NCBI GenBank assembly: GCA_023701125.1
Contig: JAMPXO010000020.1
Span: 1-56,244, forward strand
Length of the DNA: 56,244 bases
Reading direction: 5' to 3'
DNA from: Vicinamibacteria bacterium
Lineage (GTDB): Bacteria > Acidobacteriota > Vicinamibacteria > Fen-336
The notes under the pieces are model-generated. The model saw only the letters and a program-made list of their open reading frames with translations, was not told the DNA's origin and made no database searches. Below are positions 1 to 56,244 of this stretch, piece by piece. The translations under genes were made by a program, and so were the position numbers. Position 1 is the stretch's first letter, and the number at the start of each line of letters is the position of its first letter.

Positions 1-1106
1 ACGACGTAGTCGAGCAGCACCTGGGTGGTCGTCATGCGGGCGTCGGCGGTGGCCTGCGGCAGCGTCTTGTTGACCAGGATGTCGGCGTTGTAGCTGTAGG
101 GCAGCAGCGTCTCGTCCTGCTCCATGCGGCCGTAAGCGAGCGTCGCGCTCAGCAGGCTCTCCGCCGGCAGCTCGACGGCGAAGCTGGCCTGCAGGTTGTG
201 GAACTGGTTGTCGGGCGACAGCGGCCGGCGGCCGTAGGTCGAGACGGCGCGATCCCACACGTCGGTCGTCGCCCCCGGCGCCTGGGTCGCGTACAGGTTC
301 TCCCAGGTCAGGGTGTCCACCTGGTTGGCGAAGTCGGAGTACTGGTAGGAGACCTGGGCCTGGTAGCGGCCGCTGACCCAGTCCGCCGACAGCGTCAGGT
401 CCTGGTTCACGTGGTCGACCGGCTCGGTGAGCTGGACGCCCAGCGTGCGCGGCGGACGGTCGCCGATCGGGCCGTAGCCGACCTTCAGGCCGTCGCGGGT
501 GCGCCGGTCGTAGACGGCGCCGAGGGTCAGGTGCTCGATGCCCTCGTACTCGAAGCCGACGTTGCCGAACGCGTTCTGCGTCGCGAGCGCGGTGGGGGCG
601 AGGCTGCCCGCCTGCCAGGCGGCGATCAGCAGGTCCTGGGCCCCCACGTTGGGCGCGTCCGCCGCCACCGTGTTGAGCTTCTTGAAGGTGATCGGCACGT
701 TGGAGCCGACCTCGAGCAGGCCGGGGCCGCGCAACAGGTACGGGGTCTGGGCCTTGTTGCTGTAGTTGTGGGGGACGTTCGTCCAGTCGACCGTGGCGCG
801 CCAGGCGCCGAACTGGCCGCCGCGGGCGAACAGCCGCTGGTCGTCGAGGCTGACGTTGGAGCCGCTGAAGTCGAAGTAGCGCCTCGTGGCCGTGTCGAAC
901 ACGCTGAGCGTGAGGAGCGGCACGAAGGCGTCGTCGTCGAGGTCGCGGTACTCGGTGAGCTTGCTCGAGTCCGTGTCGTTGTCGACGGCGCGGGCGCCGG
1001 TGCTGACGGTGCCGGAGACCTGCACGGTCTTCGGCTCGTCCGCGGCGGCGACCGCGGTCAGCAGCAGGCTGACGGCGATCAGGGCGATCCCGGGTTTGGC
1101 GTTCAT
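1..1106 (-). CDS. MtrB/PioB-family outer-membrane beta-barrel protein (3'-truncated by window edge)
   Basis: Predicted outer-membrane porin of the MtrB/PioB type, which sheathes a periplasmic multiheme cytochrome so that electrons can cross the outer membrane. The ATG at 1106 follows GGAGG and opens with a signal peptide (about 22 residues, ending AVAAA). After it come VSGTVSTGAR and the family-typical stretch KLTEYRDLDDDAF, then alternating aromatic/polar barrel strands. About 368 codons are visible; the C-terminus lies beyond base 1. The translated part contains no cysteine, so the N-terminal CxxC known from Shewanella MtrB is absent. It starts 12 nt after the decaheme cytochrome gene, and its ribosome-binding site overlaps that stop, so the two are one operon. 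Family assignment is strong; the electron donor or acceptor is unknown. Confidence 0.85.
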   Translation of the reverse strand, partial: MNAKPGIALIAVSLLLTAVAAADEPKTVQVSGTVSTGARAVDNDTDSSKLTEYRDLDDDAFVPLLTLSVFDTATRRYFDFSGSNVSLDDQRLFARGGQFGAWRATVDWTNVPHNYSNKAQTPYLLRGPGLLEVGSNVPITFKKLNTVAADAPNVGAQDLLIAAWQAGSLAPTALATQNAFGNVGFEYEGIEHLTLGAVYDRRTRDGLKVGYGPIGDRPPRTLGVQLTEPVDHVNQDLTLSADWVSGRYQAQVSYQYSDFANQVDTLTWENLYATQAPGATTDVWDRAVSTYGRRPLSPDNQFHNLQASFAVELPAESLLSATLAYGRMEQDETLLPYSYNADILVNKTLPQATADARMTTTQVLLDYV

Positions 1107-1118
1107 GGCGTGCCTCCT

Positions 1119-2045
1119 CTACCGCGTCTGCTTCGCGCCCGACGGGTGGTTCGAGCCGTGGGTCGTGATGTGGCAGTTGACACAGCCGCCGCCCAGCGGG
1201 TTGTTGGTGCGGTTGTAGCGGGGCAGGTTGATGTGTCCGCCGTAGGAGTGGCAGCTCAGGCACAAGAACGAGTCCTTCGCCGTCAGCAGGTTGCGGTTGC
1301 TCGATCCGTGCGCCTCGTGGCAGTTCGCGCAGCTCTCGCGCACCGGCGCGTGCTCCCACAGGAACGGCCCGCGCTTCTCGGCGTGGCAGGTCGTGCACGT
1401 CTCGTTGAGCGTGTTCTTGACCAGCAGCGCCTGCTTCGAGCCGTGCACGTTGTGGCAGCTCGCGCAGTCCATGGCACCCTCGCGGACGGGGTGGTGGGAG
1501 GCCTTCATCATGTTGCCGCGGACCTCGCCGTGGCACTCGTAGCAGGTCTCCGGGCCCGACGCCTTCTTCAGCATCGCGCGCTCGCTCTTGTTCGCCATCA
1601 CGTCGTGGCACGACGTGCAGCTGACGTCGCCCTGGTTGTGGGCGCCCGCCTTCCAGCCCATCCGCGGGCCGCCCTGGTGGCACTGCAGGCAGACCGCGGA
1701 CTGCTGCGGCGTCGTCAGCCTGGAGAACGCCAGCTCGGCCGAGGGGTTCTCGACGTGCTTGCTGCGCGGACCGTGGCAGCTCTCGCACTGGTTCGCTTCC
1801 GCCGTCCCGTGCCCGAGCGCCTTCGCGTGGAGGGTCGGACCGAAGCCCTTGACCGCGTCTTCGTGACAGGTGGCACAGGTGGAAACGTCGTTGACGAAGG
1901 TGGCCCCGTCGAAGGCGGGGTTGATCGCGACCCAGTCGACGGTCTTGTCCGGCGTCTTCGCCGCGGCCACCGCCGACACCAGGGCCAGGCAGCCCGCCAG
2001 CGCAAGCCCCACGGCCCAGCGCCGACGATCGTTGTGTCCTCGCAT
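1119..2045 (-). CDS. DmsE/MtrA-type periplasmic decaheme c-type cytochrome
   Basis: 308-residue secreted c-type cytochrome with exactly ten CxxCH heme sites (CATCH, CESCH, CLQCH, CTSCH, CYECH, CASCH, CTTCH, CANCH, CLSCH, CVNCH), the count and length expected for MtrA/DmsE. These proteins fill the MtrB porin and relay electrons between periplasm and cell surface. The ATG at 2045 was chosen because GGAGGAG lies 4 nt upstream and MRGHNDRRR leads into a hydrophobic signal peptide ending AVAAA; longer in-frame starts would put about 85 arginine-rich residues in front. Distal His ligands are plentiful. The porin gene follows directly. Extracellular respiration (metal, DMSO-like or interspecies transfer) is inferred; the terminal reductase is not in this window. 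Confidence 0.92.
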   Translation of the reverse strand: MRGHNDRRRWAVGLALAGCLALVSAVAAAKTPDKTVDWVAINPAFDGATFVNDVSTCATCHEDAVKGFGPTLHAKALGHGTAEANQCESCHGPRSKHVENPSAELAFSRLTTPQQSAVCLQCHQGGPRMGWKAGAHNQGDVSCTSCHDVMANKSERAMLKKASGPETCYECHGEVRGNMMKASHHPVREGAMDCASCHNVHGSKQALLVKNTLNETCTTCHAEKRGPFLWEHAPVRESCANCHEAHGSSNRNLLTAKDSFLCLSCHSYGGHINLPRYNRTNNPLGGGCVNCHITTHGSNHPSGAKQTR

Positions 2046-2145
2046 TGCTCCTCCACTGCCAGGCCTCGGCTCCGAGCGGGACACGGAGCGAGAACCTCGC
2101 CTGCGATGAGAATCGGCCCGGAGGCCGAGGAGCGCCGCTGAAGAG

Positions 2146-2167
2146 TCCCTGAACAGCCGTTCAGGGA
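2146..2167. promoter_or_regulatory. Perfect 9-bp inverted repeat (candidate operator)
   Basis: TCCCTGAAC (2146-2154) and GTTCAGGGA (2159-2167) form a perfect dyad around AGCC. It lies about 100 bp upstream of the decaheme gene start and five bases from the next palindrome. No T-tract follows in either direction, so an operator or RNA hairpin is likelier than a terminator. The binding protein is unknown. Confidence 0.45.
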
Positions 2168-2171
2168 GACC

Positions 2172-2211
2172 GCGTGACGCGGATCGCCAACGATAACGCA
2201 TCGCGTCACGC
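2172..2211. promoter_or_regulatory. Perfect 10-bp inverted repeat with 20-nt centre
   Basis: GCGTGACGCG (2172-2181) is repeated inverted as CGCGTCACGC (2202-2211), separated by 20 bases that are AT-rich for this genome. Half-site centres are 30 bp apart, about three helical turns, which suits a dimeric or enhancer-type regulator. It sits about 115-150 bp upstream of the sigma54-like element, the usual place for an enhancer-binding protein. Function is inferred from position and symmetry only. Confidence 0.4.
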
Positions 2212-2323
2212 CCCGCACGGGCGAAGACGCACGGCCTGCGCCGTGCCGGAAGAGTTTGCCGCCGACCGCACCGGCTGCCGGGTTTTTCCGTCGGCACGGA
2301 CCCCTCCGCCGATGGCTCGGTTC

Positions 2324-2338
2324 TGGCATGTGGCTCGC
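2324..2338 (+). promoter_or_regulatory. Sigma54-like -24/-12 element
   Basis: TGGCATG, four bases, then TCGC gives GG and GC doublets at the 10-bp spacing required by the sigma54 consensus TGGCACG-N4-TTGCA, with three mismatches. Transcription would begin near 2350, leaving a short leader with AAGGGGG before the DUF1302 start at 2374. The call is tentative because two mismatches fall in the -12 box. Confidence 0.3.
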
Positions 2339-2373
2339 GAATGCTGCTACAGCCGTTCGATCAAGGGGGATTC

Positions 2374-4269
2374 ATGCGCATGACCAGGCCGTTTTTGAGC
2401 ACTACCGCGCCTCTGCGCGCGCTCGTCCTCGGGATGGCGCTCCTGCCGCTCGCGGCGGGCCCGGCCCTGGCCCAGGACACGGCGCCCGCCGAGGAGCCTC
2501 GGTCGGACCAGGCCAGCGAGATCGAGTTCCGCTGGGACACCACCGTGTCCTACGGCCTCGCCTTCCGGACGGCCGAACGCAACCTCGACATCGTCGGCCT
2601 GACCAACGGCGGCAAGGCCTTCTCGGTCAACGGCGATGACGGCAACCTGAACTACGACAAGGGCATCTACAGCAACGCGATCAAGGCCACGACCGAGGCC
2701 GAGCTGCGCTTCAAGAAGAAGTTCGGCGCGTTCGTGCGGGCCTTCGCCTACTACGACTACGAGAACGAGGAGGGCGACCGCGCCCGCACCCCGCTGACCG
2801 AGGACGCTCTCGAGCGGGTCGGCACCCGAATCGAGCTGCGCGACGCCTTCGGCTTCGCCAAGTTCGACCTCGGCAGCGTGCCCGTCGAGCTGCGCGTCGG
2901 CCGCCAGGTGGTGAGCTGGGGCGAGTCCACGTTCATCCAGAACGGCATCAACGTGATCAACCCGGTCGACGTCAGCGCCTTGCGCGTGCCCGGCGCCGAG
3001 CTGCGCGAGGGCCTGCTGCCGGTCGGCATGGCCTACACCTCGATCGGCCTGACCAAGGCCATCTCGCTCGAGGGCTTCTACCAGTGGGAGTGGGAGCCGA
3101 CGATCATCGACCCGCCCGGCACCTACTTCTCGACCACCGACCTCGCCGGCCGCGGCGGCTCGCGGGTGATGCTGGGCTTCGGCGCGGTGCCCGACCGGAT
3201 CGCGATCGCGCCGGTGCCCACCAACCCGATCGGCTTCGTCGTGCAGCGCCAGGCGGACCTGGAGGCGGACGACCAGGGCCAGTACGGCGCGGCGATGCGC
3301 TTCTTCGTGGACTCCCTGGGCGGCACCGAGTTCGGCCTGTTCTACGTCAACTACCACTCGCGGGTGCCGATCATCAACGCGGTGACCGGCCAGTTCGGCT
3401 CGATCCTGCCTCCGGGCACGCCCGGCGTCGTGCCGCCCGGCCTCAACTACGCGGCCTCGGCCCGCTACTTCCAGAGCTACCCCGAGGACATCAAGCTGCT
3501 CGGCCTCAGCTTCAACACCCAGCTCGGTCGCACGGGCATCGCGCTGCAGGGCGAGATCGCGCACCGCAAGGACGTGCCGCTCCAGGTCGACGACCTCGAG
3601 CTGCTGTACGCCGCGCTGACCCCGCTGCGCCGGGTCACGATCCCGGCCTACGCGCGGCTCGCAGCCGTCGGTGGCCTGCTGGCCCAGACCGGCCAGCTCG
3701 GCGCCTACGAGTTCAGCACCGCGAGCACGCCGCGGATCATCGACGGCTACCGCCGCTTCGACACCACCCAGTACCAGATGACGGCGACCAAGGTGTTCGC
3801 CAACCTGCTCGGCGCCAACCAGGGCACGCTTGTGGCCGAGGCCGCGGTCAGCACCGTCCACGACATGCCGGAGAAGTCCGAGCTGCGCCTCGACGGCCCG
3901 GGCACCTACACCTCGGGCAACAGCATCCACCAGCAGGCCGGCCTGCAGCCGGGCACCGAGCCCGAGTCGGCCTTCCCGGACGCGACGTCGTGGGGCTACG
4001 TGGTCGCCGGCCGCCTCGAGTACAACAACGTGTTCAGCTCGGTCAACCTGATCCCCCGCTTCTCCTGGGCGCACGACGTCAGCGGCATCTCGCCGGGCCC
4101 CGGCGGCAACTTCCTCGAGGGTCGTCAGGCCCTCACGGTGGGCCTGACGGCGAACTACAAGATCAACTGGGAGTTCGACGTCAGCTACACGGCCTACGCC
4201 GGCGCAGGGCGCTACAACCTGATCGCCGACCGCGACTTCTTCGCGACCAACGTCAAGTTCTCCTTCTGA
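2374..4269 (+). CDS. DUF1302 family outer-membrane-type protein
   Basis: 631-residue exported protein. The ATG at 2374 follows AAGGGGG and begins a signal peptide ending GPALA-QD. The mature part resembles DUF1302: an N-terminal IEFRWDTTVSYGLAFR strand, a central GRQVVSWGES motif followed by an NGINVINPVD segment, and a C-terminal aromatic strand ending VKFSF, as expected for a BAM-inserted beta-barrel. It heads an operon with DUF1329, YCF48 and an RND permease, a gene set that recurs in other Gram-negative bacteria. A role in moving a hydrophobic compound or envelope lipid across the outer membrane is a reasonable inference, but no substrate can be read from the sequence. Confidence 0.85.
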   Translation: MRMTRPFLSTTAPLRALVLGMALLPLAAGPALAQDTAPAEEPRSDQASEIEFRWDTTVSYGLAFRTAERNLDIVGLTNGGKAFSVNGDDGNLNYDKGIYSNAIKATTEAELRFKKKFGAFVRAFAYYDYENEEGDRARTPLTEDALERVGTRIELRDAFGFAKFDLGSVPVELRVGRQVVSWGESTFIQNGINVINPVDVSALRVPGAELREGLLPVGMAYTSIGLTKAISLEGFYQWEWEPTIIDPPGTYFSTTDLAGRGGSRVMLGFGAVPDRIAIAPVPTNPIGFVVQRQADLEADDQGQYGAAMRFFVDSLGGTEFGLFYVNYHSRVPIINAVTGQFGSILPPGTPGVVPPGLNYAASARYFQSYPEDIKLLGLSFNTQLGRTGIALQGEIAHRKDVPLQVDDLELLYAALTPLRRVTIPAYARLAAVGGLLAQTGQLGAYEFSTASTPRIIDGYRRFDTTQYQMTATKVFANLLGANQGTLVAEAAVSTVHDMPEKSELRLDGPGTYTSGNSIHQQAGLQPGTEPESAFPDATSWGYVVAGRLEYNNVFSSVNLIPRFSWAHDVSGISPGPGGNFLEGRQALTVGLTANYKINWEFDVSYTAYAGAGRYNLIADRDFFATNVKFSF

Positions 4270-4289
4270 GTAGCGAAAGGATCGACCCC

Positions 4290-5648
4290 ATGCGTGGAAA
4301 GACTCCCCTGGTGGCCGGCGCGCTGGTCCTGGCCCTGGCGGGCCTCGGTTCGGCCCAGCTGGCGCCCTCCGACGTGGCCCGGCTCGGCAACGACCTGACG
4401 CCGCTGGGCGGCGAGAAGAAGGGCAACGCCGACGGCACGATCCCGGCCTGGGACGGCGGTATCACCAAGCCCCCGGCCGGCTACAAGCCCGGCATGCGTC
4501 ACATCGACCCGTTCGCGGCCGACACCGTGAAGTTCACGATCACGGGCGCCAACATGGGCGAGCACGCGGCCAAGCTCACCGAGGGCCACAAGGCGCTGCT
4601 CAAGGCGTACCCGTCCTACAAGATGAACGTGTACCCGACGCGGCGCAGCGCGTCGGTGCCGGCCCGGATCTACGAGGCCACGAAGAAGTCGGCAGCGACC
4701 GCCAAGCTCGGCCTCAACGGCAACGCGGTCGAGAACTCGGTGATCGGCATCCCGTTCCCGGTGCCGACGGAGGGCCTGCACCCGATCTACAACCACCTGC
4801 TGCGCTATCGCGGCGAGCAGGGCCACCGCCAGTTCATCCAGGCGGCGCCGACCCGCGGCGGCAACTACACGCTGGTCGAGTTCGAGGAGGACTTCTTCTT
4901 CCCCTACACCCAGAAGAACGCGACCGAGGCCTCCGTCAAGAACCGCATCCTGCTGTTCCGCCAGAAGGTGCAGGCGCCGGCGCGGCTGGCGGGCGGCATC
5001 CTGCTGGTCCACGAGACGCTGAACCAGATCAAGCAGCCGCGCGACGCCTGGGTCTACAACCCCGGCCAGCGCCGCGTGCGCCGCGCCCCCAACGTCGCCT
5101 ACGACAACCCGGGCACGGCCTCGGACGGCATGCGCACCTCGGACAACCTCGACATGTTCAACGGCGCGGTCGACCGCTACGACTGGAAGCTGGTCGGCAA
5201 GAAGGAGATGTACGTCCCCTACAACTCCTACAAGATGAACAGCGACAAGCTGAAGTACAAGGACCTGCTGACGCCGCTGCACATCAACCCCGAGCCGCTG
5301 CGCTACGAGCTGCACCGGGTGTGGGTGGTCGACGCCACGCTGAAGGAAGGCTCGCGCCACATCTACAAGCGCCGCACGTTCTACATCGACGAGGACTCGT
5401 GGCAGATCCTGGCCGTCGACCAGTACGACAACCGCGACCAGCTCTGGCGCCTGTCCGAGGCCTTCTCCCTGAACTACTACGAGGTGCCGCTGGTGTGGGC
5501 CGCCGCCGAGGTCCACACCGACCTGCAGGCCGGCCGCTACATCGCGTACGGCCTGTCGAACGAGACCGTCCCGTTCAACTACGCGAGCACCAAGCTGACC
5601 GAGGCGGACTTCGCCCCGGACGCGCTGCGGCGCGAGGGCGTCCGCTAG
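4290..5648 (+). CDS. DUF1329 family periplasmic protein
   Basis: 452-residue secreted protein; the ATG at 4290 follows GAAAGG and a signal peptide ends GLGSA-Q. The DUF1329 hallmarks are seen: an N-terminal LGNDLTPLGGEKKGNADGTI segment, the motif PAWDGGI, an RNRILLFRQK stretch, and YNPGQRRVRRAPNVAYDNP in the middle. The C-terminal HRVWVVDATLKEGSRHIYKR and YIDEDSWQI segments match the LolA-like fold proposed for the family. It starts 20 bp after the DUF1302 stop. The pair is probably a periplasmic/outer-membrane lipid or hydrophobic-compound carrier working with the downstream RND permease. Family certain, substrate unknown. Confidence 0.88.
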   Translation: MRGKTPLVAGALVLALAGLGSAQLAPSDVARLGNDLTPLGGEKKGNADGTIPAWDGGITKPPAGYKPGMRHIDPFAADTVKFTITGANMGEHAAKLTEGHKALLKAYPSYKMNVYPTRRSASVPARIYEATKKSAATAKLGLNGNAVENSVIGIPFPVPTEGLHPIYNHLLRYRGEQGHRQFIQAAPTRGGNYTLVEFEEDFFFPYTQKNATEASVKNRILLFRQKVQAPARLAGGILLVHETLNQIKQPRDAWVYNPGQRRVRRAPNVAYDNPGTASDGMRTSDNLDMFNGAVDRYDWKLVGKKEMYVPYNSYKMNSDKLKYKDLLTPLHINPEPLRYELHRVWVVDATLKEGSRHIYKRRTFYIDEDSWQILAVDQYDNRDQLWRLSEAFSLNYYEVPLVWAAAEVHTDLQAGRYIAYGLSNETVPFNYASTKLTEADFAPDALRREGVR

Positions 5649-5661
5649 TCCTTCCCCGTCC

Positions 5662-5692
5662 CCGGCCGGGCCTGCGCGCGAGGCCCGGCCGG
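5662..5692 (+). terminator. Perfect 12-bp GC hairpin between DUF1329 and YCF48 genes
   Basis: CCGGCCGGGCCT (5662-5673) pairs perfectly with AGGCCCGGCCGG (5681-5692) around a 7-nt loop. Only TTCCCC follows, with no T-run, so it is more likely a partial terminator or mRNA 3'-end stabiliser. It would let the first two genes be made in excess of the last two. Confidence 0.5.
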
Positions 5693-5736
5693 TTCCCCAC
5701 GTTCGCTCCTCACGACCCGCCTTCGACGGAGGCCCC

Positions 5737-6714
5737 ATGCACAAGGCTGCCCGCCTCGTCGCCCTCGCCCTCGCGTTCGGCTGTACCGCCGGCGCCGCGC
5801 CGCCGCCCGGCGGCGAGACCTCCGTGCTGATGCCGCTGGCCGCGAAGTCGCTGCTGCTCGACGTGGAGGCGGCCGGAACCCGCCTCGTCGCGGTCGGCGA
5901 GCGCGGCCACGTCCTGCTCTCGGACGACCAGGGCGGCACGTGGCGCCAGGTCGTGGTGCCGACCACCACGCTGCTGACCGGCGTGGCCTTCGCGGACGCG
6001 AAGCTCGGTCTCGCCGTGGGCCACGACTCGACGATCCTGCGCACGACCGACGGCGGCGAGAAGTGGATGGTCGTCCACAGCGACGTGGAGGCCGACGCGC
6101 CGCTGTTCGACGTGTTCTTCGCCGACGCCTCGCGGGCGTTCGCGGTCGGCGCCTACGGCTCGTTCCTGGAGTCGAAGGACGGCGGCACGAGTTGGGAGCC
6201 ACGGCCCATCGCCGAGGCCGACGCTCACTACCACCACCTCGCGCGGGCGGCGGACGGCGCGCTCTACCTCGCCGCCGAGGGCGGCCTGCTGCTGCGCTCG
6301 GACGACAGCGGCGACACCTGGCGCGAGTTGGCCGTACCGTACCAGGGCTCGCTGTTCGGGACCCTGCCGCTGGCCGGCGAGAACGTGCTGCTGTTCGGGC
6401 TGCGCGGCCACGCGCTGCTCTCCGCCGACGGCGGGCGCAACTGGACGCCGCTGGAAACCGGCGTCGACACCATGCTGACGGGCGCCACCCGCCTGAAGGA
6501 CGGCCGGCTCGTGATGGTCGGCCTCGCCGGCGTCGTGATGGTCAGCGCCGACGAGGGCCGGACCTTCACGCCGCACCAGCAGGGCGACCGCATGGGCCTG
6601 CAGGCGGTACTGGCCACTCCCGACGGCGGCGTCGTGGTCTGCGGCGAGCCCGGCGTGCACAAGCTGGCGCCGGCGGCGCTGGCCGCCGCCCCGCGGGCAG
6701 AGGGAACGCGATGA
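5737..6714 (+). CDS. YCF48/HCF136-like BNR-repeat periplasmic protein
   Basis: 325-residue secreted beta-propeller. A signal peptide (MHKAARLVALALAFGC) precedes repeated units of the type GxTWRQV...TGVAFxDxxxGxAVGxxxTILRTTDGGEKW, with Asp-box-like S/T-x-D-x-G-x-x-W motifs near residues 65, 108, 150 and 198. YCF48-like proteins act as assembly or scaffold factors; outside phototrophs they recur beside DUF1302/DUF1329/RND genes. Its stop overlaps the permease start by 4 nt (ATGA), so the two are translationally coupled. A lipid-modified Cys is possible (AFGC), but the lipobox is poor. Its role in the complex is inferred from context. Confidence 0.8.
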   Translation: MHKAARLVALALAFGCTAGAAPPPGGETSVLMPLAAKSLLLDVEAAGTRLVAVGERGHVLLSDDQGGTWRQVVVPTTTLLTGVAFADAKLGLAVGHDSTILRTTDGGEKWMVVHSDVEADAPLFDVFFADASRAFAVGAYGSFLESKDGGTSWEPRPIAEADAHYHHLARAADGALYLAAEGGLLLRSDDSGDTWRELAVPYQGSLFGTLPLAGENVLLFGLRGHALLSADGGRNWTPLETGVDTMLTGATRLKDGRLVMVGLAGVVMVSADEGRTFTPHQQGDRMGLQAVLATPDGGVVVCGEPGVHKLAPAALAAAPRAEGTR

Positions 6715-9044
6715 CGAGCCGGCTCGAGAACCTGATCTTCGGCCACCGCACGCTGGTGCTGGTGCTGTTCGCGGTCATCACAGTGCTGCTCGGCGCCAGC
6801 GCCTCGCGGCTGCGGGTGGACGCCGGCTTCGCCAAGCTGCTGCCGCTGCAGCACGACTACATGAAGACGTACATCCAGTACCGCGACGAGTTCGGCGGCG
6901 CCAACCGGGTGCTGGTCGCGCTCAAGGTCCGCGAGGGCGACATCTTCACGCCCGAGTACTTCGCGACGCTGAAGGCCGTGACCGACGACGTGTTCTTCAT
7001 CCCCGGCGTCGACCGCTCGCGCGTCAGCTCGCTGTTCACGCCCAACGTGCGCTTCACCGAGGTGGTCGAGGACGGCATCTCCGGCGGCAACGTGGTCCCG
7101 GCGGACTTCCAGCCGACGCCGGAGGGCCTGGCCAAGGTCCGCCGCAACCTGCTGAAGTCCGGCTACGTGGGCCGGCTGGTGGCCAACGACTTCACCGCGG
7201 CGCTGGTCAGCGCGGAGCTGCTCGAGATCGACCCGCGCACCGGCGCCCGGCTCGACTACATCCACGTCGCCGAGCAGCTCGAGGCGATCCGCCTGAAGCA
7301 CTCGACGAGCCAGGTCGGGCTCGAGTTCGACTACCACATCCTCGGCTTCGCCAAGGTGATCGGCGACATCGCCGCCGGCGCGCGGCGGGTCGTGCTGTTC
7401 TTCGTGATCGCGTTCTTCATCACCGCGGTCTTCGTCTTCGTCTACTCGCAGTCGATCGCGCTGACCGTGATCCCGCTGCTGTCGTCCGTGATCGCCGTGG
7501 TGTGGACGATGGGGCTGCTGCCGCTGCTCGGCTACGGCATCGACCCGATGTCGATCCTGGTCCCGTTCCTGGTGTTCGCGATCGGCGTCAGCCACGGCGT
7601 GCAGATGATCAGCGTGCACCGCGCCGAGTTCTGGTTCGGCCACACGGGCGAGCCGGCCGCGCGGGCCGCCTTCCGCAAGCTGCTGATGCCCGGCAGCACC
7701 GCGCTGCTGACCGACTGCATCGGCTTCGTCACCATCCTGCTGATCGACATCCAGATGATCCGCGAGATGGCGATCACGGCTTCGCTCGGCGTGGTGATGA
7801 TCCTGTTCACCAACATGCTGCTGGTGCCGCTGCTGCTGTCGTGGGTCCACCACGACGAGATCTACCTGCTGCAGCTCAAGCGCCGTCACGGCCACGTCGA
7901 GCCGCTGTGGAAGGCGCTGGCCAGCCTGGCGCGCCCGCGGCGGGCGGCCGTGGTCGGCGTCGTGGCGCTGCTGCTGCTGGCCTGGGGCTACCCGAAGTCG
8001 AACCAGGTGCAGATCGGCGACCTGCACGCGGGCGTGCCCGAGCTGCACGCCGACTCCCGCTACAACATCGACACCGACGTCGTGACCAGCCACTTCTCGA
8101 TCGGCGTCGACCTGCTGACGGTGATCGCCGAGGCGCCGCCGCAGGCGTGCACCGACCACGCCGTGATGAGCGTGATCGACCGCTTCGAGTGGCAGATGCG
8201 GAACGTGCCCGGCGTGCAGTCCGTCGTCGGCCTGCCGACCGTCGCCAAGCTGCTGACCGCGGGCTGGAACGAGGGCAGCCTGGAGTGGCGAATGCTGCCA
8301 CGCGACACCTCGCTGCTGGCCCAGGCGGTGACCTACGTCGACACCTCGACCGGCCTGCTCAACTCCGAGTGCAGCGTGATGCCGGTGCTGATCTTCACGA
8401 CCGACCACAAGGCGCAGACGATCGATCGCATCGTCGCCGAGGTGAAGTCCTTCCAGGCCGGCCACGGACACAAGGACGTCACGTTCCGGCTCGCCACCGG
8501 GAACCTGGGCGTGATGGCGGCCACCAACGAGGAGGTCGCGTCGGCCCAGTTCCCGATCCTGCTCGGCATCTTCGGCGCGGTGATCGCGCTGTGCCTGGTG
8601 AGCTTCCGTTCGTGGCGGATCGCGCTGTGCATCGTGGCGCCGCTGGCGCTCGTGTCGCTGCTGGCCTACGCGCTGATGGCGGTGCTCGAGATCGGGCTGA
8701 AGGTCTCGACGCTGCCGGTCGCGGCGCTCGGCGTCGGCATCGGCGTCGACTACGGGATCTACATCTTCGGCCGCATGGCCGCGCTGCTGCGCGCCGGCGA
8801 GCCGCTGGAGCAGGCCTACCACGAGGCGCTGGCGACGACCGGCAACGGCGTCATCTTCACCGGCCTGACGCTGGCTGCCGGCGTCGCCACCTGGATCTTC
8901 TCGCCGCTCAAGTTCCAGGCGGACATGGGCATCCTGCTGACGTTCCTGTTCCTGTTCAACATGCTGGGAGCGATCCTGCTGCTGCCGGCCCTCGCCCGCT
9001 TCCTGCACGCGGACCGCGCCGTGGAGTTGCCCCCGGCAGCCTGA
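6711..9044 (+). CDS. RND-superfamily (MMPL/COG1033-type) permease
   Basis: 777-residue inner-membrane transporter with the duplicated RND plan. There is one TM near residue 20, a periplasmic loop, five TMs (about 225-380), a second TM near 415, a second loop, and five C-terminal TMs (about 615-765). The second half keeps the intramembrane Asp (GIGVDYGIY), while the matching site in the first half is GVSHGVQ, as in the COG1033 group. The ATG at 6711 overlaps the YCF48 stop. It probably energises transport of the hydrophobic substrate handled by the DUF1302/DUF1329 partners. No membrane-fusion protein is encoded nearby, so it is not a classical tripartite drug pump. Confidence 0.85.
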   Translation: MTSRLENLIFGHRTLVLVLFAVITVLLGASASRLRVDAGFAKLLPLQHDYMKTYIQYRDEFGGANRVLVALKVREGDIFTPEYFATLKAVTDDVFFIPGVDRSRVSSLFTPNVRFTEVVEDGISGGNVVPADFQPTPEGLAKVRRNLLKSGYVGRLVANDFTAALVSAELLEIDPRTGARLDYIHVAEQLEAIRLKHSTSQVGLEFDYHILGFAKVIGDIAAGARRVVLFFVIAFFITAVFVFVYSQSIALTVIPLLSSVIAVVWTMGLLPLLGYGIDPMSILVPFLVFAIGVSHGVQMISVHRAEFWFGHTGEPAARAAFRKLLMPGSTALLTDCIGFVTILLIDIQMIREMAITASLGVVMILFTNMLLVPLLLSWVHHDEIYLLQLKRRHGHVEPLWKALASLARPRRAAVVGVVALLLLAWGYPKSNQVQIGDLHAGVPELHADSRYNIDTDVVTSHFSIGVDLLTVIAEAPPQACTDHAVMSVIDRFEWQMRNVPGVQSVVGLPTVAKLLTAGWNEGSLEWRMLPRDTSLLAQAVTYVDTSTGLLNSECSVMPVLIFTTDHKAQTIDRIVAEVKSFQAGHGHKDVTFRLATGNLGVMAATNEEVASAQFPILLGIFGAVIALCLVSFRSWRIALCIVAPLALVSLLAYALMAVLEIGLKVSTLPVAALGVGIGVDYGIYIFGRMAALLRAGEPLEQAYHEALATTGNGVIFTGLTLAAGVATWIFSPLKFQADMGILLTFLFLFNMLGAILLLPALARFLHADRAVELPPAA

Positions 9045-9093
9045 GCGGCGGACCGCGCGGGCGCTCGGCTATCCTTCGGGGCACGGAGCCCCC

Positions 9094-10812
9094 GTGAACA
9101 AGCGACCGGCTCGCGCGCTCGTCGTCGTCGTCCTGCTGGCTTCCGCGGCTGCGGCCGAAATGCCGGAGCCGGCGACCCTGGCCGACCTGCGCCGCGCGTG
9201 CGTCGAACAGCCCGCGGCCTACGTCGCGTCGGCGGACGCATGGCTCGCGGGCGAGCGCGCCCGCGCCGACCCGGCCTGGCGTCGCGACATCCTCCAGCGG
9301 CTGGCCGCGGCGGGCGTGCTGCTCGCTCGCGAGGCTCCCGTCGAGCGCGCCGCCCGCGGGCTCGAGGCACTGGCTGCCACGGACCCGATCGCTCGCGCGT
9401 ACGCGAGCTTCTCGCGGGCCTCTTTCTGGGCCGAGTCGGGGCGCTTCGAGGAGGCGCTGGCGGCCGCCACCACCGCGGCCACCGCGCTGCTCGCGACAGG
9501 CGACCCGGAGCTGCGCGCGATCGCGGAGCTCGAGTTGTGCGACGTGGCCGCCCGCAGCGCCCGCCACGACGTGGCCGAGCCCCACTGCGCCGAGGCGCGC
9601 CGGTTGTGGGCGCCGCGCGGCGACAGCTTCCAGGTGGCGCGGATCGACAACTTCCTCGGCCTCGCGGCCCGCGAGCGCGGTCGCACCGACCAGGCGATCG
9701 ACCACGCGCTACGGGCCCGCGACGGCTTCGCGGCCGCGGGCTTCCCTTCGCTCGCGCGGATGGTCGAGGACAACCTGGCGGCGCTCTACATCGACCGCGG
9801 CGACGGCGCGAAAGCCCTCGCCCTGGCCGAGCGCGCCCTCGGCCACGAGCTGGCCACCGGCAAGGCGCAGCACGCCGTGATCTCGCGGCTGCACGTGGCG
9901 CAGGCGCTCTCGCTGCTGGGGCGCCACGCCGAGGCCCGGGCCGCGATCGAGGCGGTGATCGCCGAAGCCGGCAAGCTCGGCTACGACACCGTGCTGCCGG
10001 AAGCCCACCGCGCCCGGCTCGAGATCGCGGTCGCTTCCGGTGACCCGGCGCGAACGCGGGCCGCGGCGGCGGCCCTGATCGCGACCCTCGAGCGCACCGT
10101 GGGCCAGATGCGGGCTGACGCGGTGGCCGAGATGCAGGCGCGTTACCGCGCCCTGGAGCAGCAGCGCGAGATCGACCGGCTCGCCCAGGAGAACCGCGTC
10201 CAGCGCCTCAACCTCGCCCTGGTCGCGGTCGCCGGGACCGGCCTGCTCGCCGTCGCCATCCTGCTCGTGCTGCTGCTCCGCGCGGGCCGCCGCCGCGAGG
10301 CGGAGTTGCTGACCCTGTCGCGGACCGATTCGTTGACCGCGACGGCCACCCGGCGCGCGTTCTTCGAGGACGTGGCGCGGGCGTTCGCCCGCTGGCCCTC
10401 GCCGTCCGCGCTGCTGGTGATCGATGCGGACCACTTCAAGCGCCTCAACGACAGCCACGGCCACCTCGCCGGAGACCGCGCCCTGCTCAGCCTCGTCGCG
10501 CGCATCAGGGGACAGATCCGGGCCAGCGACCGGCTGGGCCGGCTGGGCGGCGAGGAGTTCGGCCTGGTGCTGCCGGACGTGACGCGGGAGGAAGCCGCGC
10601 AACGGGCCGAGGCGATCCGCCGCGTGGTGGCCGAGACGCCCCACGACGTCGGCGAGGCGAAGGTGGCGCTGACCGTGAGCCTCGGCGCGGCGATGCTCGA
10701 CCGACCGCGGCACGCCAGCGTGGAGCAGTGGCTGGCCGCGGCCGACGCCGCGGTCTACGCCGCCAAGGAAGCCGGCCGCGACCGCGCCCTGTTCGCCGAC
10801 CCCGCGCTCTAG
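9094..10812 (+). CDS. TPR-containing membrane diguanylate cyclase (GGDEF)
   Basis: 572-residue protein started by GTG, with GGAG a few bases before it. Order: signal peptide, alpha-helical TPR-like sensor (about 30-340, e.g. ALALAERALGHELA), a coiled stretch (YRALEQQREIDRLAQENR), one TM at about 372-396, then a GGDEF domain. The active site is GGEEF (485-489), with an inhibitory RxxD I-site RASD (476-479) exactly five residues before it, so product inhibition is expected. The usual LTGLxNRR motif is altered to LTATATRR. It should make c-di-GMP in response to a periplasmic signal bound by the TPR region. The gene stands alone and converges tail-to-tail on the M28 peptidase, the stops sharing CTAG. 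Confidence 0.88.
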   Translation: MNKRPARALVVVVLLASAAAAEMPEPATLADLRRACVEQPAAYVASADAWLAGERARADPAWRRDILQRLAAAGVLLAREAPVERAARGLEALAATDPIARAYASFSRASFWAESGRFEEALAAATTAATALLATGDPELRAIAELELCDVAARSARHDVAEPHCAEARRLWAPRGDSFQVARIDNFLGLAARERGRTDQAIDHALRARDGFAAAGFPSLARMVEDNLAALYIDRGDGAKALALAERALGHELATGKAQHAVISRLHVAQALSLLGRHAEARAAIEAVIAEAGKLGYDTVLPEAHRARLEIAVASGDPARTRAAAAALIATLERTVGQMRADAVAEMQARYRALEQQREIDRLAQENRVQRLNLALVAVAGTGLLAVAILLVLLLRAGRRREAELLTLSRTDSLTATATRRAFFEDVARAFARWPSPSALLVIDADHFKRLNDSHGHLAGDRALLSLVARIRGQIRASDRLGRLGGEEFGLVLPDVTREEAAQRAEAIRRVVAETPHDVGEAKVALTVSLGAAMLDRPRHASVEQWLAAADAAVYAAKEAGRDRALFADPAL

Positions 10813-12908
10813 GGCTGGTCCAGCACGTCCGCGGCGCGGGCGAGGGCGCCGGCCAGCAGCGCCGCCTGGGACGCGGCGCGTCCCGCGTCGCCCGCTTCCA
10901 CCGCCTCGCGCACGCCCGGCAGCGTCATCGCCTCGTACGACGGCCGCGGGGCGTAGACGAGGTGGCGGAAGAACGGCCGGCCCGGGATGCCGGCCGGCTC
11001 CAGCAGCGCGCGCTCGGCCGCCAGCGCGTTCCGCGTGCGCGCGCGGTCGGTCGCCGCGTCGCCGGACGCCGCCGCGCGCGGTGCGGCCGCCAGCCGCTGC
11101 GCCGCCACGCGAGCGGCGCCGAGGTCGAGCGCCATCCCGCGCGCCCGCGCCTCGGCCGCGACGTCGTCGAGGTAGGACAGCACGTCGCGGCCGTACGCGC
11201 CGTAGTCGAAGGCCGGCACGTCGGCGTTGGCGAGGCGCAGCGCGAGCAGCCCCCACAGCCGCACCATCGCGGCGTTGTAGGCGAAGCCCGGGTCGCCGAA
11301 GCGCCGGCTCCACTCGTGGCTGTCGTGGCTCGAGTGGTACACGCCGTAGGGGCCGTCGAAGATCATGTCGAGCGACGCGATCCCCAGGTGGTTGAAGAAG
11401 ACCGTGTAGTCGCTGCCGCTGCCGAGCACGCGCACCACCGGCTCGCCGTCCTCCACGCCGACGCGGGTGCCGTAGCTGCGCACGTTGTCGCCCTCGCCGC
11501 CGCGCCACACGTCGTACACGCTGCCGCGCCCCTTCGGGTCGGCCACGTCGCGGGCCGCCTCGCGCACCAGCGCTCGCAGCGCCGGCACCGCATAGGCCGA
11601 GAGGCGATCGCCGGAGGCCGCCGCGTCGACGTTCAGCACGGCCACGGCATCGCGGGCGAGCCACGCGGCGTGCTGCTCGCCCCACTCGGTCGAGCCGGTC
11701 AGGGTGAACTCCTCCGCGTCCCAGAACGCGATCAGGATCGTGCGCCGCGGCCGCATCCCGGCCCGCGCCAGCTCGCCCAACGCGCGCGCCAGCTCCAGGC
11801 CCGCGGCCGTGCCGGAAGACGGGTCCACGCCACCGAACACCCAGGCGTCGTGGTGATTGGAGAGCAGCACGACCTGGCGCGCGACCTCGGGGTCGGGGTC
11901 GGCGCCCGGGAGGCGCGCGATCACGTTGCGGATCGGCCTCACCTCGCGCGAGACATCGACCTTGACCCGCACCTTCGCCGGGCCGGGCCCGACGTGGTAG
12001 GTGAACGCGCCGCCACCCTGCCACTCGCGGGTCGGCCGCACCGGCCCGCCCAGCGCCTGCAGGATCTCGCGCGCGTCGCGGAAGGCGAGCGGCGCGCTGG
12101 GGATCCTCGGCAGGATCGTGGACTCCGCCTCCGCGATGCGCCGCGCGCCCGGCGTCGACGGCCAGCCCGGGGTCAGCGGGTCGCCCGGGACCACGAAGTC
12201 GTACACGTTGGCCCCGCGCTGCACGTGGGTCTCGTCGCCCCACGGCCCCTGCGGGTACACGTCCCCCTGGACGTGGCCGTCCTCCTCCGGGTCCGAGTAG
12301 GTGAGCAGCGCAGCGACGCCGCGGCGCTCGGCCTCCTGGCTCTTGCCGCCGCGATAGCCCTTGAACGAGCGGGCCAGCGCGACCTTGCCGCGCACGTCGA
12401 CGCCCAGCGCCGCCAGCGCGTCGTAGTCGGCGGCGCGCCCGAAGCCGACGTAGACGACCTCGGCCTCGACTTCCCCGCTCTTCGCGTAGGCGTGCCACGC
12501 GGGCTCGGCCGGCCGTTGCGTCGACGAATCGCCCGCGATCGCCTGCTCGGTCCGCGCCAGGCGGATCGCGCGCGGGGCGAGCAGCTCGACCTCGACCTGG
12601 CGCGGGGCCGACAACAGCACGTCGTACGTGGGCGTCTCGACCTCGAGCCCGGCCGCACGCAACTGCGCGGCGACGTACCCGGCGACGAGGGCACCCCCGG
12701 CCGTGCCGGCGACGTGCGGCACCCGAGTCAACTCCTCGTGCAGCGCCTCGATCCGCGCGGGCTCGGGCAGCGCGAACAGCCGTCGCTCGGCCTCGCGCTG
12801 GCGTGCGCTCGCCGCGGCCGTGAACCCCGGCAGCGCCTGGCCCGCGACCGGCCCCGCCACCAGACCGGCAACGACCCTCAGGATCCATGTCCGCGCAGTC
12901 CGCTTCAT
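10809..12908 (-). CDS. M28 zinc carboxypeptidase, glutamate carboxypeptidase II/PSMA-like
   Basis: 699-residue secreted peptidase: signal peptide, protease-associated domain insert, M28 catalytic core and C-terminal TFR-dimerisation-like domain. Zinc ligands and catalytic residues align with human GCPII: H352 (NHHDAW), bridging D362 (GGVDPSSG), general base E399 and ligand E400 (WDAEEF), D428 (LNVD) and H525 (VYHSSH). GSGSDYTVFFNH matches the substrate-pocket segment. It likely trims C-terminal residues, such as Glu or Asp, from peptides in the periplasm. ATG overlaps the TGA of the upstream SDR gene (ATGA), so the two are coupled. Whether it serves the neighbouring peptide-like locus or general nutrition is open. 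Confidence 0.9.
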   Translation of the reverse strand: MKRTARTWILRVVAGLVAGPVAGQALPGFTAAASARQREAERRLFALPEPARIEALHEELTRVPHVAGTAGGALVAGYVAAQLRAAGLEVETPTYDVLLSAPRQVEVELLAPRAIRLARTEQAIAGDSSTQRPAEPAWHAYAKSGEVEAEVVYVGFGRAADYDALAALGVDVRGKVALARSFKGYRGGKSQEAERRGVAALLTYSDPEEDGHVQGDVYPQGPWGDETHVQRGANVYDFVVPGDPLTPGWPSTPGARRIAEAESTILPRIPSAPLAFRDAREILQALGGPVRPTREWQGGGAFTYHVGPGPAKVRVKVDVSREVRPIRNVIARLPGADPDPEVARQVVLLSNHHDAWVFGGVDPSSGTAAGLELARALGELARAGMRPRRTILIAFWDAEEFTLTGSTEWGEQHAAWLARDAVAVLNVDAAASGDRLSAYAVPALRALVREAARDVADPKGRGSVYDVWRGGEGDNVRSYGTRVGVEDGEPVVRVLGSGSDYTVFFNHLGIASLDMIFDGPYGVYHSSHDSHEWSRRFGDPGFAYNAAMVRLWGLLALRLANADVPAFDYGAYGRDVLSYLDDVAAEARARGMALDLGAARVAAQRLAAAPRAAASGDAATDRARTRNALAAERALLEPAGIPGRPFFRHLVYAPRPSYEAMTLPGVREAVEAGDAGRAASQAALLAGALARAADVLDQP

Positions 12909-13765
12909 CGCTCCTCCATGTCCGTTCCGGCCGCGCGGCGAGCCTGGAGGGAGCGGCAGCGCCCAACGAGCGCGCGCAGGGCAGGCCCCGCGGGCGAGGC
13001 GGCCACGCGGCACTTGAGATCGACGACCTCCGCCCGCAGCCTGCGCCGCCAGCCCACGCGGCGGCTCCTCGCCCGCCACCCGAACGGGTTCGCCACGTCG
13101 GTGCGTTCGCCCGCGAGCGGCGAGACGGCGGTGAAGACGGTGAACCGCCCCGGAACCACGTCGGCCGCCAGGATCGCCTCGAAGGCTGCCGCGCAGTCCT
13201 CGTGCGAGAGCCAGTGTGCCCGCTCCTCGGGCGCTCGCGCGGGCCGGTCGGGCCAGGTGACGGCCCCCAGCCGCACGCAGGCCACGTCGATGCCGGCCGC
13301 GGCGGCCTGCCGTCCGGCGGCCTCGATCGCGAGGTTCATCGCCCCGTGCGAGAGCGCCTCCGGGCTCGATCGCGGCGCCCCGCCGGCTCTGGCCGCGGCC
13401 GCCGACGCGTAGACGGAACTGAGCAACACGAGCTGGGACAGGCCGCCGCCGACCGCCGCGTCGATCACGGTGCGCGTCATCTCGAGGTGAACCGCGCGCC
13501 AGCGCCAGGCCACCTCGTCCTCCGCCGCCGGATCGACGCACGCGACCCGCAGGATGGAGGCGAGGTTCACCCATCGCTCCGCCAGCGGGACCGCGTTCCC
13601 GAGGGCCGCAGCGTCGCGCACGTCGAGTTGCTCGCGGTCGGTGAAGACGGCCCGCGGTCCACCCACCGCGCGCGTCTTCAGCACGCGTCCCACCCGCCCG
13701 GTCCCGCCCAGGACCAGGACCGGCCACCGGCCGTCCGAGTTCGTCTCTTGCTCCAGCAGGAGCAG
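12905..13765 (-). CDS. Divergent NAD(P)-binding SDR/epimerase-like protein, probable CTG start
   Basis: About 286 residues. The Rossmann motif LVLGGTGRVGR lies upstream of the first canonical start (GTG at 13693), so the true start must be further up. A TAG blocks the frame at about 13819, and no ATG, GTG or TTG lies in between. CTG at 13765 has GGGAG five bases before it and is chosen here. SSVYAS (strand 5) and PGRFTVF match atypical extended SDRs, but the YxxxK catalytic pair is replaced by SHGAMN, so classical dehydrogenase chemistry is doubtful. A nucleotide-sugar or NADP-binding role is possible. Coupled to the M28 gene and divergent from the asparagine-synthetase homologue. Confidence 0.65.
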   Translation of the reverse strand: MLLLEQETNSDGRWPVLVLGGTGRVGRVLKTRAVGGPRAVFTDREQLDVRDAAALGNAVPLAERWVNLASILRVACVDPAAEDEVAWRWRAVHLEMTRTVIDAAVGGGLSQLVLLSSVYASAAAARAGGAPRSSPEALSHGAMNLAIEAAGRQAAAAGIDVACVRLGAVTWPDRPARAPEERAHWLSHEDCAAAFEAILAADVVPGRFTVFTAVSPLAGERTDVANPFGWRARSRRVGWRRRLRAEVVDLKCRVAASPAGPALRALVGRCRSLQARRAAGTDMEER

Positions 13766-13848
13766 ATCGTCTCCCGCGCCGGCCCTGCGGGCAACGGAAA
13801 AAGTCGCCCGCTGCGGCTATCGTTCGCGGGCGAAAGGGGGGTGGCGAC

Positions 13849-15611
13849 ATGTGCGGGATCGCGGGTGAATGGCGCTTCGACGGCCGGCCGGCCGACCGTC
13901 GCGCCGTCCGGGCGATGACCGCGCGCCTCGCCCACCGCGGGCCCGACGGCAGCGGGTTCCACTTCGACGGCGGGCTGGGCCTCGGCCACCGGCGCCTGGC
14001 GCTGATCGACGAGGCCGGCGGTGGCCAGCCGCTGACCAACGAGGATCGCAGCCTGTGGGCCGTGTGCAACGGCCACGTCGACGACGCACCGGAACAGGCG
14101 GCGTGGCTGCGTCGCCGCGGTCATCGGCTGCGCACCGGCAGCGACTGCGAGGTCCTGCTCCACCTCTACGAGGAGGCGCCCACGACCTTCGTGGAGCGCC
14201 TGGGCGGGATGTTCGCGTTCGCCCTGTGGGACGCGCGGCGGCGCCGGCTGGTGCTGGCCCGCGACCCGTTCGGCATCAAGCCGCTCTACTACACGCTCGA
14301 CTCGCGCGGCGTCCGCTTCGCCTCGGAACCCGGACCGCTGGTCGCGGTGACAGGCTTCGATCGCCGCCTCGACCCGCTCGCGTTGCGCGACTGCCTGCTC
14401 CGACTCGCGATCGACGACACGCGCTCGATCTACCGCAACGTGCGGCGCCTGCCCGCGGGCCACGTGCTCGTGCTCGAGGCCGGTACGGCGGCCGTGCCGC
14501 GCCGCTACCACCACCCGCCGCTGGCCCGGCGCGTGGCCGTCGCCGGTCGGCCCGAGCCGGCCGCCCGCGCGCTCGTCCGCCGGCTCGACGAGTGCGTGGC
14601 GCGCGCGCTACGGGCGGACCGACCGGTCGGCGCGTTCCTCAGCGGCGGCCTCGACTCCAGCGCGATCGTGGCGCTGGCCAGCCGCCGGGTCGCCAGGCTG
14701 CCCACGTTCTCCGCGCGCATCCTGGCGCCCGGTTTCGACGAGGGCCGATTCGCACGGGCCGTCGCGGAGCGCTTCGGAACCGAGCACCACGAACTCGAGA
14801 TCGACGCCGCAAGCGTGTCGGCGGCGCTGCCCGCGCTGCTCGATCGCCTCGACGAGCCGTTCGCCGACGCCTCGGTCGTGCCCACCCACCTGCTCGCCCG
14901 CTTCGCCCGCAAGCGGGTCAAGGCCGTGCTCGGCGGCGAGGGCCTGGACGAGTTGCACGGCGGCAACTTCTGGCACCGCCGCCCGGGCGCGGCCCGCGAC
15001 GGCCTCACGTCGTGGCCGGGCTCCGTCGGCGCGGGCGCCCTCGGCGGCCTGCCGACCGCCGCGCTGCGGCGCGAGATCGCGTCGGCCGCAGAGCCGGAGG
15101 CGGAACCTGTCGACGGGCGTGGCGCGCGCGAACGCCGGCTGCGCGCGGATCTGCGCCACTACCTGCCCGCCGACCTGCTGCACAAGTGCGACCGCGCCTC
15201 CATGTGGGCCGGGCTCGAGATCCGGGTGCCCGCGCTCGCGCGCCCGTTCGCCGACCACGCCACGGCGCTGCCCGTCGCCTGGCGCGTCGACGCGCGCGAG
15301 GGCAAGAAGCTGCTCCGACGCGCGTTCGCGGGGCTCCTGCCGGAGGTGGTGTCGACGCGGCCGAAGCAGGGCTTCGCGCTGCCGATCGACGTCTGGCTGT
15401 GGCAGCCGGGTCCGCTGCGCGAGCAGGTCCGCGCCGAGTTGTTCTCGGCGCGCTGCCGGCAGCGCGGGTTGTTCTCCGCGCGCTACGTGCGCCGGCTGTG
15501 GGACGAACACGAGCGTTTGCAGGCGCTGCACGGCTACCGGCTGTGGACGCTGTTCGTGATCGAGGCCTGGCACCGCCGCCACCTGGATGGCGCGCCCGCG
15601 GAGATCCCCGC

Positions 15612-15615
<4 letters not shown>
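13849..15615 (+). CDS. Asparagine-synthetase-like amidotransferase (AsnB / lasso cyclase-type)
   Basis: 588 residues. The N-terminal Ntn glutaminase has the catalytic Cys2 (MCGIAGEW), HRGPDGSG and DPFGIKPLYY. The C-terminal ATP-pyrophosphatase domain has SGGLDSS (265-271), GGEGLDE and RPKQGFALP. It activates a carboxylate as acyl-AMP; members make asparagine or close amide/macrolactam rings. Two deviations stand out. The glutamine-site motif NGEIYN is NGHVDD (74-79), and the LExRVPFLD motif reads LEIRVPALA, so free-Asn synthesis from glutamine is questionable. ATG is preceded by AAAGGGGGG. It overlaps the ABC exporter gene by 4 nt. Context fits a macrolactam-forming cyclase (lasso C protein), but polysaccharide-locus homologues exist too. 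Confidence 0.82.
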
Positions 15616-17251
<1,636 letters not shown>

Positions 17252-17255
<4 letters not shown>

Positions 17256-18928
17256 CGCCGCGACTGGCGGCCGCGCTGGGGCGCGGCTCGGCGCTGTTGC
17301 TGGCAGTGTCGGGGGCGGCGTCGCTCGCGCTGGCGGGCCATCACGCCAGTGAGGGCGCGGTGCTGCTCGGCTGGTCGTGGCGCTACCTGCTGGGCGTGCT
17401 GGCACCGGTGACCGTTCTCGTCGGCGTCCAACTTGCCGCCGTGCTCCACTGGCCCGCGCTCGTGACCACGGCCGCGCGGCGGCCGCGCGCGTTCGCCGCC
17501 CTGGCCCTGCCGGCCGTGGCGGGCGCTGCCTGTTGGGCGGCGGCCGTGCCGGGGCAGCCCCAGGGGCTGCTGGCCGCGGCCTGGGCGGCGAGCCTCGCAG
17601 GGCTCGCCAGCGCCGCGATGCTGCGGCCGTGGGAGGGGCTGCTGGCGCACTCGAGCCTGGCCCTGGCCGCGGCGATGGTGCTGCTGCCCGAGGTGCAGCT
17701 ACTGACCGAGCCGCGCAGCCAGAGCCGCCACGCCGAGCCACGGTGGGGAGACGATCGGACCTTCGCGTTCTCCTTCCCACGCCAGGAGCCCTTCATCGGC
17801 GTCGGCGGCCGGCTGCGGCCGTCCGTCCGCGCCTGGATCGCCCGCTCGGCGATCGACACGCAGCGGCGGGTCTGGTTCGCGACGAACGCTCTGGGCCTGC
17901 GCAACGAGGACGAGGCGGGCGGGCCTGAAACAGACGGCGCGCTGACCGTGCTGAACCTCGGCGACTCGTTCGCCGTCGGCTTCGGCATCGACCAGCATCG
18001 CTTTCTCGGGCCGCTGACCCAGCGCGAACACGCCGCGGTCACGGGTCGCCGAGTGAGGGTGTGGAACGCGGAGGTGTCGGACCCGTGTTACGGCGCGCTC
18101 CATCTCCAGCGCCACGGCCTCGGCTTGCGGCCCCAGGTCGTCGTCTACGGACTCTCCGGCAACGACCTGCTTCAGGGCTGGCTGGGCTGCGGGCCGCGCG
18201 GCGTGCTGGCCCTCGGCGCGGACGGCCGGGTTCGCGCCGTGGACGCGCCGGCTCCTCGCCTGCCGTTCGACGCGTGGGCCGAGTGGTCCTATCCGCGCGA
18301 CGGCGACAGCGCCGTCGCCGCGGAGGCGGCCCCACCCCGGCACCCGCATCCCCTCCTGGGCACGTTGCTGTCGCTGCGAACGATCCGCTGGCTGCGCCCA
18401 CCGCCGGGCCCGGAGCGCCCGCGCGGAGAGCTGCGCGGCGAGCTGACGGTGAGCGGCGGGGCGACGGTCCAGCGCGGCCCGCGCAAGCTGCTGTTCGACG
18501 GCTTCCCCAACCTCGGCTTCAGCTATCGGACCGAGCTGCCGCCCGCGACCGACTCCTACGCGGTGACGCTGCCGCTGCTCGAGGCGATGGCCCGCGGCGC
18601 CCGCGAACGCGGCGCCCGTTTCGTGCTCCTGTACCTGCCGCAGCGGCACCTGGTGCAGCCCCAGGACTGGGACGTGCTGCGCAGGCGCTGGAGCCTGGCG
18701 GAGGAGGACTTCGACCTCGACCGCGAGCGCCTGCTCCTGCGCGCCTTCTGTGCGCAGCGCGGCATCGAGTGGGTGGACCCGACCCCCGCGTTCCGCGCGG
18801 CCGCTCGCACGACCAACCTCTACCTGCCGTGGGACGGCCACATGAACGAGGCCGGCCACGAGCTGGCGGCGCGGGCCCTGGTCGAGGCGCTGGGCCGTCC
18901 GCCGGGTCAGACCGCCAGCGCGCGATAG
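17252..18928 (+). CDS. Membrane-anchored SGNH/GDSL hydrolase or acyltransferase-like protein
   Basis: 558 residues. The N-terminal quarter holds five to six hydrophobic segments (about 5-150). The remainder has SGNH blocks: NLGDSFA (G237-S239), GLSGND (303-305) and DGHMN (D528/H530), the last resembling the DxHxN block of alginate-acetylation enzymes. It likely transfers or removes an acyl group on an extracytoplasmic glycan or peptide. Third gene of the AsnB-like operon. It meets the minus-strand GT4 gene tail-to-tail with a 22-bp overlap. The substrate is unknown. Confidence 0.72.
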
Positions 18929-20001
18929 AGCGCCTCGTAGGCGTCGGCGCAACGCGCCATCGAGAAGCGCTCGCGGGCGCGCAGCGCCGCGGCCCTGCCG
19001 AGCCGCTCGCGGCGCTCCGGCGCGGCCATCAGCGCGAGCATCTCGCGGGCCAGTCCCCGCCAGTCGCCCGCCGCGAACAGCCGGCCGCTGCGGCCGTGGA
19101 CCACCAGCTCGGGGTTGCCGCCGGAGCGGGCGGCGATCACCGGACGGCCGCCGGCCATCGCCTCCAGGACCGCGTTGCTGCAGCTCTCGCCCAGCGACGG
19201 CAGGACGGCCACGTCGCTCCACGCCAGCACCTCCCTCGCGCCGGCCTGGCCGAAGTCGAGTCGCCCCGCGAGCCCGAGCCGCGCGGCCAGCGCGCGAACG
19301 GCCTGCTCCTGCCGCTCGAGCGGCGCCTGCCCGAAGCTCGAGCCGTAGACGCGGAAACGCGCTCCGGGCGCCGACCGCGCGACACGGGCGGCGGCGCGCA
19401 GGAAGTCGGCATGGCGCTTGACCGGGTAGTAGTGGGCGGCGAGGCTGAAGCGGGCGCGGTCCGCTGCACCCCGCGACGGGGCCGGCGGCAAGGCGTCGAT
19501 CGCCGGCACGCCGTTGGGGATGCAGCGAAGCCGCCTGACGGCAGCCGCCCGCAACCGACTCGCGACGAAGCGCGAGTTGCACACGACGGCCGCGGAGAGC
19601 GAGGCGAGCAACTGCAGCAGGCCCTCGCGGCGCGCGGGCTTCAACTCGGCGAGCGCGACGTCCGGGTGTCCGCCCACCCGCCACACGTGGGGCACGTCGA
19701 CGCTGCCCGCCGCCAGGCCCGCGAGCGGCGAGAAGAGATTCGCCTGCATCACGTCGACGCGGTGGCGGACCAGCCAGGCGGCGAGCCGCGCGTGGTCGGT
19801 GCCGAAGTCGCGGCCAGCGAGGGCCAGCGCCTCGAAGCCATCGGCCGTGAACTCGCGCAACACGCGCCCGGATGGCGCCGAGGCGACGAGGCAGACGTGG
19901 CCCCGGGCGCGCAACTCGCGCAGCAGGCGCAGGACGAAGCGCTCCTGTCCGCCGAACAACCGCGGGTGGAGCTGGAACGCGAGCCGCAGCGGGCGGCTCA
20001 C
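18907..20001 (-). CDS. Glycosyltransferase family 4
   Basis: 364 residues with the GT-B plan. The N-terminal acceptor half begins LRLAFQLHPRLFGGQERFVLRLL. The C-terminal donor half has PNGVPA, LPSLGESCSNAVLEAMAGGRPVIA and the EX7E-type region SGGNPELV. It transfers a sugar from a nucleotide-sugar donor. GTG overlaps the HprK-like gene stop (GTGA), so kinase and glycosyltransferase are co-translated. Modification of a phosphorylated peptide or of a surface glycan would both fit. Confidence 0.88.
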   Translation of the reverse strand: MSRPLRLAFQLHPRLFGGQERFVLRLLRELRARGHVCLVASAPSGRVLREFTADGFEALALAGRDFGTDHARLAAWLVRHRVDVMQANLFSPLAGLAAGSVDVPHVWRVGGHPDVALAELKPARREGLLQLLASLSAAVVCNSRFVASRLRAAAVRRLRCIPNGVPAIDALPPAPSRGAADRARFSLAAHYYPVKRHADFLRAAARVARSAPGARFRVYGSSFGQAPLERQEQAVRALAARLGLAGRLDFGQAGAREVLAWSDVAVLPSLGESCSNAVLEAMAGGRPVIAARSGGNPELVVHGRSGRLFAAGDWRGLAREMLALMAAPERRERLGRAAALRARERFSMARCADAYEALYRALAV

Positions 20002-20951
20002 CGCAGCAGGGCCCGCACCCGCTCGGCGAAGCCCTCCAGGTCGGGGCCCAGGCTGACCGCGTACGCGGGCGCGGCGGCCACCAGCTCCGACAGGCGGCGG
20101 AAACGCTGGCCTTGCGCCCACTCGTCGTGGACGACGCCGCGGGTGCTGCCGCCCAGCGGGTACGACGCCAGCAGCCGGGCCAGCGCATCCGTCCGCGACA
20201 GCGGGCGGAAGCGGACGTTCCGCCCGGCCCCGACCCATGGGAACAGCAGCAGCCGGACGGGCGCCGACTCGACCCGCGCGCCGGGCCGCACGGCGTGGAC
20301 CTCGACCTGGCGCTTGCGGTGCCGGCCGCGGCCCCGCAGCGGGAAGCGGCCGAGCGCGGGCAGGCCGGGGATCAGCCGCGCCGACGGCTCGCGCAGCGCG
20401 ACGGTCCCGCCGCGACTGCGCACCCGCGGCCGCCCGCGGACGAGATCGAGGTACGCGTCGTTGTCCGTGAGGAAGTCGAAGCCCCCCGCGACCAGGGCCA
20501 GCGCGCTGGTGCTCTTGCCGCTGCCCGTCTCGCCGCACAGCAGGACGCCACGACCGCGGCAGGCCACGGCGGCGGCATGCAGCGTCGACAGGCCGCGCCG
20601 CTCGATCAGGTCCAGGAACGTCGGCACCACCATCGCGTGGACGATCCTGAACGCATCGTCGAGCGCGCTCTGCACGTGGACCTGCCAACGGCGTCCGGCC
20701 CGGTGACCGGTGATCAGTCGGTGGCGGCTGGCGTTGAGGAAGAACGTCTCGTTGGCGAACGCCTGCACCTCGCGCAACGAACCGGGAGCGCCGGCCTCGA
20801 CGAGCACGTCGATCTCCACGTCGGCCCGTTGCGCCGGTCCACAGGCGAGCCGGCTCCACGCGGCCTCGGCGGACCCGACGAGCGACATCACGTCGCGGCG
20901 CCGGGAGCGCACGACGAAGCGACGCCCGAATACGTCGTACCACTTCTCCAC
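19998..20951 (-). CDS. HprK-related kinase
   Basis: 317 residues with a P-loop GETGSGKST (140-148) preceded by LHAAAVACRGRGVLL, and TDNDAY at the Walker-B-like position, as in HPr kinase C-terminal domains. No phosphotransferase-system gene is nearby. Such HprK-like proteins recur with PqqD-like proteins and, in some lasso-peptide clusters, phosphorylate the C-terminal residue of the peptide. It lies 12 bp after the S51-type gene and overlaps the GT4 gene by 4 nt. The closest parallel is the kinase plus nucleotidyltransferase pair of phosphorylated and glycosylated lasso peptides; that link is inferred. Confidence 0.82.
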   Translation of the reverse strand: MEKWYDVFGRRFVVRSRRRDVMSLVGSAEAAWSRLACGPAQRADVEIDVLVEAGAPGSLREVQAFANETFFLNASRHRLITGHRAGRRWQVHVQSALDDAFRIVHAMVVPTFLDLIERRGLSTLHAAAVACRGRGVLLCGETGSGKSTSALALVAGGFDFLTDNDAYLDLVRGRPRVRSRGGTVALREPSARLIPGLPALGRFPLRGRGRHRKRQVEVHAVRPGARVESAPVRLLLFPWVGAGRNVRFRPLSRTDALARLLASYPLGGSTRGVVHDEWAQGQRFRRLSELVAAAPAYAVSLGPDLEGFAERVRALLR

Positions 20952-20963
20952 GAGGCGGCGATT

Positions 20964-21686
20964 CTACCGGCCGCGCAGCGAGTCGCCGACCAGCGCGCGG
21001 CGCGCGCGGATCAACCACGCCCACGCCCGACTCAGGTCGCGCGCAGGCAGCGCCCGCGGTGCGCCCCCGGCCCACAGGCTGTGGCCGCGCGCCCCGGGCC
21101 GCAGGGCGACGAACGCCGCGCGATCGGGCGTCCAGTCGAGCAGCGCGTCGTCGTCCAGGGCCACCACCTCGAGCCCCGGCGCAGCGTCGACCGGCAGCCG
21201 CGGGTGCGCCCACGGCCGCTGGTCGAAGTGCGGGCAGAGCGCGAGCGGCACGAAGCCGAGCCCCTCGAGCCACTCGGGCTCGCCGAAGCGCGAGGCGCTC
21301 CACAGCCGGGTGGCGAAGCAGGTCCCGCCGCCGCTCGTCCCGGAGAGCGCGAGCCCGGCCTGCCACGCCGCGCGCAGCCGCGCCGCGTGCGGGCGCAGCA
21401 GGTGCAGGAGGTGGGCGGTGTGGCCGGCGGGCACGTGCAGGAGGTCGATCGCGTCGAGTCCCGCCATGGCCCCGGGGCCGGCGAGGTCGATCGTCCGGAA
21501 CTCGAGCCGCGAGGCCGCGGCGCGAGCGCGCCAGGCCGCGACCAGCTCCGGGGCCTCGTCTCCGCTCGTCGCCACCCCGAGCCGTCCGCCCGCGCAGGCC
21601 TGGCGCAGCAGCGCCCGCGCGCGCGCAGCGGCCCGCCCCGCCGCCAGCGGGTCGAAGCCCCCGGACACGAACAAGCGTGGACCCAT
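20964..21686 (-). CDS. Peptidase S51 (dipeptidase E/cyanophycinase)-like protein
   Basis: 240 residues, class-I amidotransferase-like fold. The nucleophile elbow is LSGTSGGGT with S118, close to Ser120 of E. coli PepE (SAGA there). CPHFDQRPW matches the family PHxD segment carrying the catalytic-triad His. LLHVPAGHTAHLL stands where S51 proteins have VGGGNT, so the substrate pocket is unusual. S51 enzymes hydrolyse Asp-X or related bonds in the cytosol. First gene of the minus-strand operon with the kinase and GT4, divergent from the PqqD-like gene. It could be the processing protease of the locus, but no sequence feature proves activity. Confidence 0.62.
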   Translation of the reverse strand: MGPRLFVSGGFDPLAAGRAAARARALLRQACAGGRLGVATSGDEAPELVAAWRARAAASRLEFRTIDLAGPGAMAGLDAIDLLHVPAGHTAHLLHLLRPHAARLRAAWQAGLALSGTSGGGTCFATRLWSASRFGEPEWLEGLGFVPLALCPHFDQRPWAHPRLPVDAAPGLEVVALDDDALLDWTPDRAAFVALRPGARGHSLWAGGAPRALPARDLSRAWAWLIRARRALVGDSLRGR

Positions 21687-21715
21687 GCGACGTTGCTCGC
21701 CCCATTGTGCTCTGT

Positions 21716-21721
21716 TAGGTT
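21716..21721 (+). promoter_or_regulatory. -10-like TAGGTT, 6 nt before GTG start of PqqD-like gene
   Basis: The TAnnnT hexamer is six bases before GTG 21728, placing the predicted transcription start at or next to the start codon (leaderless mRNA). No clear -35 box or ribosome-binding site is seen in the 41-bp divergent gap. Confidence 0.4.
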
Positions 21722-21727
21722 GCGACC

Positions 21728-22147
21728 GTGACCGCCTCGCGTAAATCTCCTCGTCCTTCGTCCGCCCCGTGTCGCAAGCCCGACGTGCCCGTCAAGGAGT
21801 TCGGCCCCCAGGAGGGGATGCTGCTCGACCTCGAGAGCGGCGAGTACTACGGCCTCGAGGGCGCGGCGCTCGCCCTCTGGAAGCGGCTCGACGGCCACAC
21901 GACCCGCGACGAGTTGTGCGCGCACGTCACCGCCACCTTCGACGGCGCCGGCCCCGGGGTCGACGCTCATGTCGACGCGTTCCTCCGCCAGTTGCGCAGC
22001 GCGGGCCTGCTCTCGGGCCCCGGGGCCAGCCTCGACGCGGAGCGCGGGGCGGGGCGCAGCCGGGCCAGGGCCGGCGCCCGGCCTCCGTATCGCGCGCCGC
22101 GGCTGCACAAGCGCGGCAACCTGAAGTATCTCGGCCAGCTGGATTGA
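21728..22147 (+). CDS. PqqD-like RRE protein with C-terminal lasso-leader-like motif
   Basis: 139 residues. Residues about 20-95 form a PqqD-like winged-helix domain (EGMLLDLESGEYYGLEGAA, LWKRLDGHTTRDELC, VDAFLRQLRSAGLL), the fold that binds RiPP leader peptides. An Arg/Ala/Gly linker follows. The protein then ends with YRAPRLHKRGNLKYLGQLD (121-139), which fits the YxxPxLxxxG leader signature read by lasso B1/PqqD proteins, yet has no core peptide after it. GTG start; the TGA overlaps the TTG of the next gene. The tail could be a docking mimic, an intramolecular regulator or a degenerate or very short substrate. PqqD assignment is good; the leader reading is inference. Confidence 0.78.
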   Translation: MTASRKSPRPSSAPCRKPDVPVKEFGPQEGMLLDLESGEYYGLEGAALALWKRLDGHTTRDELCAHVTATFDGAGPGVDAHVDAFLRQLRSAGLLSGPGASLDAERGAGRSRARAGARPPYRAPRLHKRGNLKYLGQLD

Positions 22148-22851
22148 CCCCGCGCATCTCGGTCCTGATGCCGGCGCGCGACGTCGCGCCCCTCGTCGCG
22201 GACCAGGTGCGCTGCGTGCTGGCCCAGGACCACCCGGACTTCGAGTTCGTCGCCTGCGACGACGGCTCGGCGGACGGCACGTGGCAGGAGCTGCAGCGCT
22301 TCCGCGGCGACCGACGGGTGCGGTTGTTGCGCAACCGGGTCGCGATCGGCGTCGGAGCCACCCGCAACCGGCTGCTGCGCGCGTCCCGCGGGGCGTACGT
22401 GATGCCGTGCGACGCCGACGACTGGCTGTTGCCGGGCGCGCTGTCGCGGCTCTGCCGTTTCCTCGACCGCCATCCAGGCGTCGGCTACTGCTACGGCAGC
22501 TACCTGATGGTCGAGACCGGCCGCGATCGGCTCCTGCAGCGGCCACCGTGGGTGCGCGGCCAGCCCCACGACCCCGCGGCCGACCTGCTTCAGTTCACGG
22601 CCAACCACGGCGGCGCGCTGATGCGCCGCGAGCTGGCGCTCGCGGTCGGCGGTTACGACGAGGACACGCCGCTCGACAGCATCAGCCTGACCTTGAAGCT
22701 GGCGGAGGTCACGCGGCTGCGGCTGCTGCCGGGCGCACTCACCTACGTCTACCGGCGCCGGGAGCGGGGCGGGCGGCGCCCGCACTGGGCCCAGGAGTTC
22801 GTCAAGCTGGTGCGCCGCGCGCAGCAGCGACGGCGGGCGGCGCGGACGTGA
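22144..22851 (+). CDS. Glycosyltransferase family 2 (first of a tandem pair)
   Basis: 235-residue GT-A enzyme: SVLMPARD, DDGSADGTW and the metal-binding DADDWLLPGAL (DxD). It starts with TTG overlapping the PqqD-like stop (TTGA), so translation is coupled. It lacks C-terminal membrane helices, so it should act in the cytosol. It is a paralogue of the next gene, with shared blocks such as GATRNRLL, CDADD and GGY. The sugar donor and acceptor cannot be read; the PqqD context makes a peptide or carrier-bound acceptor possible. Confidence 0.87.
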   Translation: MTPRISVLMPARDVAPLVADQVRCVLAQDHPDFEFVACDDGSADGTWQELQRFRGDRRVRLLRNRVAIGVGATRNRLLRASRGAYVMPCDADDWLLPGALSRLCRFLDRHPGVGYCYGSYLMVETGRDRLLQRPPWVRGQPHDPAADLLQFTANHGGALMRRELALAVGGYDEDTPLDSISLTLKLAEVTRLRLLPGALTYVYRRRERGGRRPHWAQEFVKLVRRAQQRRRAART

Positions 22852-23564
22852 GCGCGGCGCGGCCCGAGGTCAGCGTGCTGATCGCCGCCCGCAACGCCGC
22901 CCACCTGGTCGACCAGCAGATCGCCTCCGTGCTCTCCCAGCAGGGCGTACGGCTGGAGCTGCTGGCCTGCGACGATGCCTCGACGGACGGCACCTTCGAG
23001 CGGCTGCGGCGCTGGCAACACGACCCGCGAGTGCGCGTGCTGCGCAACAGACGCCGGCTGTTTCCCGGCGCGACTCGCAACCGCCTGCTGGCGCTCGCCC
23101 GCGGGAACTACTGCGCGCCGTGCGACGCGGACGACCTGCTGCTGCCGGGCAGCCTGGCGACGCTGGTCGCCGCGTTGCGGCGCAGGCCGCGCGCGGGCGT
23201 GGCCTACGGCCAGTCGCTGCAGGTGTTCGCCGAGCCACGACGACCGCCGCGCCTGATCGGCGTGGCGCCGGAGCGGCATTGGGACCTGTTCGAGACCGGC
23301 ACCAACCACGCGGGCAGCGTGATCCGCACTCGCCTGCTGCGGGCCGTGGGCGGCTACCGGCCCGGCCTGCGGCTGGCCGAAGACTGGGACCTGATGCTGC
23401 GGTTGCGGGAGGCCTGCGACTTCCTGTACGTGCCCCGGATCACGACCGTGTGGCGACTCCAGCCGCGCTCGCGCAGCCGCATCGCCCGCGGCCGCGCCGG
23501 GGTCGCGCTCGAGATCGTGCTGGCCGCCGTGAGCCGGCGGCGGGCGACTACAGGCGCCCCCTGA
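22848..23564 (+). CDS. Glycosyltransferase family 2 (second of a tandem pair)
   Basis: 238 residues: SVLIAARN, DDASTDGTF and CDADDLLLPGSL, then AEDWDLMLRLRE, where ED is the family catalytic-base motif. The first paralogue has DTPLDSISLTLKL at this place and lacks the ED pair, so this copy looks the more typical enzyme. GTG overlaps the upstream stop (GTGA). Its 3' end overlaps the convergent nucleotidyltransferase gene by 17 bp. Probably the two act in sequence or as a heterodimer; inferred. Confidence 0.87.
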   Translation: MSAARPEVSVLIAARNAAHLVDQQIASVLSQQGVRLELLACDDASTDGTFERLRRWQHDPRVRVLRNRRRLFPGATRNRLLALARGNYCAPCDADDLLLPGSLATLVAALRRRPRAGVAYGQSLQVFAEPRRPPRLIGVAPERHWDLFETGTNHAGSVIRTRLLRAVGGYRPGLRLAEDWDLMLRLREACDFLYVPRITTVWRLQPRSRSRIARGRAGVALEIVLAAVSRRRATTGAP

Positions 23565-24621
23565 GTCGTCCGAGCGACACTCCCAGCGCCCGCCACGCCC
23601 CGGCCATCGACCGAAGCGGTCGCTTCGCGGCGCGGCCGCTTCGCGCCGTCTCCCGCGTGGTCAGCTCGTGGCGCACGGCCCACGCCTGCAACAGCCCGCG
23701 CCGCTCGGGAGCGAGTTGGCGGGCCGCGAACGCGACCCGCCTCGCCCACGGCACGGCAGCCGCGCCGAGCCGGTCGAACGCGGCCACCGGGATCTCCACC
23801 GCCAGCTCCGCGGCCAGATAGCGGAGCCCGGCCTGCAGCGGAGCCTCGAGGCCCAATGCCTGCGCCCGCGCGACCAGCCGATCCCAATCGAACGCGGCGG
23901 CCGCGGCTCGCAGCAGCAGCACCGCGTCGGCGATCCAGTGCACGGGCGGCGACGGGTTCCAGCGCAGGCCATGGACGCAGGCGACGAGGAACTGGTCGAC
24001 GACGTCGAGGACCAACGCGGGCTCGCCGGCGATCGTGGCCGGCAGCGCGCCCGCCCACAGCGCCGCATCGTGGCCCGTGCCCACGAACTCCTCGAGCGCG
24101 TGGCGGTGGAGGTCCACGTCGAGCCGCGGCGACGTGAAGGCCTGGGCGTGGCCGGCACTGGCCGCGAGCGGCGCCCAGCCCGCCGCCTCCAGGGCGCGCG
24201 CCGCCTCGGCGAAACCGGACGCCGGCACCAGCAGGTCGAGGTCCGAGGACGGGCGCAGGGCGGGGTCGCCGTACGCGTCGAGCAGCGCCCAGCCCTTCAG
24301 CACGACGACCGGCATGGCCACGGCCCGCAGCGCACGCAGGGCTCGTGCGGCCTGGGGGCGGGCCCGCTCCGCGCGCTGCCAGGAGAGCAGGTACGCGGCC
24401 TCGGCGTGGCGAGCCAGCGCCGAGGGTTCCCGCTCCCGGGTCGCGCGAAAGACCAGCGGCAGCAGGCGCTCGACCCCGGGCGGCAACGCATCGGCCACGA
24501 TGGTGGCCTCGAGCCGCAGCAGCGCCTCGCGCCGGGCCGGTCCTTCCCGCAGGCCCGCCTTCAGCAGCAGCGACTGGGCCGGCGTCGGCCAGCAGTCCGC
24601 CACACCCTCCGACCTCGGCAT
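23548..24621 (-). CDS. Nucleotidyltransferase family protein (NTP_transf_5-like)
   Basis: 357 residues. VVVLKGWALLDAYGDPALR followed by SSDLDLLV (S125, D127, D129) is the nucleotidyltransferase metal-binding motif of the uncharacterised NTP_transf_5 family. Downstream, LDVDLHRH supplies the third carboxylate. Homologues occur with PqqD- and HprK-like proteins; in a Bacillus lasso cluster the equivalent protein is reported to attach hexose to a phosphorylated peptide (from memory). It transcribes towards the GT2 pair. With the HprK-like kinase it supports a phosphorylate-then-decorate pathway. Start ATG 24621; the ribosome-binding site is weak. Confidence 0.78.
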   Translation of the reverse strand: MPRSEGVADCWPTPAQSLLLKAGLREGPARREALLRLEATIVADALPPGVERLLPLVFRATREREPSALARHAEAAYLLSWQRAERARPQAARALRALRAVAMPVVVLKGWALLDAYGDPALRPSSDLDLLVPASGFAEAARALEAAGWAPLAASAGHAQAFTSPRLDVDLHRHALEEFVGTGHDAALWAGALPATIAGEPALVLDVVDQFLVACVHGLRWNPSPPVHWIADAVLLLRAAAAAFDWDRLVARAQALGLEAPLQAGLRYLAAELAVEIPVAAFDRLGAAAVPWARRVAFAARQLAPERRGLLQAWAVRHELTTRETARSGRAAKRPLRSMAGAWRALGVSLGRLRGRL

Positions 24622-24664
24622 CGCACCAAGGTAACACCGTGCTTCGCCTGAACGCGCCGCTTGG

Positions 24665-24670
24665 TAGACT
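24665..24670 (+). promoter_or_regulatory. -10-like TAGACT, 9 nt before GNAT gene start
   Basis: TAGACT, nine bases (which include GAAGGAA), then ATG 24680. The predicted transcript would have at most a few leader bases. Part of the recurring TAnnnT-start arrangement in this window. Confidence 0.4.
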
Positions 24671-24679
24671 CCGAAGGAA

Positions 24680-25513
24680 ATGACCGAAGACATCCGCATC
24701 CGGCCCGCGGCCTCCCGCGCCGACTTCGACGCCTGCGTCGAGTTGCAGCGCGCCGTGTGGGGCCTCGCCGACCTCGAGATCACGTCCGCCATCCAGTTGA
24801 TCGCCACCGTCCACGCGGGTGGCATCGTCCACCTCGCCGAGGGCCCGGACGCCCGCGCCATCGCCTTCTGCTACGCGTTCCCCGCGATCAAGGGCGGCGT
24901 GCCGCACCTGCACTCGGACATGCTCGCGGTGCTGCCGAGCCGACAGGCCCAGGGCATCGGCGGCCGCCTGAAGTGGGCGCAGCGCGAGGAGGCGCTGGCC
25001 CGCGGCGTCACGTTCATCACCTGGACCTTCGACCCGCTGCAGGCGCGCAACGCCAACCTCAACCTGCGCCGCCTCGGCGCCGCGGCGCCCGAGTTCGTGC
25101 CCGACATGTACGGCATCACCACCTCGTCGCTCCACCACGGGCTGCCGACCGACCGCCTGGTGGTGCGCTGGGACCTCGACTCCGAGCGGGTGCGCGAGCG
25201 CGCCGGCCAGGGCGAGCCGCCCCGCAACGTGGCGACGCCCGACGGCGAGCTCGTCAACGACGTCGCGTGGAAGGCGGGCTGGCCGGTCTCGTCGGAGCCC
25301 AACACGGAGCTCACGGCGGACACCCTGCTGCTGGAGATCCCGCCGGACTGGGACGTGCTCAGCTCCGCGGCCCCGCGCGTCGCCGCCGACTGGCAGCGCA
25401 AGGTGCGGGTCGCGCTGTCGGCCTACATCGGCCGCGGCTACGTCGCTGTGGATTTCGCGCCCACCGAGATCAGCGGCCGGCGCCGCCCCTTCTACCTGCT
25501 GCGCAAGCGGTAG
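24680..25513 (+). CDS. GNAT-superfamily acetyltransferase (COG3375-type)
   Basis: 277 residues. The N-terminal GNAT core starts IRIRPAASRADFDACVELQRAVWG; HSDMLAVLPSRQAQGIGGRLK is the acetyl-CoA pyrophosphate-binding segment (QxxGxG). TWTFDPLQARNANLNLRRLGA is the long family-specific helix typical of COG3375, and the C-terminal half carries DRLVVRWDL. It transfers an acyl group from CoA to an unknown small molecule or protein. Monocistronic; converges with the barstar gene, overlapping it by 22 bp. Confidence 0.85.
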   Translation: MTEDIRIRPAASRADFDACVELQRAVWGLADLEITSAIQLIATVHAGGIVHLAEGPDARAIAFCYAFPAIKGGVPHLHSDMLAVLPSRQAQGIGGRLKWAQREEALARGVTFITWTFDPLQARNANLNLRRLGAAAPEFVPDMYGITTSSLHHGLPTDRLVVRWDLDSERVRERAGQGEPPRNVATPDGELVNDVAWKAGWPVSSEPNTELTADTLLLEIPPDWDVLSSAAPRVAADWQRKVRVALSAYIGRGYVAVDFAPTEISGRRRPFYLLRKR

Positions 25514-25917
25514 GCCGACCCGGCGCCGAGCACGAACACCTCGCACTGCGGCTCGCCGTAGCCCGCGGGCACGAGCGCCTCGAGCAACCACAGCGCATCG
25601 AGGAAGGCCTGGGCGTCGCGCGCCGCCAGCGCCTCGGCGCCGCTCCACACGACCGCCCGTGGCGCGCCGTCGACGGCAGCCCAGTCGAGCAGCAGGTCGT
25701 TGGCGGCATCGAGGCCGGGGGCTCGCGTCAAGCCCAGGCCCGCCGCCAGACCCGCGAGGAAGCTGGCTCCGTCGGATCGGGTGTCGATCACCAGGGTCCG
25801 GAAGCCGCGCTCCTGCAGCCGTGCGTGGAGCGGCTCGGCGTCGGCCTGCGGCCAGGCGTGCAGGTAGGTGCCGCCGAGGTCCGGCCACTCCTCGTGGAGG
25901 TCGATCCAGTCCGCCAT
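25492..25917 (-). CDS. Barstar-like ribonuclease inhibitor
   Basis: 141 residues, barstar-like: LHARLQERGFRTLVIDTRSDGASFLAGLAAGLGL, then GLDAANDLLLDW matching the G-x-N-x-D-AL-x-D-x-L segment that plugs the barnase active site. The ATG shares one base with the stop of the RNase gene (TGATG), so immunity is made right after the toxin. Expected to bind and silence the neighbouring RNase in the cytosol. Length is somewhat above the 90-residue classical barstar. Confidence 0.8.
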   Translation of the reverse strand: MADWIDLHEEWPDLGGTYLHAWPQADAEPLHARLQERGFRTLVIDTRSDGASFLAGLAAGLGLTRAPGLDAANDLLLDWAAVDGAPRAVVWSGAEALAARDAQAFLDALWLLEALVPAGYGEPQCEVFVLGAGSAYRLRSR

Positions 25918-26402
25918 CAGCGCAACCTCGTGAACGTGTCGTAGTGGTCGCCCGTGTACCAGACCTCGCCTTCGCGGCCGAACACCAGCCGCTCGGCGCC
26001 CCGACTCGAGCCCTCTCTCCGCGGCCAGACGTCGCTCTCGACGTAGTACCCGCGGGCGCGCCGGGGCAGCCGACCCTCGGCGTTCTCGAACTGGCCGCGC
26101 GTCCCCCCTCGACGACCGCCCTGGGCCACGCCGTCCGGCGGCCGCCCCGTCTCGTCCATCGCCGCCACGACCGCGGCGATCTGGCGGTCCCGGCGCGCGT
26201 CGCCGACCGAGGCGAGGCCCGGAAGCGGCGCCGCGTCCCGGCCCTCGTGTGGTCCGCGCGCGGGCGCCGGGGCACTCGCTACCGGCGCCTCCTGGCGGGC
26301 AGCGGGCGGCTGGCGCTCACTCTCGAGCCAGCGCGAGACCTGCTCGCCCGCCAGCACGGCGAGCGCGACGAGCACGACCGCCGCGAGACGCAGGCCCTTC
26401 AC
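25917..26402 (-). CDS. Exported/membrane-anchored barnase-type ribonuclease (N1/T1 family)
   Basis: 161 residues from GTG 26402 (AAGG upstream): an N-terminal hydrophobic segment (about 3-20), an Ala/Pro-rich linker (about 30-60), then a microbial RNase domain. Catalytic residues are E122 (YYVESDV), R134 (SSRGAERLV) and H153 (YTGDHYDTF), the E-R-H triad of barnase. It cleaves RNA after guanosine; exported forms act as antibacterial toxins or nutrient nucleases. No secretion-system targeting domain (Rhs, LXG or VgrG) is seen, and the helix may be a signal peptide or an anchor. Paired with the barstar gene. Confidence 0.82.
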   Translation of the reverse strand: MKGLRLAAVVLVALAVLAGEQVSRWLESERQPPAARQEAPVASAPAPARGPHEGRDAAPLPGLASVGDARRDRQIAAVVAAMDETGRPPDGVAQGGRRGGTRGQFENAEGRLPRRARGYYVESDVWPRREGSSRGAERLVFGREGEVWYTGDHYDTFTRLR

Positions 26403-26422
26403 GACACCCTTCGACAGCGCTG

Positions 26423-26659
26423 TTACGCCTTCGGCGCGGCCGGCGGCGGCAGCTCGAACGCCTTGCACTCCGACGCGAAGCCCTGCTTGTTGTGGGCCCC
26501 GTCGCAGAACGGCTTGTTGGCCGAGTGCCCGCAGCGGCACAGCGAGACGACGGTGCGGCCCGCCAGGCCGTAGGCGTTGCCGTCCGCGTCGACGATCGTC
26601 AGGTTGCCCTCGAGCCGCAGCGGCCCGTGGTTGCGCACGGTGATCTTGGTGTCGCTCAT
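26423..26659 (-). CDS. CDGSH iron-sulfur domain protein
   Basis: 78-residue soluble protein. One CDGSH site with ligands C41, C43, C52 and H56 (CRCGHSANKPFCDGAH) should bind a redox-active, pH-labile [2Fe-2S] cluster. The N-terminal beta segment HGPLRLEGNLTIVDADG is typical of the bacterial short type, and PPPAAPKA ends the protein. Ends 20 bp before the RNase gene on the same strand. Its electron partner is unknown. Confidence 0.92.
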   Translation of the reverse strand: MSDTKITVRNHGPLRLEGNLTIVDADGNAYGLAGRTVVSLCRCGHSANKPFCDGAHNKQGFASECKAFELPPPAAPKA

Positions 26660-26668
26660 GGTGTGTTC

Positions 26669-26674
26669 ATTGTA
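26669..26674 (-). promoter_or_regulatory. -10-like TACAAT upstream of the CDGSH gene
   Basis: On the minus strand TACAAT is nine bases before ATG 26659, with no ribosome-binding site between. It lies back to back with the TAGACT element of the next gene, forming a compact divergent promoter. Confidence 0.45.
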
Positions 26675-26701
26675 TCCGCAGGGCCAGCGGGCCCCGCGCG
26701 C

Positions 26702-26707
26702 TAGACT
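26702..26707 (+). promoter_or_regulatory. -10-like TAGACT, 6 nt before GTG start
   Basis: TAGACT-N6-GTG (26714) implies a transcript starting at the initiation codon. Same spacing as at 21716, 42543, 54807 and 51637. Confidence 0.45.
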
Positions 26708-26713
26708 GGGGGC

Positions 26714-27919
26714 GTGACCGACGAGGAGCAGCCGCGCGACGAAGGCCGCGACGACAAGCGGCGCCCGCTGCCGCCGGACAACGTGCTGACCGAGGCGGTG
26801 GCCCGGCTGTCCAAGGAGCGGGCCGTGCAGACGCTCGTCCGCGGCACGCTGCCGCTCGAGGTGCTGCGCAAGCTGGTCAAGCCCAACTTCCCGAAGCGGG
26901 AAGCCAACGAGCTGCCGCCCGAGATGTGGGCCTCGATGGGCGCGTCGCTGATCGAGCGCTCGCTGGACTTCGGCTACACGACGCTGCAGGCGCTGCACGA
27001 CCGCCTCGGCTGGGACCGCGAGGCGAGCCTCGACGAGCTGGAGCAGATGGCGCCGGACCGCCCGCTCGAGGCGCTTTGGAACGCGGCGCTGTCGAGCCAG
27101 AAAGAGGTGCGCAAGGCCTTCCCGCGGCTGGCCGAGGAGTGCGTGGCCGCCTTCCGCCGCTCGCCCGCCTGCGCCGCACCGACGTGGGACTTCGTGGAGG
27201 CGGTGCTCGACGAGCAGAGCCGCACGGCCGACGAGCTCGAGGACTGGGCGGCCGACGCCGAGGACCTGAAGAAGCACCTCGAGAGCGAGCGCGACCGCCT
27301 CAAGGAGTTGCGCGACGAGCTGAAGAAGCTGCGCCGCGAAAACCACGAGCTGCGCTCCGAGCGCGTGAAGCTGGAGAAGCGGCTGCACGACGCCGTCGGT
27401 GCCGCGGCCATCGCCCCACCGTCGGCGTCCGAGGAGCGCGCCCTCGAGCTGGAGAAGAAGCTGCGCCGGGCCGACAAGGAGAACGAGCACCTGCGCCGAC
27501 GGCTGGAGCGGGCGCTGGCGGACGAAGAAGAAGAGGAGACGGCCGAAGTCGAAGCGGCCGCAGCGGAAGGGGACGAAGCGGAGGAGGCGGGCCTGCCGCC
27601 CGACCACCCGGCCTCGATCGCGGCCGACCCCAACCCGAAGCGGCGGGTGATCCGCCAGATGCTGCGCAAGCTCATCACCAAGGGCAAGATCGGCGCCGCC
27701 CACACCCACGAGGACAACGTCTTCCGCGGCGTGGCGGACCACGAAAAGGGGATCGCCAAGGAGGCGATCGACCTGCTCTACCGCGAGGGCGTGCTGATGC
27801 CCAAGCCCACCACTACCGACCCCCACGTCTCGATCGACCCCGAGCGCATGCCCGAGGTCGCCGCGCTGATCTCCGGCGACGTCCGCAACGAGCGCGTGCG
27901 CCGCTTCACCGAGAGCTGA
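26714..27919 (+). CDS. Coiled-coil protein of unknown function
   Basis: 401 residues, cytosolic, not recognised. Residues 1-180 are helical with no known domain. About 180-285 form a long charged coiled coil (LKKHLESERDRLKELRDELKKLRRENHEL and similar heptads), followed by an acidic stretch DEEEEETAEVEAAAAEGDEAEEA. The last 110 residues, with RRVIRQMLRKLITKGKIGAAHTHEDN and EAIDLLYREGVLMPK, look like a small winged-helix or metal-site domain. The order suggests a scaffold or nucleic-acid-associated protein, but that is only a suggestion. It is followed 11 bp later by ygfZ. Confidence 0.7.
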   Translation: MTDEEQPRDEGRDDKRRPLPPDNVLTEAVARLSKERAVQTLVRGTLPLEVLRKLVKPNFPKREANELPPEMWASMGASLIERSLDFGYTTLQALHDRLGWDREASLDELEQMAPDRPLEALWNAALSSQKEVRKAFPRLAEECVAAFRRSPACAAPTWDFVEAVLDEQSRTADELEDWAADAEDLKKHLESERDRLKELRDELKKLRRENHELRSERVKLEKRLHDAVGAAAIAPPSASEERALELEKKLRRADKENEHLRRRLERALADEEEEETAEVEAAAAEGDEAEEAGLPPDHPASIAADPNPKRRVIRQMLRKLITKGKIGAAHTHEDNVFRGVADHEKGIAKEAIDLLYREGVLMPKPTTTDPHVSIDPERMPEVAALISGDVRNERVRRFTES

Positions 27920-27930
27920 CCCTTCCCGAC

Positions 27931-28866
27931 ATGACCGACGCCGCCTCCATCGCGCTCCCCGAGCGCGCGCTGATCCTCGCCACCGGCCCGCAGCGGGTGA
28001 AGTTCCTGCACGGGCTGCTGTCCAACGACGTCGCGGGTGTGGAGGTCGGACACGGCCGGCGCGCCGCCCTGATGGACGTCAAGGGCCGGCTGCTCGCGTT
28101 CCTGCGGGTGCTGATCGAGGATGCGAGCGTCGTGCTCGAGGTCCCCGCCGACCGCGCCCTTCGCCTCGAGGCCCTCTTCAACCACTACAAGGTCGCGGCC
28201 CCGGTCCGCTTCGCGCGACCCGCGACGCGCGTCTTCGCCCTGATCGGCAGCGGTGCAGCCGATGTCCTGCACGCCGCCGGCCTCGAGCCGCCGCCGGCCG
28301 AAGGTCGAGAACGCCACGCGCGGCACAGCCTGGGCGAGCACTCCGTGCGCGTCGTGCGCGCGGGCGACCTGCCCGCGGGCGGCTTCGTGCTCCACGCCGA
28401 AGTCGAGGCCGCGGCGGCGCTGCTGGCCGCGCTGGCGGCTGCTGGCGCCGCGCCGCTCGCGCGCGAGGCTTTCGACGTCGCCCGCGTGGAGGCCGGCCTG
28501 CCCTGGTACGGCATCGACGTCAGCGAGGACCACCTGCTCCACGAGACCGGCCTGCTCGCGCAGTTGCACTCGTTCAGCAAGGGCTGCTACGTCGGCCAGG
28601 AAGTCGTCGCCCGCCTCGAGGGCCGCGGCGGCCACGTCAACAAGGCGCTGCGCGGCCTGCGCCTCGGCGCTCCCGCGCAGGCCGGCGACGCGGTCACCGT
28701 CGACGGCGCAGAAATCGGCCGCGTGACGACGTCGGGGGTCTCGTCTCGACTGGGCCCGATCGCCATGGGCTACGTCCACCGCAACCACTTCGCGCCGGGC
28801 ACCCGGGTCGAGGTCGCGGGGCACCCGGCGGAAGTCGTCGCCCTGCCCTTCGCGGCCGAGGCCTGA
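27931..28866 (+). CDS. ygfZ: YgfZ/GcvT-like folate-binding Fe-S cluster repair protein
   Basis: 311 residues. The KGCYVGQE motif (K217-E224, with C219) is the signature of YgfZ/IBA57, a tetrahydrofolate-dependent factor that helps build or repair Fe-S enzymes. FLHGLLSNDV near the N-terminus and DVKGRLLAFLRVL are also family features. Length is normal. ATG 27931 starts 11 bp after the coiled-coil gene, so the two are probably cotranscribed. Fe-S upkeep would suit a cell with CDGSH and multiheme proteins. Confidence 0.92.
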   Translation: MTDAASIALPERALILATGPQRVKFLHGLLSNDVAGVEVGHGRRAALMDVKGRLLAFLRVLIEDASVVLEVPADRALRLEALFNHYKVAAPVRFARPATRVFALIGSGAADVLHAAGLEPPPAEGRERHARHSLGEHSVRVVRAGDLPAGGFVLHAEVEAAAALLAALAAAGAAPLAREAFDVARVEAGLPWYGIDVSEDHLLHETGLLAQLHSFSKGCYVGQEVVARLEGRGGHVNKALRGLRLGAPAQAGDAVTVDGAEIGRVTTSGVSSRLGPIAMGYVHRNHFAPGTRVEVAGHPAEVVALPFAAEA

Positions 28867-28879
28867 GGTCGTCCGCCGG

Positions 28880-31048
28880 ATGCCGGGCGGGGCGGTCGTG
28901 AGCGGTCTGGCGCTCGCGCTCTCGGCGCTGCTCGCGGCGCCGGTGGCAGCCGATGCCCCGCGCGCCGCGCTCGAGGTCGCCGTGCGTTCCGCCGACGGCC
29001 CGGTCGCGGGCGCCCGGGTGAAGGTGGGCGACGCGGAAACGACGACGGACGCCGCGGGCGTCGCGCGCCTCGAGGTCCCCGCCGGCCGCCTCGAACTCGT
29101 CGTCAGCCGCGAGGGCTTCGTCGACACGACGCTCGCCGTCGAGGCCCGGCTGGGCGCGCCCGTCGGCGTCGAGGTCGAGCTCAGCCCCACGCCCACTCAT
29201 GAAGAAGAGGTCGTCGTCGTCGCCACGACCCGCAGCGGGCGCCACCTCGACGACGAGCCGCTGCGGGTCGAGGTCCTGTCGCGCGAGGAGATCGAAGAGA
29301 AGATGCTCATGACCCCGGGCGACGTGGTCATGATGCTCAACGAGATGGGCGGCATGCGGGTGCAGGCGACCGCGCCGTCGCTGGGCGCCGCCAGCGTGCG
29401 CGTGCAGGGGCTGCGCGGGCGCTACACGCGCCTGCTCTCCGATGGCCTGCCGCTCCACGGCGCGGCCCCGGGCGGGCTCGGGCTGATGCAGGTGCCGCCG
29501 ATGGACCTGGGCCAGGTCGAGGTCGTCAAGGGCGTGGCCTCCGCGCTCTACGGCGCGGGCGCGCTGGGCGGGGTCGTCAACCTGCTGTCGCGCCGCCCCG
29601 ACGACGAGGCCGACCGCGAGCTGTTGCTGAACCAGTCGACGCGCTCGGCCACCGACGGCGTCCTGTGGCTGTCCGGGCCGCTCGGCCCGCGCACCGGGGC
29701 GACGCTGCTGGCGTCGGGCCACCGCCAGGCGGAGGCCGACGTGGACGGCGACGGCTGGGCGGACATCGCGTCGTACGGCCGGGGCGTGCTGCGGCCGCGG
29801 CTGTTCTGGCAGGACGGCGCCGGCCGCTCCGCGTTCGCGACCGCGGGCTACACACGCGAGACACGCGAAGGTGGCACTGTCGAAGGACGGACCCTCCCCG
29901 CGGCGGGCCAGCCGTACCACGAGGCGCTCGACACCACCCGCCTCGACGCCGGGCTGTTCGTCCAGTCACCGGTGGCGGGCCAGCTCCTGGCCACGCTGCG
30001 GGCGGCAGCCGCGACGCAAGCGCACGATCACCAGTTCGGCGAGAACCGCGAGCGCGACCGCCACGACACGCTGTTCGCGGAGGCCGCCCTGCGCGGTTCG
30101 GCAGGCCGGCACACGTGGGTCGTGGGCGCCGCGATCGAGCACGACGCCTACGCGCCGACGGACCTGCCGCAGTTCGCGTACACCTTCACCTCCCCCGGCC
30201 TGTTCGCCCAGGACGAGTTCGACCCCGCCCCGTGGCTCGCGCTCTCGGCCAGCGCCCGGGTCGACTTCCACAGCGAGTACGGGACTGCGTTCAGCCCGCG
30301 GCTGTCCGCGCGGGTACGTGCGGGCGGCTGGACCAGTCGGGCTTCGTTCGGCACCGGCTTCCACGCGCCGACGCCACTCACCGAAGAGACGGAGGCCGCG
30401 GGCCTGACCTCGCTGACCGTCGCGGGGCCGCTGGTCGCGGAGCGCGGGCGCAGCGGCTCGCTCGATCTCGGGCGCGACGTCGGCCCGGTCTCGCTGCTGG
30501 CGACGCTGTTCGCCTCGCGGGTCGACGAGCCCGCGCTCGTCGACCGCACCGCCGACGGCCTGCGGCTCCGCAACGCGGACGGCCGCACCTCCAACTCGGG
30601 CCTCGAGTTCCTCGCCACGCTCCGTCGCGAGCCCTGGTCGCTGACCGCGAGCTACACCTGGGTGAGCGCGCGGGAGCGCGACGGCGCGACGGAGGCCGAG
30701 GTGGCGCTGACGCCGGAACACTCGGCCGGGCTGGTCGCGATGATCGAGGCCCACGGCAAGGGCCGGCTCGGGCTCGAGGTGTACGTCACCGGCCGGCAGC
30801 GGCTCGACGACGACCCGTACCGGACGGCGAGCGAACCGTACGTCGTGGTCGGCCTGCTCGCCGAGCGGCGCTTCGGGCGAGTCAGCGTGTTCGTCAACGG
30901 CGAGAACCTGACCGACGTGCGGCAGACGCAGTGGGACCCGCTGCTGCGCCCCACCCGCGGCGTCGATGGCCGCTGGACCGTGGACGCCTGGGCCCCGCTC
31001 GAGGGCCGCGTGATCAACGGCGGGTTTAGGGTGAGACTGGGCCAGTGA
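28880..31048 (+). CDS. TonB-dependent outer-membrane receptor (probable cobalamin/BtuB-like)
   Basis: About 722 residues: signal peptide, a carboxypeptidase-regulatory-like beta-sandwich (about 30-105), TonB box region EEEVVVVATT, plug (about 120-235, with SVRVQGLRGRYTRLLSDGLPL and VEVVKGVASALYGAGALGGVVN) and a 22-strand barrel. GTG 28898 is an alternative start. Its stop overlaps the start of the cob(I)alamin adenosyltransferase gene by 4 nt, so the likely ligand is a corrinoid. The plug-region sequence alone does not prove it; siderophore receptors look similar. Confidence 0.88.
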   Translation: MPGGAVVSGLALALSALLAAPVAADAPRAALEVAVRSADGPVAGARVKVGDAETTTDAAGVARLEVPAGRLELVVSREGFVDTTLAVEARLGAPVGVEVELSPTPTHEEEVVVVATTRSGRHLDDEPLRVEVLSREEIEEKMLMTPGDVVMMLNEMGGMRVQATAPSLGAASVRVQGLRGRYTRLLSDGLPLHGAAPGGLGLMQVPPMDLGQVEVVKGVASALYGAGALGGVVNLLSRRPDDEADRELLLNQSTRSATDGVLWLSGPLGPRTGATLLASGHRQAEADVDGDGWADIASYGRGVLRPRLFWQDGAGRSAFATAGYTRETREGGTVEGRTLPAAGQPYHEALDTTRLDAGLFVQSPVAGQLLATLRAAAATQAHDHQFGENRERDRHDTLFAEAALRGSAGRHTWVVGAAIEHDAYAPTDLPQFAYTFTSPGLFAQDEFDPAPWLALSASARVDFHSEYGTAFSPRLSARVRAGGWTSRASFGTGFHAPTPLTEETEAAGLTSLTVAGPLVAERGRSGSLDLGRDVGPVSLLATLFASRVDEPALVDRTADGLRLRNADGRTSNSGLEFLATLRREPWSLTASYTWVSARERDGATEAEVALTPEHSAGLVAMIEAHGKGRLGLEVYVTGRQRLDDDPYRTASEPYVVVGLLAERRFGRVSVFVNGENLTDVRQTQWDPLLRPTRGVDGRWTVDAWAPLEGRVINGGFRVRLGQ

Positions 31049-31587
31049 AGATCTACACGAAGACCGGTGACGCCGGCACGACGGGCCTGATCGACGGTTC
31101 GCGGGTGGGCAAGGACGACCTGCGGGTCTCGGCCTACGGCGAAGTCGACGAGCTCAACTCGGTGCTGGGCCTGGCTCGCGCCGAGGAGGCGGGCCCCGCC
31201 CTCGACGCGCTGCTCCACGAGGTCCAGCGCGACCTGTTCGCGCTCGGCGCTCAGCTCGCCGACCCCAAGGAGCGGATCGCGGAGCGCAAGCAGAAGGCGG
31301 CCATCGCGGACGCCCGGGTCAAGGCGCTCGAGGACGCGATCGACGAGCACGAGGCCGAGCTGCCGCCGCTCAAGGCCTTCATCCTGCCTGGCGGCTCGCG
31401 GCTGGGCGCCCACCTCCACCTCGCGCGCACCGTCTGCCGGCGCGCCGAGCGCGGCGTGGTGCGGCTGTCGCGCCAGGCCCACGTCGACCCCCAGCTCGTC
31501 GTCTACCTGAACCGGCTGGCCGACCTGCTGTTCGTGCTCGCCCGCCACGCCAACCACCGGCTGGACCGGCCCGAGCACAAGTGGTGA
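31045..31587 (+). CDS. PduO-type cob(I)alamin adenosyltransferase
   Basis: 180 residues. YTKTGDAGTTGLIDGSRVGKDD is the ATP-binding N-terminus, SAYGEVDELNSVLGLAR the second motif, and RTVCRRAERGVV plus NRLADLLFVLARHAN the C-terminal helix pair of the PduO/MMAB family. It transfers the adenosyl group of ATP to Co(I) corrinoid, giving coenzyme B12. GTG overlaps the TonB receptor stop, coupling uptake with activation. Confidence 0.94.
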   Translation: MKIYTKTGDAGTTGLIDGSRVGKDDLRVSAYGEVDELNSVLGLARAEEAGPALDALLHEVQRDLFALGAQLADPKERIAERKQKAAIADARVKALEDAIDEHEAELPPLKAFILPGGSRLGAHLHLARTVCRRAERGVVRLSRQAHVDPQLVVYLNRLADLLFVLARHANHRLDRPEHKW

Positions 31588-31599
31588 GCCGCTCCTAGC

Positions 31600-31905
31600 T
31601 TGGCGTTCGTGTACCTGCTCCGCTGCGCGGACGGCTCGCTCTACGCCGGCGTCGCCCGCGACCTCGCCGCCCGCGTCGCGCAGCACCAGGCCGGACGTGG
31701 TGCGAAGTACACGCGGGCGCGGCTGCCGGTCGCGCTCGTCTGGTCGCAGCCGGTGCGCACGTTCCCGCGCGCGCTCAGCTTCGAGGCCCGCATCAAGCGG
31801 CTGACTCGCGCGCGCAAGCTGGCCCTCGCAGCCGGCACGCCGCTCGCGGAGCTGATCGACACCCGCGTCCGGCGGCGCAGGCCGCGCAAGGCACGGGCGA
31901 AGTGA
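31600..31905 (+). CDS. GIY-YIG nuclease superfamily protein (UPF0213/YhbQ-like)
   Basis: 101 residues. VYLLRCADGSLYAGVARDLAARVAQH and GAKYTRARLPVALVW match the single-domain YhbQ family, with a Lys/Arg-rich tail. The only usable starts are TTG 31600 and GTG 31609, because an in-frame TGA lies at 31585; TTG preserves the first beta strand. A role in DNA repair or turnover is inferred from the fold. Overlaps the next small gene by 4 nt. Confidence 0.87.
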   Translation: MAFVYLLRCADGSLYAGVARDLAARVAQHQAGRGAKYTRARLPVALVWSQPVRTFPRALSFEARIKRLTRARKLALAAGTPLAELIDTRVRRRRPRKARAK

Positions 31906-32141
31906 GCCTCAAGCCGCACGTGCTCGCGTCGCTCCACGGACACGGCATCGAGGCTGCGCCCGGCGAGTCGCCGCGCGAGTTGCAGGGCCGCCTCTACGAC
32001 CGCTACATGGCGGACGTGCGCGCGCTGCGCGAGCGGCAACGCCGGGGCGAGGTCCCGTTGCGCGAGTACGCGGGCCACGCCGCCGCGCTGAAGGCGCGTT
32101 ATCCGCTGCTCGCGCTGCCGCTGCCGGCCTGGGAGGAGTAG
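31902..32141 (+). CDS. Small conserved-looking hypothetical protein
   Basis: 79 residues, GTG start overlapping the GIY-YIG stop (GTGA). Charged and helical: LQGRLYDRYMADVRALRERQRRGEVPLREYAGHAAALKARYPLL, read here as three helices. No domain recognised. The coupled start supports a real gene. Its last 43 bp overlap the convergent chromate-transporter gene. Confidence 0.6.
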   Translation: MSLKPHVLASLHGHGIEAAPGESPRELQGRLYDRYMADVRALRERQRRGEVPLREYAGHAAALKARYPLLALPLPAWEE

Positions 32142-33268
32142 AGCAGGCCGAACGCGGCGCCAGCCAGCACCAGCCAGGTCGAGTTGACGCGGTAGCGCAG
32201 CAGCAGCAGCGCGGAGAGCGCCGCGACGACGGCGGTCGGCAGGTCGAACACGGCGTCGCGCGCGAGCTGGGCCGTGACCACCGCCATCAGCGCCAGCGAC
32301 GCGGCGTTGACGCCGTCGAGGAAGGCGCCGGCCAGCGGCGACCGCCGCAGCCGCGGCACCAGCGGCCCGCTGATGGCGACGAAGAAGAACGCGGGCAGGA
32401 ACATGCCGAGCGTCGCCACGACCGCCCCGGCGTGGCCGCCGGTGACGAAGCCGACGAACGTCGCGGTCGTGGAGAGCGGGCCCGGCGTGACCTGGCCGAG
32501 GGCGACCGCGTCGAGCAACTGGCTCTCGCTGAGCCAGCCGAGGCGGACGACGAACTCGGCGCGCAGGAAAGCGAGCAGCACGTAGCCGCTGCCGAACAGC
32601 ACCGAGCCGATCTTGACGAAGGACAGGAACAGCGCCGGCAGCGAGAAGGCCGTGGGCGTCGCCGCCCCGAGCAGCGCCAGCGCGGGCAGCGGCAGCGCCG
32701 CCGCAAGCCCGCCGCGATCGCCGCCACCGGCGCTGATGCGCGTGAGCGCCAGGCCCGCACCGGCGGCGAACAGCACCACGAGCTCGTTCACGCCCAGCAC
32801 GGACGCGAGCGCGGACAGGGCGGCGACCAGGGCCAGGGTGCCGTTCTTCAACGCCGTGCGCCCGAGGCCCCACAGCGCCTGGGCGATGATCGCGAGGATC
32901 ACGGGCTTGACGCCCAGCAGCAGCCCGACGGCCGCGGGGCGCTGCCCGAACTCCACGTAGGCCCACGCCAGCGCCCACACGATCAGCGTCGCCGGCAGCA
33001 CGAACGCGATGCCGGCCACGACCAGCCCGGTCCAGCCCGCTCGGCGGTGGCCGAGGTGGATCGCCAGCTCGGTCGAGTTGGGGCCCGGGATCAGGTTCGT
33101 CGCCCCGAGCAGGTCCAGGAACTCCTCGCGACTGACCCAGCCGCGGCGGCGCACGACCTCGTCCTCCATCATCGCGATGTGGGCGACGGGTCCGCCGAAC
33201 GCGGTCGTGCCGAGCCGCAGGAACAGCAGCGCGACCTCGCGCAGCGCATCGGCGTGGTGGGACGACAT
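32099..33268 (-). CDS. chrA: ChrA-type chromate transporter, two CHR domains
   Basis: 389-residue inner-membrane protein with two homologous halves. Each half starts with the CHR motif: FLRLGTTAFGGPVAHIAMM and LLGATNLIPGPNSTELAI in the first, FVKIGSVLFGSGYVLLAFL and LGQVTPGPLSTTATFVG in the second. Ten to twelve TM helices are predicted. It exports chromate by proton exchange in known members; a general anion role is possible. ATG 33268 follows GGGAGG at a good distance. Confidence 0.88.
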   Translation of the reverse strand: MSSHHADALREVALLFLRLGTTAFGGPVAHIAMMEDEVVRRRGWVSREEFLDLLGATNLIPGPNSTELAIHLGHRRAGWTGLVVAGIAFVLPATLIVWALAWAYVEFGQRPAAVGLLLGVKPVILAIIAQALWGLGRTALKNGTLALVAALSALASVLGVNELVVLFAAGAGLALTRISAGGGDRGGLAAALPLPALALLGAATPTAFSLPALFLSFVKIGSVLFGSGYVLLAFLRAEFVVRLGWLSESQLLDAVALGQVTPGPLSTTATFVGFVTGGHAGAVVATLGMFLPAFFFVAISGPLVPRLRRSPLAGAFLDGVNAASLALMAVVTAQLARDAVFDLPTAVVAALSALLLLRYRVNSTWLVLAGAAFGLLYSSQAGSGSASSG

Positions 33269-33338
33269 CGAAGCGACCTCCCGGGTAGACTGCCGCCTTC
33301 TCGCGACGACGCAGGATAAGGGGTCGGAGGAGCCTCCA

Positions 33339-35054
33339 CTGCCCACACGGCGCTTCGAACGACTCGAACCACTCGTCGCGCCGGCGACCGTGGCCGTCGC
33401 CTGCACCGCGTTCGTGGTGTTCGCCGCGTTCGCCCTGCGGCTCCTCGCCTATCCCCACGACTGGAGCCCCGACGAAGGGCTGGCTTTCGAGCAGGCGGTG
33501 CGCCTGGGCACGGACCCGGCGTCTCTCTATGCCCGCAGCTTCGTTCCGTACCCGGCCGTGTACGGCCTGGGCCTGCCGCTGCTGCTGGCCCCGCTGCTCT
33601 GGATCGGCGCCGACCCGCTGCTGACCGGCCGCCTGCTGGCGATCGGCTGGACCGTGGCGTTCGCGGGCGGCGTCTACACCCTCGTGCGGCGCGGCGGCGG
33701 GCGGCCGCTGGCGCTCGCGATCAGCGCGCTGGCGCTGCTGCCGCTCACGCTCAGCTTCTGGCACCTGGTGGTGCGCCCCGACGGGCTGATGCACGCGCTG
33801 TGGCTGCTCGCCGCGCTGCCGCTGCTCCCGCAGCGGCTCGAGCGGGGCGCGGACCGGCTCGACGCACGGCGCATCACGCTCGGCTGCGCGTTGCTGTTCG
33901 CGGCCACGCTGGCCAAGCCCACCGCGGTCCTGCACGGGGCACCCCTGGTGCTCGGCTGGCTGCTCGTCGACGTGCGTGGCTTCGTCCGCCTGGTGCTGGC
34001 GCTGTTCGCGGTGGGCGTCGCCTGGCTCGGCCTGATGCAGGGGCTGACGGATGGCGGGTACCTGTGGGTCACGCTGTCGTGGAGCGTCCACCACTTCGTG
34101 CCCGGGCAGACCGCCGGCATCCTGCGCGCGTTCGCCTCCCACACGTGGCCGGCGTGGCTGCTGGTCGGCGCCGGCGTCGCGAGCCGCTGGCGTAGCGGCG
34201 GCCAGCCGTGGACCGAGAGCGCATGGCTGCTGCTCGCCGGCGGTCTGGCGGCGATCCCGATCCTCGGCAAGGGCGGCGCCACCGCCCACTACCTGCTGCC
34301 GCTGCTGACCGCGCTGCCGCTGCTCGCCGGCCGCCTGTTCGGCGATCACGAAGCCGACGGGGGTTCGGGGGCGGAGGAGCGTCCGTTGGCGACGGAGCCC
34401 CCGAGGGCCCGAGCGCCAGGCTCTGCCTGGCGCGAGCCGCCCGACGGGGGTTCGGGGGCGGAGGAGCGTCCGTTGGCGACGGAGCCCCCGAGGGCCCGAG
34501 CGCCAGGCTCTGCCTGGCGCGAGCCGCCCGTCCGGAGCCGGCTGGGGGGCGCCCTGGCGGCACTCGCCATCCTGATCTCGCTGGCGCTCCATCCCGGCAA
34601 CTACCCCACGCGGCGCGACGAAGCCACGGCTCGCACCTTCTACGACTACGTGCTCGCCCACTCGCGCGACGCCGGCCGGCCGCTGCTGGCGATCACCCCC
34701 GACTGGCCGTACTTCCTGGCCGGCCAGGCGGCGGTCACCCAGGGCGCGGCGTTCCCGTATCTGGCCGAGGCCAACCTGCCGGGGATGGACGGCGTCCTGC
34801 GCGACGTGCAGGCGGGCCGCTACGGGGCGATCGTGACGGTGCCCGATTTCTGGCCCTGGCAGGAGCGCTGGCGGGCGGCGCTGCGCGAGCGTTACACGAT
34901 GGTCGGCGCGTGCCGGCTGGGCTACTACTACGGCGACTTCTACCTCTACCTGATCTTCGTGCCGCAGGGCGACGACACCGGCTTCGCGCCGCCGCCGGGC
35001 ACGTCGTGTGCGAGCGACTACCGCGCCCTCGCGGCCGGCCAGCCGATGCGTTGA
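33339..35054 (+). CDS. Multi-pass membrane glycosyltransferase-like protein (GT39/PMT type), probable CTG start
   Basis: 571 residues if started at CTG 33339, which has a perfect GGAGGAG six bases upstream. The next start, GTG 33390, has none and begins within the first helix. Nine or more TM helices; the first loop has DWSPDEGLAFEQA, the acidic motif of dolichyl-P-mannose mannosyltransferase-like enzymes, which use polyprenyl-phosphate sugars at the periplasmic face. Two tandem identical 29-residue inserts (340-397) sit in a loop between TM segments. The C-terminal 160 residues are soluble (ITPDWPYFLAG). The acceptor is unknown. It reads divergently from chrA. Confidence 0.72.
   Translation: MPTRRFERLEPLVAPATVAVACTAFVVFAAFALRLLAYPHDWSPDEGLAFEQAVRLGTDPASLYARSFVPYPAVYGLGLPLLLAPLLWIGADPLLTGRLLAIGWTVAFAGGVYTLVRRGGGRPLALAISALALLPLTLSFWHLVVRPDGLMHALWLLAALPLLPQRLERGADRLDARRITLGCALLFAATLAKPTAVLHGAPLVLGWLLVDVRGFVRLVLALFAVGVAWLGLMQGLTDGGYLWVTLSWSVHHFVPGQTAGILRAFASHTWPAWLLVGAGVASRWRSGGQPWTESAWLLLAGGLAAIPILGKGGATAHYLLPLLTALPLLAGRLFGDHEADGGSGAEERPLATEPPRARAPGSAWREPPDGGSGAEERPLATEPPRARAPGSAWREPPVRSRLGGALAALAILISLALHPGNYPTRRDEATARTFYDYVLAHSRDAGRPLLAITPDWPYFLAGQAAVTQGAAFPYLAEANLPGMDGVLRDVQAGRYGAIVTVPDFWPWQERWRAALRERYTMVGACRLGYYYGDFYLYLIFVPQGDDTGFAPPPGTSCASDYRALAAGQPMR
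34354..34530. repeat. 87-bp perfect tandem duplication inside a coding sequence
   Basis: Bases 34354-34440 are repeated exactly at 34441-34527, and CCG continues to 34530. The unit is 29 codons, so the frame is kept. Each unit contains a perfect 9-bp hairpin (GCGCCAGGC at 34413 against 34425-34433, loop TCT) and an outer 8-bp stem TCGGGGGC/GCCCCCGA (34365-34372/34397-34404). The encoded peptide is Pro/Arg/Ala/Gly-rich and unlike its hydrophobic surroundings, as if a palindromic element had inserted and then duplicated. Confidence 0.95.
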
Positions 35055-35102
35055 AGGCCGAAAGCTAGAATCGCGGCTCTTTCGGGCGCTTGGGGGGAAC
35101 GA

Positions 35103-35792
35103 GTGGTGGCGTTGCGGGCGGCGATCTTCGACTTCGACGGCGTGCTGGTGGACAGCGAGCCGATGCACTTCGCGACCCTGCGCGAGACGCTCGCTGCCGA
35201 AGGCGTGACCATCACCCAGGAGGAGTACGAGCGCGTCTACCTCGCCTACGACGACCGCGGCGCGATCCGGCTCGCGTTCGAGAGCCACGGCGTGAGCTTC
35301 GACCGGGCGCGGATCGAGGCCGCGGCGGTCCGCAAGGCGGAGATCTTCCAGCAACGGCTGCCCGGGATCCGCTTCTTCCCCGGCGCCCGCGAGCTCGTGC
35401 GCCGGCTGGCGGAGGCGGTGCCGGTCGGGATCGCCTCCGGCGCTCTGCGCGGCGAGATCGAGGCAATCCTCGAGGCCGCGAAGCTGCGCGACGCCTTCAC
35501 GGTGGTCGTCGGCGCCGACGACTGCGAGCGCACCAAGCCCGACCCCGAGCCGTTCGTTGCCGCCCGCGACCGGCTCGCCACGGCGAGAGCCCTCGCCGCG
35601 CTGTCGTCGCGCGAGTGCGTCGCGTTCGAGGACTCCGTGCCCGGGGTGGCCGCTGCCCGCGCCGCCGGCATGGTCGTGGTCGCGGTCACCAACTCCTATC
35701 CCGCGTCGAAGCTGACGCTCGCCCGGCGCGTCGTGGACTCGCTCGAGCAGGTCACGCTCGACCTTCTCCACGCCCTCGTCGCGGAGGCCTGA
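35103..35792 (+). CDS. HAD-superfamily hydrolase (beta-phosphoglucomutase/phosphatase-like)
   Basis: 229 residues. Motif I is DFDGVLVDSE (nucleophile D10, D12), motif II IASGA, motif III K in RTKPDPEPF, and motif IV FEDSVPGVAAA. An alpha-helical C1 cap lies between motifs I and II. It acts on a small phosphorylated compound, sugar phosphate or phosphoglycolate type, in the cytosol. GTG GTG start after GGGGGGAAC; TAGAAT at 35066-35071 may be its -10 box. The next gene starts 2 bp after its stop. Confidence 0.9.
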   Translation: MVALRAAIFDFDGVLVDSEPMHFATLRETLAAEGVTITQEEYERVYLAYDDRGAIRLAFESHGVSFDRARIEAAAVRKAEIFQQRLPGIRFFPGARELVRRLAEAVPVGIASGALRGEIEAILEAAKLRDAFTVVVGADDCERTKPDPEPFVAARDRLATARALAALSSRECVAFEDSVPGVAAARAAGMVVVAVTNSYPASKLTLARRVVDSLEQVTLDLLHALVAEA

Positions 35793-35794
35793 CC

Positions 35795-36631
35795 ATGACG
35801 TCGCGCTACCTCGATCCGGAAGACGTCAAGCGCCAGGCCGAGCACCGCTACGACTTCACGACCCGCGGCCTGGCCGGCCGGGTCGTGCTGGTGCCCGGCG
35901 GCTTCGGCGGCCTCGGCGCCGCCATCACCGCGCTGCTGCTGCGGGAAGGGGCGATGCCCGTCGTCGGCTACCGCAACCGCCGCGGCCACGCGCTGGCGAT
36001 GCAGCAGAAGCTGCAGGACCTCTACGGCGGGCCGATCACGCTGGCGGAGGGCGACGTCGCGACACCCGAGGGCCGCCAGGGACTGCTCGACGCGGCGCTC
36101 TCGGTGAAGGGCGAGATCTACGGCCTGGTGGCGCTGACCGGCGACCCCGCCCGGGTCAAGCCGGAAGATCTCGATCACGCCGCGCTGTCCGCCTCGTTCG
36201 ACCTCAACTACGCGGTCCCCGTCCTGCTCGCGCGCGCCTGCGCCGAGGCGATGAAGGCGAAGAACACCCGCGGCGCGATCGTGCTGTGCTCGTCGATGCA
36301 GGGCGTGCACCCGTTCGAGGGCAGCCTGGCCTACGCGGGCCCCAAGGCCGCACTCGTGCACGCGGCGCGCATCCTGGCCAAGGAGCTGGGTGGCGCGACC
36401 GACATCCGCGTCAACGTGATCGCCCCCGGCGCCACCAGCGCGGGCATGGCGCGGGCCTCGATCGAGAGCGGCAAGTACGACCGCTTCGTCGAGAAGGGCG
36501 TCGTGCCCCGCTTCGGCCGCCCCGAGGACGTCGCCCGCGTCGTCCGCCTGCTGCTCGAGCCGGACAGCTACGTCACGGGCCAGGTGATCACGATCGACGG
36601 CGGGATGACGCTGCGCCGCGACCTGGCCTGA
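35795..36631 (+). CDS. Short-chain dehydrogenase/reductase
   Basis: 278 residues, classical SDR: cofactor motif PGGFGGLG (34-41), LCSSMQG, catalytic YAGPK (Y-x3-K), and C-terminal PEDVARVVRLLLEPDSYVTGQVITIDGGM. The conserved NAG after strand 4 reads LTGD, a change seen in some FabG-like reductases. A 28-residue N-terminal extension with EDVKRQAEHRYDF precedes the Rossmann fold. It reduces or oxidises an unknown keto/hydroxy substrate with NAD(P). In operon with the HAD gene. Confidence 0.9.
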   Translation: MTSRYLDPEDVKRQAEHRYDFTTRGLAGRVVLVPGGFGGLGAAITALLLREGAMPVVGYRNRRGHALAMQQKLQDLYGGPITLAEGDVATPEGRQGLLDAALSVKGEIYGLVALTGDPARVKPEDLDHAALSASFDLNYAVPVLLARACAEAMKAKNTRGAIVLCSSMQGVHPFEGSLAYAGPKAALVHAARILAKELGGATDIRVNVIAPGATSAGMARASIESGKYDRFVEKGVVPRFGRPEDVARVVRLLLEPDSYVTGQVITIDGGMTLRRDLA

Positions 36632-36636
36632 CCGGC

Positions 36637-37194
36637 TCAGCGCGCGGGCTCGCCCCACTCGGCGCGCCACTCGCAGCGGGAGTCGCCACGGCTCGTGCAC
36701 GCCACCTCGCGCAGGCGCACGCGCCCGGCCATCTGCGCCTCGAGCGCGGCGTGGATGCGAACGCAGAGGCAGCGGCGCACGACGAAATCGTGGAGACGCA
36801 CGCTGGCGCCGCGCTCGTCGCGCGCCGTGACCTCGAGCCGCCCGACGTCGTAGTAGGAGCGCCAGGCGATCGGCGCCATGCGGGCCGCGATTTCGATCGT
36901 CTGCAGCATCCACGCGACGGCACGGCCGCGCAGGTCGTGGGCGCCGCCGAAGCGGCCCATGCGGCGGAAGAAGTCCTCGTCGCCCGCGGCCAGCAGCGCC
37001 TGGGCCGCCTCCATGTAGGCGGCCATCGCCGCCAGCGGGCGCCACGCACTTTCCGTCGGCGGGTTCAGGAACGGCCCGGCCTGGTCCGCCGCCAGCGTCC
37101 GCACCACGGCTTCGTGCGACGCGGGCCCGTAGTCCTGGCGGACGAAGGCGATCGCATTGAGGAACAGCCCGCCACGGGCGTTGCCGGCGCTCAC
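36637..37194 (-). CDS. Putative small-ligand sensor of heme-NO-binding/V4R-like fold
   Basis: 185 residues from GTG 37194, which overlaps the stop of the upstream membrane gene (GTGA). Features: GGLFLNAIAFVRQDYGPASHEAVVRTL, a mid-protein FFRRMGRFGGAHDLRG, then a C-terminal region of beta strands ending CTSRGDSRCEWRAEW. The G...CxW ending resembles V4R and myxobacterial TIGR02265-like proteins, which share the heme-NO-binding fold. No heme-ligand histidine can be assigned. Fold call is tentative, function unknown. Confidence 0.5.
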   Translation of the reverse strand: MSAGNARGGLFLNAIAFVRQDYGPASHEAVVRTLAADQAGPFLNPPTESAWRPLAAMAAYMEAAQALLAAGDEDFFRRMGRFGGAHDLRGRAVAWMLQTIEIAARMAPIAWRSYYDVGRLEVTARDERGASVRLHDFVVRRCLCVRIHAALEAQMAGRVRLREVACTSRGDSRCEWRAEWGEPAR

Positions 37195-39365
37195 TCCGGC
37201 CTCGCTCGCCCCCAGTCGCCCGGCGCGCCGTCGGCCAGCGACTCGACGTCGAGCCGCTGGCGTCGCGCCGCGCGCCACTCCGCGCGCAGCCGGGCCGCGT
37301 GGAACGCGGCGCGCTCGGGGGCCGCGCGGGCCGCCGCCGCGTAGAGCGTCACGGCCTGCGCCCAGCGGCCCGCGCGGGTGGCGGCCAGGGCCTCGCTCGC
37401 GCGGTCATCGCCGGCCTCCGCGATCGGCGCAGCCGCGGCGAGCACGAACACCTCGCGCAGATCGAGGGCCGGCCCGGCCGATTGCGCGACCCACTGGATC
37501 TCCGCCGCGTCGCGCCCGCCCAGCGCCACCACGATCACGCCCTGGCGGCCCGCCCGCGGCGCGCCGTTCCAGTAACGCAGCCCGAAGCGGCCGGGGCCCT
37601 GGGCGACGATCGCGCCAGTGAGCGGTTCCGGTGCCGGGTGGACGGACGCGCTCCAGGCGACCGACTCGACGGGCGCGTCGAGCCCGACCACGAGCACCAG
37701 CGCCTCCACCGGCAAGGGCGACGCGAGCCGGACACGCAGGCCGACGCCGCGCGCGAGGCCCGTGGGCGACGTCCAGCCCGTGGCCACGTCGCGATCGACG
37801 GCGGCGAGGAGCGGCGCGCCGCCCGCCAGCGATTCCACCGTCAACTGCGCGGCGGGCACGGAGCGTCGCTCGTCCCACGGGCCGGCGAAGTCGTGGAAGG
37901 CGATCAACTCACCGGCCGCGCTCTCTCGCGCGCGGATGCCGAGGCCCGCGAGCAGGCCGCGGAAGCCGGCCGCGCGCGGCATCCCGCGCGAGAGGTGCGG
38001 GTGCAGCACCCAGGCGCCGCGCGGATCGAGGTCCACCTCGTCGCGGAAGCGCATCGGGTCGTCGGGGATGCGCTCGTTCCAGGCCTGGCTCACGCGCAGG
38101 TCCCAGCCGCCCTCGAGCCCGAGCCGGCCCGCGAACTGCAAGCTTGCGTACGCACTCGCGACACCCGCCCCGCGCAGCGCGTCGACCGCGGGCTGCACCG
38201 GCGGCACCTGCCACACCCGCGCGGCGTGGGCGGGGTCACTCCACACCTGCGCCACGCGCCACTGCCCCAGGGCCCAGGGCGCGACCAGCGCCAGCCCGAC
38301 GGCCGCGGCCCCGGCGCCGCGCCACGAGCGCCAGCCCGCCGCCGCGAGGCGCGCCAGCCCGCACCCGGCGAGCGCATAACCGGGCACGAGCAGGCCGTAG
38401 AGGTAGCGCACCTCGTCCGGCCCGGTGCGCCGCGAGTACGCGAAGGCCCCGGCCAGGGCCAGCCCGGGCAGCACCAGCGGCAGCGCGCGGCGGCGCGTCG
38501 CGCCCGCGAGCAGGGCCACGATCAGGCCAGCGCCCAGCGCCAGCCGCGCCGCCGTCGGCAGCGCTTCGCGCTCGGGGCCGTCGACCACCAGCGCCAGTTC
38601 GAGGCCCGCCAGGCCGGCCGCGGCGTGGCCGAGGTCGCGCACGCCGTCGGCCCACAGCCACTGCGGGCGGGTGTCGGTGACGGTGCTGGCGGCCGACGCC
38701 CCGACGGCGCGGGCGACGAACAGCGGCGACAGGCCGAGCAGCCCGCCCAGCGCAAACGCCAGGGCGACCCGGGGTCGCGGCCGCAGGCCGAGCAGCGCCA
38801 GTCCCGAGGCGGCGCCGACCAGTTGCGGCACGGCCAGCGCCGAGTCCCACACCGCGAGGCCCGCGATCAGCCCCGCCCCGACGTCCAGCGCCCAGGATCC
38901 CGCCGGCCGCTCGTGCGTCCGGTAGCCGTGGAGCACGACCAGCCCCACGAGCACCGGGACCAGGAAATTGGGCGTCGGTCCGGTCGCCGCCATCAGCGCC
39001 GCGTAGGGCGTGCCGACCGCCGCCAGCGCGGCCGCGGCCCACGCCGCGGCTTCGCCGGAGACGCGCCTCGCCAGCGCGAAGGCGAGCGCGCAGAGCGCCG
39101 CCGCGCACAGCGCCTCGTAGAGACGGAATGCGACATGGTGGTGCAGCACGGCCAGCAGCGGGGCCAGCAGGAACGCGTCGAGCGTGCCGTTGTAGGGCTG
39201 GTTCCAGAGGATGGTCGCCCACTCGCCCGCGAGCAGGTGGCGTCCGATCAGCAGCGGAATGGCGTCGTCGTTCGACACCGGCAGCGCGAAGGTGGCGTGG
39301 TGGAGCGGCCCGCGGGCGAGCGCGGACAGCGCCAGCAGCGCGGCAAAAGCCCACAGGCGGCGCAT
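37191..39365 (-). CDS. Large membrane protein, GT39-like with C-terminal soluble domain
   Basis: 724 residues. About 11 TM helices in residues 1-410; the first periplasmic loop has SNDDAIPLLIGRHLLAGEW, where the paired acids correspond to the catalytic loop of PMT-like enzymes. Residues about 480-660 form a beta-rich domain (LASPLPVEALVLVVGLDAPVESV) resembling a galactose-binding/F5-8C sandwich, and the last 70 are TPR-like helices. It probably glycosylates an envelope substrate from a polyprenyl donor. It overlaps the sensor-like gene by 4 nt and diverges from the DsbA-like gene. Confidence 0.6.
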   Translation of the reverse strand: MRRLWAFAALLALSALARGPLHHATFALPVSNDDAIPLLIGRHLLAGEWATILWNQPYNGTLDAFLLAPLLAVLHHHVAFRLYEALCAAALCALAFALARRVSGEAAAWAAAALAAVGTPYAALMAATGPTPNFLVPVLVGLVVLHGYRTHERPAGSWALDVGAGLIAGLAVWDSALAVPQLVGAASGLALLGLRPRPRVALAFALGGLLGLSPLFVARAVGASAASTVTDTRPQWLWADGVRDLGHAAAGLAGLELALVVDGPEREALPTAARLALGAGLIVALLAGATRRRALPLVLPGLALAGAFAYSRRTGPDEVRYLYGLLVPGYALAGCGLARLAAAGWRSWRGAGAAAVGLALVAPWALGQWRVAQVWSDPAHAARVWQVPPVQPAVDALRGAGVASAYASLQFAGRLGLEGGWDLRVSQAWNERIPDDPMRFRDEVDLDPRGAWVLHPHLSRGMPRAAGFRGLLAGLGIRARESAAGELIAFHDFAGPWDERRSVPAAQLTVESLAGGAPLLAAVDRDVATGWTSPTGLARGVGLRVRLASPLPVEALVLVVGLDAPVESVAWSASVHPAPEPLTGAIVAQGPGRFGLRYWNGAPRAGRQGVIVVALGGRDAAEIQWVAQSAGPALDLREVFVLAAAAPIAEAGDDRASEALAATRAGRWAQAVTLYAAAARAAPERAAFHAARLRAEWRAARRQRLDVESLADGAPGDWGRARPE

Positions 39366-39400
39366 GGCGCCCCGGAGTGTGCCACGGCCGCGGGATCGTG

Positions 39401-39406
39401 TACGCT
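39401..39406 (+). promoter_or_regulatory. -10-like TACGCT, 8 nt before ATG
   Basis: TACGCT-N8-ATG (39415) in the 49-bp divergent gap. CGGAAGAT in between gives at best a weak ribosome-binding site, so a leaderless or near-leaderless transcript is likely. Confidence 0.35.
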
Positions 39407-39414
39407 CGGAAGAT

Positions 39415-40470
39415 ATGCGACTGCACTCGTTCCGCTCGCGCTCCGGCGCGCTGCTGCTCCCGCTCGTCTTCTGCGCCACCGCCTGCTCGGCCGAACCGCA
39501 GGCCAAGGCCGCCCCCACGCCCGCCACCGGCAAGCCGGGCGCCGACTCCGTCGTGGCCGAGGGCCCGGGCTTCCGGGTCACGCTCGCCGACGTCGACAAG
39601 GAGATCCAGGGCCCGCTCGCCGAGCTGCGCGACAAGGAGTACGAGCTGCGCAAGATGGCGCTCGACAAGCTGACCCTCGACAAGCTGGTCGACGGCGAGG
39701 CGAAGGCGCGCGGCATCACCCGCGAGGCGCTGATCGCGGCCGAGGTCGAGGCCAGGGTGCCGCCGCCGGCCGCGGCGGAGATCGAGTCCCTGTACGAGCA
39801 GAACAAGGCCCGTCTCGGCAACCAGCCCAAGGCCGCCGTGGTGCCGCAGATCGAGCGCTACCTGCGCCAGAAGGGCGCCCAGGAGCGGATGGAGGCGTTC
39901 CGCGCCGAGCTGCTCAAGAAGCACGGGCTCAAGGTCACGCTCGAGCCGCCGCGGACGGCGATCCCGATCCCGGCGACCGCGCCGAGCCTCGGCCCGGCCG
40001 ACGCCAGGGTCACGATCGTCGAGTTCACCGACTACCAGTGCCCGTTCTGCAAGCGCGCGGAGCAGACGATCCAGCAGGTGCTCGGCGCCTACAAGGACAA
40101 GGTGCGGCTGGTCTCGCTCGACTACCCGCTCGACTTCCACACCCGCGCGCCGTACGCCTCCAAGTCCGCGCACTGCGCCGGCGAGCAGGGCAAGTTCTGG
40201 GAGCTGCACCGCAACCTGCTGCTCGAGGAGGGCGACTTCTCCGACGCCGACATCCGCCGCCGCGCGGTCGCGCTCGGCCTCGACATGGCGAAGTTCGACG
40301 CCTGCTACGCCTCGGACAAGTACGAGAAGCAGATCCAGGAGAGCCTGGCGAACGCCGCCTACTACGGCGTCAGCTCCACGCCGACGTTCTTCATCAACGG
40401 CCGCAAGATCGCCGGCGCGCTGCCGTTCTCGGCCTTCGCCCAGGTCATCGACGAGGAACTCGCGCGCTAA
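39415..40470 (+). CDS. DsbA-family thioredoxin-fold lipoprotein with SurA-like N-terminus
   Basis: 351 residues. Signal peptide with lipobox-like ATAC before CSAEP, so probably a lipoprotein. Residues about 45-180 are helical and resemble the SurA/PpiC chaperone arm (VTLADVDKEIQGPLAELRDKEYELRKMALDKL). From about 185 a DsbA-like thioredoxin fold has active site C209-PF-C212 and the cis-Pro loop STPTFFINGRKI. It should catalyse thiol-disulfide exchange in the periplasm, perhaps on client chains bound by the SurA-like part. It could serve the multiheme cytochrome pathway, which needs reduced CxxCH; inferred. Followed by a strong terminator. Confidence 0.85.
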   Translation: MRLHSFRSRSGALLLPLVFCATACSAEPQAKAAPTPATGKPGADSVVAEGPGFRVTLADVDKEIQGPLAELRDKEYELRKMALDKLTLDKLVDGEAKARGITREALIAAEVEARVPPPAAAEIESLYEQNKARLGNQPKAAVVPQIERYLRQKGAQERMEAFRAELLKKHGLKVTLEPPRTAIPIPATAPSLGPADARVTIVEFTDYQCPFCKRAEQTIQQVLGAYKDKVRLVSLDYPLDFHTRAPYASKSAHCAGEQGKFWELHRNLLLEEGDFSDADIRRRAVALGLDMAKFDACYASDKYEKQIQESLANAAYYGVSSTPTFFINGRKIAGALPFSAFAQVIDEELAR

Positions 40471-40488
40471 GCGAGACCGGGGGTGCGA

Positions 40489-40530
40489 CGGGCCCGCTCG
40501 CGAGATTTATTCGCGGGCGGGGCCGTTTTT
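40489..40530 (+). terminator. Rho-independent terminator after the DsbA-like gene
   Basis: CGGGCCCGCTCGCGA (about 40489-40503) pairs with TCGCGGGCGGGGCCG (40511-40525), 13 of 15 positions, closed by an AT-rich loop and followed by TTTTT at 40526-40530. The clearest intrinsic terminator in the window. Confidence 0.85.
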
Positions 40531-40599
40531 CTGTGGACAGGCGGGGCGCGGGCGATAGAATCCGCGCGCGCCGCGAGGCGCAGGAGGTGGTGAGGCGAA

Positions 40600-42513
40600 T
40601 TGCAGACTGAGCTCCGCGCGTGGACGGTCCGTGACTCTCTCGAGCTTTACAACGTCAACGGCTGGGGCCGGGACTTTTTCACCATCGGCGAGAACGGCAA
40701 CGTCCAGGTGACCCCGGCGGGTCCCGGGACGGCGGCGATCGACCTCAAGGAACTGGTCGACGACCTGCGCAGCCGCGGCCTCAACGTGCCGATGCTGATC
40801 CGCTTCTCCGACATCCTGCGTCGGCGCGTCGAGCAGCTCTTCGGCGCGTTCCAGCAGGCGATCGCCGAGAACGACTACCGCGGCGCCTTCCGCGGCGTCT
40901 ACCCGATCAAGGTCAACCAGCAGCGCCACGTCGTCGAGGAGCTGATCGAGTACGGCCGGCCCTTCCACCTCGGGCTCGAGGCCGGCTCCAAGCCCGAGTT
41001 GCTGGTGGCGCTGGCGCTGCACGACGACCCCGAGGCGCTGATCCTCTGCAACGGGTACAAGGACAAGGCGTTCATCGAGACGGCGCTGCTGGCCCAGAAG
41101 CTGGGCCGCCGCGTGGTGATCACGATGGACCGCATGGGCGAGCTCGACACCATCCTGGCCGCCGCCGCCGAGCTCGACCTGCGGCCGGTGATCGGCGTGC
41201 GCGCGCGGCTGTCGACCAAGGGCGCTGGCAAGTGGGTGGAGTCGACGGGCGACCGCTCCAAGTTCGGCCTGACCACGGCCGAGATGGTGGCGACCGTCGA
41301 CAAGCTGCGCGGCCTCGGCATGCTCGACTGCCTGCAACTGCTCCACTTCCACATCGGCTCGCAGATCAACAACATCCGCGCGGTCAAGGACGCGCTGCGC
41401 GAGTCCAGCCGGATCTTCGTCGAGCTGCACGCGCTGGGCGCCAACATGCGCATCATCGACTGCGGCGGCGGCCTCGGCGTCGACTACGACGGCAGCCAGA
41501 CCAACTTCCACTCCTCGGTCAACTACACGCTGCAGGAGTACGCCTCGGACATCGTTTCGCAGGTCGCCGAGACCTGCAACGCCCGCGGCGTGCCGCACCC
41601 GGACATCGTCACCGAGTCGGGCCGGGCGCTGGTCGCCCACCACTCGGTGCTGGTGTTCAACGTGCTGGCGACCAACGAGATCCTGAGCGGCAGCGTGCCC
41701 GAAAAGCTCGACCCCAACGAGCCGGCGGTGATCCGCTCGCTGTGGGAGACCTGGGACGGCGTCTCGCGCAAGAACTTCCAGGAGGCCTACCACGACGCGC
41801 TCCAGATCAAGGAGGAGGCGATCACCGCCTTCAACCTGGGCGTGCTCGACCTCAAGAACCGCGCTCGCGTCGAGGAGCTGTTCTGGGCCACCTGCGAGAA
41901 GATCCTGAAGATCGTGCGCGACCTCTCCTACGTGCCCGACGAGCTCGAGGGCCTGGAGAAGCAGCTCTCCGACACCTACTACTGCAACTTCTCGCTGTTC
42001 CAGTCGCTGCCCGACCACTGGGCGGTGCGGCAGCTCTTCCCCACGCTGCCGATCCACCGCCTGGACAAGCTGCCGACGCGCAAGGCCGTGCTCGCCGACC
42101 TGACCTGCGACAGCGACGGCAAGATGAACGAGTTCATCGACCTGCGCGACGTCAAGCACTACCTCGAGCTGCACCCGGTCAACCCCGGCGAGCCGTACTA
42201 CATCGCGAGCTTCCTGGTCGGCGCCTACCAGGAAATCCTGGGCGACCTGCACAACCTGTTCGGCGACACCGACGCGGTCCACGTGCGGATGGACGGCGAC
42301 GACTACCGCGTCGACCACGTCGTCGAGGGCGACTCGGTGACCGAGGTGCTGTCCTACGTGCAGTACTCGAAGGACGACCTGATCTCGCGCGTGCGCCGCG
42401 CGGTCGAGGTCGCGCTGCGCGAGAAGCGCCTCTCGATGGCCGAGTCGGGCCGCCTGATGCGCCGCTACGAAGAGGGCCTCGAGGGCTACACCTACCTCAC
42501 CGTCGAGGACTAG
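40600..42513 (+). CDS. speA: Biosynthetic arginine decarboxylase
   Basis: 637 residues, normal SpeA length. The PLP lysine is K104 in VYPIKVNQ, HFHIGSQI is the conserved PLP-ring motif, and DCGGGLGVDYDG binds the phosphate. The C-terminal half keeps PDHWAVRQLFPTLPIHRL and ADLTCDSDGK. It turns arginine into agmatine, the first step of putrescine/spermidine synthesis by the agmatine route. TTG start at 40600 with GAGG five bases upstream and AGGAGG at 40582. TAGAAT at 40556-40561 is a likely -10 box. No agmatinase is nearby. Confidence 0.95.
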   Translation: MQTELRAWTVRDSLELYNVNGWGRDFFTIGENGNVQVTPAGPGTAAIDLKELVDDLRSRGLNVPMLIRFSDILRRRVEQLFGAFQQAIAENDYRGAFRGVYPIKVNQQRHVVEELIEYGRPFHLGLEAGSKPELLVALALHDDPEALILCNGYKDKAFIETALLAQKLGRRVVITMDRMGELDTILAAAAELDLRPVIGVRARLSTKGAGKWVESTGDRSKFGLTTAEMVATVDKLRGLGMLDCLQLLHFHIGSQINNIRAVKDALRESSRIFVELHALGANMRIIDCGGGLGVDYDGSQTNFHSSVNYTLQEYASDIVSQVAETCNARGVPHPDIVTESGRALVAHHSVLVFNVLATNEILSGSVPEKLDPNEPAVIRSLWETWDGVSRKNFQEAYHDALQIKEEAITAFNLGVLDLKNRARVEELFWATCEKILKIVRDLSYVPDELEGLEKQLSDTYYCNFSLFQSLPDHWAVRQLFPTLPIHRLDKLPTRKAVLADLTCDSDGKMNEFIDLRDVKHYLELHPVNPGEPYYIASFLVGAYQEILGDLHNLFGDTDAVHVRMDGDDYRVDHVVEGDSVTEVLSYVQYSKDDLISRVRRAVEVALREKRLSMAESGRLMRRYEEGLEGYTYLTVED

Positions 42514-42542
42514 TCGCCGGCTCACGACGTCGCCTGCGGGCA

Positions 42543-42548
42543 TACACT
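42543..42548 (+). promoter_or_regulatory. -10-like TACACT, 6 nt before ATG
   Basis: TACACT-N6-ATG (42555) directly downstream of speA, no ribosome-binding site between. Predicted leaderless transcript for the lipoprotein gene. Confidence 0.45.
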
Positions 42549-42554
42549 GGGTCC

Positions 42555-43196
42555 ATGCGTCGTCACCCATCCTGCCTGCTGCTGGTGCTCCTGGCTGCGA
42601 GCTGCAGCCTGAACCGAAACGCTCACATCGCACCCGCCGCCGACGTCGACATCGACGCCCGGGTGCTGGCGGAGTTCCAGGAGGAGGTCGAGGACTACGT
42701 CGACCTCCACCGGGAGCTGGTGGAGCGCATTCCGACGGTGGGCCCCAACGCCACCGCGGAGGAGATCGCGGCTCACCGCGAGAAGATGACGCGGGGCATC
42801 CAGGCCAAACGCAAGGGCGCCAAGCGAGGAGACATCTTCGAGTCGCGGGTGGAGGCGGCCATCCGGCGCGTGATCGCCAGGGAGTTGGCCAGCCCCGAGG
42901 GACAGCAGGTGGTCAAGGAGATCCTGCAGGGCAACCCGCGGGCGGAGCGCGTCCCCAACCAGTCGGACCCCACGCGGACCCATCCCGCCGCGGTGCGGGT
43001 GGTCGTCAACGGCCTCTATAACGAGGATGCGCCGCTGTCGTCCATGCCGCCCTCGCTGCTGCTGAAACTGCCGCAGCTCCCGGAGCAGGTGCGATACCGG
43101 TTCGTGGGACGGGACCTGATCCTGCGCGACGCCCAGGCCAACCTGATCCTGGACTTCATCAAGAACGCGGTGCCGAACCCCGCGGTGCCCCGCTAG
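42555..43196 (+). CDS. Lipoprotein of unknown function
   Basis: 213 residues. Lipoprotein signal peptide ending LAASC (Cys17), then SLNRNAH and a charged helical body: EFQEEVEDYVDLHRELVERIPTV, REKMTRGIQAKRKGAKRGDIFES. The C-terminal third (YRFVGRDLILRDAQANLILDFIKN) is better structured. No domain recognised. Similar short lipoproteins of this look occur in several Gram-negative phyla. It ends 1 bp before the phosphoesterase gene, so both are probably on the transcript starting near 42555. Confidence 0.78.
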   Translation: MRRHPSCLLLVLLAASCSLNRNAHIAPAADVDIDARVLAEFQEEVEDYVDLHRELVERIPTVGPNATAEEIAAHREKMTRGIQAKRKGAKRGDIFESRVEAAIRRVIARELASPEGQQVVKEILQGNPRAERVPNQSDPTRTHPAAVRVVVNGLYNEDAPLSSMPPSLLLKLPQLPEQVRYRFVGRDLILRDAQANLILDFIKNAVPNPAVPR

Positions 43197-43197
43197 C

Positions 43198-44106
43198 ATG
43201 GAGCGCCTCGCCTCTCGTTTCGCCCTCTCCGCCTCCTTCGCGCTGGCCGCCCTCCCGCTGTGCGGCGCTGCCCAGGAACTCACGCTGCCCAACCGGGGCC
43301 AGGTCCGGTTCGCGGTGATCGGCGACATGGGAACGGCCAGTCGCGCGCAGCGCGAAGTGGCCCAGCAGATGGTCCGCTTCCACGCGAAGTTCCCGTTCAC
43401 CTTCGTGATCACCGTGGGCGACAACATCCTGGGCCCGGAGACGGCCAGGGACTTCAAGGCCAAGTTCGAGGCGCCCTATGCGGATCTGCTCGCCGCCGGG
43501 ATCAAGTTCTACGCGTCGCTCGGCAATCACGACAACCCCGAGCAGCGCAACTACGGGCCCTTCAGCATGGACGGGCAGCGCTACTACACGTTCAGCATGG
43601 AGGCGCCGGGCGGGCTGCGCTTCTTCGCCCTCGACAGCAACTACATGGACGCGCCGCAGCTCGCCTGGCTGGAGAAGGAGCTGTCAGCCTCGGGCTCGGA
43701 GTGGAAGCTCGCGTTCTTCCACCATCCGCTCTACTCGTCCGGCAAGACCCACGGCTCGTCGCTCGACCTGCGCAAGACCCTGGAGCCGCTGTTCACGCGC
43801 TACGGAGTCGACGTCGTCTTCACCGGCCACGACCACTTCTACGAGCGCGTGAAACCGCAGCACGCTATCACCTACTTCGTGGCGGGGTCCGCCGGCTCGC
43901 TGCGCAAGGGCGACTACCGCAAGCAGCCGTTCTCCGCCGTCGGCTTCGACCGCGACTACGCGTTCCTGCTGGTCGAGATCGACGGCGCGAAGCTGCACTT
44001 CCAGGCCATCTCGCGGACCGGCCAGACCGTCGATTCGGGTGTCATCGCCCTGGCGCCTGCGCAGCCCACGGCCACGCCCGGAGGGTCGCCACTCCCGCTT
44101 CGCTGA
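43198..44106 (+). CDS. Secreted calcineurin-like metallophosphoesterase (purple acid phosphatase-like)
   Basis: 302 residues with a signal peptide ending CGAAQ. Metal-binding blocks: GDMG (42-45), GDN (74-76), GNHD (109-112), HHPLYSS and GHDHFYER (210-217). Spacing and FYER match the small acid-phosphatase group. Should hydrolyse phosphate esters in the periplasm with a dinuclear metal centre. A Pro/Thr-rich tail follows the core. Starts immediately after the lipoprotein gene. Confidence 0.9.
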   Translation: MERLASRFALSASFALAALPLCGAAQELTLPNRGQVRFAVIGDMGTASRAQREVAQQMVRFHAKFPFTFVITVGDNILGPETARDFKAKFEAPYADLLAAGIKFYASLGNHDNPEQRNYGPFSMDGQRYYTFSMEAPGGLRFFALDSNYMDAPQLAWLEKELSASGSEWKLAFFHHPLYSSGKTHGSSLDLRKTLEPLFTRYGVDVVFTGHDHFYERVKPQHAITYFVAGSAGSLRKGDYRKQPFSAVGFDRDYAFLLVEIDGAKLHFQAISRTGQTVDSGVIALAPAQPTATPGGSPLPLR

Positions 44107-44125
44107 GGTCGACGGAGGTCCGGCG

Positions 44126-44131
44126 TACCAT
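44126..44131 (+). promoter_or_regulatory. -10-like TACCAT, 7 nt before GTG
   Basis: TACCAT-N7-GTG (44139), between the phosphoesterase and TPR genes. GGAGG at 44115-44119 is too far from the GTG to be its ribosome-binding site. Confidence 0.35.
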
Positions 44132-44138
44132 CGGCCTC

Positions 44139-45212
44139 GTGATTTCGCGAGTGCAACGGGGCGTCGGGCTGCTGCTGTTCGCGGCGGTCAGCAGCGGGCC
44201 CGCGATCACTGTCGCCGGGACCGCGGAAGCCGGGATCGGGGCGCGCTACGAGTTCGTCCTGAACCTCTATGCCGAGGGCCGCCACGCCGAGGCCGTCGCC
44301 GCCCTGGCCGAGTTCCCGTGGAAAGAGCTGGACGACGGCTGGCAACTGCTCGAGTTGCGCATGCGAGCGCTCCGAAGCTGCCCGACGTGCCCGGACACCC
44401 TGCTCGACCGCCTGCCGCTGAAGGCGGCGGCGATGCTGCACTTCGACGTCGACGTCGCCCTGCGCCCGGCCAACGTCGTGATCGAGCAGCCCCCCACGTG
44501 CTCCGGACGCCACGCCCGCCGCGCCAGCCAGTTCGCGGAGCTGCTCGCGCTGCGGGTGGACGGCCGCGACTTCGCGCGCCGGTTCTACCTCGTGATGGCC
44601 CAGCGCGCGCAGTGGGACGCCTGCCTCGACGAGGCGATCGAGTGGTGGGGCCACGCCGGCCTGGAGCGCTTCCCGAACGACCCCGAGCTGCTGCTCACCG
44701 TGGGCGCGGCCCACGAGAAGTACGCGCGGCTCACCGATCGCAGCCCGACCCCGCACCTGCGCAACGCGCTGGGTCCCCTCGCCGCGGCGGTCCAGGCCGA
44801 TCCCGCCCTGCTTCAGGCCCGCCTCCACCTCGGCCGCGTGCAGTGGCGACTGGGCGAACTCGACGAGGCCCGGCGCACGCTGCAGAACGGGATCGCACAG
44901 GGCGGCGAAGCGGACGAGCGCTACCTCGCTCACCTGTTCCTCGGCCAGGTCCACGCCCAGGCGGGGCGAGCCGATGCCGCGGTCGAAGCGCTGCAGACCG
45001 CACTGGGCATCGACCCGGCAGGCCAGGCCGCCGCGGCCGCCCTGGCCCAGGTCCTGCTCCTGCGCGGGGACACGACGGCGGCACGCGCGGTGGTCGACCG
45101 CGCCCTGACCCGCCCCCGCGACCACTTCGACCCGCACTGGAACTACCTGTCGAGCAACGCGACCGACATCGACGATCGACTCGACGACCTGCGCGCGGAG
45201 TGCGGGCGTTGA
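44139..45212 (+). CDS. Secreted TPR protein with conserved cysteines (paralogue 1)
   Basis: 357 residues: N-terminal hydrophobic signal, a first helical repeat (AEGRHAEAVAALAEF), a Cys-bearing segment (C81 and C84 in CPTCPD, C121 in TCSGRHARRA, C162 in WDAC) and then TPRs to the C-terminus (RLHLGRVQWRLGELDEARRTL, ADAAVEALQTALGIDP). AAAMLHFDVD is shared with the two later paralogues. TPRs bind proteins, so it is probably an envelope scaffold; the cysteines may form disulfides or hold a metal. It ends in a TTGA overlap with a VWFA gene, and the TPR-VWFA order recurs at 47.4-50.4 kb. Not recognised as a named family. Confidence 0.78.
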   Translation: MISRVQRGVGLLLFAAVSSGPAITVAGTAEAGIGARYEFVLNLYAEGRHAEAVAALAEFPWKELDDGWQLLELRMRALRSCPTCPDTLLDRLPLKAAAMLHFDVDVALRPANVVIEQPPTCSGRHARRASQFAELLALRVDGRDFARRFYLVMAQRAQWDACLDEAIEWWGHAGLERFPNDPELLLTVGAAHEKYARLTDRSPTPHLRNALGPLAAAVQADPALLQARLHLGRVQWRLGELDEARRTLQNGIAQGGEADERYLAHLFLGQVHAQAGRADAAVEALQTALGIDPAGQAAAAALAQVLLLRGDTTAARAVVDRALTRPRDHFDPHWNYLSSNATDIDDRLDDLRAECGR

Positions 45213-46102
45213 GCCGGCCCCTCGCCCGCGTGACTGCCGCGGCCCTGGCCTGCGCCAGCCTCGCCGCCCTCGCCCAGGTGCCGGAGTTCCGGGTCGGCGT
45301 CGAGGCCGCCTACGTGGACGTCTTCGTCTCCCGCGGCGACGCGCCCGTCGTCGGCCTCGGCTCCGACGACTTCGAGTTGCGCGACGAGGGCGTCCCGCAG
45401 CCCGTCGCGGTCGTGGCCTCCGACGTGCTGCCGATCCAGGCCCTCTTCGTGTTCGACTCCAGCAGCAGCCTCACGAACGAGAAGCGCGCGGCCCTGCGCA
45501 GGGCGGGCGAGATCCTGCTCGCCGCGCTGCGCCCCGCGGACGAGGCCGGCCTGCTCGCCTTCTCCGCCGAGATCTTCTGGCTCGCGAAGCCGACCCGCGA
45601 CCGCGACGCCGTGCGGCGGGCGCTGGCCCGGATGGAGCCGATCGGCGCGACCTCGGTCTACGACGCGCTGCTGGCGGCGCTCGCGGTCGCCGACCCGCGC
45701 GGGCGCACGTTGATCATCCTGTTCACCGACGGCCGCGACAACACGAGCGCACTCGACGCGAGCCACCTGAAGGCCGTGGCCGAGCGCACCAGCGCCCTCG
45801 TCCATCTCGTCACGGTGCGCGATGCGCTGCCGCAGCCGGGGCGCCCGATCCGCGCACCCCTCGACCGCACAGCGCTCGACGACATCGCGGAAGCCACCGG
45901 CGGCCGGGTCTGGGTCGCCAACTCCGTGGCCACGCTCGGCGGCGCCTTCGAGCGCATCGCGGCCACGCTGGCCGCCCGCTACGTGCTGCGCTACGAGCCG
46001 CGCGGCGAGCCGAAGCCCGGCTGGCACCGGCTGGAGGTGAAGCTGCGCAAGGGGCGCGCCCAGGTCCACGCCCGCCGCGGTTACTGGGCCCCGGAGCACT
46101 GA
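45209..46102 (+). CDS. VWFA-related (acidobacterial-type) secreted protein
   Basis: 297 residues from TTG 45209. Signal peptide, then a short beta region VDVFVSRGDAPVVGLGSDDFELRDEG, as at the start of VWFA-related acidobacterial proteins. The A domain follows with a full MIDAS DSSSS (83-87), T in GATSVYD and FTDGRDN. It ends RRGYWAPEH. The domain should bind a protein ligand through a divalent metal in the periplasm or at the surface. Translationally coupled to the TPR gene. Confidence 0.85.
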   Translation: MSRPLARVTAAALACASLAALAQVPEFRVGVEAAYVDVFVSRGDAPVVGLGSDDFELRDEGVPQPVAVVASDVLPIQALFVFDSSSSLTNEKRAALRRAGEILLAALRPADEAGLLAFSAEIFWLAKPTRDRDAVRRALARMEPIGATSVYDALLAALAVADPRGRTLIILFTDGRDNTSALDASHLKAVAERTSALVHLVTVRDALPQPGRPIRAPLDRTALDDIAEATGGRVWVANSVATLGGAFERIAATLAARYVLRYEPRGEPKPGWHRLEVKLRKGRAQVHARRGYWAPEH

Positions 46103-46128
46103 GGATCCGGGATCGCAACAGGCTTGCG

Positions 46129-47322
46129 CTACCGGCAGGGCGAAGGGCCGCCCGGCGGCAACGCCTCGCCCAGGAGCGAGTCGAGCCAGGCGGCGTCCGA
46201 CAGCCCACGCGTCTTCCAGCCCGGGGCCAGCCTGTCCAGCATCGAGGCCTGCGCCATTCCGGAGTAGTAGAACCGCACGTCGCCGTCGGCGCGTCGGATC
46301 TGGGCCAGCTCCCGCGACCACTGCGCGAAGAAGGTCGAGTACCCCTGGAACGCGGGGTCGGCGGCGAGCGCCGCCAACGGACGGTAAGTTGGCGTCGTCG
46401 CGGCGGCGCGCCAGGCCTGCAGCTCGACGTACTTCGCCAGGCCCTCCAGCCACTCGCGCTGGCGCTCGTAGTCGACGAGGTCGGGGGACAGGCCCGTCGA
46501 CCGACGACGCTCGTGGCGCACCGCGAGAAAACGACGCGCCAGTGGCTCGGCCTCCTGGCACGACTCGGCCGCGGCCGCTTCGGCGAGCCACCGCAGTTCG
46601 TCCTTCCACAGGCCGCGCAGGGTGGCGTCGGGTGCCTCGTACACGCGTTCGAGCCTCGTGGCCCGCTCGGCGGCCTCCAGGCGAGCCGGTGCGGTGGCGG
46701 CCTGGTGCGCGTGGAACGCCTCGTGGAGCAACATCGAGATGTAGCCGTCCGTGCCGCCCAGGAACAGGTTCGTCGCGAGGCGGTAGGGGAAGATCGGCCG
46801 GAGCACCGACGGCAGGTCGCGGCGGAACTGCTCGGTCATCACGATCTGCATCCGCTCCAGGGTGGGAAGGCTGGACGCGTAGCGGCCGCCCACGCGAACG
46901 GTGAAGGCCTCGGGCGTGACGCCAGGTCCGGGCAGGCGCTGCCGGTGATAGGGGGCGCCCGCGAAGGTGTCGCCCGGCACGATCTCCCACGGGCCGCCGA
47001 CGATCTGCTCTCCGGGGATCTTCACCCAGCCGGGCGCCGGGTCGGCCTCGCCGAGGATGAACGCGAAAGCTTCGTTGTAGACGACGACGGGGTTGCGCGC
47101 CGAGCCCCAGCCGGGCCAGATGCTGTCGCCGAGTGCCGCCCTCAGGTGCAACGCCTCGGCGAGCCGTGCCTGCTCGGCCGCGGGAAGTCGTTCGGTGACG
47201 GCCGATCGGGTCGGCAGGCCCCGGTTGTTCAGTGCTGAGGCGCCGGCCAGGGCCAGCACGGCGAGGATCAGGACCGCGACCAGGATCCCGAGGGCCCTCA
47301 TCACCCGCCGTTGCCTCGCCAG
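46129..47322 (-). CDS. HExxH zinc metallopeptidase-like membrane/secreted protein, possible CTG start
   Basis: 397 residues if started at CTG 47322 (GGAGGAG six bases upstream), or 390 from ATG 47301, which has no nearby ribosome-binding site. An N-terminal signal or anchor (about 12-30) precedes the main domain; the zinc motif is LLHEAFHAHQ (HEAFH) and a candidate third ligand is E in EGLAKYVELQAW. The layout fits a gluzincin-like peptidase of unknown family. It is inserted, on the opposite strand, between two TPR/VWFA modules, so it may process their products; inferred. Confidence 0.65.
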   Translation of the reverse strand: MARQRRVMRALGILVAVLILAVLALAGASALNNRGLPTRSAVTERLPAAEQARLAEALHLRAALGDSIWPGWGSARNPVVVYNEAFAFILGEADPAPGWVKIPGEQIVGGPWEIVPGDTFAGAPYHRQRLPGPGVTPEAFTVRVGGRYASSLPTLERMQIVMTEQFRRDLPSVLRPIFPYRLATNLFLGGTDGYISMLLHEAFHAHQAATAPARLEAAERATRLERVYEAPDATLRGLWKDELRWLAEAAAAESCQEAEPLARRFLAVRHERRRSTGLSPDLVDYERQREWLEGLAKYVELQAWRAAATTPTYRPLAALAADPAFQGYSTFFAQWSRELAQIRRADGDVRFYYSGMAQASMLDRLAPGWKTRGLSDAAWLDSLLGEALPPGGPSPCR

Positions 47323-47421
47323 GGCTCGCTCCTCCGCTGGGAGTGTAGGTGAAGCAAGAGCAGTGCGCACCGGAATCGCGGCGTTCGCCCGAGCGTAGGA
47401 TCCGCCACAGGAGCGAGTGGA

Positions 47422-48486
47422 ATGCCACCAGCGACGGGGCGGGCGTTCGCGCTGCTGCTCTTGTGCGCCGTCTGCGCTCCGGCGGTGCCGGCGCAGCAGG
47501 CGCAGAGAGACGAGCGGCTCGTCCGCTACGAGAGCGTCCTCCTCGCGTACGCGGGAGGGGACCGGGACGAGGCGCTGCAGCGCCTCGGGGAGATGTCCTG
47601 GCAGACGCTCGACGCCGCGTGGGCGTTGCTCCTGTCCCAGGTGAAGAACGTCGCCACCTGCCCGAACTGCGCCGACCCGGTCTCGCGCCTGCCGCTGCCG
47701 GCCGCGGCAATGCTGCACCTCGACCGCGACCGGCTCGACAACCCGCGCCAGTTCGACGTCGAGCAGCGCCCGCGATGCCCGGGACGCCAGGCGCAACGCG
47801 CTCTCCAGGTCGCCGACCTGCTCGCCACGCGTCCGGAGACGCGCGAGTTCGCGCGGCGCCTCTTCCTCGGCGCGGCGCAGCGCGCACAGTGGGACGCCTG
47901 CATGGAAGAGGCCGTGGCGACGGGCCGCGCCGGCCTCGCCCTCTTCCCCGACGACGCGGACCTGCTGCTGGCCGTCGGCGCGTCGTACGAGAAGTGGGCG
48001 CGGCTCGTGGACGTGCGCACCGCCTCGCTGCTCGGGGACGCGGCCCGCCACCTCGAGCGAGCGCTCGCGGCGGACCCGGGGAGAGCGACGACGCGCGTCC
48101 ACCTCGGCCGCGTGCTGTGGCGGCAGGGGCGTTTCGAGGACGCCCGTGCGACGTTCGAGGCCGCCGTCACCCCGGGAGCCGACGCGGGTGCGCTCTATCT
48201 CGCCCACACGTTTCTCGGTCACCTCCACCACCGCGCGGGCCGATCGGAGGCTGCGGTCGAGTGCTTCCACCGCGCGTTGGCGATCGCCCCGCTGGGTCAG
48301 GCCGCGGCGCTCGGCCTCGCCCACGCCCTGCGCCTCCGGGGCGACACGACCGGCGCGGGACAGTCTGCGGACCAGGTGCTCGCGGCTCGCGACAAGCCGC
48401 TCGACCCGCTCGTGAACTACCTCGCCGACAACGCCGCCGGCGCCGAGGATCTGCTCGACGAGTTGCGCGAGGGGACGCGACGATGA
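47422..48486 (+). CDS. Secreted TPR protein with conserved cysteines (paralogue 2)
   Basis: 354 residues; signal peptide ending VPAQQ. Homologous to the 44.1-kb protein along its whole length: CPNCADP for CPTCPDT, AAAMLHLDRDRLDNP, RCPGRQAQRA for TCSGRHARRA, WDAC, then TPRs (RVHLGRVLWRQGRFEDARATFEAAV). All four cysteines are kept. ATG 47422 has AGGAG 10 nt upstream and TAGGAT at 47396-47401 as a possible -10. It overlaps paralogue 3 by 4 nt (ATGA). Confidence 0.78.
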   Translation: MPPATGRAFALLLLCAVCAPAVPAQQAQRDERLVRYESVLLAYAGGDRDEALQRLGEMSWQTLDAAWALLLSQVKNVATCPNCADPVSRLPLPAAAMLHLDRDRLDNPRQFDVEQRPRCPGRQAQRALQVADLLATRPETREFARRLFLGAAQRAQWDACMEEAVATGRAGLALFPDDADLLLAVGASYEKWARLVDVRTASLLGDAARHLERALAADPGRATTRVHLGRVLWRQGRFEDARATFEAAVTPGADAGALYLAHTFLGHLHHRAGRSEAAVECFHRALAIAPLGQAAALGLAHALRLRGDTTGAGQSADQVLAARDKPLDPLVNYLADNAAGAEDLLDELREGTRR

Positions 48487-49520
48487 TGCGGCTGGTGTGG
48501 GTGGCCGTGCTGGCCCTCGCCTCCGCTCGCGCAGCGCAGGTCGACGACGGTCCCGCCCGTTACCTGGGCGCGCTGCGGGCGTACGCGTCCGGCGAGCGCG
48601 AGGCCGCCGTCGCCCGCGTCGGCCCCCTGGCCTGGGAGGAGATGGACGCGGCTTTCGGCCGCTTCCGGAGCGAGGTGAACCGCGCCGGCCGCTGCCGGAC
48701 CTGCCCCGACACGCTGGCGAACGAGCCGATCCGGGCGGCGGCGATGCTGCACCTCGACCGCGATCTGGTCGAGAACCCGCCGCACCAGGACGTCGAACAG
48801 CCCCCGCCCTGCGGCGGCCGCCACGCGCGCCGCGCCCTCGAGTACGCGGAACTGCTGGCGCTGCGCGAGCGCACCCGCGAGTTCGCCCGCCGCTTCTACG
48901 TCGCGATGACCTGGCGCGCCGAGTGGGACGCCTGCCTGTTCCAGGCGGTGGGCTGGGCGCGGACGGGCCTGGTCGCCTTCCCGGACGACCCCGACCTGCT
49001 GCTTGCCCTCGGCGTGACGCACGAGAAGGCCGCCCGGCTCGGCGGCAAGGACCCGGGGCGCCTGCTGCGCGAGGCACGCCGTCATCTCGCGCGGGTGGTC
49101 GCGGTCGACCCCGGGCGCCTCTCGGCGCGCGTGCACCTCGGTCGCGTGTTGTGGCGCCTGGGCCAGCTCGACGAGGCCCGGCGCACGCTGGAGGCCGCGG
49201 TCGAGGTGGGTGGCGGAGGAGAGGGGTTGTATCTCGCCCACGTCTTCCTCGGTCATGTACACGGCCGCGCCGGCCGTCCCGCGGCGGCAGCCGACGCCTT
49301 CCGGCGCGCGCTCGCGATCGCTGCGGACGGCCCGGTCGCGACGATCGGGCTCGCCCACGCGTTGCGGCAGCAGGGCGACCTCGACGGCGCGGCTCGGATC
49401 GTCGATCGTGCGCTGGGCAGCGAGACGGCCCGGTTCGATCCCTATCGCGACTACAACGCCGACAACGCCCGGGACGTCGCGCGCCTGTTCGACGCGCTGC
49501 GCGAGGAGGCCCGACAGTGA
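48483..49520 (+). CDS. Secreted TPR protein with conserved cysteines (paralogue 3)
   Basis: 345 residues with a short signal peptide. CRTCPDT, AAAMLHLDRDLVENP, PCGGRHARRALEYAELLALR and WDAC keep the four family cysteines, followed by RVHLGRVLWRLGQLDEARRTLEAAV-type TPRs. Resembles paralogue 1 (ARRTL, FARRFY). Its GTGA overlap with the next VWFA gene repeats the arrangement of module 1, so the second module arose by duplication of the TPR gene within a TPR-VWFA unit, or the first by loss. Confidence 0.78.
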   Translation: MMRLVWVAVLALASARAAQVDDGPARYLGALRAYASGEREAAVARVGPLAWEEMDAAFGRFRSEVNRAGRCRTCPDTLANEPIRAAAMLHLDRDLVENPPHQDVEQPPPCGGRHARRALEYAELLALRERTREFARRFYVAMTWRAEWDACLFQAVGWARTGLVAFPDDPDLLLALGVTHEKAARLGGKDPGRLLREARRHLARVVAVDPGRLSARVHLGRVLWRLGQLDEARRTLEAAVEVGGGGEGLYLAHVFLGHVHGRAGRPAAAADAFRRALAIAADGPVATIGLAHALRQQGDLDGAARIVDRALGSETARFDPYRDYNADNARDVARLFDALREEARQ

Positions 49521-50419
49521 GACTCGCCCCTGCTCTTCTCGCTGCGGCGCTCGTCGCCGGCGGTGCGAGCCTCGCCTTCGCTCAGGCCGTGCCGCAGTTC
49601 AGCTCGGACGTGGGCGTCGCCTACGTCGACGTCTTCGTCTCGGACCACGAGCGCCCCGTGCCAGGCCTGCACGGGCACGACTTCGAGCTGCGCGACGACG
49701 GCGTGCCGCAGCGGGTCGAGCTGGCCGAGATCGACGCGATGCCGGTCCAGGTGCTGCTCGTGTTCGACAGCAGCAACAGCCTGACGGGCGAGAAGCGGGC
49801 GGCCCTGCGCGTCGCCGGCGACCTGCTGCTGGCCGCGCTGCGGCCGGTCGACGAGGTCGGCGTGATCGCCTTTTCGGACGACATCCGCTGGCTGGCCCGA
49901 CCGACCCTGGACCGCCGCGCGGTGCACGAGGCGATCGCGTCGCTGCAACCGGTCGGAGCGACGGCCGTGTACGACGCGCTGGCGGCAGCGCTCGCGGTCG
50001 CCGACCCGCGCGGCCGCACGCTGGTCATCCTGTTCACCGACGAGGTGGACAACTCGAGCCTGCTCGACGCCACCGACCTGCGCGCCGCCGCCGTGCGCTC
50101 CAGCGCCCTCGTCCACCTCGTCACGGTTCGCAGGCGCGGGCCGTTCGTCCCCAACACCCGGGTGCAGCCCGACTCGCACCCGCTGCAGGAGATCGCGGAG
50201 CTGACCGGCGGCCGGGCCTGGATCGCGGACTCGGTCGCGAACCTGACGGCGGCGTTCACCCGTATCGCCGCGACCTTCGCGACGCGCTACGTATTGCGCT
50301 ACGAGCCGGCCGGCGAGCCGACACCGGGCTGGCACCGCCTCGAGGTCAAACTGAGGAAGGGCAAGGCGAAGGTCCAGGCCCGCCGCGGCTACTGGGTCCC
50401 CGACCCGGCGGTCCGCTGA
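49517..50419 (+). CDS. VWFA-related (acidobacterial-type) secreted protein, paralogue
   Basis: 300 residues, GTG start. Same plan as the 45.2-kb protein: signal peptide, VDVFVSDHERPVPGLHGHDFELRDDG, MIDAS DSSNS (84-88), GATAVYDALAAALAVADPRGRTLVILFTDEVDN, ending RRGYWVPDPAVR. The DPRGRTL-ILFTD block is nearly identical in both copies, so duplication is fairly recent. Probably a partner of the co-translated TPR proteins. A 6-bp hairpin (50446-50463) follows, without a T-run. Confidence 0.85.
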   Translation: MRLAPALLAAALVAGGASLAFAQAVPQFSSDVGVAYVDVFVSDHERPVPGLHGHDFELRDDGVPQRVELAEIDAMPVQVLLVFDSSNSLTGEKRAALRVAGDLLLAALRPVDEVGVIAFSDDIRWLARPTLDRRAVHEAIASLQPVGATAVYDALAAALAVADPRGRTLVILFTDEVDNSSLLDATDLRAAAVRSSALVHLVTVRRRGPFVPNTRVQPDSHPLQEIAELTGGRAWIADSVANLTAAFTRIAATFATRYVLRYEPAGEPTPGWHRLEVKLRKGKAKVQARRGYWVPDPAVR

Positions 50420-50671
50420 TCGAAGCCGTCCCCTCGCTGAGGACCGCCCGGAATCCGCCGGGCAGACTCGCGAGGCGCTTGGTCGGTCCCCACGCGGCAC
50501 TTTCATCCGTGGCCTCCCCCGCTGAGAGGAGGCCGGTTGGCAGGCAGGTCTCGCGCGAGCTCCTGGACTCGACGTCGACCAGCCTCGGCTGCGGCTCGCT
50601 GGCCCCCGGCGAGTTCGACCCGCTGCTCGCGGCCTGAGCCCCGGGAGCGCTCGCCAGGGCCCGAGCGCCCG

Positions 50672-51625
50672 CTACTCCTTCTCGAGCTCCAGGATCCAGG
50701 CCGGCGGGTCGGGCTCGCGGCGCACGCCGGCGTGGGCGTCCTCGCCGCGGGCGACGCGGAAGCGGTGCAGCCACGACGGACCCCAGGGCCCGATGTAGGC
50801 GTCCGCTGACTGCCAGGCGGGGTCGGCCAGCGCCTGCTCGAGGCTCGTGAAGGTGTAGCCGCGGCGCTCGAAGAGCCCGAGCACGCGCTCCATCGTCGTC
50901 GTGTTGATGGCGTTGGCGTGGATCAGCAACACCTGCGGGATCGCTCGGCCGAACAACTCCTGCGCTTCGCCTTCGTAGAACGTGACGAGGCCGTCGAGGT
51001 GGGCCAGGTACGCCTCCTCGACCTCGCGCACGAGCTTCTCGTCGCCTTTCGCCTGGGCCTTCTCGTAGGCCGTCGCGAAGGTCCAGTCCGTGCACTCGAT
51101 GCTGAACGGGGCGACGGTGTAGCCGTTCCGCGCGAGGAACGCCTCGAACTCCGCCTTGGCCCCCGCGGTGGGTCCCGTGTGGGTGTACGGATGGCGGAAC
51201 CAGCGCGGCGCGGCCGAGCCGCGAGCCTTCAGCAGCTGGCGAGTGACGACGTCGCCGCGCAGCGTCGCGGCCTCGAACTGCTCGAGCGGCGTGCGCTGGA
51301 AGGAGACGTGGCCCCAGGTGTGGTTGCCGAGCTCGAGGCCCGCGTCCAGCCACTGCGCGAGCAACGCGACACGCGCGTCCACCTCGCCCGGCACGACGAC
51401 CTTGTCCTCGTTGACGAAGCCGATCACCGGCACCCCGCGGCGCTGCAGGGGGGCGAGCAGCCGGGTGGTCGCAGACGCGATCTCCGGCATCGCCAGCCGA
51501 CGGGTGACGAACGGCAGGTCGTCGATCGTGACCGCGACGGTGCGGGCGGGCGCGGGAGCCTGGCCGTGGGCGGCGACCGGAGCGAGCGCGAGCAGGGAGA
51601 GCAACAGCGTGAAGCGAAGCGTCAT
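50672..51625 (-). CDS. Secreted NodB-type polysaccharide deacetylase
   Basis: 317 residues; signal peptide ending AAHGQ. Motif 1 TIDD (D35 catalytic, D36 metal), motif 2 NHTWGH (H102, H106 metal), motif 3 RHPYTHTG. A long insert after residue 155 precedes LIHANAINTTTMERVL (motif 5). It should remove acetyl groups from a glycan or peptidoglycan in the envelope. The 252 bp downstream carry no credible gene. Promoter element TACGAT lies 6 nt before its start. Confidence 0.9.
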   Translation of the reverse strand: MTLRFTLLLSLLALAPVAAHGQAPAPARTVAVTIDDLPFVTRRLAMPEIASATTRLLAPLQRRGVPVIGFVNEDKVVVPGEVDARVALLAQWLDAGLELGNHTWGHVSFQRTPLEQFEAATLRGDVVTRQLLKARGSAAPRWFRHPYTHTGPTAGAKAEFEAFLARNGYTVAPFSIECTDWTFATAYEKAQAKGDEKLVREVEEAYLAHLDGLVTFYEGEAQELFGRAIPQVLLIHANAINTTTMERVLGLFERRGYTFTSLEQALADPAWQSADAYIGPWGPSWLHRFRVARGEDAHAGVRREPDPPAWILELEKE

Positions 51626-51631
51626 CGCACG

Positions 51632-51637
51632 ATCGTA
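51632..51637 (-). promoter_or_regulatory. -10-like TACGAT, 6 nt before ATG of the deacetylase
   Basis: Minus-strand TACGAT-N6-ATG (51625). It is 19 bp from the opposing TAGACT (51657-51662) that probably serves the kinase gene, giving a compact divergent promoter pair. Confidence 0.45.
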
Positions 51638-51680
51638 CAGGCGAACGGCGCGGCGTTAGACTTCGGGTCGGAGGCCGCCG

Positions 51681-53831
51681 ATGCCGGTGCTGGCGGGCGC
51701 GGAACTCGGCCACTACGCGCTGGTCGAGAAGATCGGCGAAGGCGGGATGGGCGTCGTCTGGCGCGCCCGCGACCTCAAGCTGGACCGCGAGGTGGCGCTC
51801 AAGGTGCTGCCCGAGGCGCGCACTTCCGATCCCGACTGGCTGGCGCGGCTGGAGCAGGAAGCTCGCGCGGCCGCCGCGCTGAGCCACCCCAACGCCGTCG
51901 CGGTTCATGCGATCGAAGAAGCCGAGGGCGTGCGCTTCCTGGTGTTCGAGCTGGTCCACGGCCGCAGCCTCGCCGAGTTGATCCCGCCCACCGGCCTGCC
52001 GCTCCCGCAGATCGTCGGCCTCGGCGCCGGCATCGCCGGGGCGCTCGCCGCGGCCCACCGCCGCGGCCTCACCCACCGCGACCTGAAGCCGCGCAACGTG
52101 ATGGTCGACGAGGGCGGTGCGGCGCGAGTGCTCGACTTCGGGCTCGCCGCCTTCCTGCCGCCGGCGGCGCCCGAGGCCTCGCCCGACTCGCCCACCCGCC
52201 CCTACCCGCCGCTGCCGGGCGGCGGCACGCTCTGCTACATGGCGCCCGAGCAGTTGCGCGGCGCCCCGCCGGACCCCAGCGCCGACGTGTGGAGCCTGGG
52301 CGTGCTGCTGTTCGAGATGGCGTGCGGCAAGCCGCCGTTCCGCGGCGCGACGCCCGCAGACCTCGTCTCCGCGGTGCTGCTCGCGGAACCCGAGCCACTC
52401 GCCCGCAGTCGCCCTGACCTGCCGCCGGAGCTGGCCGCGATCGTCTCCACCTGCCTGCGCAAGGACCCCGCGCGCCGCCTGCTGACCGCCGACGACGTGC
52501 GGCTGGCGTTGTTGCGGCTGCCCGCGAGCGAGACCCGCGAGCGCAAGGTCGCGGTGCTTCCCTTCGTCGACATGAGCCGCGAGCACGACCAGGGCTGGCT
52601 GTGCGACGGCCTGGCCGAGGAGATCCTGCTCACGCTGCGCGGCGTGCCGGGACTGCGCGTCGTGTCGCGCGCCGCGGCGTTCTCCGCCCGCGCCGCCGCG
52701 GGTCCCACGCCGGACCTCGGCGAACTGGGCCGCAAGCTCGGCGCGTCGGTGCTGCTCGACGGCAGCGTGCGCCAGGCCGACGGCAAGGTGCGGGTGGCGG
52801 TCGAGCTGATCGACGTCGACGACGGCGCGCAGCTCTGGGCCTTCCGCCACGAGGGCGCGCTCGGTGACGTGTTCGCGCTGCAGGACCAGATCGCGCGCCA
52901 GGTCGCCGCCGCGCTGGAGGTGCAGTTCGGCCACGCCGCGAGCGCCCCCGCGGGCACCACCCAGTTGCGGGCGTGGGAGCTCTACCACCGCGCCCGGCGC
53001 CTGTACTACCGCTACAGCCGCCGCGCCGTCGAAGAAGCCCGCACGCTGTTCGAGCGCGCACTCGGCGAGGACCCGGCGTTCGCCCGGGCGTGGGCCGGGC
53101 TCGCCGACTGCGGCTTCTTCCTGTACCTCTACGTGCACCGCGACCCGGAGGCGCTGCACCTCGCGCGCGAGGCCAGCCGCCGCGCGCTGGAGTTGCAGCC
53201 CGCACTGGCCGAGGCCCACGCCTCGCGCGGCATGGGCCTCTCGCTCGACGGCCGCCACACCGAGGCCGAGCGCGCCTTCGAGGAGGCCGTGCGCCTCGAC
53301 CCCGATCTGTTCGAGGCCCGCTACTTCCGGGCCCGCGACGCCTTCGCGCAGGGCCGGCTGACCGACGCCGCGCGCGAGTGGGAGGCGGCCGGGCGGGCGC
53401 GGCCCGAGGACTTCCAGTCGCCGCTGCTGGTGGCCCAGGTCTACGACGCGCTCGCGCAGCCCGAGGCCGCGGCCGCCGCCCGCCGCCGCGGCGTGGTGCT
53501 GGCCGAGGCCCAGGCGGCGCGCGAGCCGGACGACACCCGCGCCCTCTACATGGCGGCCAACGGCCTGGTCGCGCTGGGCGAGCGCGAGCGTGGCCTGGCG
53601 CTGTCCGATCGTGCGCTGGCGCTGGAGCCCGACGACCCGATGCTGCTCTACAACGTCGGCTGCATCCTGGCGCTGGCCGCCGAGCCGGAGCGCGCGATCG
53701 ACTGCCTCGTCCGCGCCGTCGCCGGCGGCCTGCGCCAGCGCGGCTGGCTCGAGCACGACTCCAACCTCGATTCGCTGCGCGCGAGCCCGCGCTTCCAGGC
53801 GCTCGTCGGAGCGATCCCCGCCGAGGCATGA
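51681..53831 (+). CDS. Soluble Ser/Thr protein kinase with TolB-like and TPR regions
   Basis: 716 residues. The kinase domain spans about 12-270: glycine loop GEGGMG (19-24), K41 in VALK, HRDLKPRN (H132-N139, D134 catalytic), DFGLA and APEQ. Then ERKVAVLPFVDMSREHDQGWLCDGLAEEI (about 290-430), a FlgO/TolB-N-like nucleotide/peptide-binding module common in such kinases, followed by about eight TPRs. No TM helix is seen, so it is cytosolic. Kinases of this plan are common in Acidobacteriota. ATG has GGAGG upstream. It precedes two secreted VWFA genes; a shared process is possible but not shown. Confidence 0.9.
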   Translation: MPVLAGAELGHYALVEKIGEGGMGVVWRARDLKLDREVALKVLPEARTSDPDWLARLEQEARAAAALSHPNAVAVHAIEEAEGVRFLVFELVHGRSLAELIPPTGLPLPQIVGLGAGIAGALAAAHRRGLTHRDLKPRNVMVDEGGAARVLDFGLAAFLPPAAPEASPDSPTRPYPPLPGGGTLCYMAPEQLRGAPPDPSADVWSLGVLLFEMACGKPPFRGATPADLVSAVLLAEPEPLARSRPDLPPELAAIVSTCLRKDPARRLLTADDVRLALLRLPASETRERKVAVLPFVDMSREHDQGWLCDGLAEEILLTLRGVPGLRVVSRAAAFSARAAAGPTPDLGELGRKLGASVLLDGSVRQADGKVRVAVELIDVDDGAQLWAFRHEGALGDVFALQDQIARQVAAALEVQFGHAASAPAGTTQLRAWELYHRARRLYYRYSRRAVEEARTLFERALGEDPAFARAWAGLADCGFFLYLYVHRDPEALHLAREASRRALELQPALAEAHASRGMGLSLDGRHTEAERAFEEAVRLDPDLFEARYFRARDAFAQGRLTDAAREWEAAGRARPEDFQSPLLVAQVYDALAQPEAAAAARRRGVVLAEAQAAREPDDTRALYMAANGLVALGERERGLALSDRALALEPDDPMLLYNVGCILALAAEPERAIDCLVRAVAGGLRQRGWLEHDSNLDSLRASPRFQALVGAIPAEA

Positions 53832-53865
53832 TCGGCGTGCGGGGCCTTCAATAGGGGGATCCAAC

Positions 53866-54792
53866 ATGCTGCACGTCGCCGTCGCCGCGCTGCTGCTGTT
53901 CCAGGGCGTCGAACCACGGACCCTCTCGCTGTGGGCCACCGACCCCGAGACCGGCGCACCCGCCGAGGGGCTGACCGCCGCCGAGGTCGCGATCCTCGAG
54001 GACGGCCGCGTCGTCGAGGGGCTCGTCGTCCGCCGCGACGACCGGCCGCTGGTGGTGGCCCTGGTGCTCGACTCCAGCGAGTCGATCGCCGACAAGTGGC
54101 GCACGGAGTTGCAGGTCGCCGCGATCGAGTTCGTGCGCGGCCTGCCCGACGGCGCGAAGGTCGGGGTGTGGACGACGGGCGACCGCGCGCGGCGCGTCGT
54201 CGAGTTCTCCGTCGACCGCGACAAGATCGTCAAGGCGATCGAGAAGACCTTCCCGCTGGGCGCCAACTCGATGCTCGACGGGCTGGTCGAGGCCGCGAAG
54301 GAGCTGCGCAAGCAGCCCGGCGACCGCAGCGCGCTGGTGGCGGTGTCGGGCGCCGGCTTCGGCTTCTCGGATTACACGAAGGACCTGGCCCGCGACCGCG
54401 TGCAGGCCAACGCCATGGTCACCTTCGGCGTGCTGTTCGACGAGGGCCTCGCTGCCGGCGCCCTCGGCGGTCGCACCTTCACCCCCGGGGCCCGCGGCGA
54501 GCTGCCGGCCGGTCGCGCCGACTCCGACAACTTCTCCCGCGTCGGCCGCGGCGAGCACGAGTACGTGATGATCCAGGGCGCGCGGCGCAGCGGCGGCCTG
54601 TTCCAGGCGATCCCCTCCTCGCAGGGCGTCAAGGACGCGCTGGCGAAGGTCAACGTCGCGCTGCGCAGCCAGTACCTGCTCTCGTACAAGTCGCTGCCCA
54701 ACCCCCACGAGCGCCGCACCGAGGTGCGCACGGCGCGGCCGCTGACGGTGCGCCTCGGCCCCTCCAGCGTCGAAGAGCCGGGCGGCCGTTGA
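53866..54792 (+). CDS. Secreted VWFA-like protein (tandem paralogue 1)
   Basis: 308 residues with a short signal peptide, an N-terminal beta region (ATDPETGAPAEGLTAAEVAILEDGRVVEGL) and a VWA-like domain with complete MIDAS DSSES (69-73). The core includes VGVWTTGDRARRVVEFS and AKELRKQPGDRSALVAVSGAGFGFS. A loop of about 20 residues (LAAGALGGRTFTPGARGEL) is absent from the next paralogue. It ends VEEPGGR. AGGGGG lies about 8 nt before the ATG. Only 34 bp after the kinase gene. Confidence 0.83.
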   Translation: MLHVAVAALLLFQGVEPRTLSLWATDPETGAPAEGLTAAEVAILEDGRVVEGLVVRRDDRPLVVALVLDSSESIADKWRTELQVAAIEFVRGLPDGAKVGVWTTGDRARRVVEFSVDRDKIVKAIEKTFPLGANSMLDGLVEAAKELRKQPGDRSALVAVSGAGFGFSDYTKDLARDRVQANAMVTFGVLFDEGLAAGALGGRTFTPGARGELPAGRADSDNFSRVGRGEHEYVMIQGARRSGGLFQAIPSSQGVKDALAKVNVALRSQYLLSYKSLPNPHERRTEVRTARPLTVRLGPSSVEEPGGR

Positions 54793-54806
54793 GCGCTCAC
54801 GCGATC

Positions 54807-54812
54807 TAGAAT
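54807..54812 (+). promoter_or_regulatory. -10-like TAGAAT, 6 nt before ATG
   Basis: TAGAAT-N6-ATG (54819) in the 26-bp gap between the two VWFA-like genes, so the second copy has its own probable leaderless promoter. Confidence 0.45.
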
Positions 54813-54818
54813 CGGACC

Positions 54819-55685
54819 ATGTTCCATCTCGCCGCCGCTGCCCTGCTGCTCCTGTCGGGGGTCGAACAACGCACGCTGTCGCTGTGGGCCAACGACCCGC
54901 AGACCGGCGCTGCCGCCGAGGGCCTGACCGGCGCCGACGTCGCGGTGCTCGAGGACGGCACCGTGATGGAGGGCCTGCAGGTCGAGCGCGACCCGCGCGT
55001 GTTGACCGTGGCCCTCGTGCTCGACTCCAGCGAGGGCATGAGCTCGGCGTGGCGGCTGCACGTGCAGAGCGCGGTCGTCGCTTTCGTGCGCAAGCTGCCC
55101 GCGGAGGCCCGGGTCGCCGTGTGGACGACGGGCGATCGCGCGCGGCGGGCCGCAGAGTTCGGCACGGACCGCGAGAAGACGCTGCAGACGATCGAGAAGA
55201 CGATGCCGTTCGGCACCAACAACCTGCTCGACGGCCTGGCCGAGGCCGCCAAGGAGCTGCGCAAGCAGCCCGGCGACCGCAGCGTGCTGGTCGCGATCTC
55301 CGGCGCCGGCTTCGGCTACAGCCAGTTCTCGAAGGAGATGGTGCGCGAGCGGCTGTCCGCCGACGTGATGGCGGTGTTCGGCCTGCTGTTCGACGAGGGA
55401 GCGGGCGGGCGCTCCATGGACGGCTACTCGCTGGTCGGCCGCGGCGACCACGAGTTCGTGCTGAATCAGGCGGCGCGCCGCAGCGGCGGCCTGTTCCAGT
55501 CGCTGCCGACCGCCCAGGGCACCGCCGACGCGCTGGCGAAATTCGAGGTCGCGCTGCGCAGCCAGTACCTGCTCCGCTACAAGACCCAGCCCAACCCGCG
55601 CCAGCGCCGGACCGAGGTCAAGACCCGGATGCCGCTGACGGTCCGCCTCGGCCCCGCCTCGGTGGAAGAACCCGGCGGCCGCTGA
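54819..55685 (+). CDS. Secreted VWFA-like protein (tandem paralogue 2)
   Basis: 288 residues, close paralogue of the preceding gene: the same LAKFEVALRSQYLLRYKTQPNPRQRRTEV end and VEEPGGR terminus. The MIDAS reads DSSEG (69-73), with the last metal-binding serine replaced by glycine, so metal-dependent ligand binding may be lost or changed. The extra loop of copy 1 is missing. Divergence of one copy after duplication is likely. Confidence 0.83.
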   Translation: MFHLAAAALLLLSGVEQRTLSLWANDPQTGAAAEGLTGADVAVLEDGTVMEGLQVERDPRVLTVALVLDSSEGMSSAWRLHVQSAVVAFVRKLPAEARVAVWTTGDRARRAAEFGTDREKTLQTIEKTMPFGTNNLLDGLAEAAKELRKQPGDRSVLVAISGAGFGYSQFSKEMVRERLSADVMAVFGLLFDEGAGGRSMDGYSLVGRGDHEFVLNQAARRSGGLFQSLPTAQGTADALAKFEVALRSQYLLRYKTQPNPRQRRTEVKTRMPLTVRLGPASVEEPGGR

Positions 55686-55737
55686 TCGACTGACCCTGCG
55701 TCCGCTCGTGTAAGCTGCCGGCTCACGGGAGGCCCGC

Positions 55738-56244
55738 ATGTCCGTGTCCGTGACGTGCCCGGTGTACACGCTGGCCGCGGTGAGTTCCGCGGACGTTGCC
55801 GCCGCTGCCTCCTGGGACCCGACGCCGGCCCAAATGGCCCAGGTCGCGTTCGCCCGCCGACGGCGCGGGAGACGAGTCGCCGGCTGGGGCGCGTTCGTAC
55901 TGTTTGTCGTCGGTGCCGCCTGCCTGCTGTTCCCGCCGGGCCTGATCGTCGTCATCCCGGTCGCCCTCGGGCTCTTCGCCTGGGCAGGGGTTCTGTACGC
56001 CACGCCGGGCAAGGTGTCGCGCGCGACCAATGCCGAGGCCGCCTTCCGGGACTTCTTCTCCGGCTTCTCGAGCGTCTACACGCGCGGGGTCAGCACGGGC
56101 CTGATGTGGGACGAGGCCGACCTGGCCTTCGTGCTGCTGACCCCGGCGGCGCGCGACGAGGCCGCGGAGGTCGACCGCCTGCGCGAGACGTGGCGGGCGT
56201 TCTGGACCTCGATCGCCGTCGAGGGCAGCGAGGCCACGGCCGAT
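55738..56244 (+). CDS. Membrane protein of unknown function (3'-truncated by window edge)
   Basis: 169 codons visible, open to the edge. ATG 55738 follows GGGAGG by 6 nt. A polar N-terminus (MSVSVTCPVYTLAAVSS) is followed by an Arg-rich stretch (FARRRRGRRVAG) and two adjacent TM helices (about 50-95), then a soluble part (FRDFFSGFSSVYTRG). Probably N-in with both ends cytosolic. TAAGCT at about 55711-55716 may be its -10 box. No domain recognised; the missing C-terminus may hold one. Confidence 0.7.
   Translation, partial: MSVSVTCPVYTLAAVSSADVAAAASWDPTPAQMAQVAFARRRRGRRVAGWGAFVLFVVGAACLLFPPGLIVVIPVALGLFAWAGVLYATPGKVSRATNAEAAFRDFFSGFSSVYTRGVSTGLMWDEADLAFVLLTPAARDEAAEVDRLRETWRAFWTSIAVEGSEATAD

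Follow-up and report, generated by a model that had tools for sequence, protein, structure and literature searches.

A PqqD-like protein with a conserved leader-like C-terminal tail, encoded beside HprK-like kinase and glycosyltransferase genes

Introduction

Linear polyphosphorylated peptide (LPP) clusters encode an RRE (RiPP recognition element), an HprK-like kinase, an NTP transferase, an MsbA-like pump and glycosyltransferases, and YxxP is their RRE-binding motif (PMC13381572). In these glycosyltransferase-rich loci, the YxxP leader of LppA is the ligand of the RRE LppB, LppK is the kinase that polyphosphorylates Ser3, and LppN is the NTP transferase (PMC13381572). The known HprK-like peptide kinases modify serine (PMC9266682, PMC13381572), and those that tailor lasso peptides require a His, a P-loop Lys and an Asp-Asp pair (PMC9266682). 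When lasso B1 proteins bind leader peptides, the RRE sheet is extended by a strand from the leader (PMC7470986). In a 2025 survey, 21% of PF05402 proteins were longer than 110 residues yet carried no other Pfam domain, and these proteins were called an opportunity (PMC12710340).

Discrete RREs, YxxP leaders, HprK-like kinases and PF14907 proteins are already known. Here we describe a PqqD-type reader that carries a leader-like motif on its own chain. It is encoded in a stretch of 56,244 nucleotides, which we refer to as the window.

Results

The PqqD/RRE protein of 139 residues is encoded on the forward strand (21728..22147), with a GTG start at 21728 and a TGA stop at 22145-22147. Its domain (residues 30-95; 21815..22012, forward strand) matches PF05402 (PqqD) with an E-value of 3.5e-16 and 59.7 bits, above the cut-off of 23.4, and is modelled by AF2 as three strands and three helices, so that both the family match and the fold place it among the RREs. 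TbiB1 was also recovered as a sequence match by phmmer (7.6e-5). The domain is followed by a variable linker rich in Ala, Arg and Gly (residues 97-120; 22016..22087, forward strand) and by the leader-like tail YRAPRLHKRGNLKYLGQLD (residues 121-139; 22088..22144, forward strand). The first-pass annotation had claimed that this tail ends the protein, that Y121, P124, L126 and G130 have the spacing of YxxPxLxxxG, and that a leader-type motif and its reader are thus joined on one chain by an Arg/Gly/Ala linker; re-reading the codons confirmed this description. The looser pattern [YF]xxPx[LIV]xxxG occurs only twice in a six-frame translation of the 56 kb window, in the PqqD tail and antisense to the same spot. 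The tail contains neither Ser nor Thr and terminates in ...LGQLD-COOH. Searches with the tail alone against Pfam, NCBIfam and PDB sequences yielded nothing usable.

In both other genomes of the genus (G001 and G002), the PqqD protein ends in YRAPRLEKRGNLKYLGQLD, a single change (H to E) from the window tail; the linker and the N-terminus differ among the three genomes. Between the window and the other two genomes, the tail shows 6-7 synonymous differences at about 16 sites and 2 non-synonymous differences at 44 sites, versus 24-26 of 57 and 32-33 of 168, respectively, in the PqqD domain. This corresponds to a pS of about 0.4 and a pN of 0.05 in the tail and to a pS of about 0.43 and a pN of 0.19 in the domain, and hence to a pN/pS of about 0.1 versus about 0.45. 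By these counts, purifying selection acts more strongly on the tail than on the domain. We conclude from its reading frame, its conservation in the genus and the per-site differences that the tail is genuine coding sequence under constraint. When the genus genomes were searched for a further tail of this kind, only weak matches (E 0.08 or worse) were obtained. Many other PqqD proteins lack the tail and end soon after the domain; the further PqqDs of the same genome are among these.

The tail could be the relic of a fused precursor that lost its core in the window genus and was kept for the folding stability of the RRE. The window genus does have the shortest tails, and a built-in leader could stabilise an RRE, because LppB is insoluble without its leader (PMC13381572). 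We nevertheless regard this origin as improbable, since the tail, including the residues past the docking motif, evolves more slowly than the domain.

A profile search for PqqD relatives in 396 genomes of the phylum Acidobacteriota recovered further PqqD proteins whose match extends into the tail, the distant ones carrying related tail forms. These are (a) [YF]xxPxLxKYxDMQDLLLLDPIHEVDExGWP, (b) YExPQLKLSNxLxxVxLSGSx..., (c) YxxPxLxAYHDMADLLALDPPxPG, (d) the short tails of the window genus, and (e) YVSPHMEKHGKLDQLMLSGE. A scan for form (a) across 84,980 species genomes gave 264 pattern matches, 230 of which encode a relative, and 80 of these relatives were kept for cassette analysis. They come from Chloroflexota, Cyanobacteriota, Nitrospirota, Acidobacteriota, Pseudomonadota, deltaproteobacterial groups, Bacteroidota, Gemmatimonadota, Lentisphaerota and others. 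Viral contigs were also searched and nothing was found.

Within the form (a) proteins, conservation peaks in the tail, at a mean of 3.1 bits per column (a value inflated by the scan patterns, which lie inside the tail); the domain averages 1.9 and the linker 0.5. Outside the scan patterns lie the leader-motif positions [YF], P and L, conserved at 0.90, 0.97 and 0.88. Neither within the genus nor within the tailed family, then, is the tail missing from homologues or unconserved beside a conserved domain. The earlier remark that no core peptide follows the motif applies to the window genus; in most relatives, a near-invariant DPIHEVDExGWP segment, absent from the window genus, comes after the docking motif. 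In a tree of PqqD domains, the tailed proteins cluster (5 changes versus 21 in shuffles), and a p-AU of 0.36 over 93 columns decides neither for nor against one origin of the tailed PqqDs.

Other arrangements were seen at a few loci. In L014, L015 and L019 (genomes G012, G016 and G014; same family and order), the PqqD domain precedes a signal-like hydrophobic segment and an end rich in Cys, as in SCLNAFATCVLPTDCCAGLDCQYLGYGYGFEC, and in L015 the PqqD domain and the signal-like/Cys-rich part form two separate frames. Form (b) tails are found at L065 and L071 next to genes for very large proteins of about 1500 residues and to HprK-like genes, whose P-loops (GAQRAGKT, GSPRAGKT) depart from the usual GxGGSGKS. 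The tailed cassette L119 contains a second PqqD-like frame that is apparently untailed (L119:4171-4446).

With regard to the gene neighbourhood, the PqqD gene is divergent from a gene for a peptidase S51-like protein (20964..21686, reverse strand; PF03575, 1.2e-10), beyond which lies an HprK-like kinase (19998..20951, reverse strand). This kinase carries the pattern His...GETGSGKST...DND and matches PF07475 (1.5e-5) and TIGR04352 (1e-10), both under their cut-offs. The pattern of His, P-loop Lys and Asp-Asp is present in most of the HprK-like kinases that were checked, that of the window included. Downstream of the PqqD gene, a family 2 glycosyltransferase (22144..22851, forward strand; PF00535, 2.6e-23) has a start overlapping the PqqD stop, and the same enzyme adjoins PqqD in G001 and G002. 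It is followed by a second family 2 glycosyltransferase (22848..23564, forward strand) and by a PF14907 (NTP_transf_5) nucleotidyltransferase (23548..24621, reverse strand; 2.7e-41). The other side of the region comprises an AsnB-type amidotransferase with an intact Cys2 (13849..15615, forward strand; PF00733, 4.1e-85; motifs MCGIAGEW and SGGLDSS), an ABC transporter with a fused membrane domain and no reported peptidase domain (15612..17255, forward strand; PF00005, 2.4e-32, and PF00664, 4.1e-6, just under the cut-off), a membrane protein with an SGNH/ALGX-like domain (17252..18928, forward strand; PF13472, 1.5e-9, and PF16822, 1.6e-8) and a glycosyltransferase of groups 1/4 (18907..20001, reverse strand; PF13692, 6.4e-24). 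G002 preserves the gene order throughout, from the AsnB gene at one end to the nucleotidyltransferase gene at the other. Elsewhere in the window (44151-50419 and 53866-55685), several pairs of similar neighbouring genes, such as 45200-46102/49589-50419 and 53866-54792/54819-55685, are probably local duplications.

Downstream of the PqqD gene, the form (a) loci mostly encode an HprK-like kinase (71 of the 80 cassettes), family 2 glycosyltransferases (74), a PF14907 protein (58) and an ABC transporter (35); many contigs are short. An HprK-like kinase was found within 1.5 kb of 14 of 16 tailed PqqD genes versus 5 of 31 untailed ones. For AsnB, the corresponding figures are 0 of 16 versus 10 to 11 of 31, and among the loci examined the AsnB, S51 and SGNH genes are confined to the window genus. 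The suggestion that the tail is a docking tag for the amidotransferase is therefore not supported, no AsnB homologue being present in any of the 80 tailed cassettes. A tag of another kind, whose end recruits the kinase or the nucleotidyltransferase to a scaffold acting on some other molecule, such as a glycan, would suit the glycosyltransferase-rich surroundings and the post-motif segment, which is conserved like a binding site. We consider it rather unlikely, as tagging alone does not account for the leader motif in the first half of the tail.

The nearest solved structures to the window protein are B1-leader complexes (TbiB1 and TfuB1), in line with the lasso B1/PqqD leader signature noted earlier. 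A lasso system, by comparison, is not borne out: the contig has no B2 and, by motif search, no separate precursor, and AsnB keeps its glutaminase Cys. A search of the whole genome for the B2 leader peptidase (PF13471) gave a match above the cut-off on contig C85 only and none on the window contig, and a motif search of the window found the leader motif solely in the PqqD tail. Nor is AsnB supported as a lasso cyclase: it scores 217 on the lasso cyclase model, versus a cut-off of 525; the amidotransferase and AsnB models (TIGR03108 and TIGR01536) score higher, an amidotransferase being the best assignment, and Cys2 is retained. Contig C85 of the same genome holds a lasso-like cluster (L030) with two untailed PqqDs, AsnB, PF14907, B2 (PF13471), a 2OG oxygenase and a Stf0 sulphotransferase. 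A 52-aa ORF with AWVKPEI (10954-11112) is a possible precursor there, and L030 also contains a weak StsA match.

Across 96 loci, the core tail pattern was found at 88 places, every one (88/88) within a PqqD frame. The leader pattern occurs at 106 places, of which 84 lie in PqqD frames and 22 are stray, random-looking YxxP-type matches. By this motif search, no cassette contains a separate motif-bearing precursor, and the tail seems to stand in for a precursor, although one without the motif could escape such a search. This bears on the proposed self-docking switch, of which the docking half is retained as a prediction and the switching half has no motif-bearing precursor to respond to. A tail that plugs the groove until a separate precursor of higher affinity displaces it would resemble a ligand and dock, as is predicted here; yet the cassettes offer no such precursor, the genus genomes hold no second close copy of the tail, and DPIHEVDExGWP would be left unexplained. 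We therefore regard a plug as very improbable. In L027, a protein of 143 aa encoded between the tailed PqqD and HprK genes (L027:12731-13162) resembles signal peptidase I on visual inspection and is a possible leader peptidase, as in LPP clusters. Such a protein was rejected as a general cassette member, since it was seen in L027 only and Pfam was unsupportive. A phmmer search with this one remote candidate, which has low sensitivity, gave no match in the window or in the other loci.

The AF2 model of the window protein (16 sequences) shows an RRE fold, a disordered linker (pLDDT <50 at residues 103-107) and a strand in the tail at residues 126-131, with a pLDDT of 94 for the block 121-130. 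For a relative from Oscillatoria sp. PCC 10802 (65 sequences), the corresponding strand is at residues 121-124, the block 111-120 has a pLDDT of 93, and the DPIHEVDExGWP end is at 57-63, which suggests a docked motif and a free end in this protein. For both models, the closest solved folds are leader-peptide complexes of TbiB1 and TfuB1; the TbiB1-leader complex 5V1V aligns with the window model over 88 residues (Z 11.6, rmsd 1.9). The LPP structures 9X8Z and 9X90 are absent among the fold matches listed, and 9X90 appears as a weak sequence match only. The tail is thus predicted to dock onto its own domain as an extra strand, and the tail strand, the model confidence and the homology point to the leader groove as the putative site. 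As the prediction is a monomer model, a swapped dimer may exist instead of docking in cis.

Discussion

We propose that the window protein is probably an RRE with its own leader fused at the C-terminus, which docks in cis and presents its end to the enzymes of the cassette. The flexible linker would let the tail fold back and place Y121, P124 and L126 in the groove that lasso and LPP systems use for the leaders of separate precursors. With its tail lying in the leader groove, the reader would thus be permanently occupied in cis. The docked reader would then present the residues after the motif, DPIHEVDExGWP in most relatives and ...LGQLD-COOH in the window genus, to the HprK-like kinase, the family 2 glycosyltransferases and the PF14907 nucleotidyltransferase. 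We infer that a pathway of the LPP/paeninodin type, making a phosphopeptide or a glycopeptide, may use the exposed end as its payload or as a site for binding partners.

A special case of this cis-docked arrangement is that the protein sacrifices itself as a precursor, the end of its tail being the substrate that becomes a phospho- or glycoprotein, or a peptide after cleavage. The LPP phosphorylated Ser3 lies at +18 from the motif Tyr, and this position is occupied by Asp in 87 of 90 tailed proteins and coincides with the chain end in the window protein; tails ending in LSG have a Ser at +17. These positions, the intact kinase motif and the conservation of the post-motif segment despite its low model confidence make the special case possible, although we hold it only tentatively. 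The usual kinase target is missing from the window tail because it has no Ser or Thr, Asp would have to be the target of an HprK-like enzyme, and a leader peptidase candidate is present in one locus only. We know of no phosphorylation of Asp by HprK-like enzymes. A widely distributed class of self-reading precursors, with RRE and leader docked in cis on one chain and an exposed C-terminal segment modified by the kinase, nucleotidyltransferase and glycosyltransferases of the cassette at an Asp that replaces Ser, is rather unlikely.

The tailed PqqD family, present in at least 230 bacterial species, is apparently undescribed. We found no description of the leader-to-reader fusion, its conservation or its spread in the open-access literature (subscription papers and preprints were outside the scope of the search), and a text search of that literature for DPIHEVDE-type strings returned no paper. 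Such pathways would escape searches for small precursor genes, because RiPP mining presumes a separate precursor and the precursor-like part is here hidden in a protein annotated as PqqD. The tailed PqqD is a defined candidate substrate for HprK-like kinases and PF14907 nucleotidyltransferases, for which, to our knowledge, no targets are known beyond lasso and LPP systems. Engineers have made leader-fused enzymes, and the leader-RRE fusion represents a natural counterpart of these. The family could also account for part of the long PF05402 proteins in the 2025 survey (PMC12710340).

Comparison with known systems

The PqqD-like protein occurs together with an HprK-related kinase, as in the HPr-rel-A and SynChlorMet systems (TIGR04352/04353 and TIGR04248/04249). 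For both systems, however, the model scores fall short of the curated cut-offs, and assignment to the HPr-rel-A system was rejected on the scores of TIGR04352 (41.2 versus 200) and TIGR04353 (23.3 versus 35). Borosins likewise join the modified peptide to one of the proteins of the pathway, in their case the methyltransferase and here a leader-binding RRE. The lasso B1 proteins (TbiB1, TfuB1, PadeB1) share the PqqD fold and the spacing of the leader motif and are the closest solved relatives. However, the precursor they bind is a separate one, and they act alongside B2 and a cyclase; none of these partners is established in the window. In the paeninodin and pseudomycoidin pathways (PadeK, PsmK, PsmN), an HprK-like kinase and a nucleotidyltransferase act on a peptide delivered by an RRE, as is proposed here, but their targets are C-terminal Ser residues of lasso precursors (PMC9266682), and the window tail has no Ser.

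The LPP system (LppA/LppB/LppK/LppN/LppD/LppS) has in common with the window the RRE, the HprK-like kinase, the NTP transferase, the ABC pump, the glycosyltransferase-rich surroundings and the YxxP motif. In the window, the kinase is recognised by its motif and weak family matches, the NTP transferase by PF14907, its likeness to LppN being one of function name, and the MsbA-like transporter by PF00005 and PF00664 in one protein. The LPP precursor motif YxxPxVLxHQxIxFETxxS was not found in a motif search of the window, and the fused tail lacks the full motif. In LPP clusters, the RRE is discrete, the precursors are separate proteins and the leader peptidase is signal-peptidase-like; such clusters are reportedly restricted to Bacillota (PMC13381572). 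In the window family, by contrast, the leader is fused to the RRE. We have filed the tailed PqqDs as a variant of the RRE/phosphopeptide kind, outside the lasso and LPP families.

Follow-up and report, generated by a model that had tools for sequence, protein, structure and literature searches.

Translationally coupled TPR-VWFA gene pairs in Vicinamibacteria and the envelope complex they are likely to encode

Two TPR-VWFA units at one locus

The window, by which we mean the whole 56,244-nucleotide stretch analysed here, comes from an acidobacterial genome of 5.4 Mb and contains two units, TPR1-VWFA1 (44139-46102) and TPR2-TPR3-VWFA2 (47422-50419), separated by a gene on the opposite strand. 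The five genes of the two units are:

44139-45212, + strand: TPR1, predicted exported four-cysteine TPR protein, 357 aa; GTG start; cysteines C81, C84, C121 and C162
45209-46102, + strand: VWFA1, predicted exported acidobact_VWFA protein, 297 aa; TTG start on the TPR1 stop (TTGA); 121 bits against TIGR03436; MIDAS residues kept
47422-48486, + strand: TPR2, predicted exported four-cysteine TPR protein, 354 aa
48483-49520, + strand: TPR3, predicted exported four-cysteine TPR protein, 345 aa; ATGA overlap with TPR2
49517-50419, + strand: VWFA2, predicted exported acidobact_VWFA protein, 300 aa; GTG start on the TPR3 stop (GTGA); 128.8 bits against TIGR03436; model shows a VWA domain flanked by beta strands

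All three junctions are four-base stop/start overlaps (TTGA at 45209, ATGA at 48483-48486, GTGA at 49517), and both units end in a coupled VWFA gene, as a sequence-only reading of this DNA had proposed. The same reading described the three TPR proteins as paralogues sharing CxxC, C-x-GR, WDAC and AAAMLHxDxD motifs, and these can be read in each of them (CPTC, CPNC or CRTC; CSGR, CPGR or CGGR; WDAC; AAAMLHFDVD or AAAMLHLDRD); by BLASTP, TPR1 and TPR2 are 47% identical (E 8e-88) and TPR2 and TPR3 51% (E 3e-94), while VWFA1 and VWFA2 are 65% identical. Judged by hydropathy only, all five proteins open with a hydrophobic, signal-like N-terminus, in agreement with the earlier view that all are exported.

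The gene between the units (46129-47301, - strand) encodes 390 residues, hydrophobic at the N-terminus and carrying an HEAFH motif, presumably of the HExxH type, followed by EGLAKYVE; its product, which has no match in Pfam or NCBIfam at E 0.1, resembles a zinc metallopeptidase, either exported or anchored. Further downstream, within 51681-55685, a gene (51681-53831, + strand) that looks by eye like a Ser/Thr protein kinase ending in TPR-like sequence is followed by two tandem VWFA-like genes (the second at 54819-55685, + strand) that score 53.4 and 43.0 bits against TIGR03436, under its cut-off.

In Pfam and NCBIfam the three TPR proteins match general TPR models alone, and their scores of 53.7, 41.6 and 60.1 bits against Pfam TPR_19 (cut-off 25) mark them as tandem TPR proteins. 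VWFA1 and VWFA2 align over nearly the entire TIGR03436 model and, with scores well beyond its cut-off of 81.25 bits, are members of that family. The earlier description of the TPR family as undescribed thus stands as regards these libraries, which contain general TPR models only; the VWFA proteins belong to a named family, though one whose model description mentions no TPR partner.

Predicted structures agree with these assignments. The TPR1 model (six-row alignment; pLDDT 83.8, pTM 0.81) is helical throughout, with no strands, and a fold search with it returns general TPR arrays: the C-terminal TPR half superposes on the scaffolds MamA (3vty_A; Z 16.9, rmsd 1.8 over 172 residues) and PilF (2fi7_A; Z 16.2, rmsd 3.0 over 179 residues), matches that reflect general TPR similarity and leave the cysteine and AAAMLHxDxD region outside. 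Likewise, when the TPR profile was run against sequences of solved structures, the 60 matches listed were all general TPR proteins, in each of which the best stretch starts at profile position 159 or later, so that the cysteine region up to C121 is uncovered. The VWFA2 model (pLDDT 78.7) contains a VWA domain with beta strands on both sides, and its top structural matches are VWA domains, including 4fx5 (Z 21.8, 176 residues), ITIH1 (6fpy_A; Z 20.1, with 201 residues aligned across model positions 46-289 at rmsd 3.8) and BatB of Bacteroides (3ibs; Z 19.1, rmsd 2.4, 167 residues). The MIDAS residues of VWFA2 (D84, S86, S88, T149 and D175) are invariant (5/5), and because a complete MIDAS is also found in 56 of 59 partner VWFAs from the wider set described below, these proteins are likely to bind their ligands in a metal-dependent manner.

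Pairing, overlap and co-divergence across the class

Of 193 genomes of class Vicinamibacteria, 49 contain matches (E <= 1e-15) to a profile built from five TPR proteins; relatives that carry names come from Acidobacteria bacterium ACD2, one Vicinamibacteria MAG and one Vicinamibacterales MAG. We scanned 70 stretches (69 representing every listed match outside the window, plus one fusion from the source genome) with a TPR profile and with a home-made VWFA profile from 15 seeds, scoring pairing and overlap on stop-to-stop frames rather than called genes. A VWFA lies within 400 bp downstream on the same strand for 67 of 80 TPR ORFs, at a median of 14 bp to the profile match. Among the 13 others are three first genes of TPR-TPR-VWFA sets, four with less than 1 kb of downstream sequence, two generic TPR ORFs (L149, and L084 on the plus strand) and one fusion with no further VWFA (L131), leaving three true exceptions (L127, L130, L146) in which more than 2.8 kb of downstream sequence holds no VWFA. 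The TPR-TPR-VWFA order of the window recurs at three loci (L092, L113, L145). TPR genes therefore usually have a VWFA neighbour, as the sequence-only reading expected a profile search to reveal, and those lacking one are not the rule.

The overlap is nearly as regular as the pairing. An NTGA at the TPR stop is the nearest start in the VWFA frame in 57 of the 67 pairs, and the VWFA occupies the frame of such an overlap in 63. A hydrophobic segment stands at the N-terminus of 54 of 58 VWFAs when these are translated from the NTGA start; the figure for internal segments is 8%, and so this start is probably the real one.

Beyond the class, a wider profile (22 rows) run at E <= 1e-20 over a 396-genome sample of the phylum matched 25 genomes, five of them outside Vicinamibacteria and all of one family. 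A downstream VWFA is present at 24 of the 29 loci scanned (two of these lie inside the window), with two more (L157, L180) ending too early to judge and three (L160, L161, L170) having none downstream, although L170 has one upstream; outside the class the count is three of five decidable loci. L160 and L161, from another family of the phylum, are long TPR-rich ORFs whose open frames span 1309 and 819 aa, with no VWFA within 1.5 kb.

The source genome itself holds 12 weaker TPR loci, two of which are a fusion on contig C15 and a pair on contig C222; the other ten, which are generic, have no VWFA in their flanks (0/10; up to 1.5 kb a side), and one of them is unmatched even by the wider TPR profile. 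The genome's 25 VWFA-family matches divide into three that follow a TPR gene, one that is fused and 21 with no partner in the flanks scanned. Taken with the pairing of 67 of 80 TPR ORFs, this means that the VWFA is often partnerless and the TPR protein seldom so. The coupled TPR-VWFA gene pair is thus real and widespread, a module of Vicinamibacteria (Acidobacteriota) that has no name in the libraries searched.

The two families also diverge together. Among 59 complete pairs (excluding those with a VWFA under 220 or a TPR under 250 residues) the distance matrix of the TPR proteins correlates with that of the VWFAs at r = 0.76, and re-pairing within the 13 genomes that hold more than one pair gave lower values in all 5000 shuffles (mean 0.566, maximum 0.736, 0/5000 reaching the observed r), which excludes the species tree as the cause. 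Linkage, or the joint duplication of neighbouring genes, could still lie behind part of this co-divergence. There are also natural fusions, nine ORFs in which a TPR part follows VWFA in a single frame; the one on C15 of the source genome (L030/L151) is at least 905 aa long, its ORF being cut by the contig end.

The pairing, the NTGA overlaps, the excess of r over its shuffled mean and the fusions all support the earlier suggestion of a TPR-VWFA envelope complex, and we consider it most likely that the two proteins are partners at the cell envelope. The same pattern might arise if they were merely co-expressed, that is, if they served one envelope pathway and were made together with no mutual binding: overlapping codons speak for co-translation at most, and linkage can yield co-divergence when both genes duplicate together. 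We regard this as unlikely, since fusions within one ORF fit a binary complex better, as do the near-fixed overlap and the lack of a recurrent third gene, no gene family appearing at the loci (70 stretches and part of the window) in more than four of 49 genomes. The larger third-gene clusters were mostly frames antisense to VWFA or TPR, and these were masked before counting.

Cysteines as a local elaboration of the TPR protein

The sequence-only reading took the four cysteines as the hallmark of the TPR family, and in this it does not hold. In a 76-row tree from a quick search (omitting sequences shorter than 300 residues and three others, two from L149 and one from L084, judged to be generic TPR proteins), the cysteine-bearing proteins form one clade of 15 rows with SH-aLRT support of 99. 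Across the wider family many rows keep an A-A-x-L-H-x-D/E motif with no cysteines, and most relatives retain the VWFA partner. The cysteines are thus not conserved in wider homologues; we reject the notion that four cysteines define the family, and the cysteine-bearing proteins are instead a local elaboration of the TPR-VWFA complex. Of the two outcomes that the sequence-only reading had named as refuting it, non-conservation of the cysteines in homologues is observed, and TPR genes mostly lacking a VWFA gene is not.

Cysteines were scored in a careful alignment of 22 rows. Thirteen of the 15 clade members have all four, one of them (L087) with CxxxC in place of CxxC, and the other two (L088, L151) have the third and fourth only, CxxC being missing as a unit; these two-cysteine rows, which include the TPR part of the C15 fusion, are nested among four-cysteine rows with weaker support (88). 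In TPR3 and the ACD2 relative P0004 the four conserved cysteines are the only ones, while TPR1 and TPR2 have further cysteines besides. In the TPR1 model the conserved residues fall in three inter-helix loops, with CxxC in 80-93, C121 in 109-123 and C162 at 160-162, and by the usual TPR topology CxxC would lie on the opposite edge of the array from C121 and C162.

The complex had been thought perhaps metal- or disulfide-dependent, and of these the second is favoured: two disulfides appear likelier than a four-cysteine metal site because CxxC is missing as a unit in two rows, because the proteins look exported and because the cysteines make an even set. A single zinc or iron-sulfur site, rendering the complex metal- or redox-dependent, would account for the joint presence of all four cysteines in 13 of 15 clade members and would replace the disulfide step alone. 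We hold it to be rather improbable, however, given that L088 and L151 have C3 and C4 with no CxxC, that L087 has altered spacing, that the cysteines occupy three different loops of the model, and that apparent export would place them where disulfides form. Two other candidates were rejected: heme c attachment (CxxCH), as no histidine follows CxxC in any row of the careful alignment, and a thioredoxin-like CxxC redox protein, given the all-helical TPR1 model and the CxxxC of L087.

A candidate two-protein envelope complex and its meaning

We favour, with somewhat better than even confidence, a reading in which the proteins of each unit are exported and function as obligate partners, the TPR protein as scaffold and the VWA protein as metal-dependent binder, translationally coupled and joined in an envelope complex. 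The TPR superhelix would serve as the scaffold on which the short VWA protein, with beta strands at both termini flanking an intact MIDAS, would dock, and the VWA protein would bind a ligand via a divalent metal. Coupling through NTGA would provide the two at a fixed stoichiometry, allowing joint assembly outside the cytoplasm, presumably in the periplasm, and the TPR-TPR-VWFA unit would be the same complex with its scaffold duplicated. In the window's clade, disulfides C81-C84 and C121-C162 (TPR1 numbering) may staple the N-terminal repeats. Overall, what the sequence-only reading observed is confirmed and its interpretation is supported in part, with the complex itself likely.

TPR proteins are frequently co-chaperones, and the TPR protein could instead act in the periplasm as a chaperone or assembly factor dedicated to the VWFA and be absent from the final complex. 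The TPR-then-VWFA order of nearly all pairs would suit such a role; the fusions, which hold both in one chain, would not, and we think there is little chance that it is correct.

A partnership of VWA and TPR proteins is itself of a known kind. BatB and BatC are a VWA protein with MIDAS and a TPR protein, sometimes fused, for which a complex is proposed (PMC3557215, PMC5700661); they are fused in Leptospira biflexa (PMC3557215), and BatB is among the structural matches of the VWFA2 model. The TPR-VWFA pair resembles BatB/BatC in this partnership, but does not look like a Bat operon. Of eight MoxR-family matches in the genome none is on the contigs that carry the module (C132, C222), the loci have no recurrent third gene, and the window VWFA resembles a signal-peptide protein rather than a multi-span membrane protein. 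Bat operon membership is thus largely refuted, and it is very unlikely that the module is a MoxR-VWA-TPR system of the Bat type acting in stress or aerotolerance. A force-transducer cluster of TPR, TolQ/TolR-like motor and vWA proteins, as proposed in PVC bacteria, shares a TPR gene upstream of the vWA gene (PMC12204202), yet it merits next to no credence and was rejected, as neither the three TolQ/ExbB-type (MotA/ExbB) nor the four TolR/ExbD-type matches in the genome are on C132 or C222, and as the VWFAs start directly after the signal-like stretch, with no long linker or tether. Since the module contigs lack MoxR, MotA/ExbB and ExbD genes and the loci share no recurrent third gene, we describe the module as a self-contained pair.

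In the open-licence literature, as covered by titles, abstract openings and some passages, we found no description of TPR-VWFA pairing and no explanation of TIGR03436 or of VWFA-related Acidobacterial proteins; in one paper (PMC3174227), von Willebrand type A was met with only in two table entries for Solibacter paralogues. TIGR03436 is numerous in the source genome, and a fixed partner offers a handle on the role of some of its members. In its nearly invariant four-base overlap the module also offers a clear natural example of conserved translational coupling between two genes, and the cysteine clade provides a ready test case for disulfide stapling of an extracytoplasmic TPR array. More tentatively, and as a proposal we ourselves find doubtful, the pairs could be binary envelope receptors that together form a large acidobacterial class not described before, in which paralogous pairs within one cell would be non-interchangeable and would recognise different ligands; each genome would then field several TPR-VWA pairs of cognate specificity.
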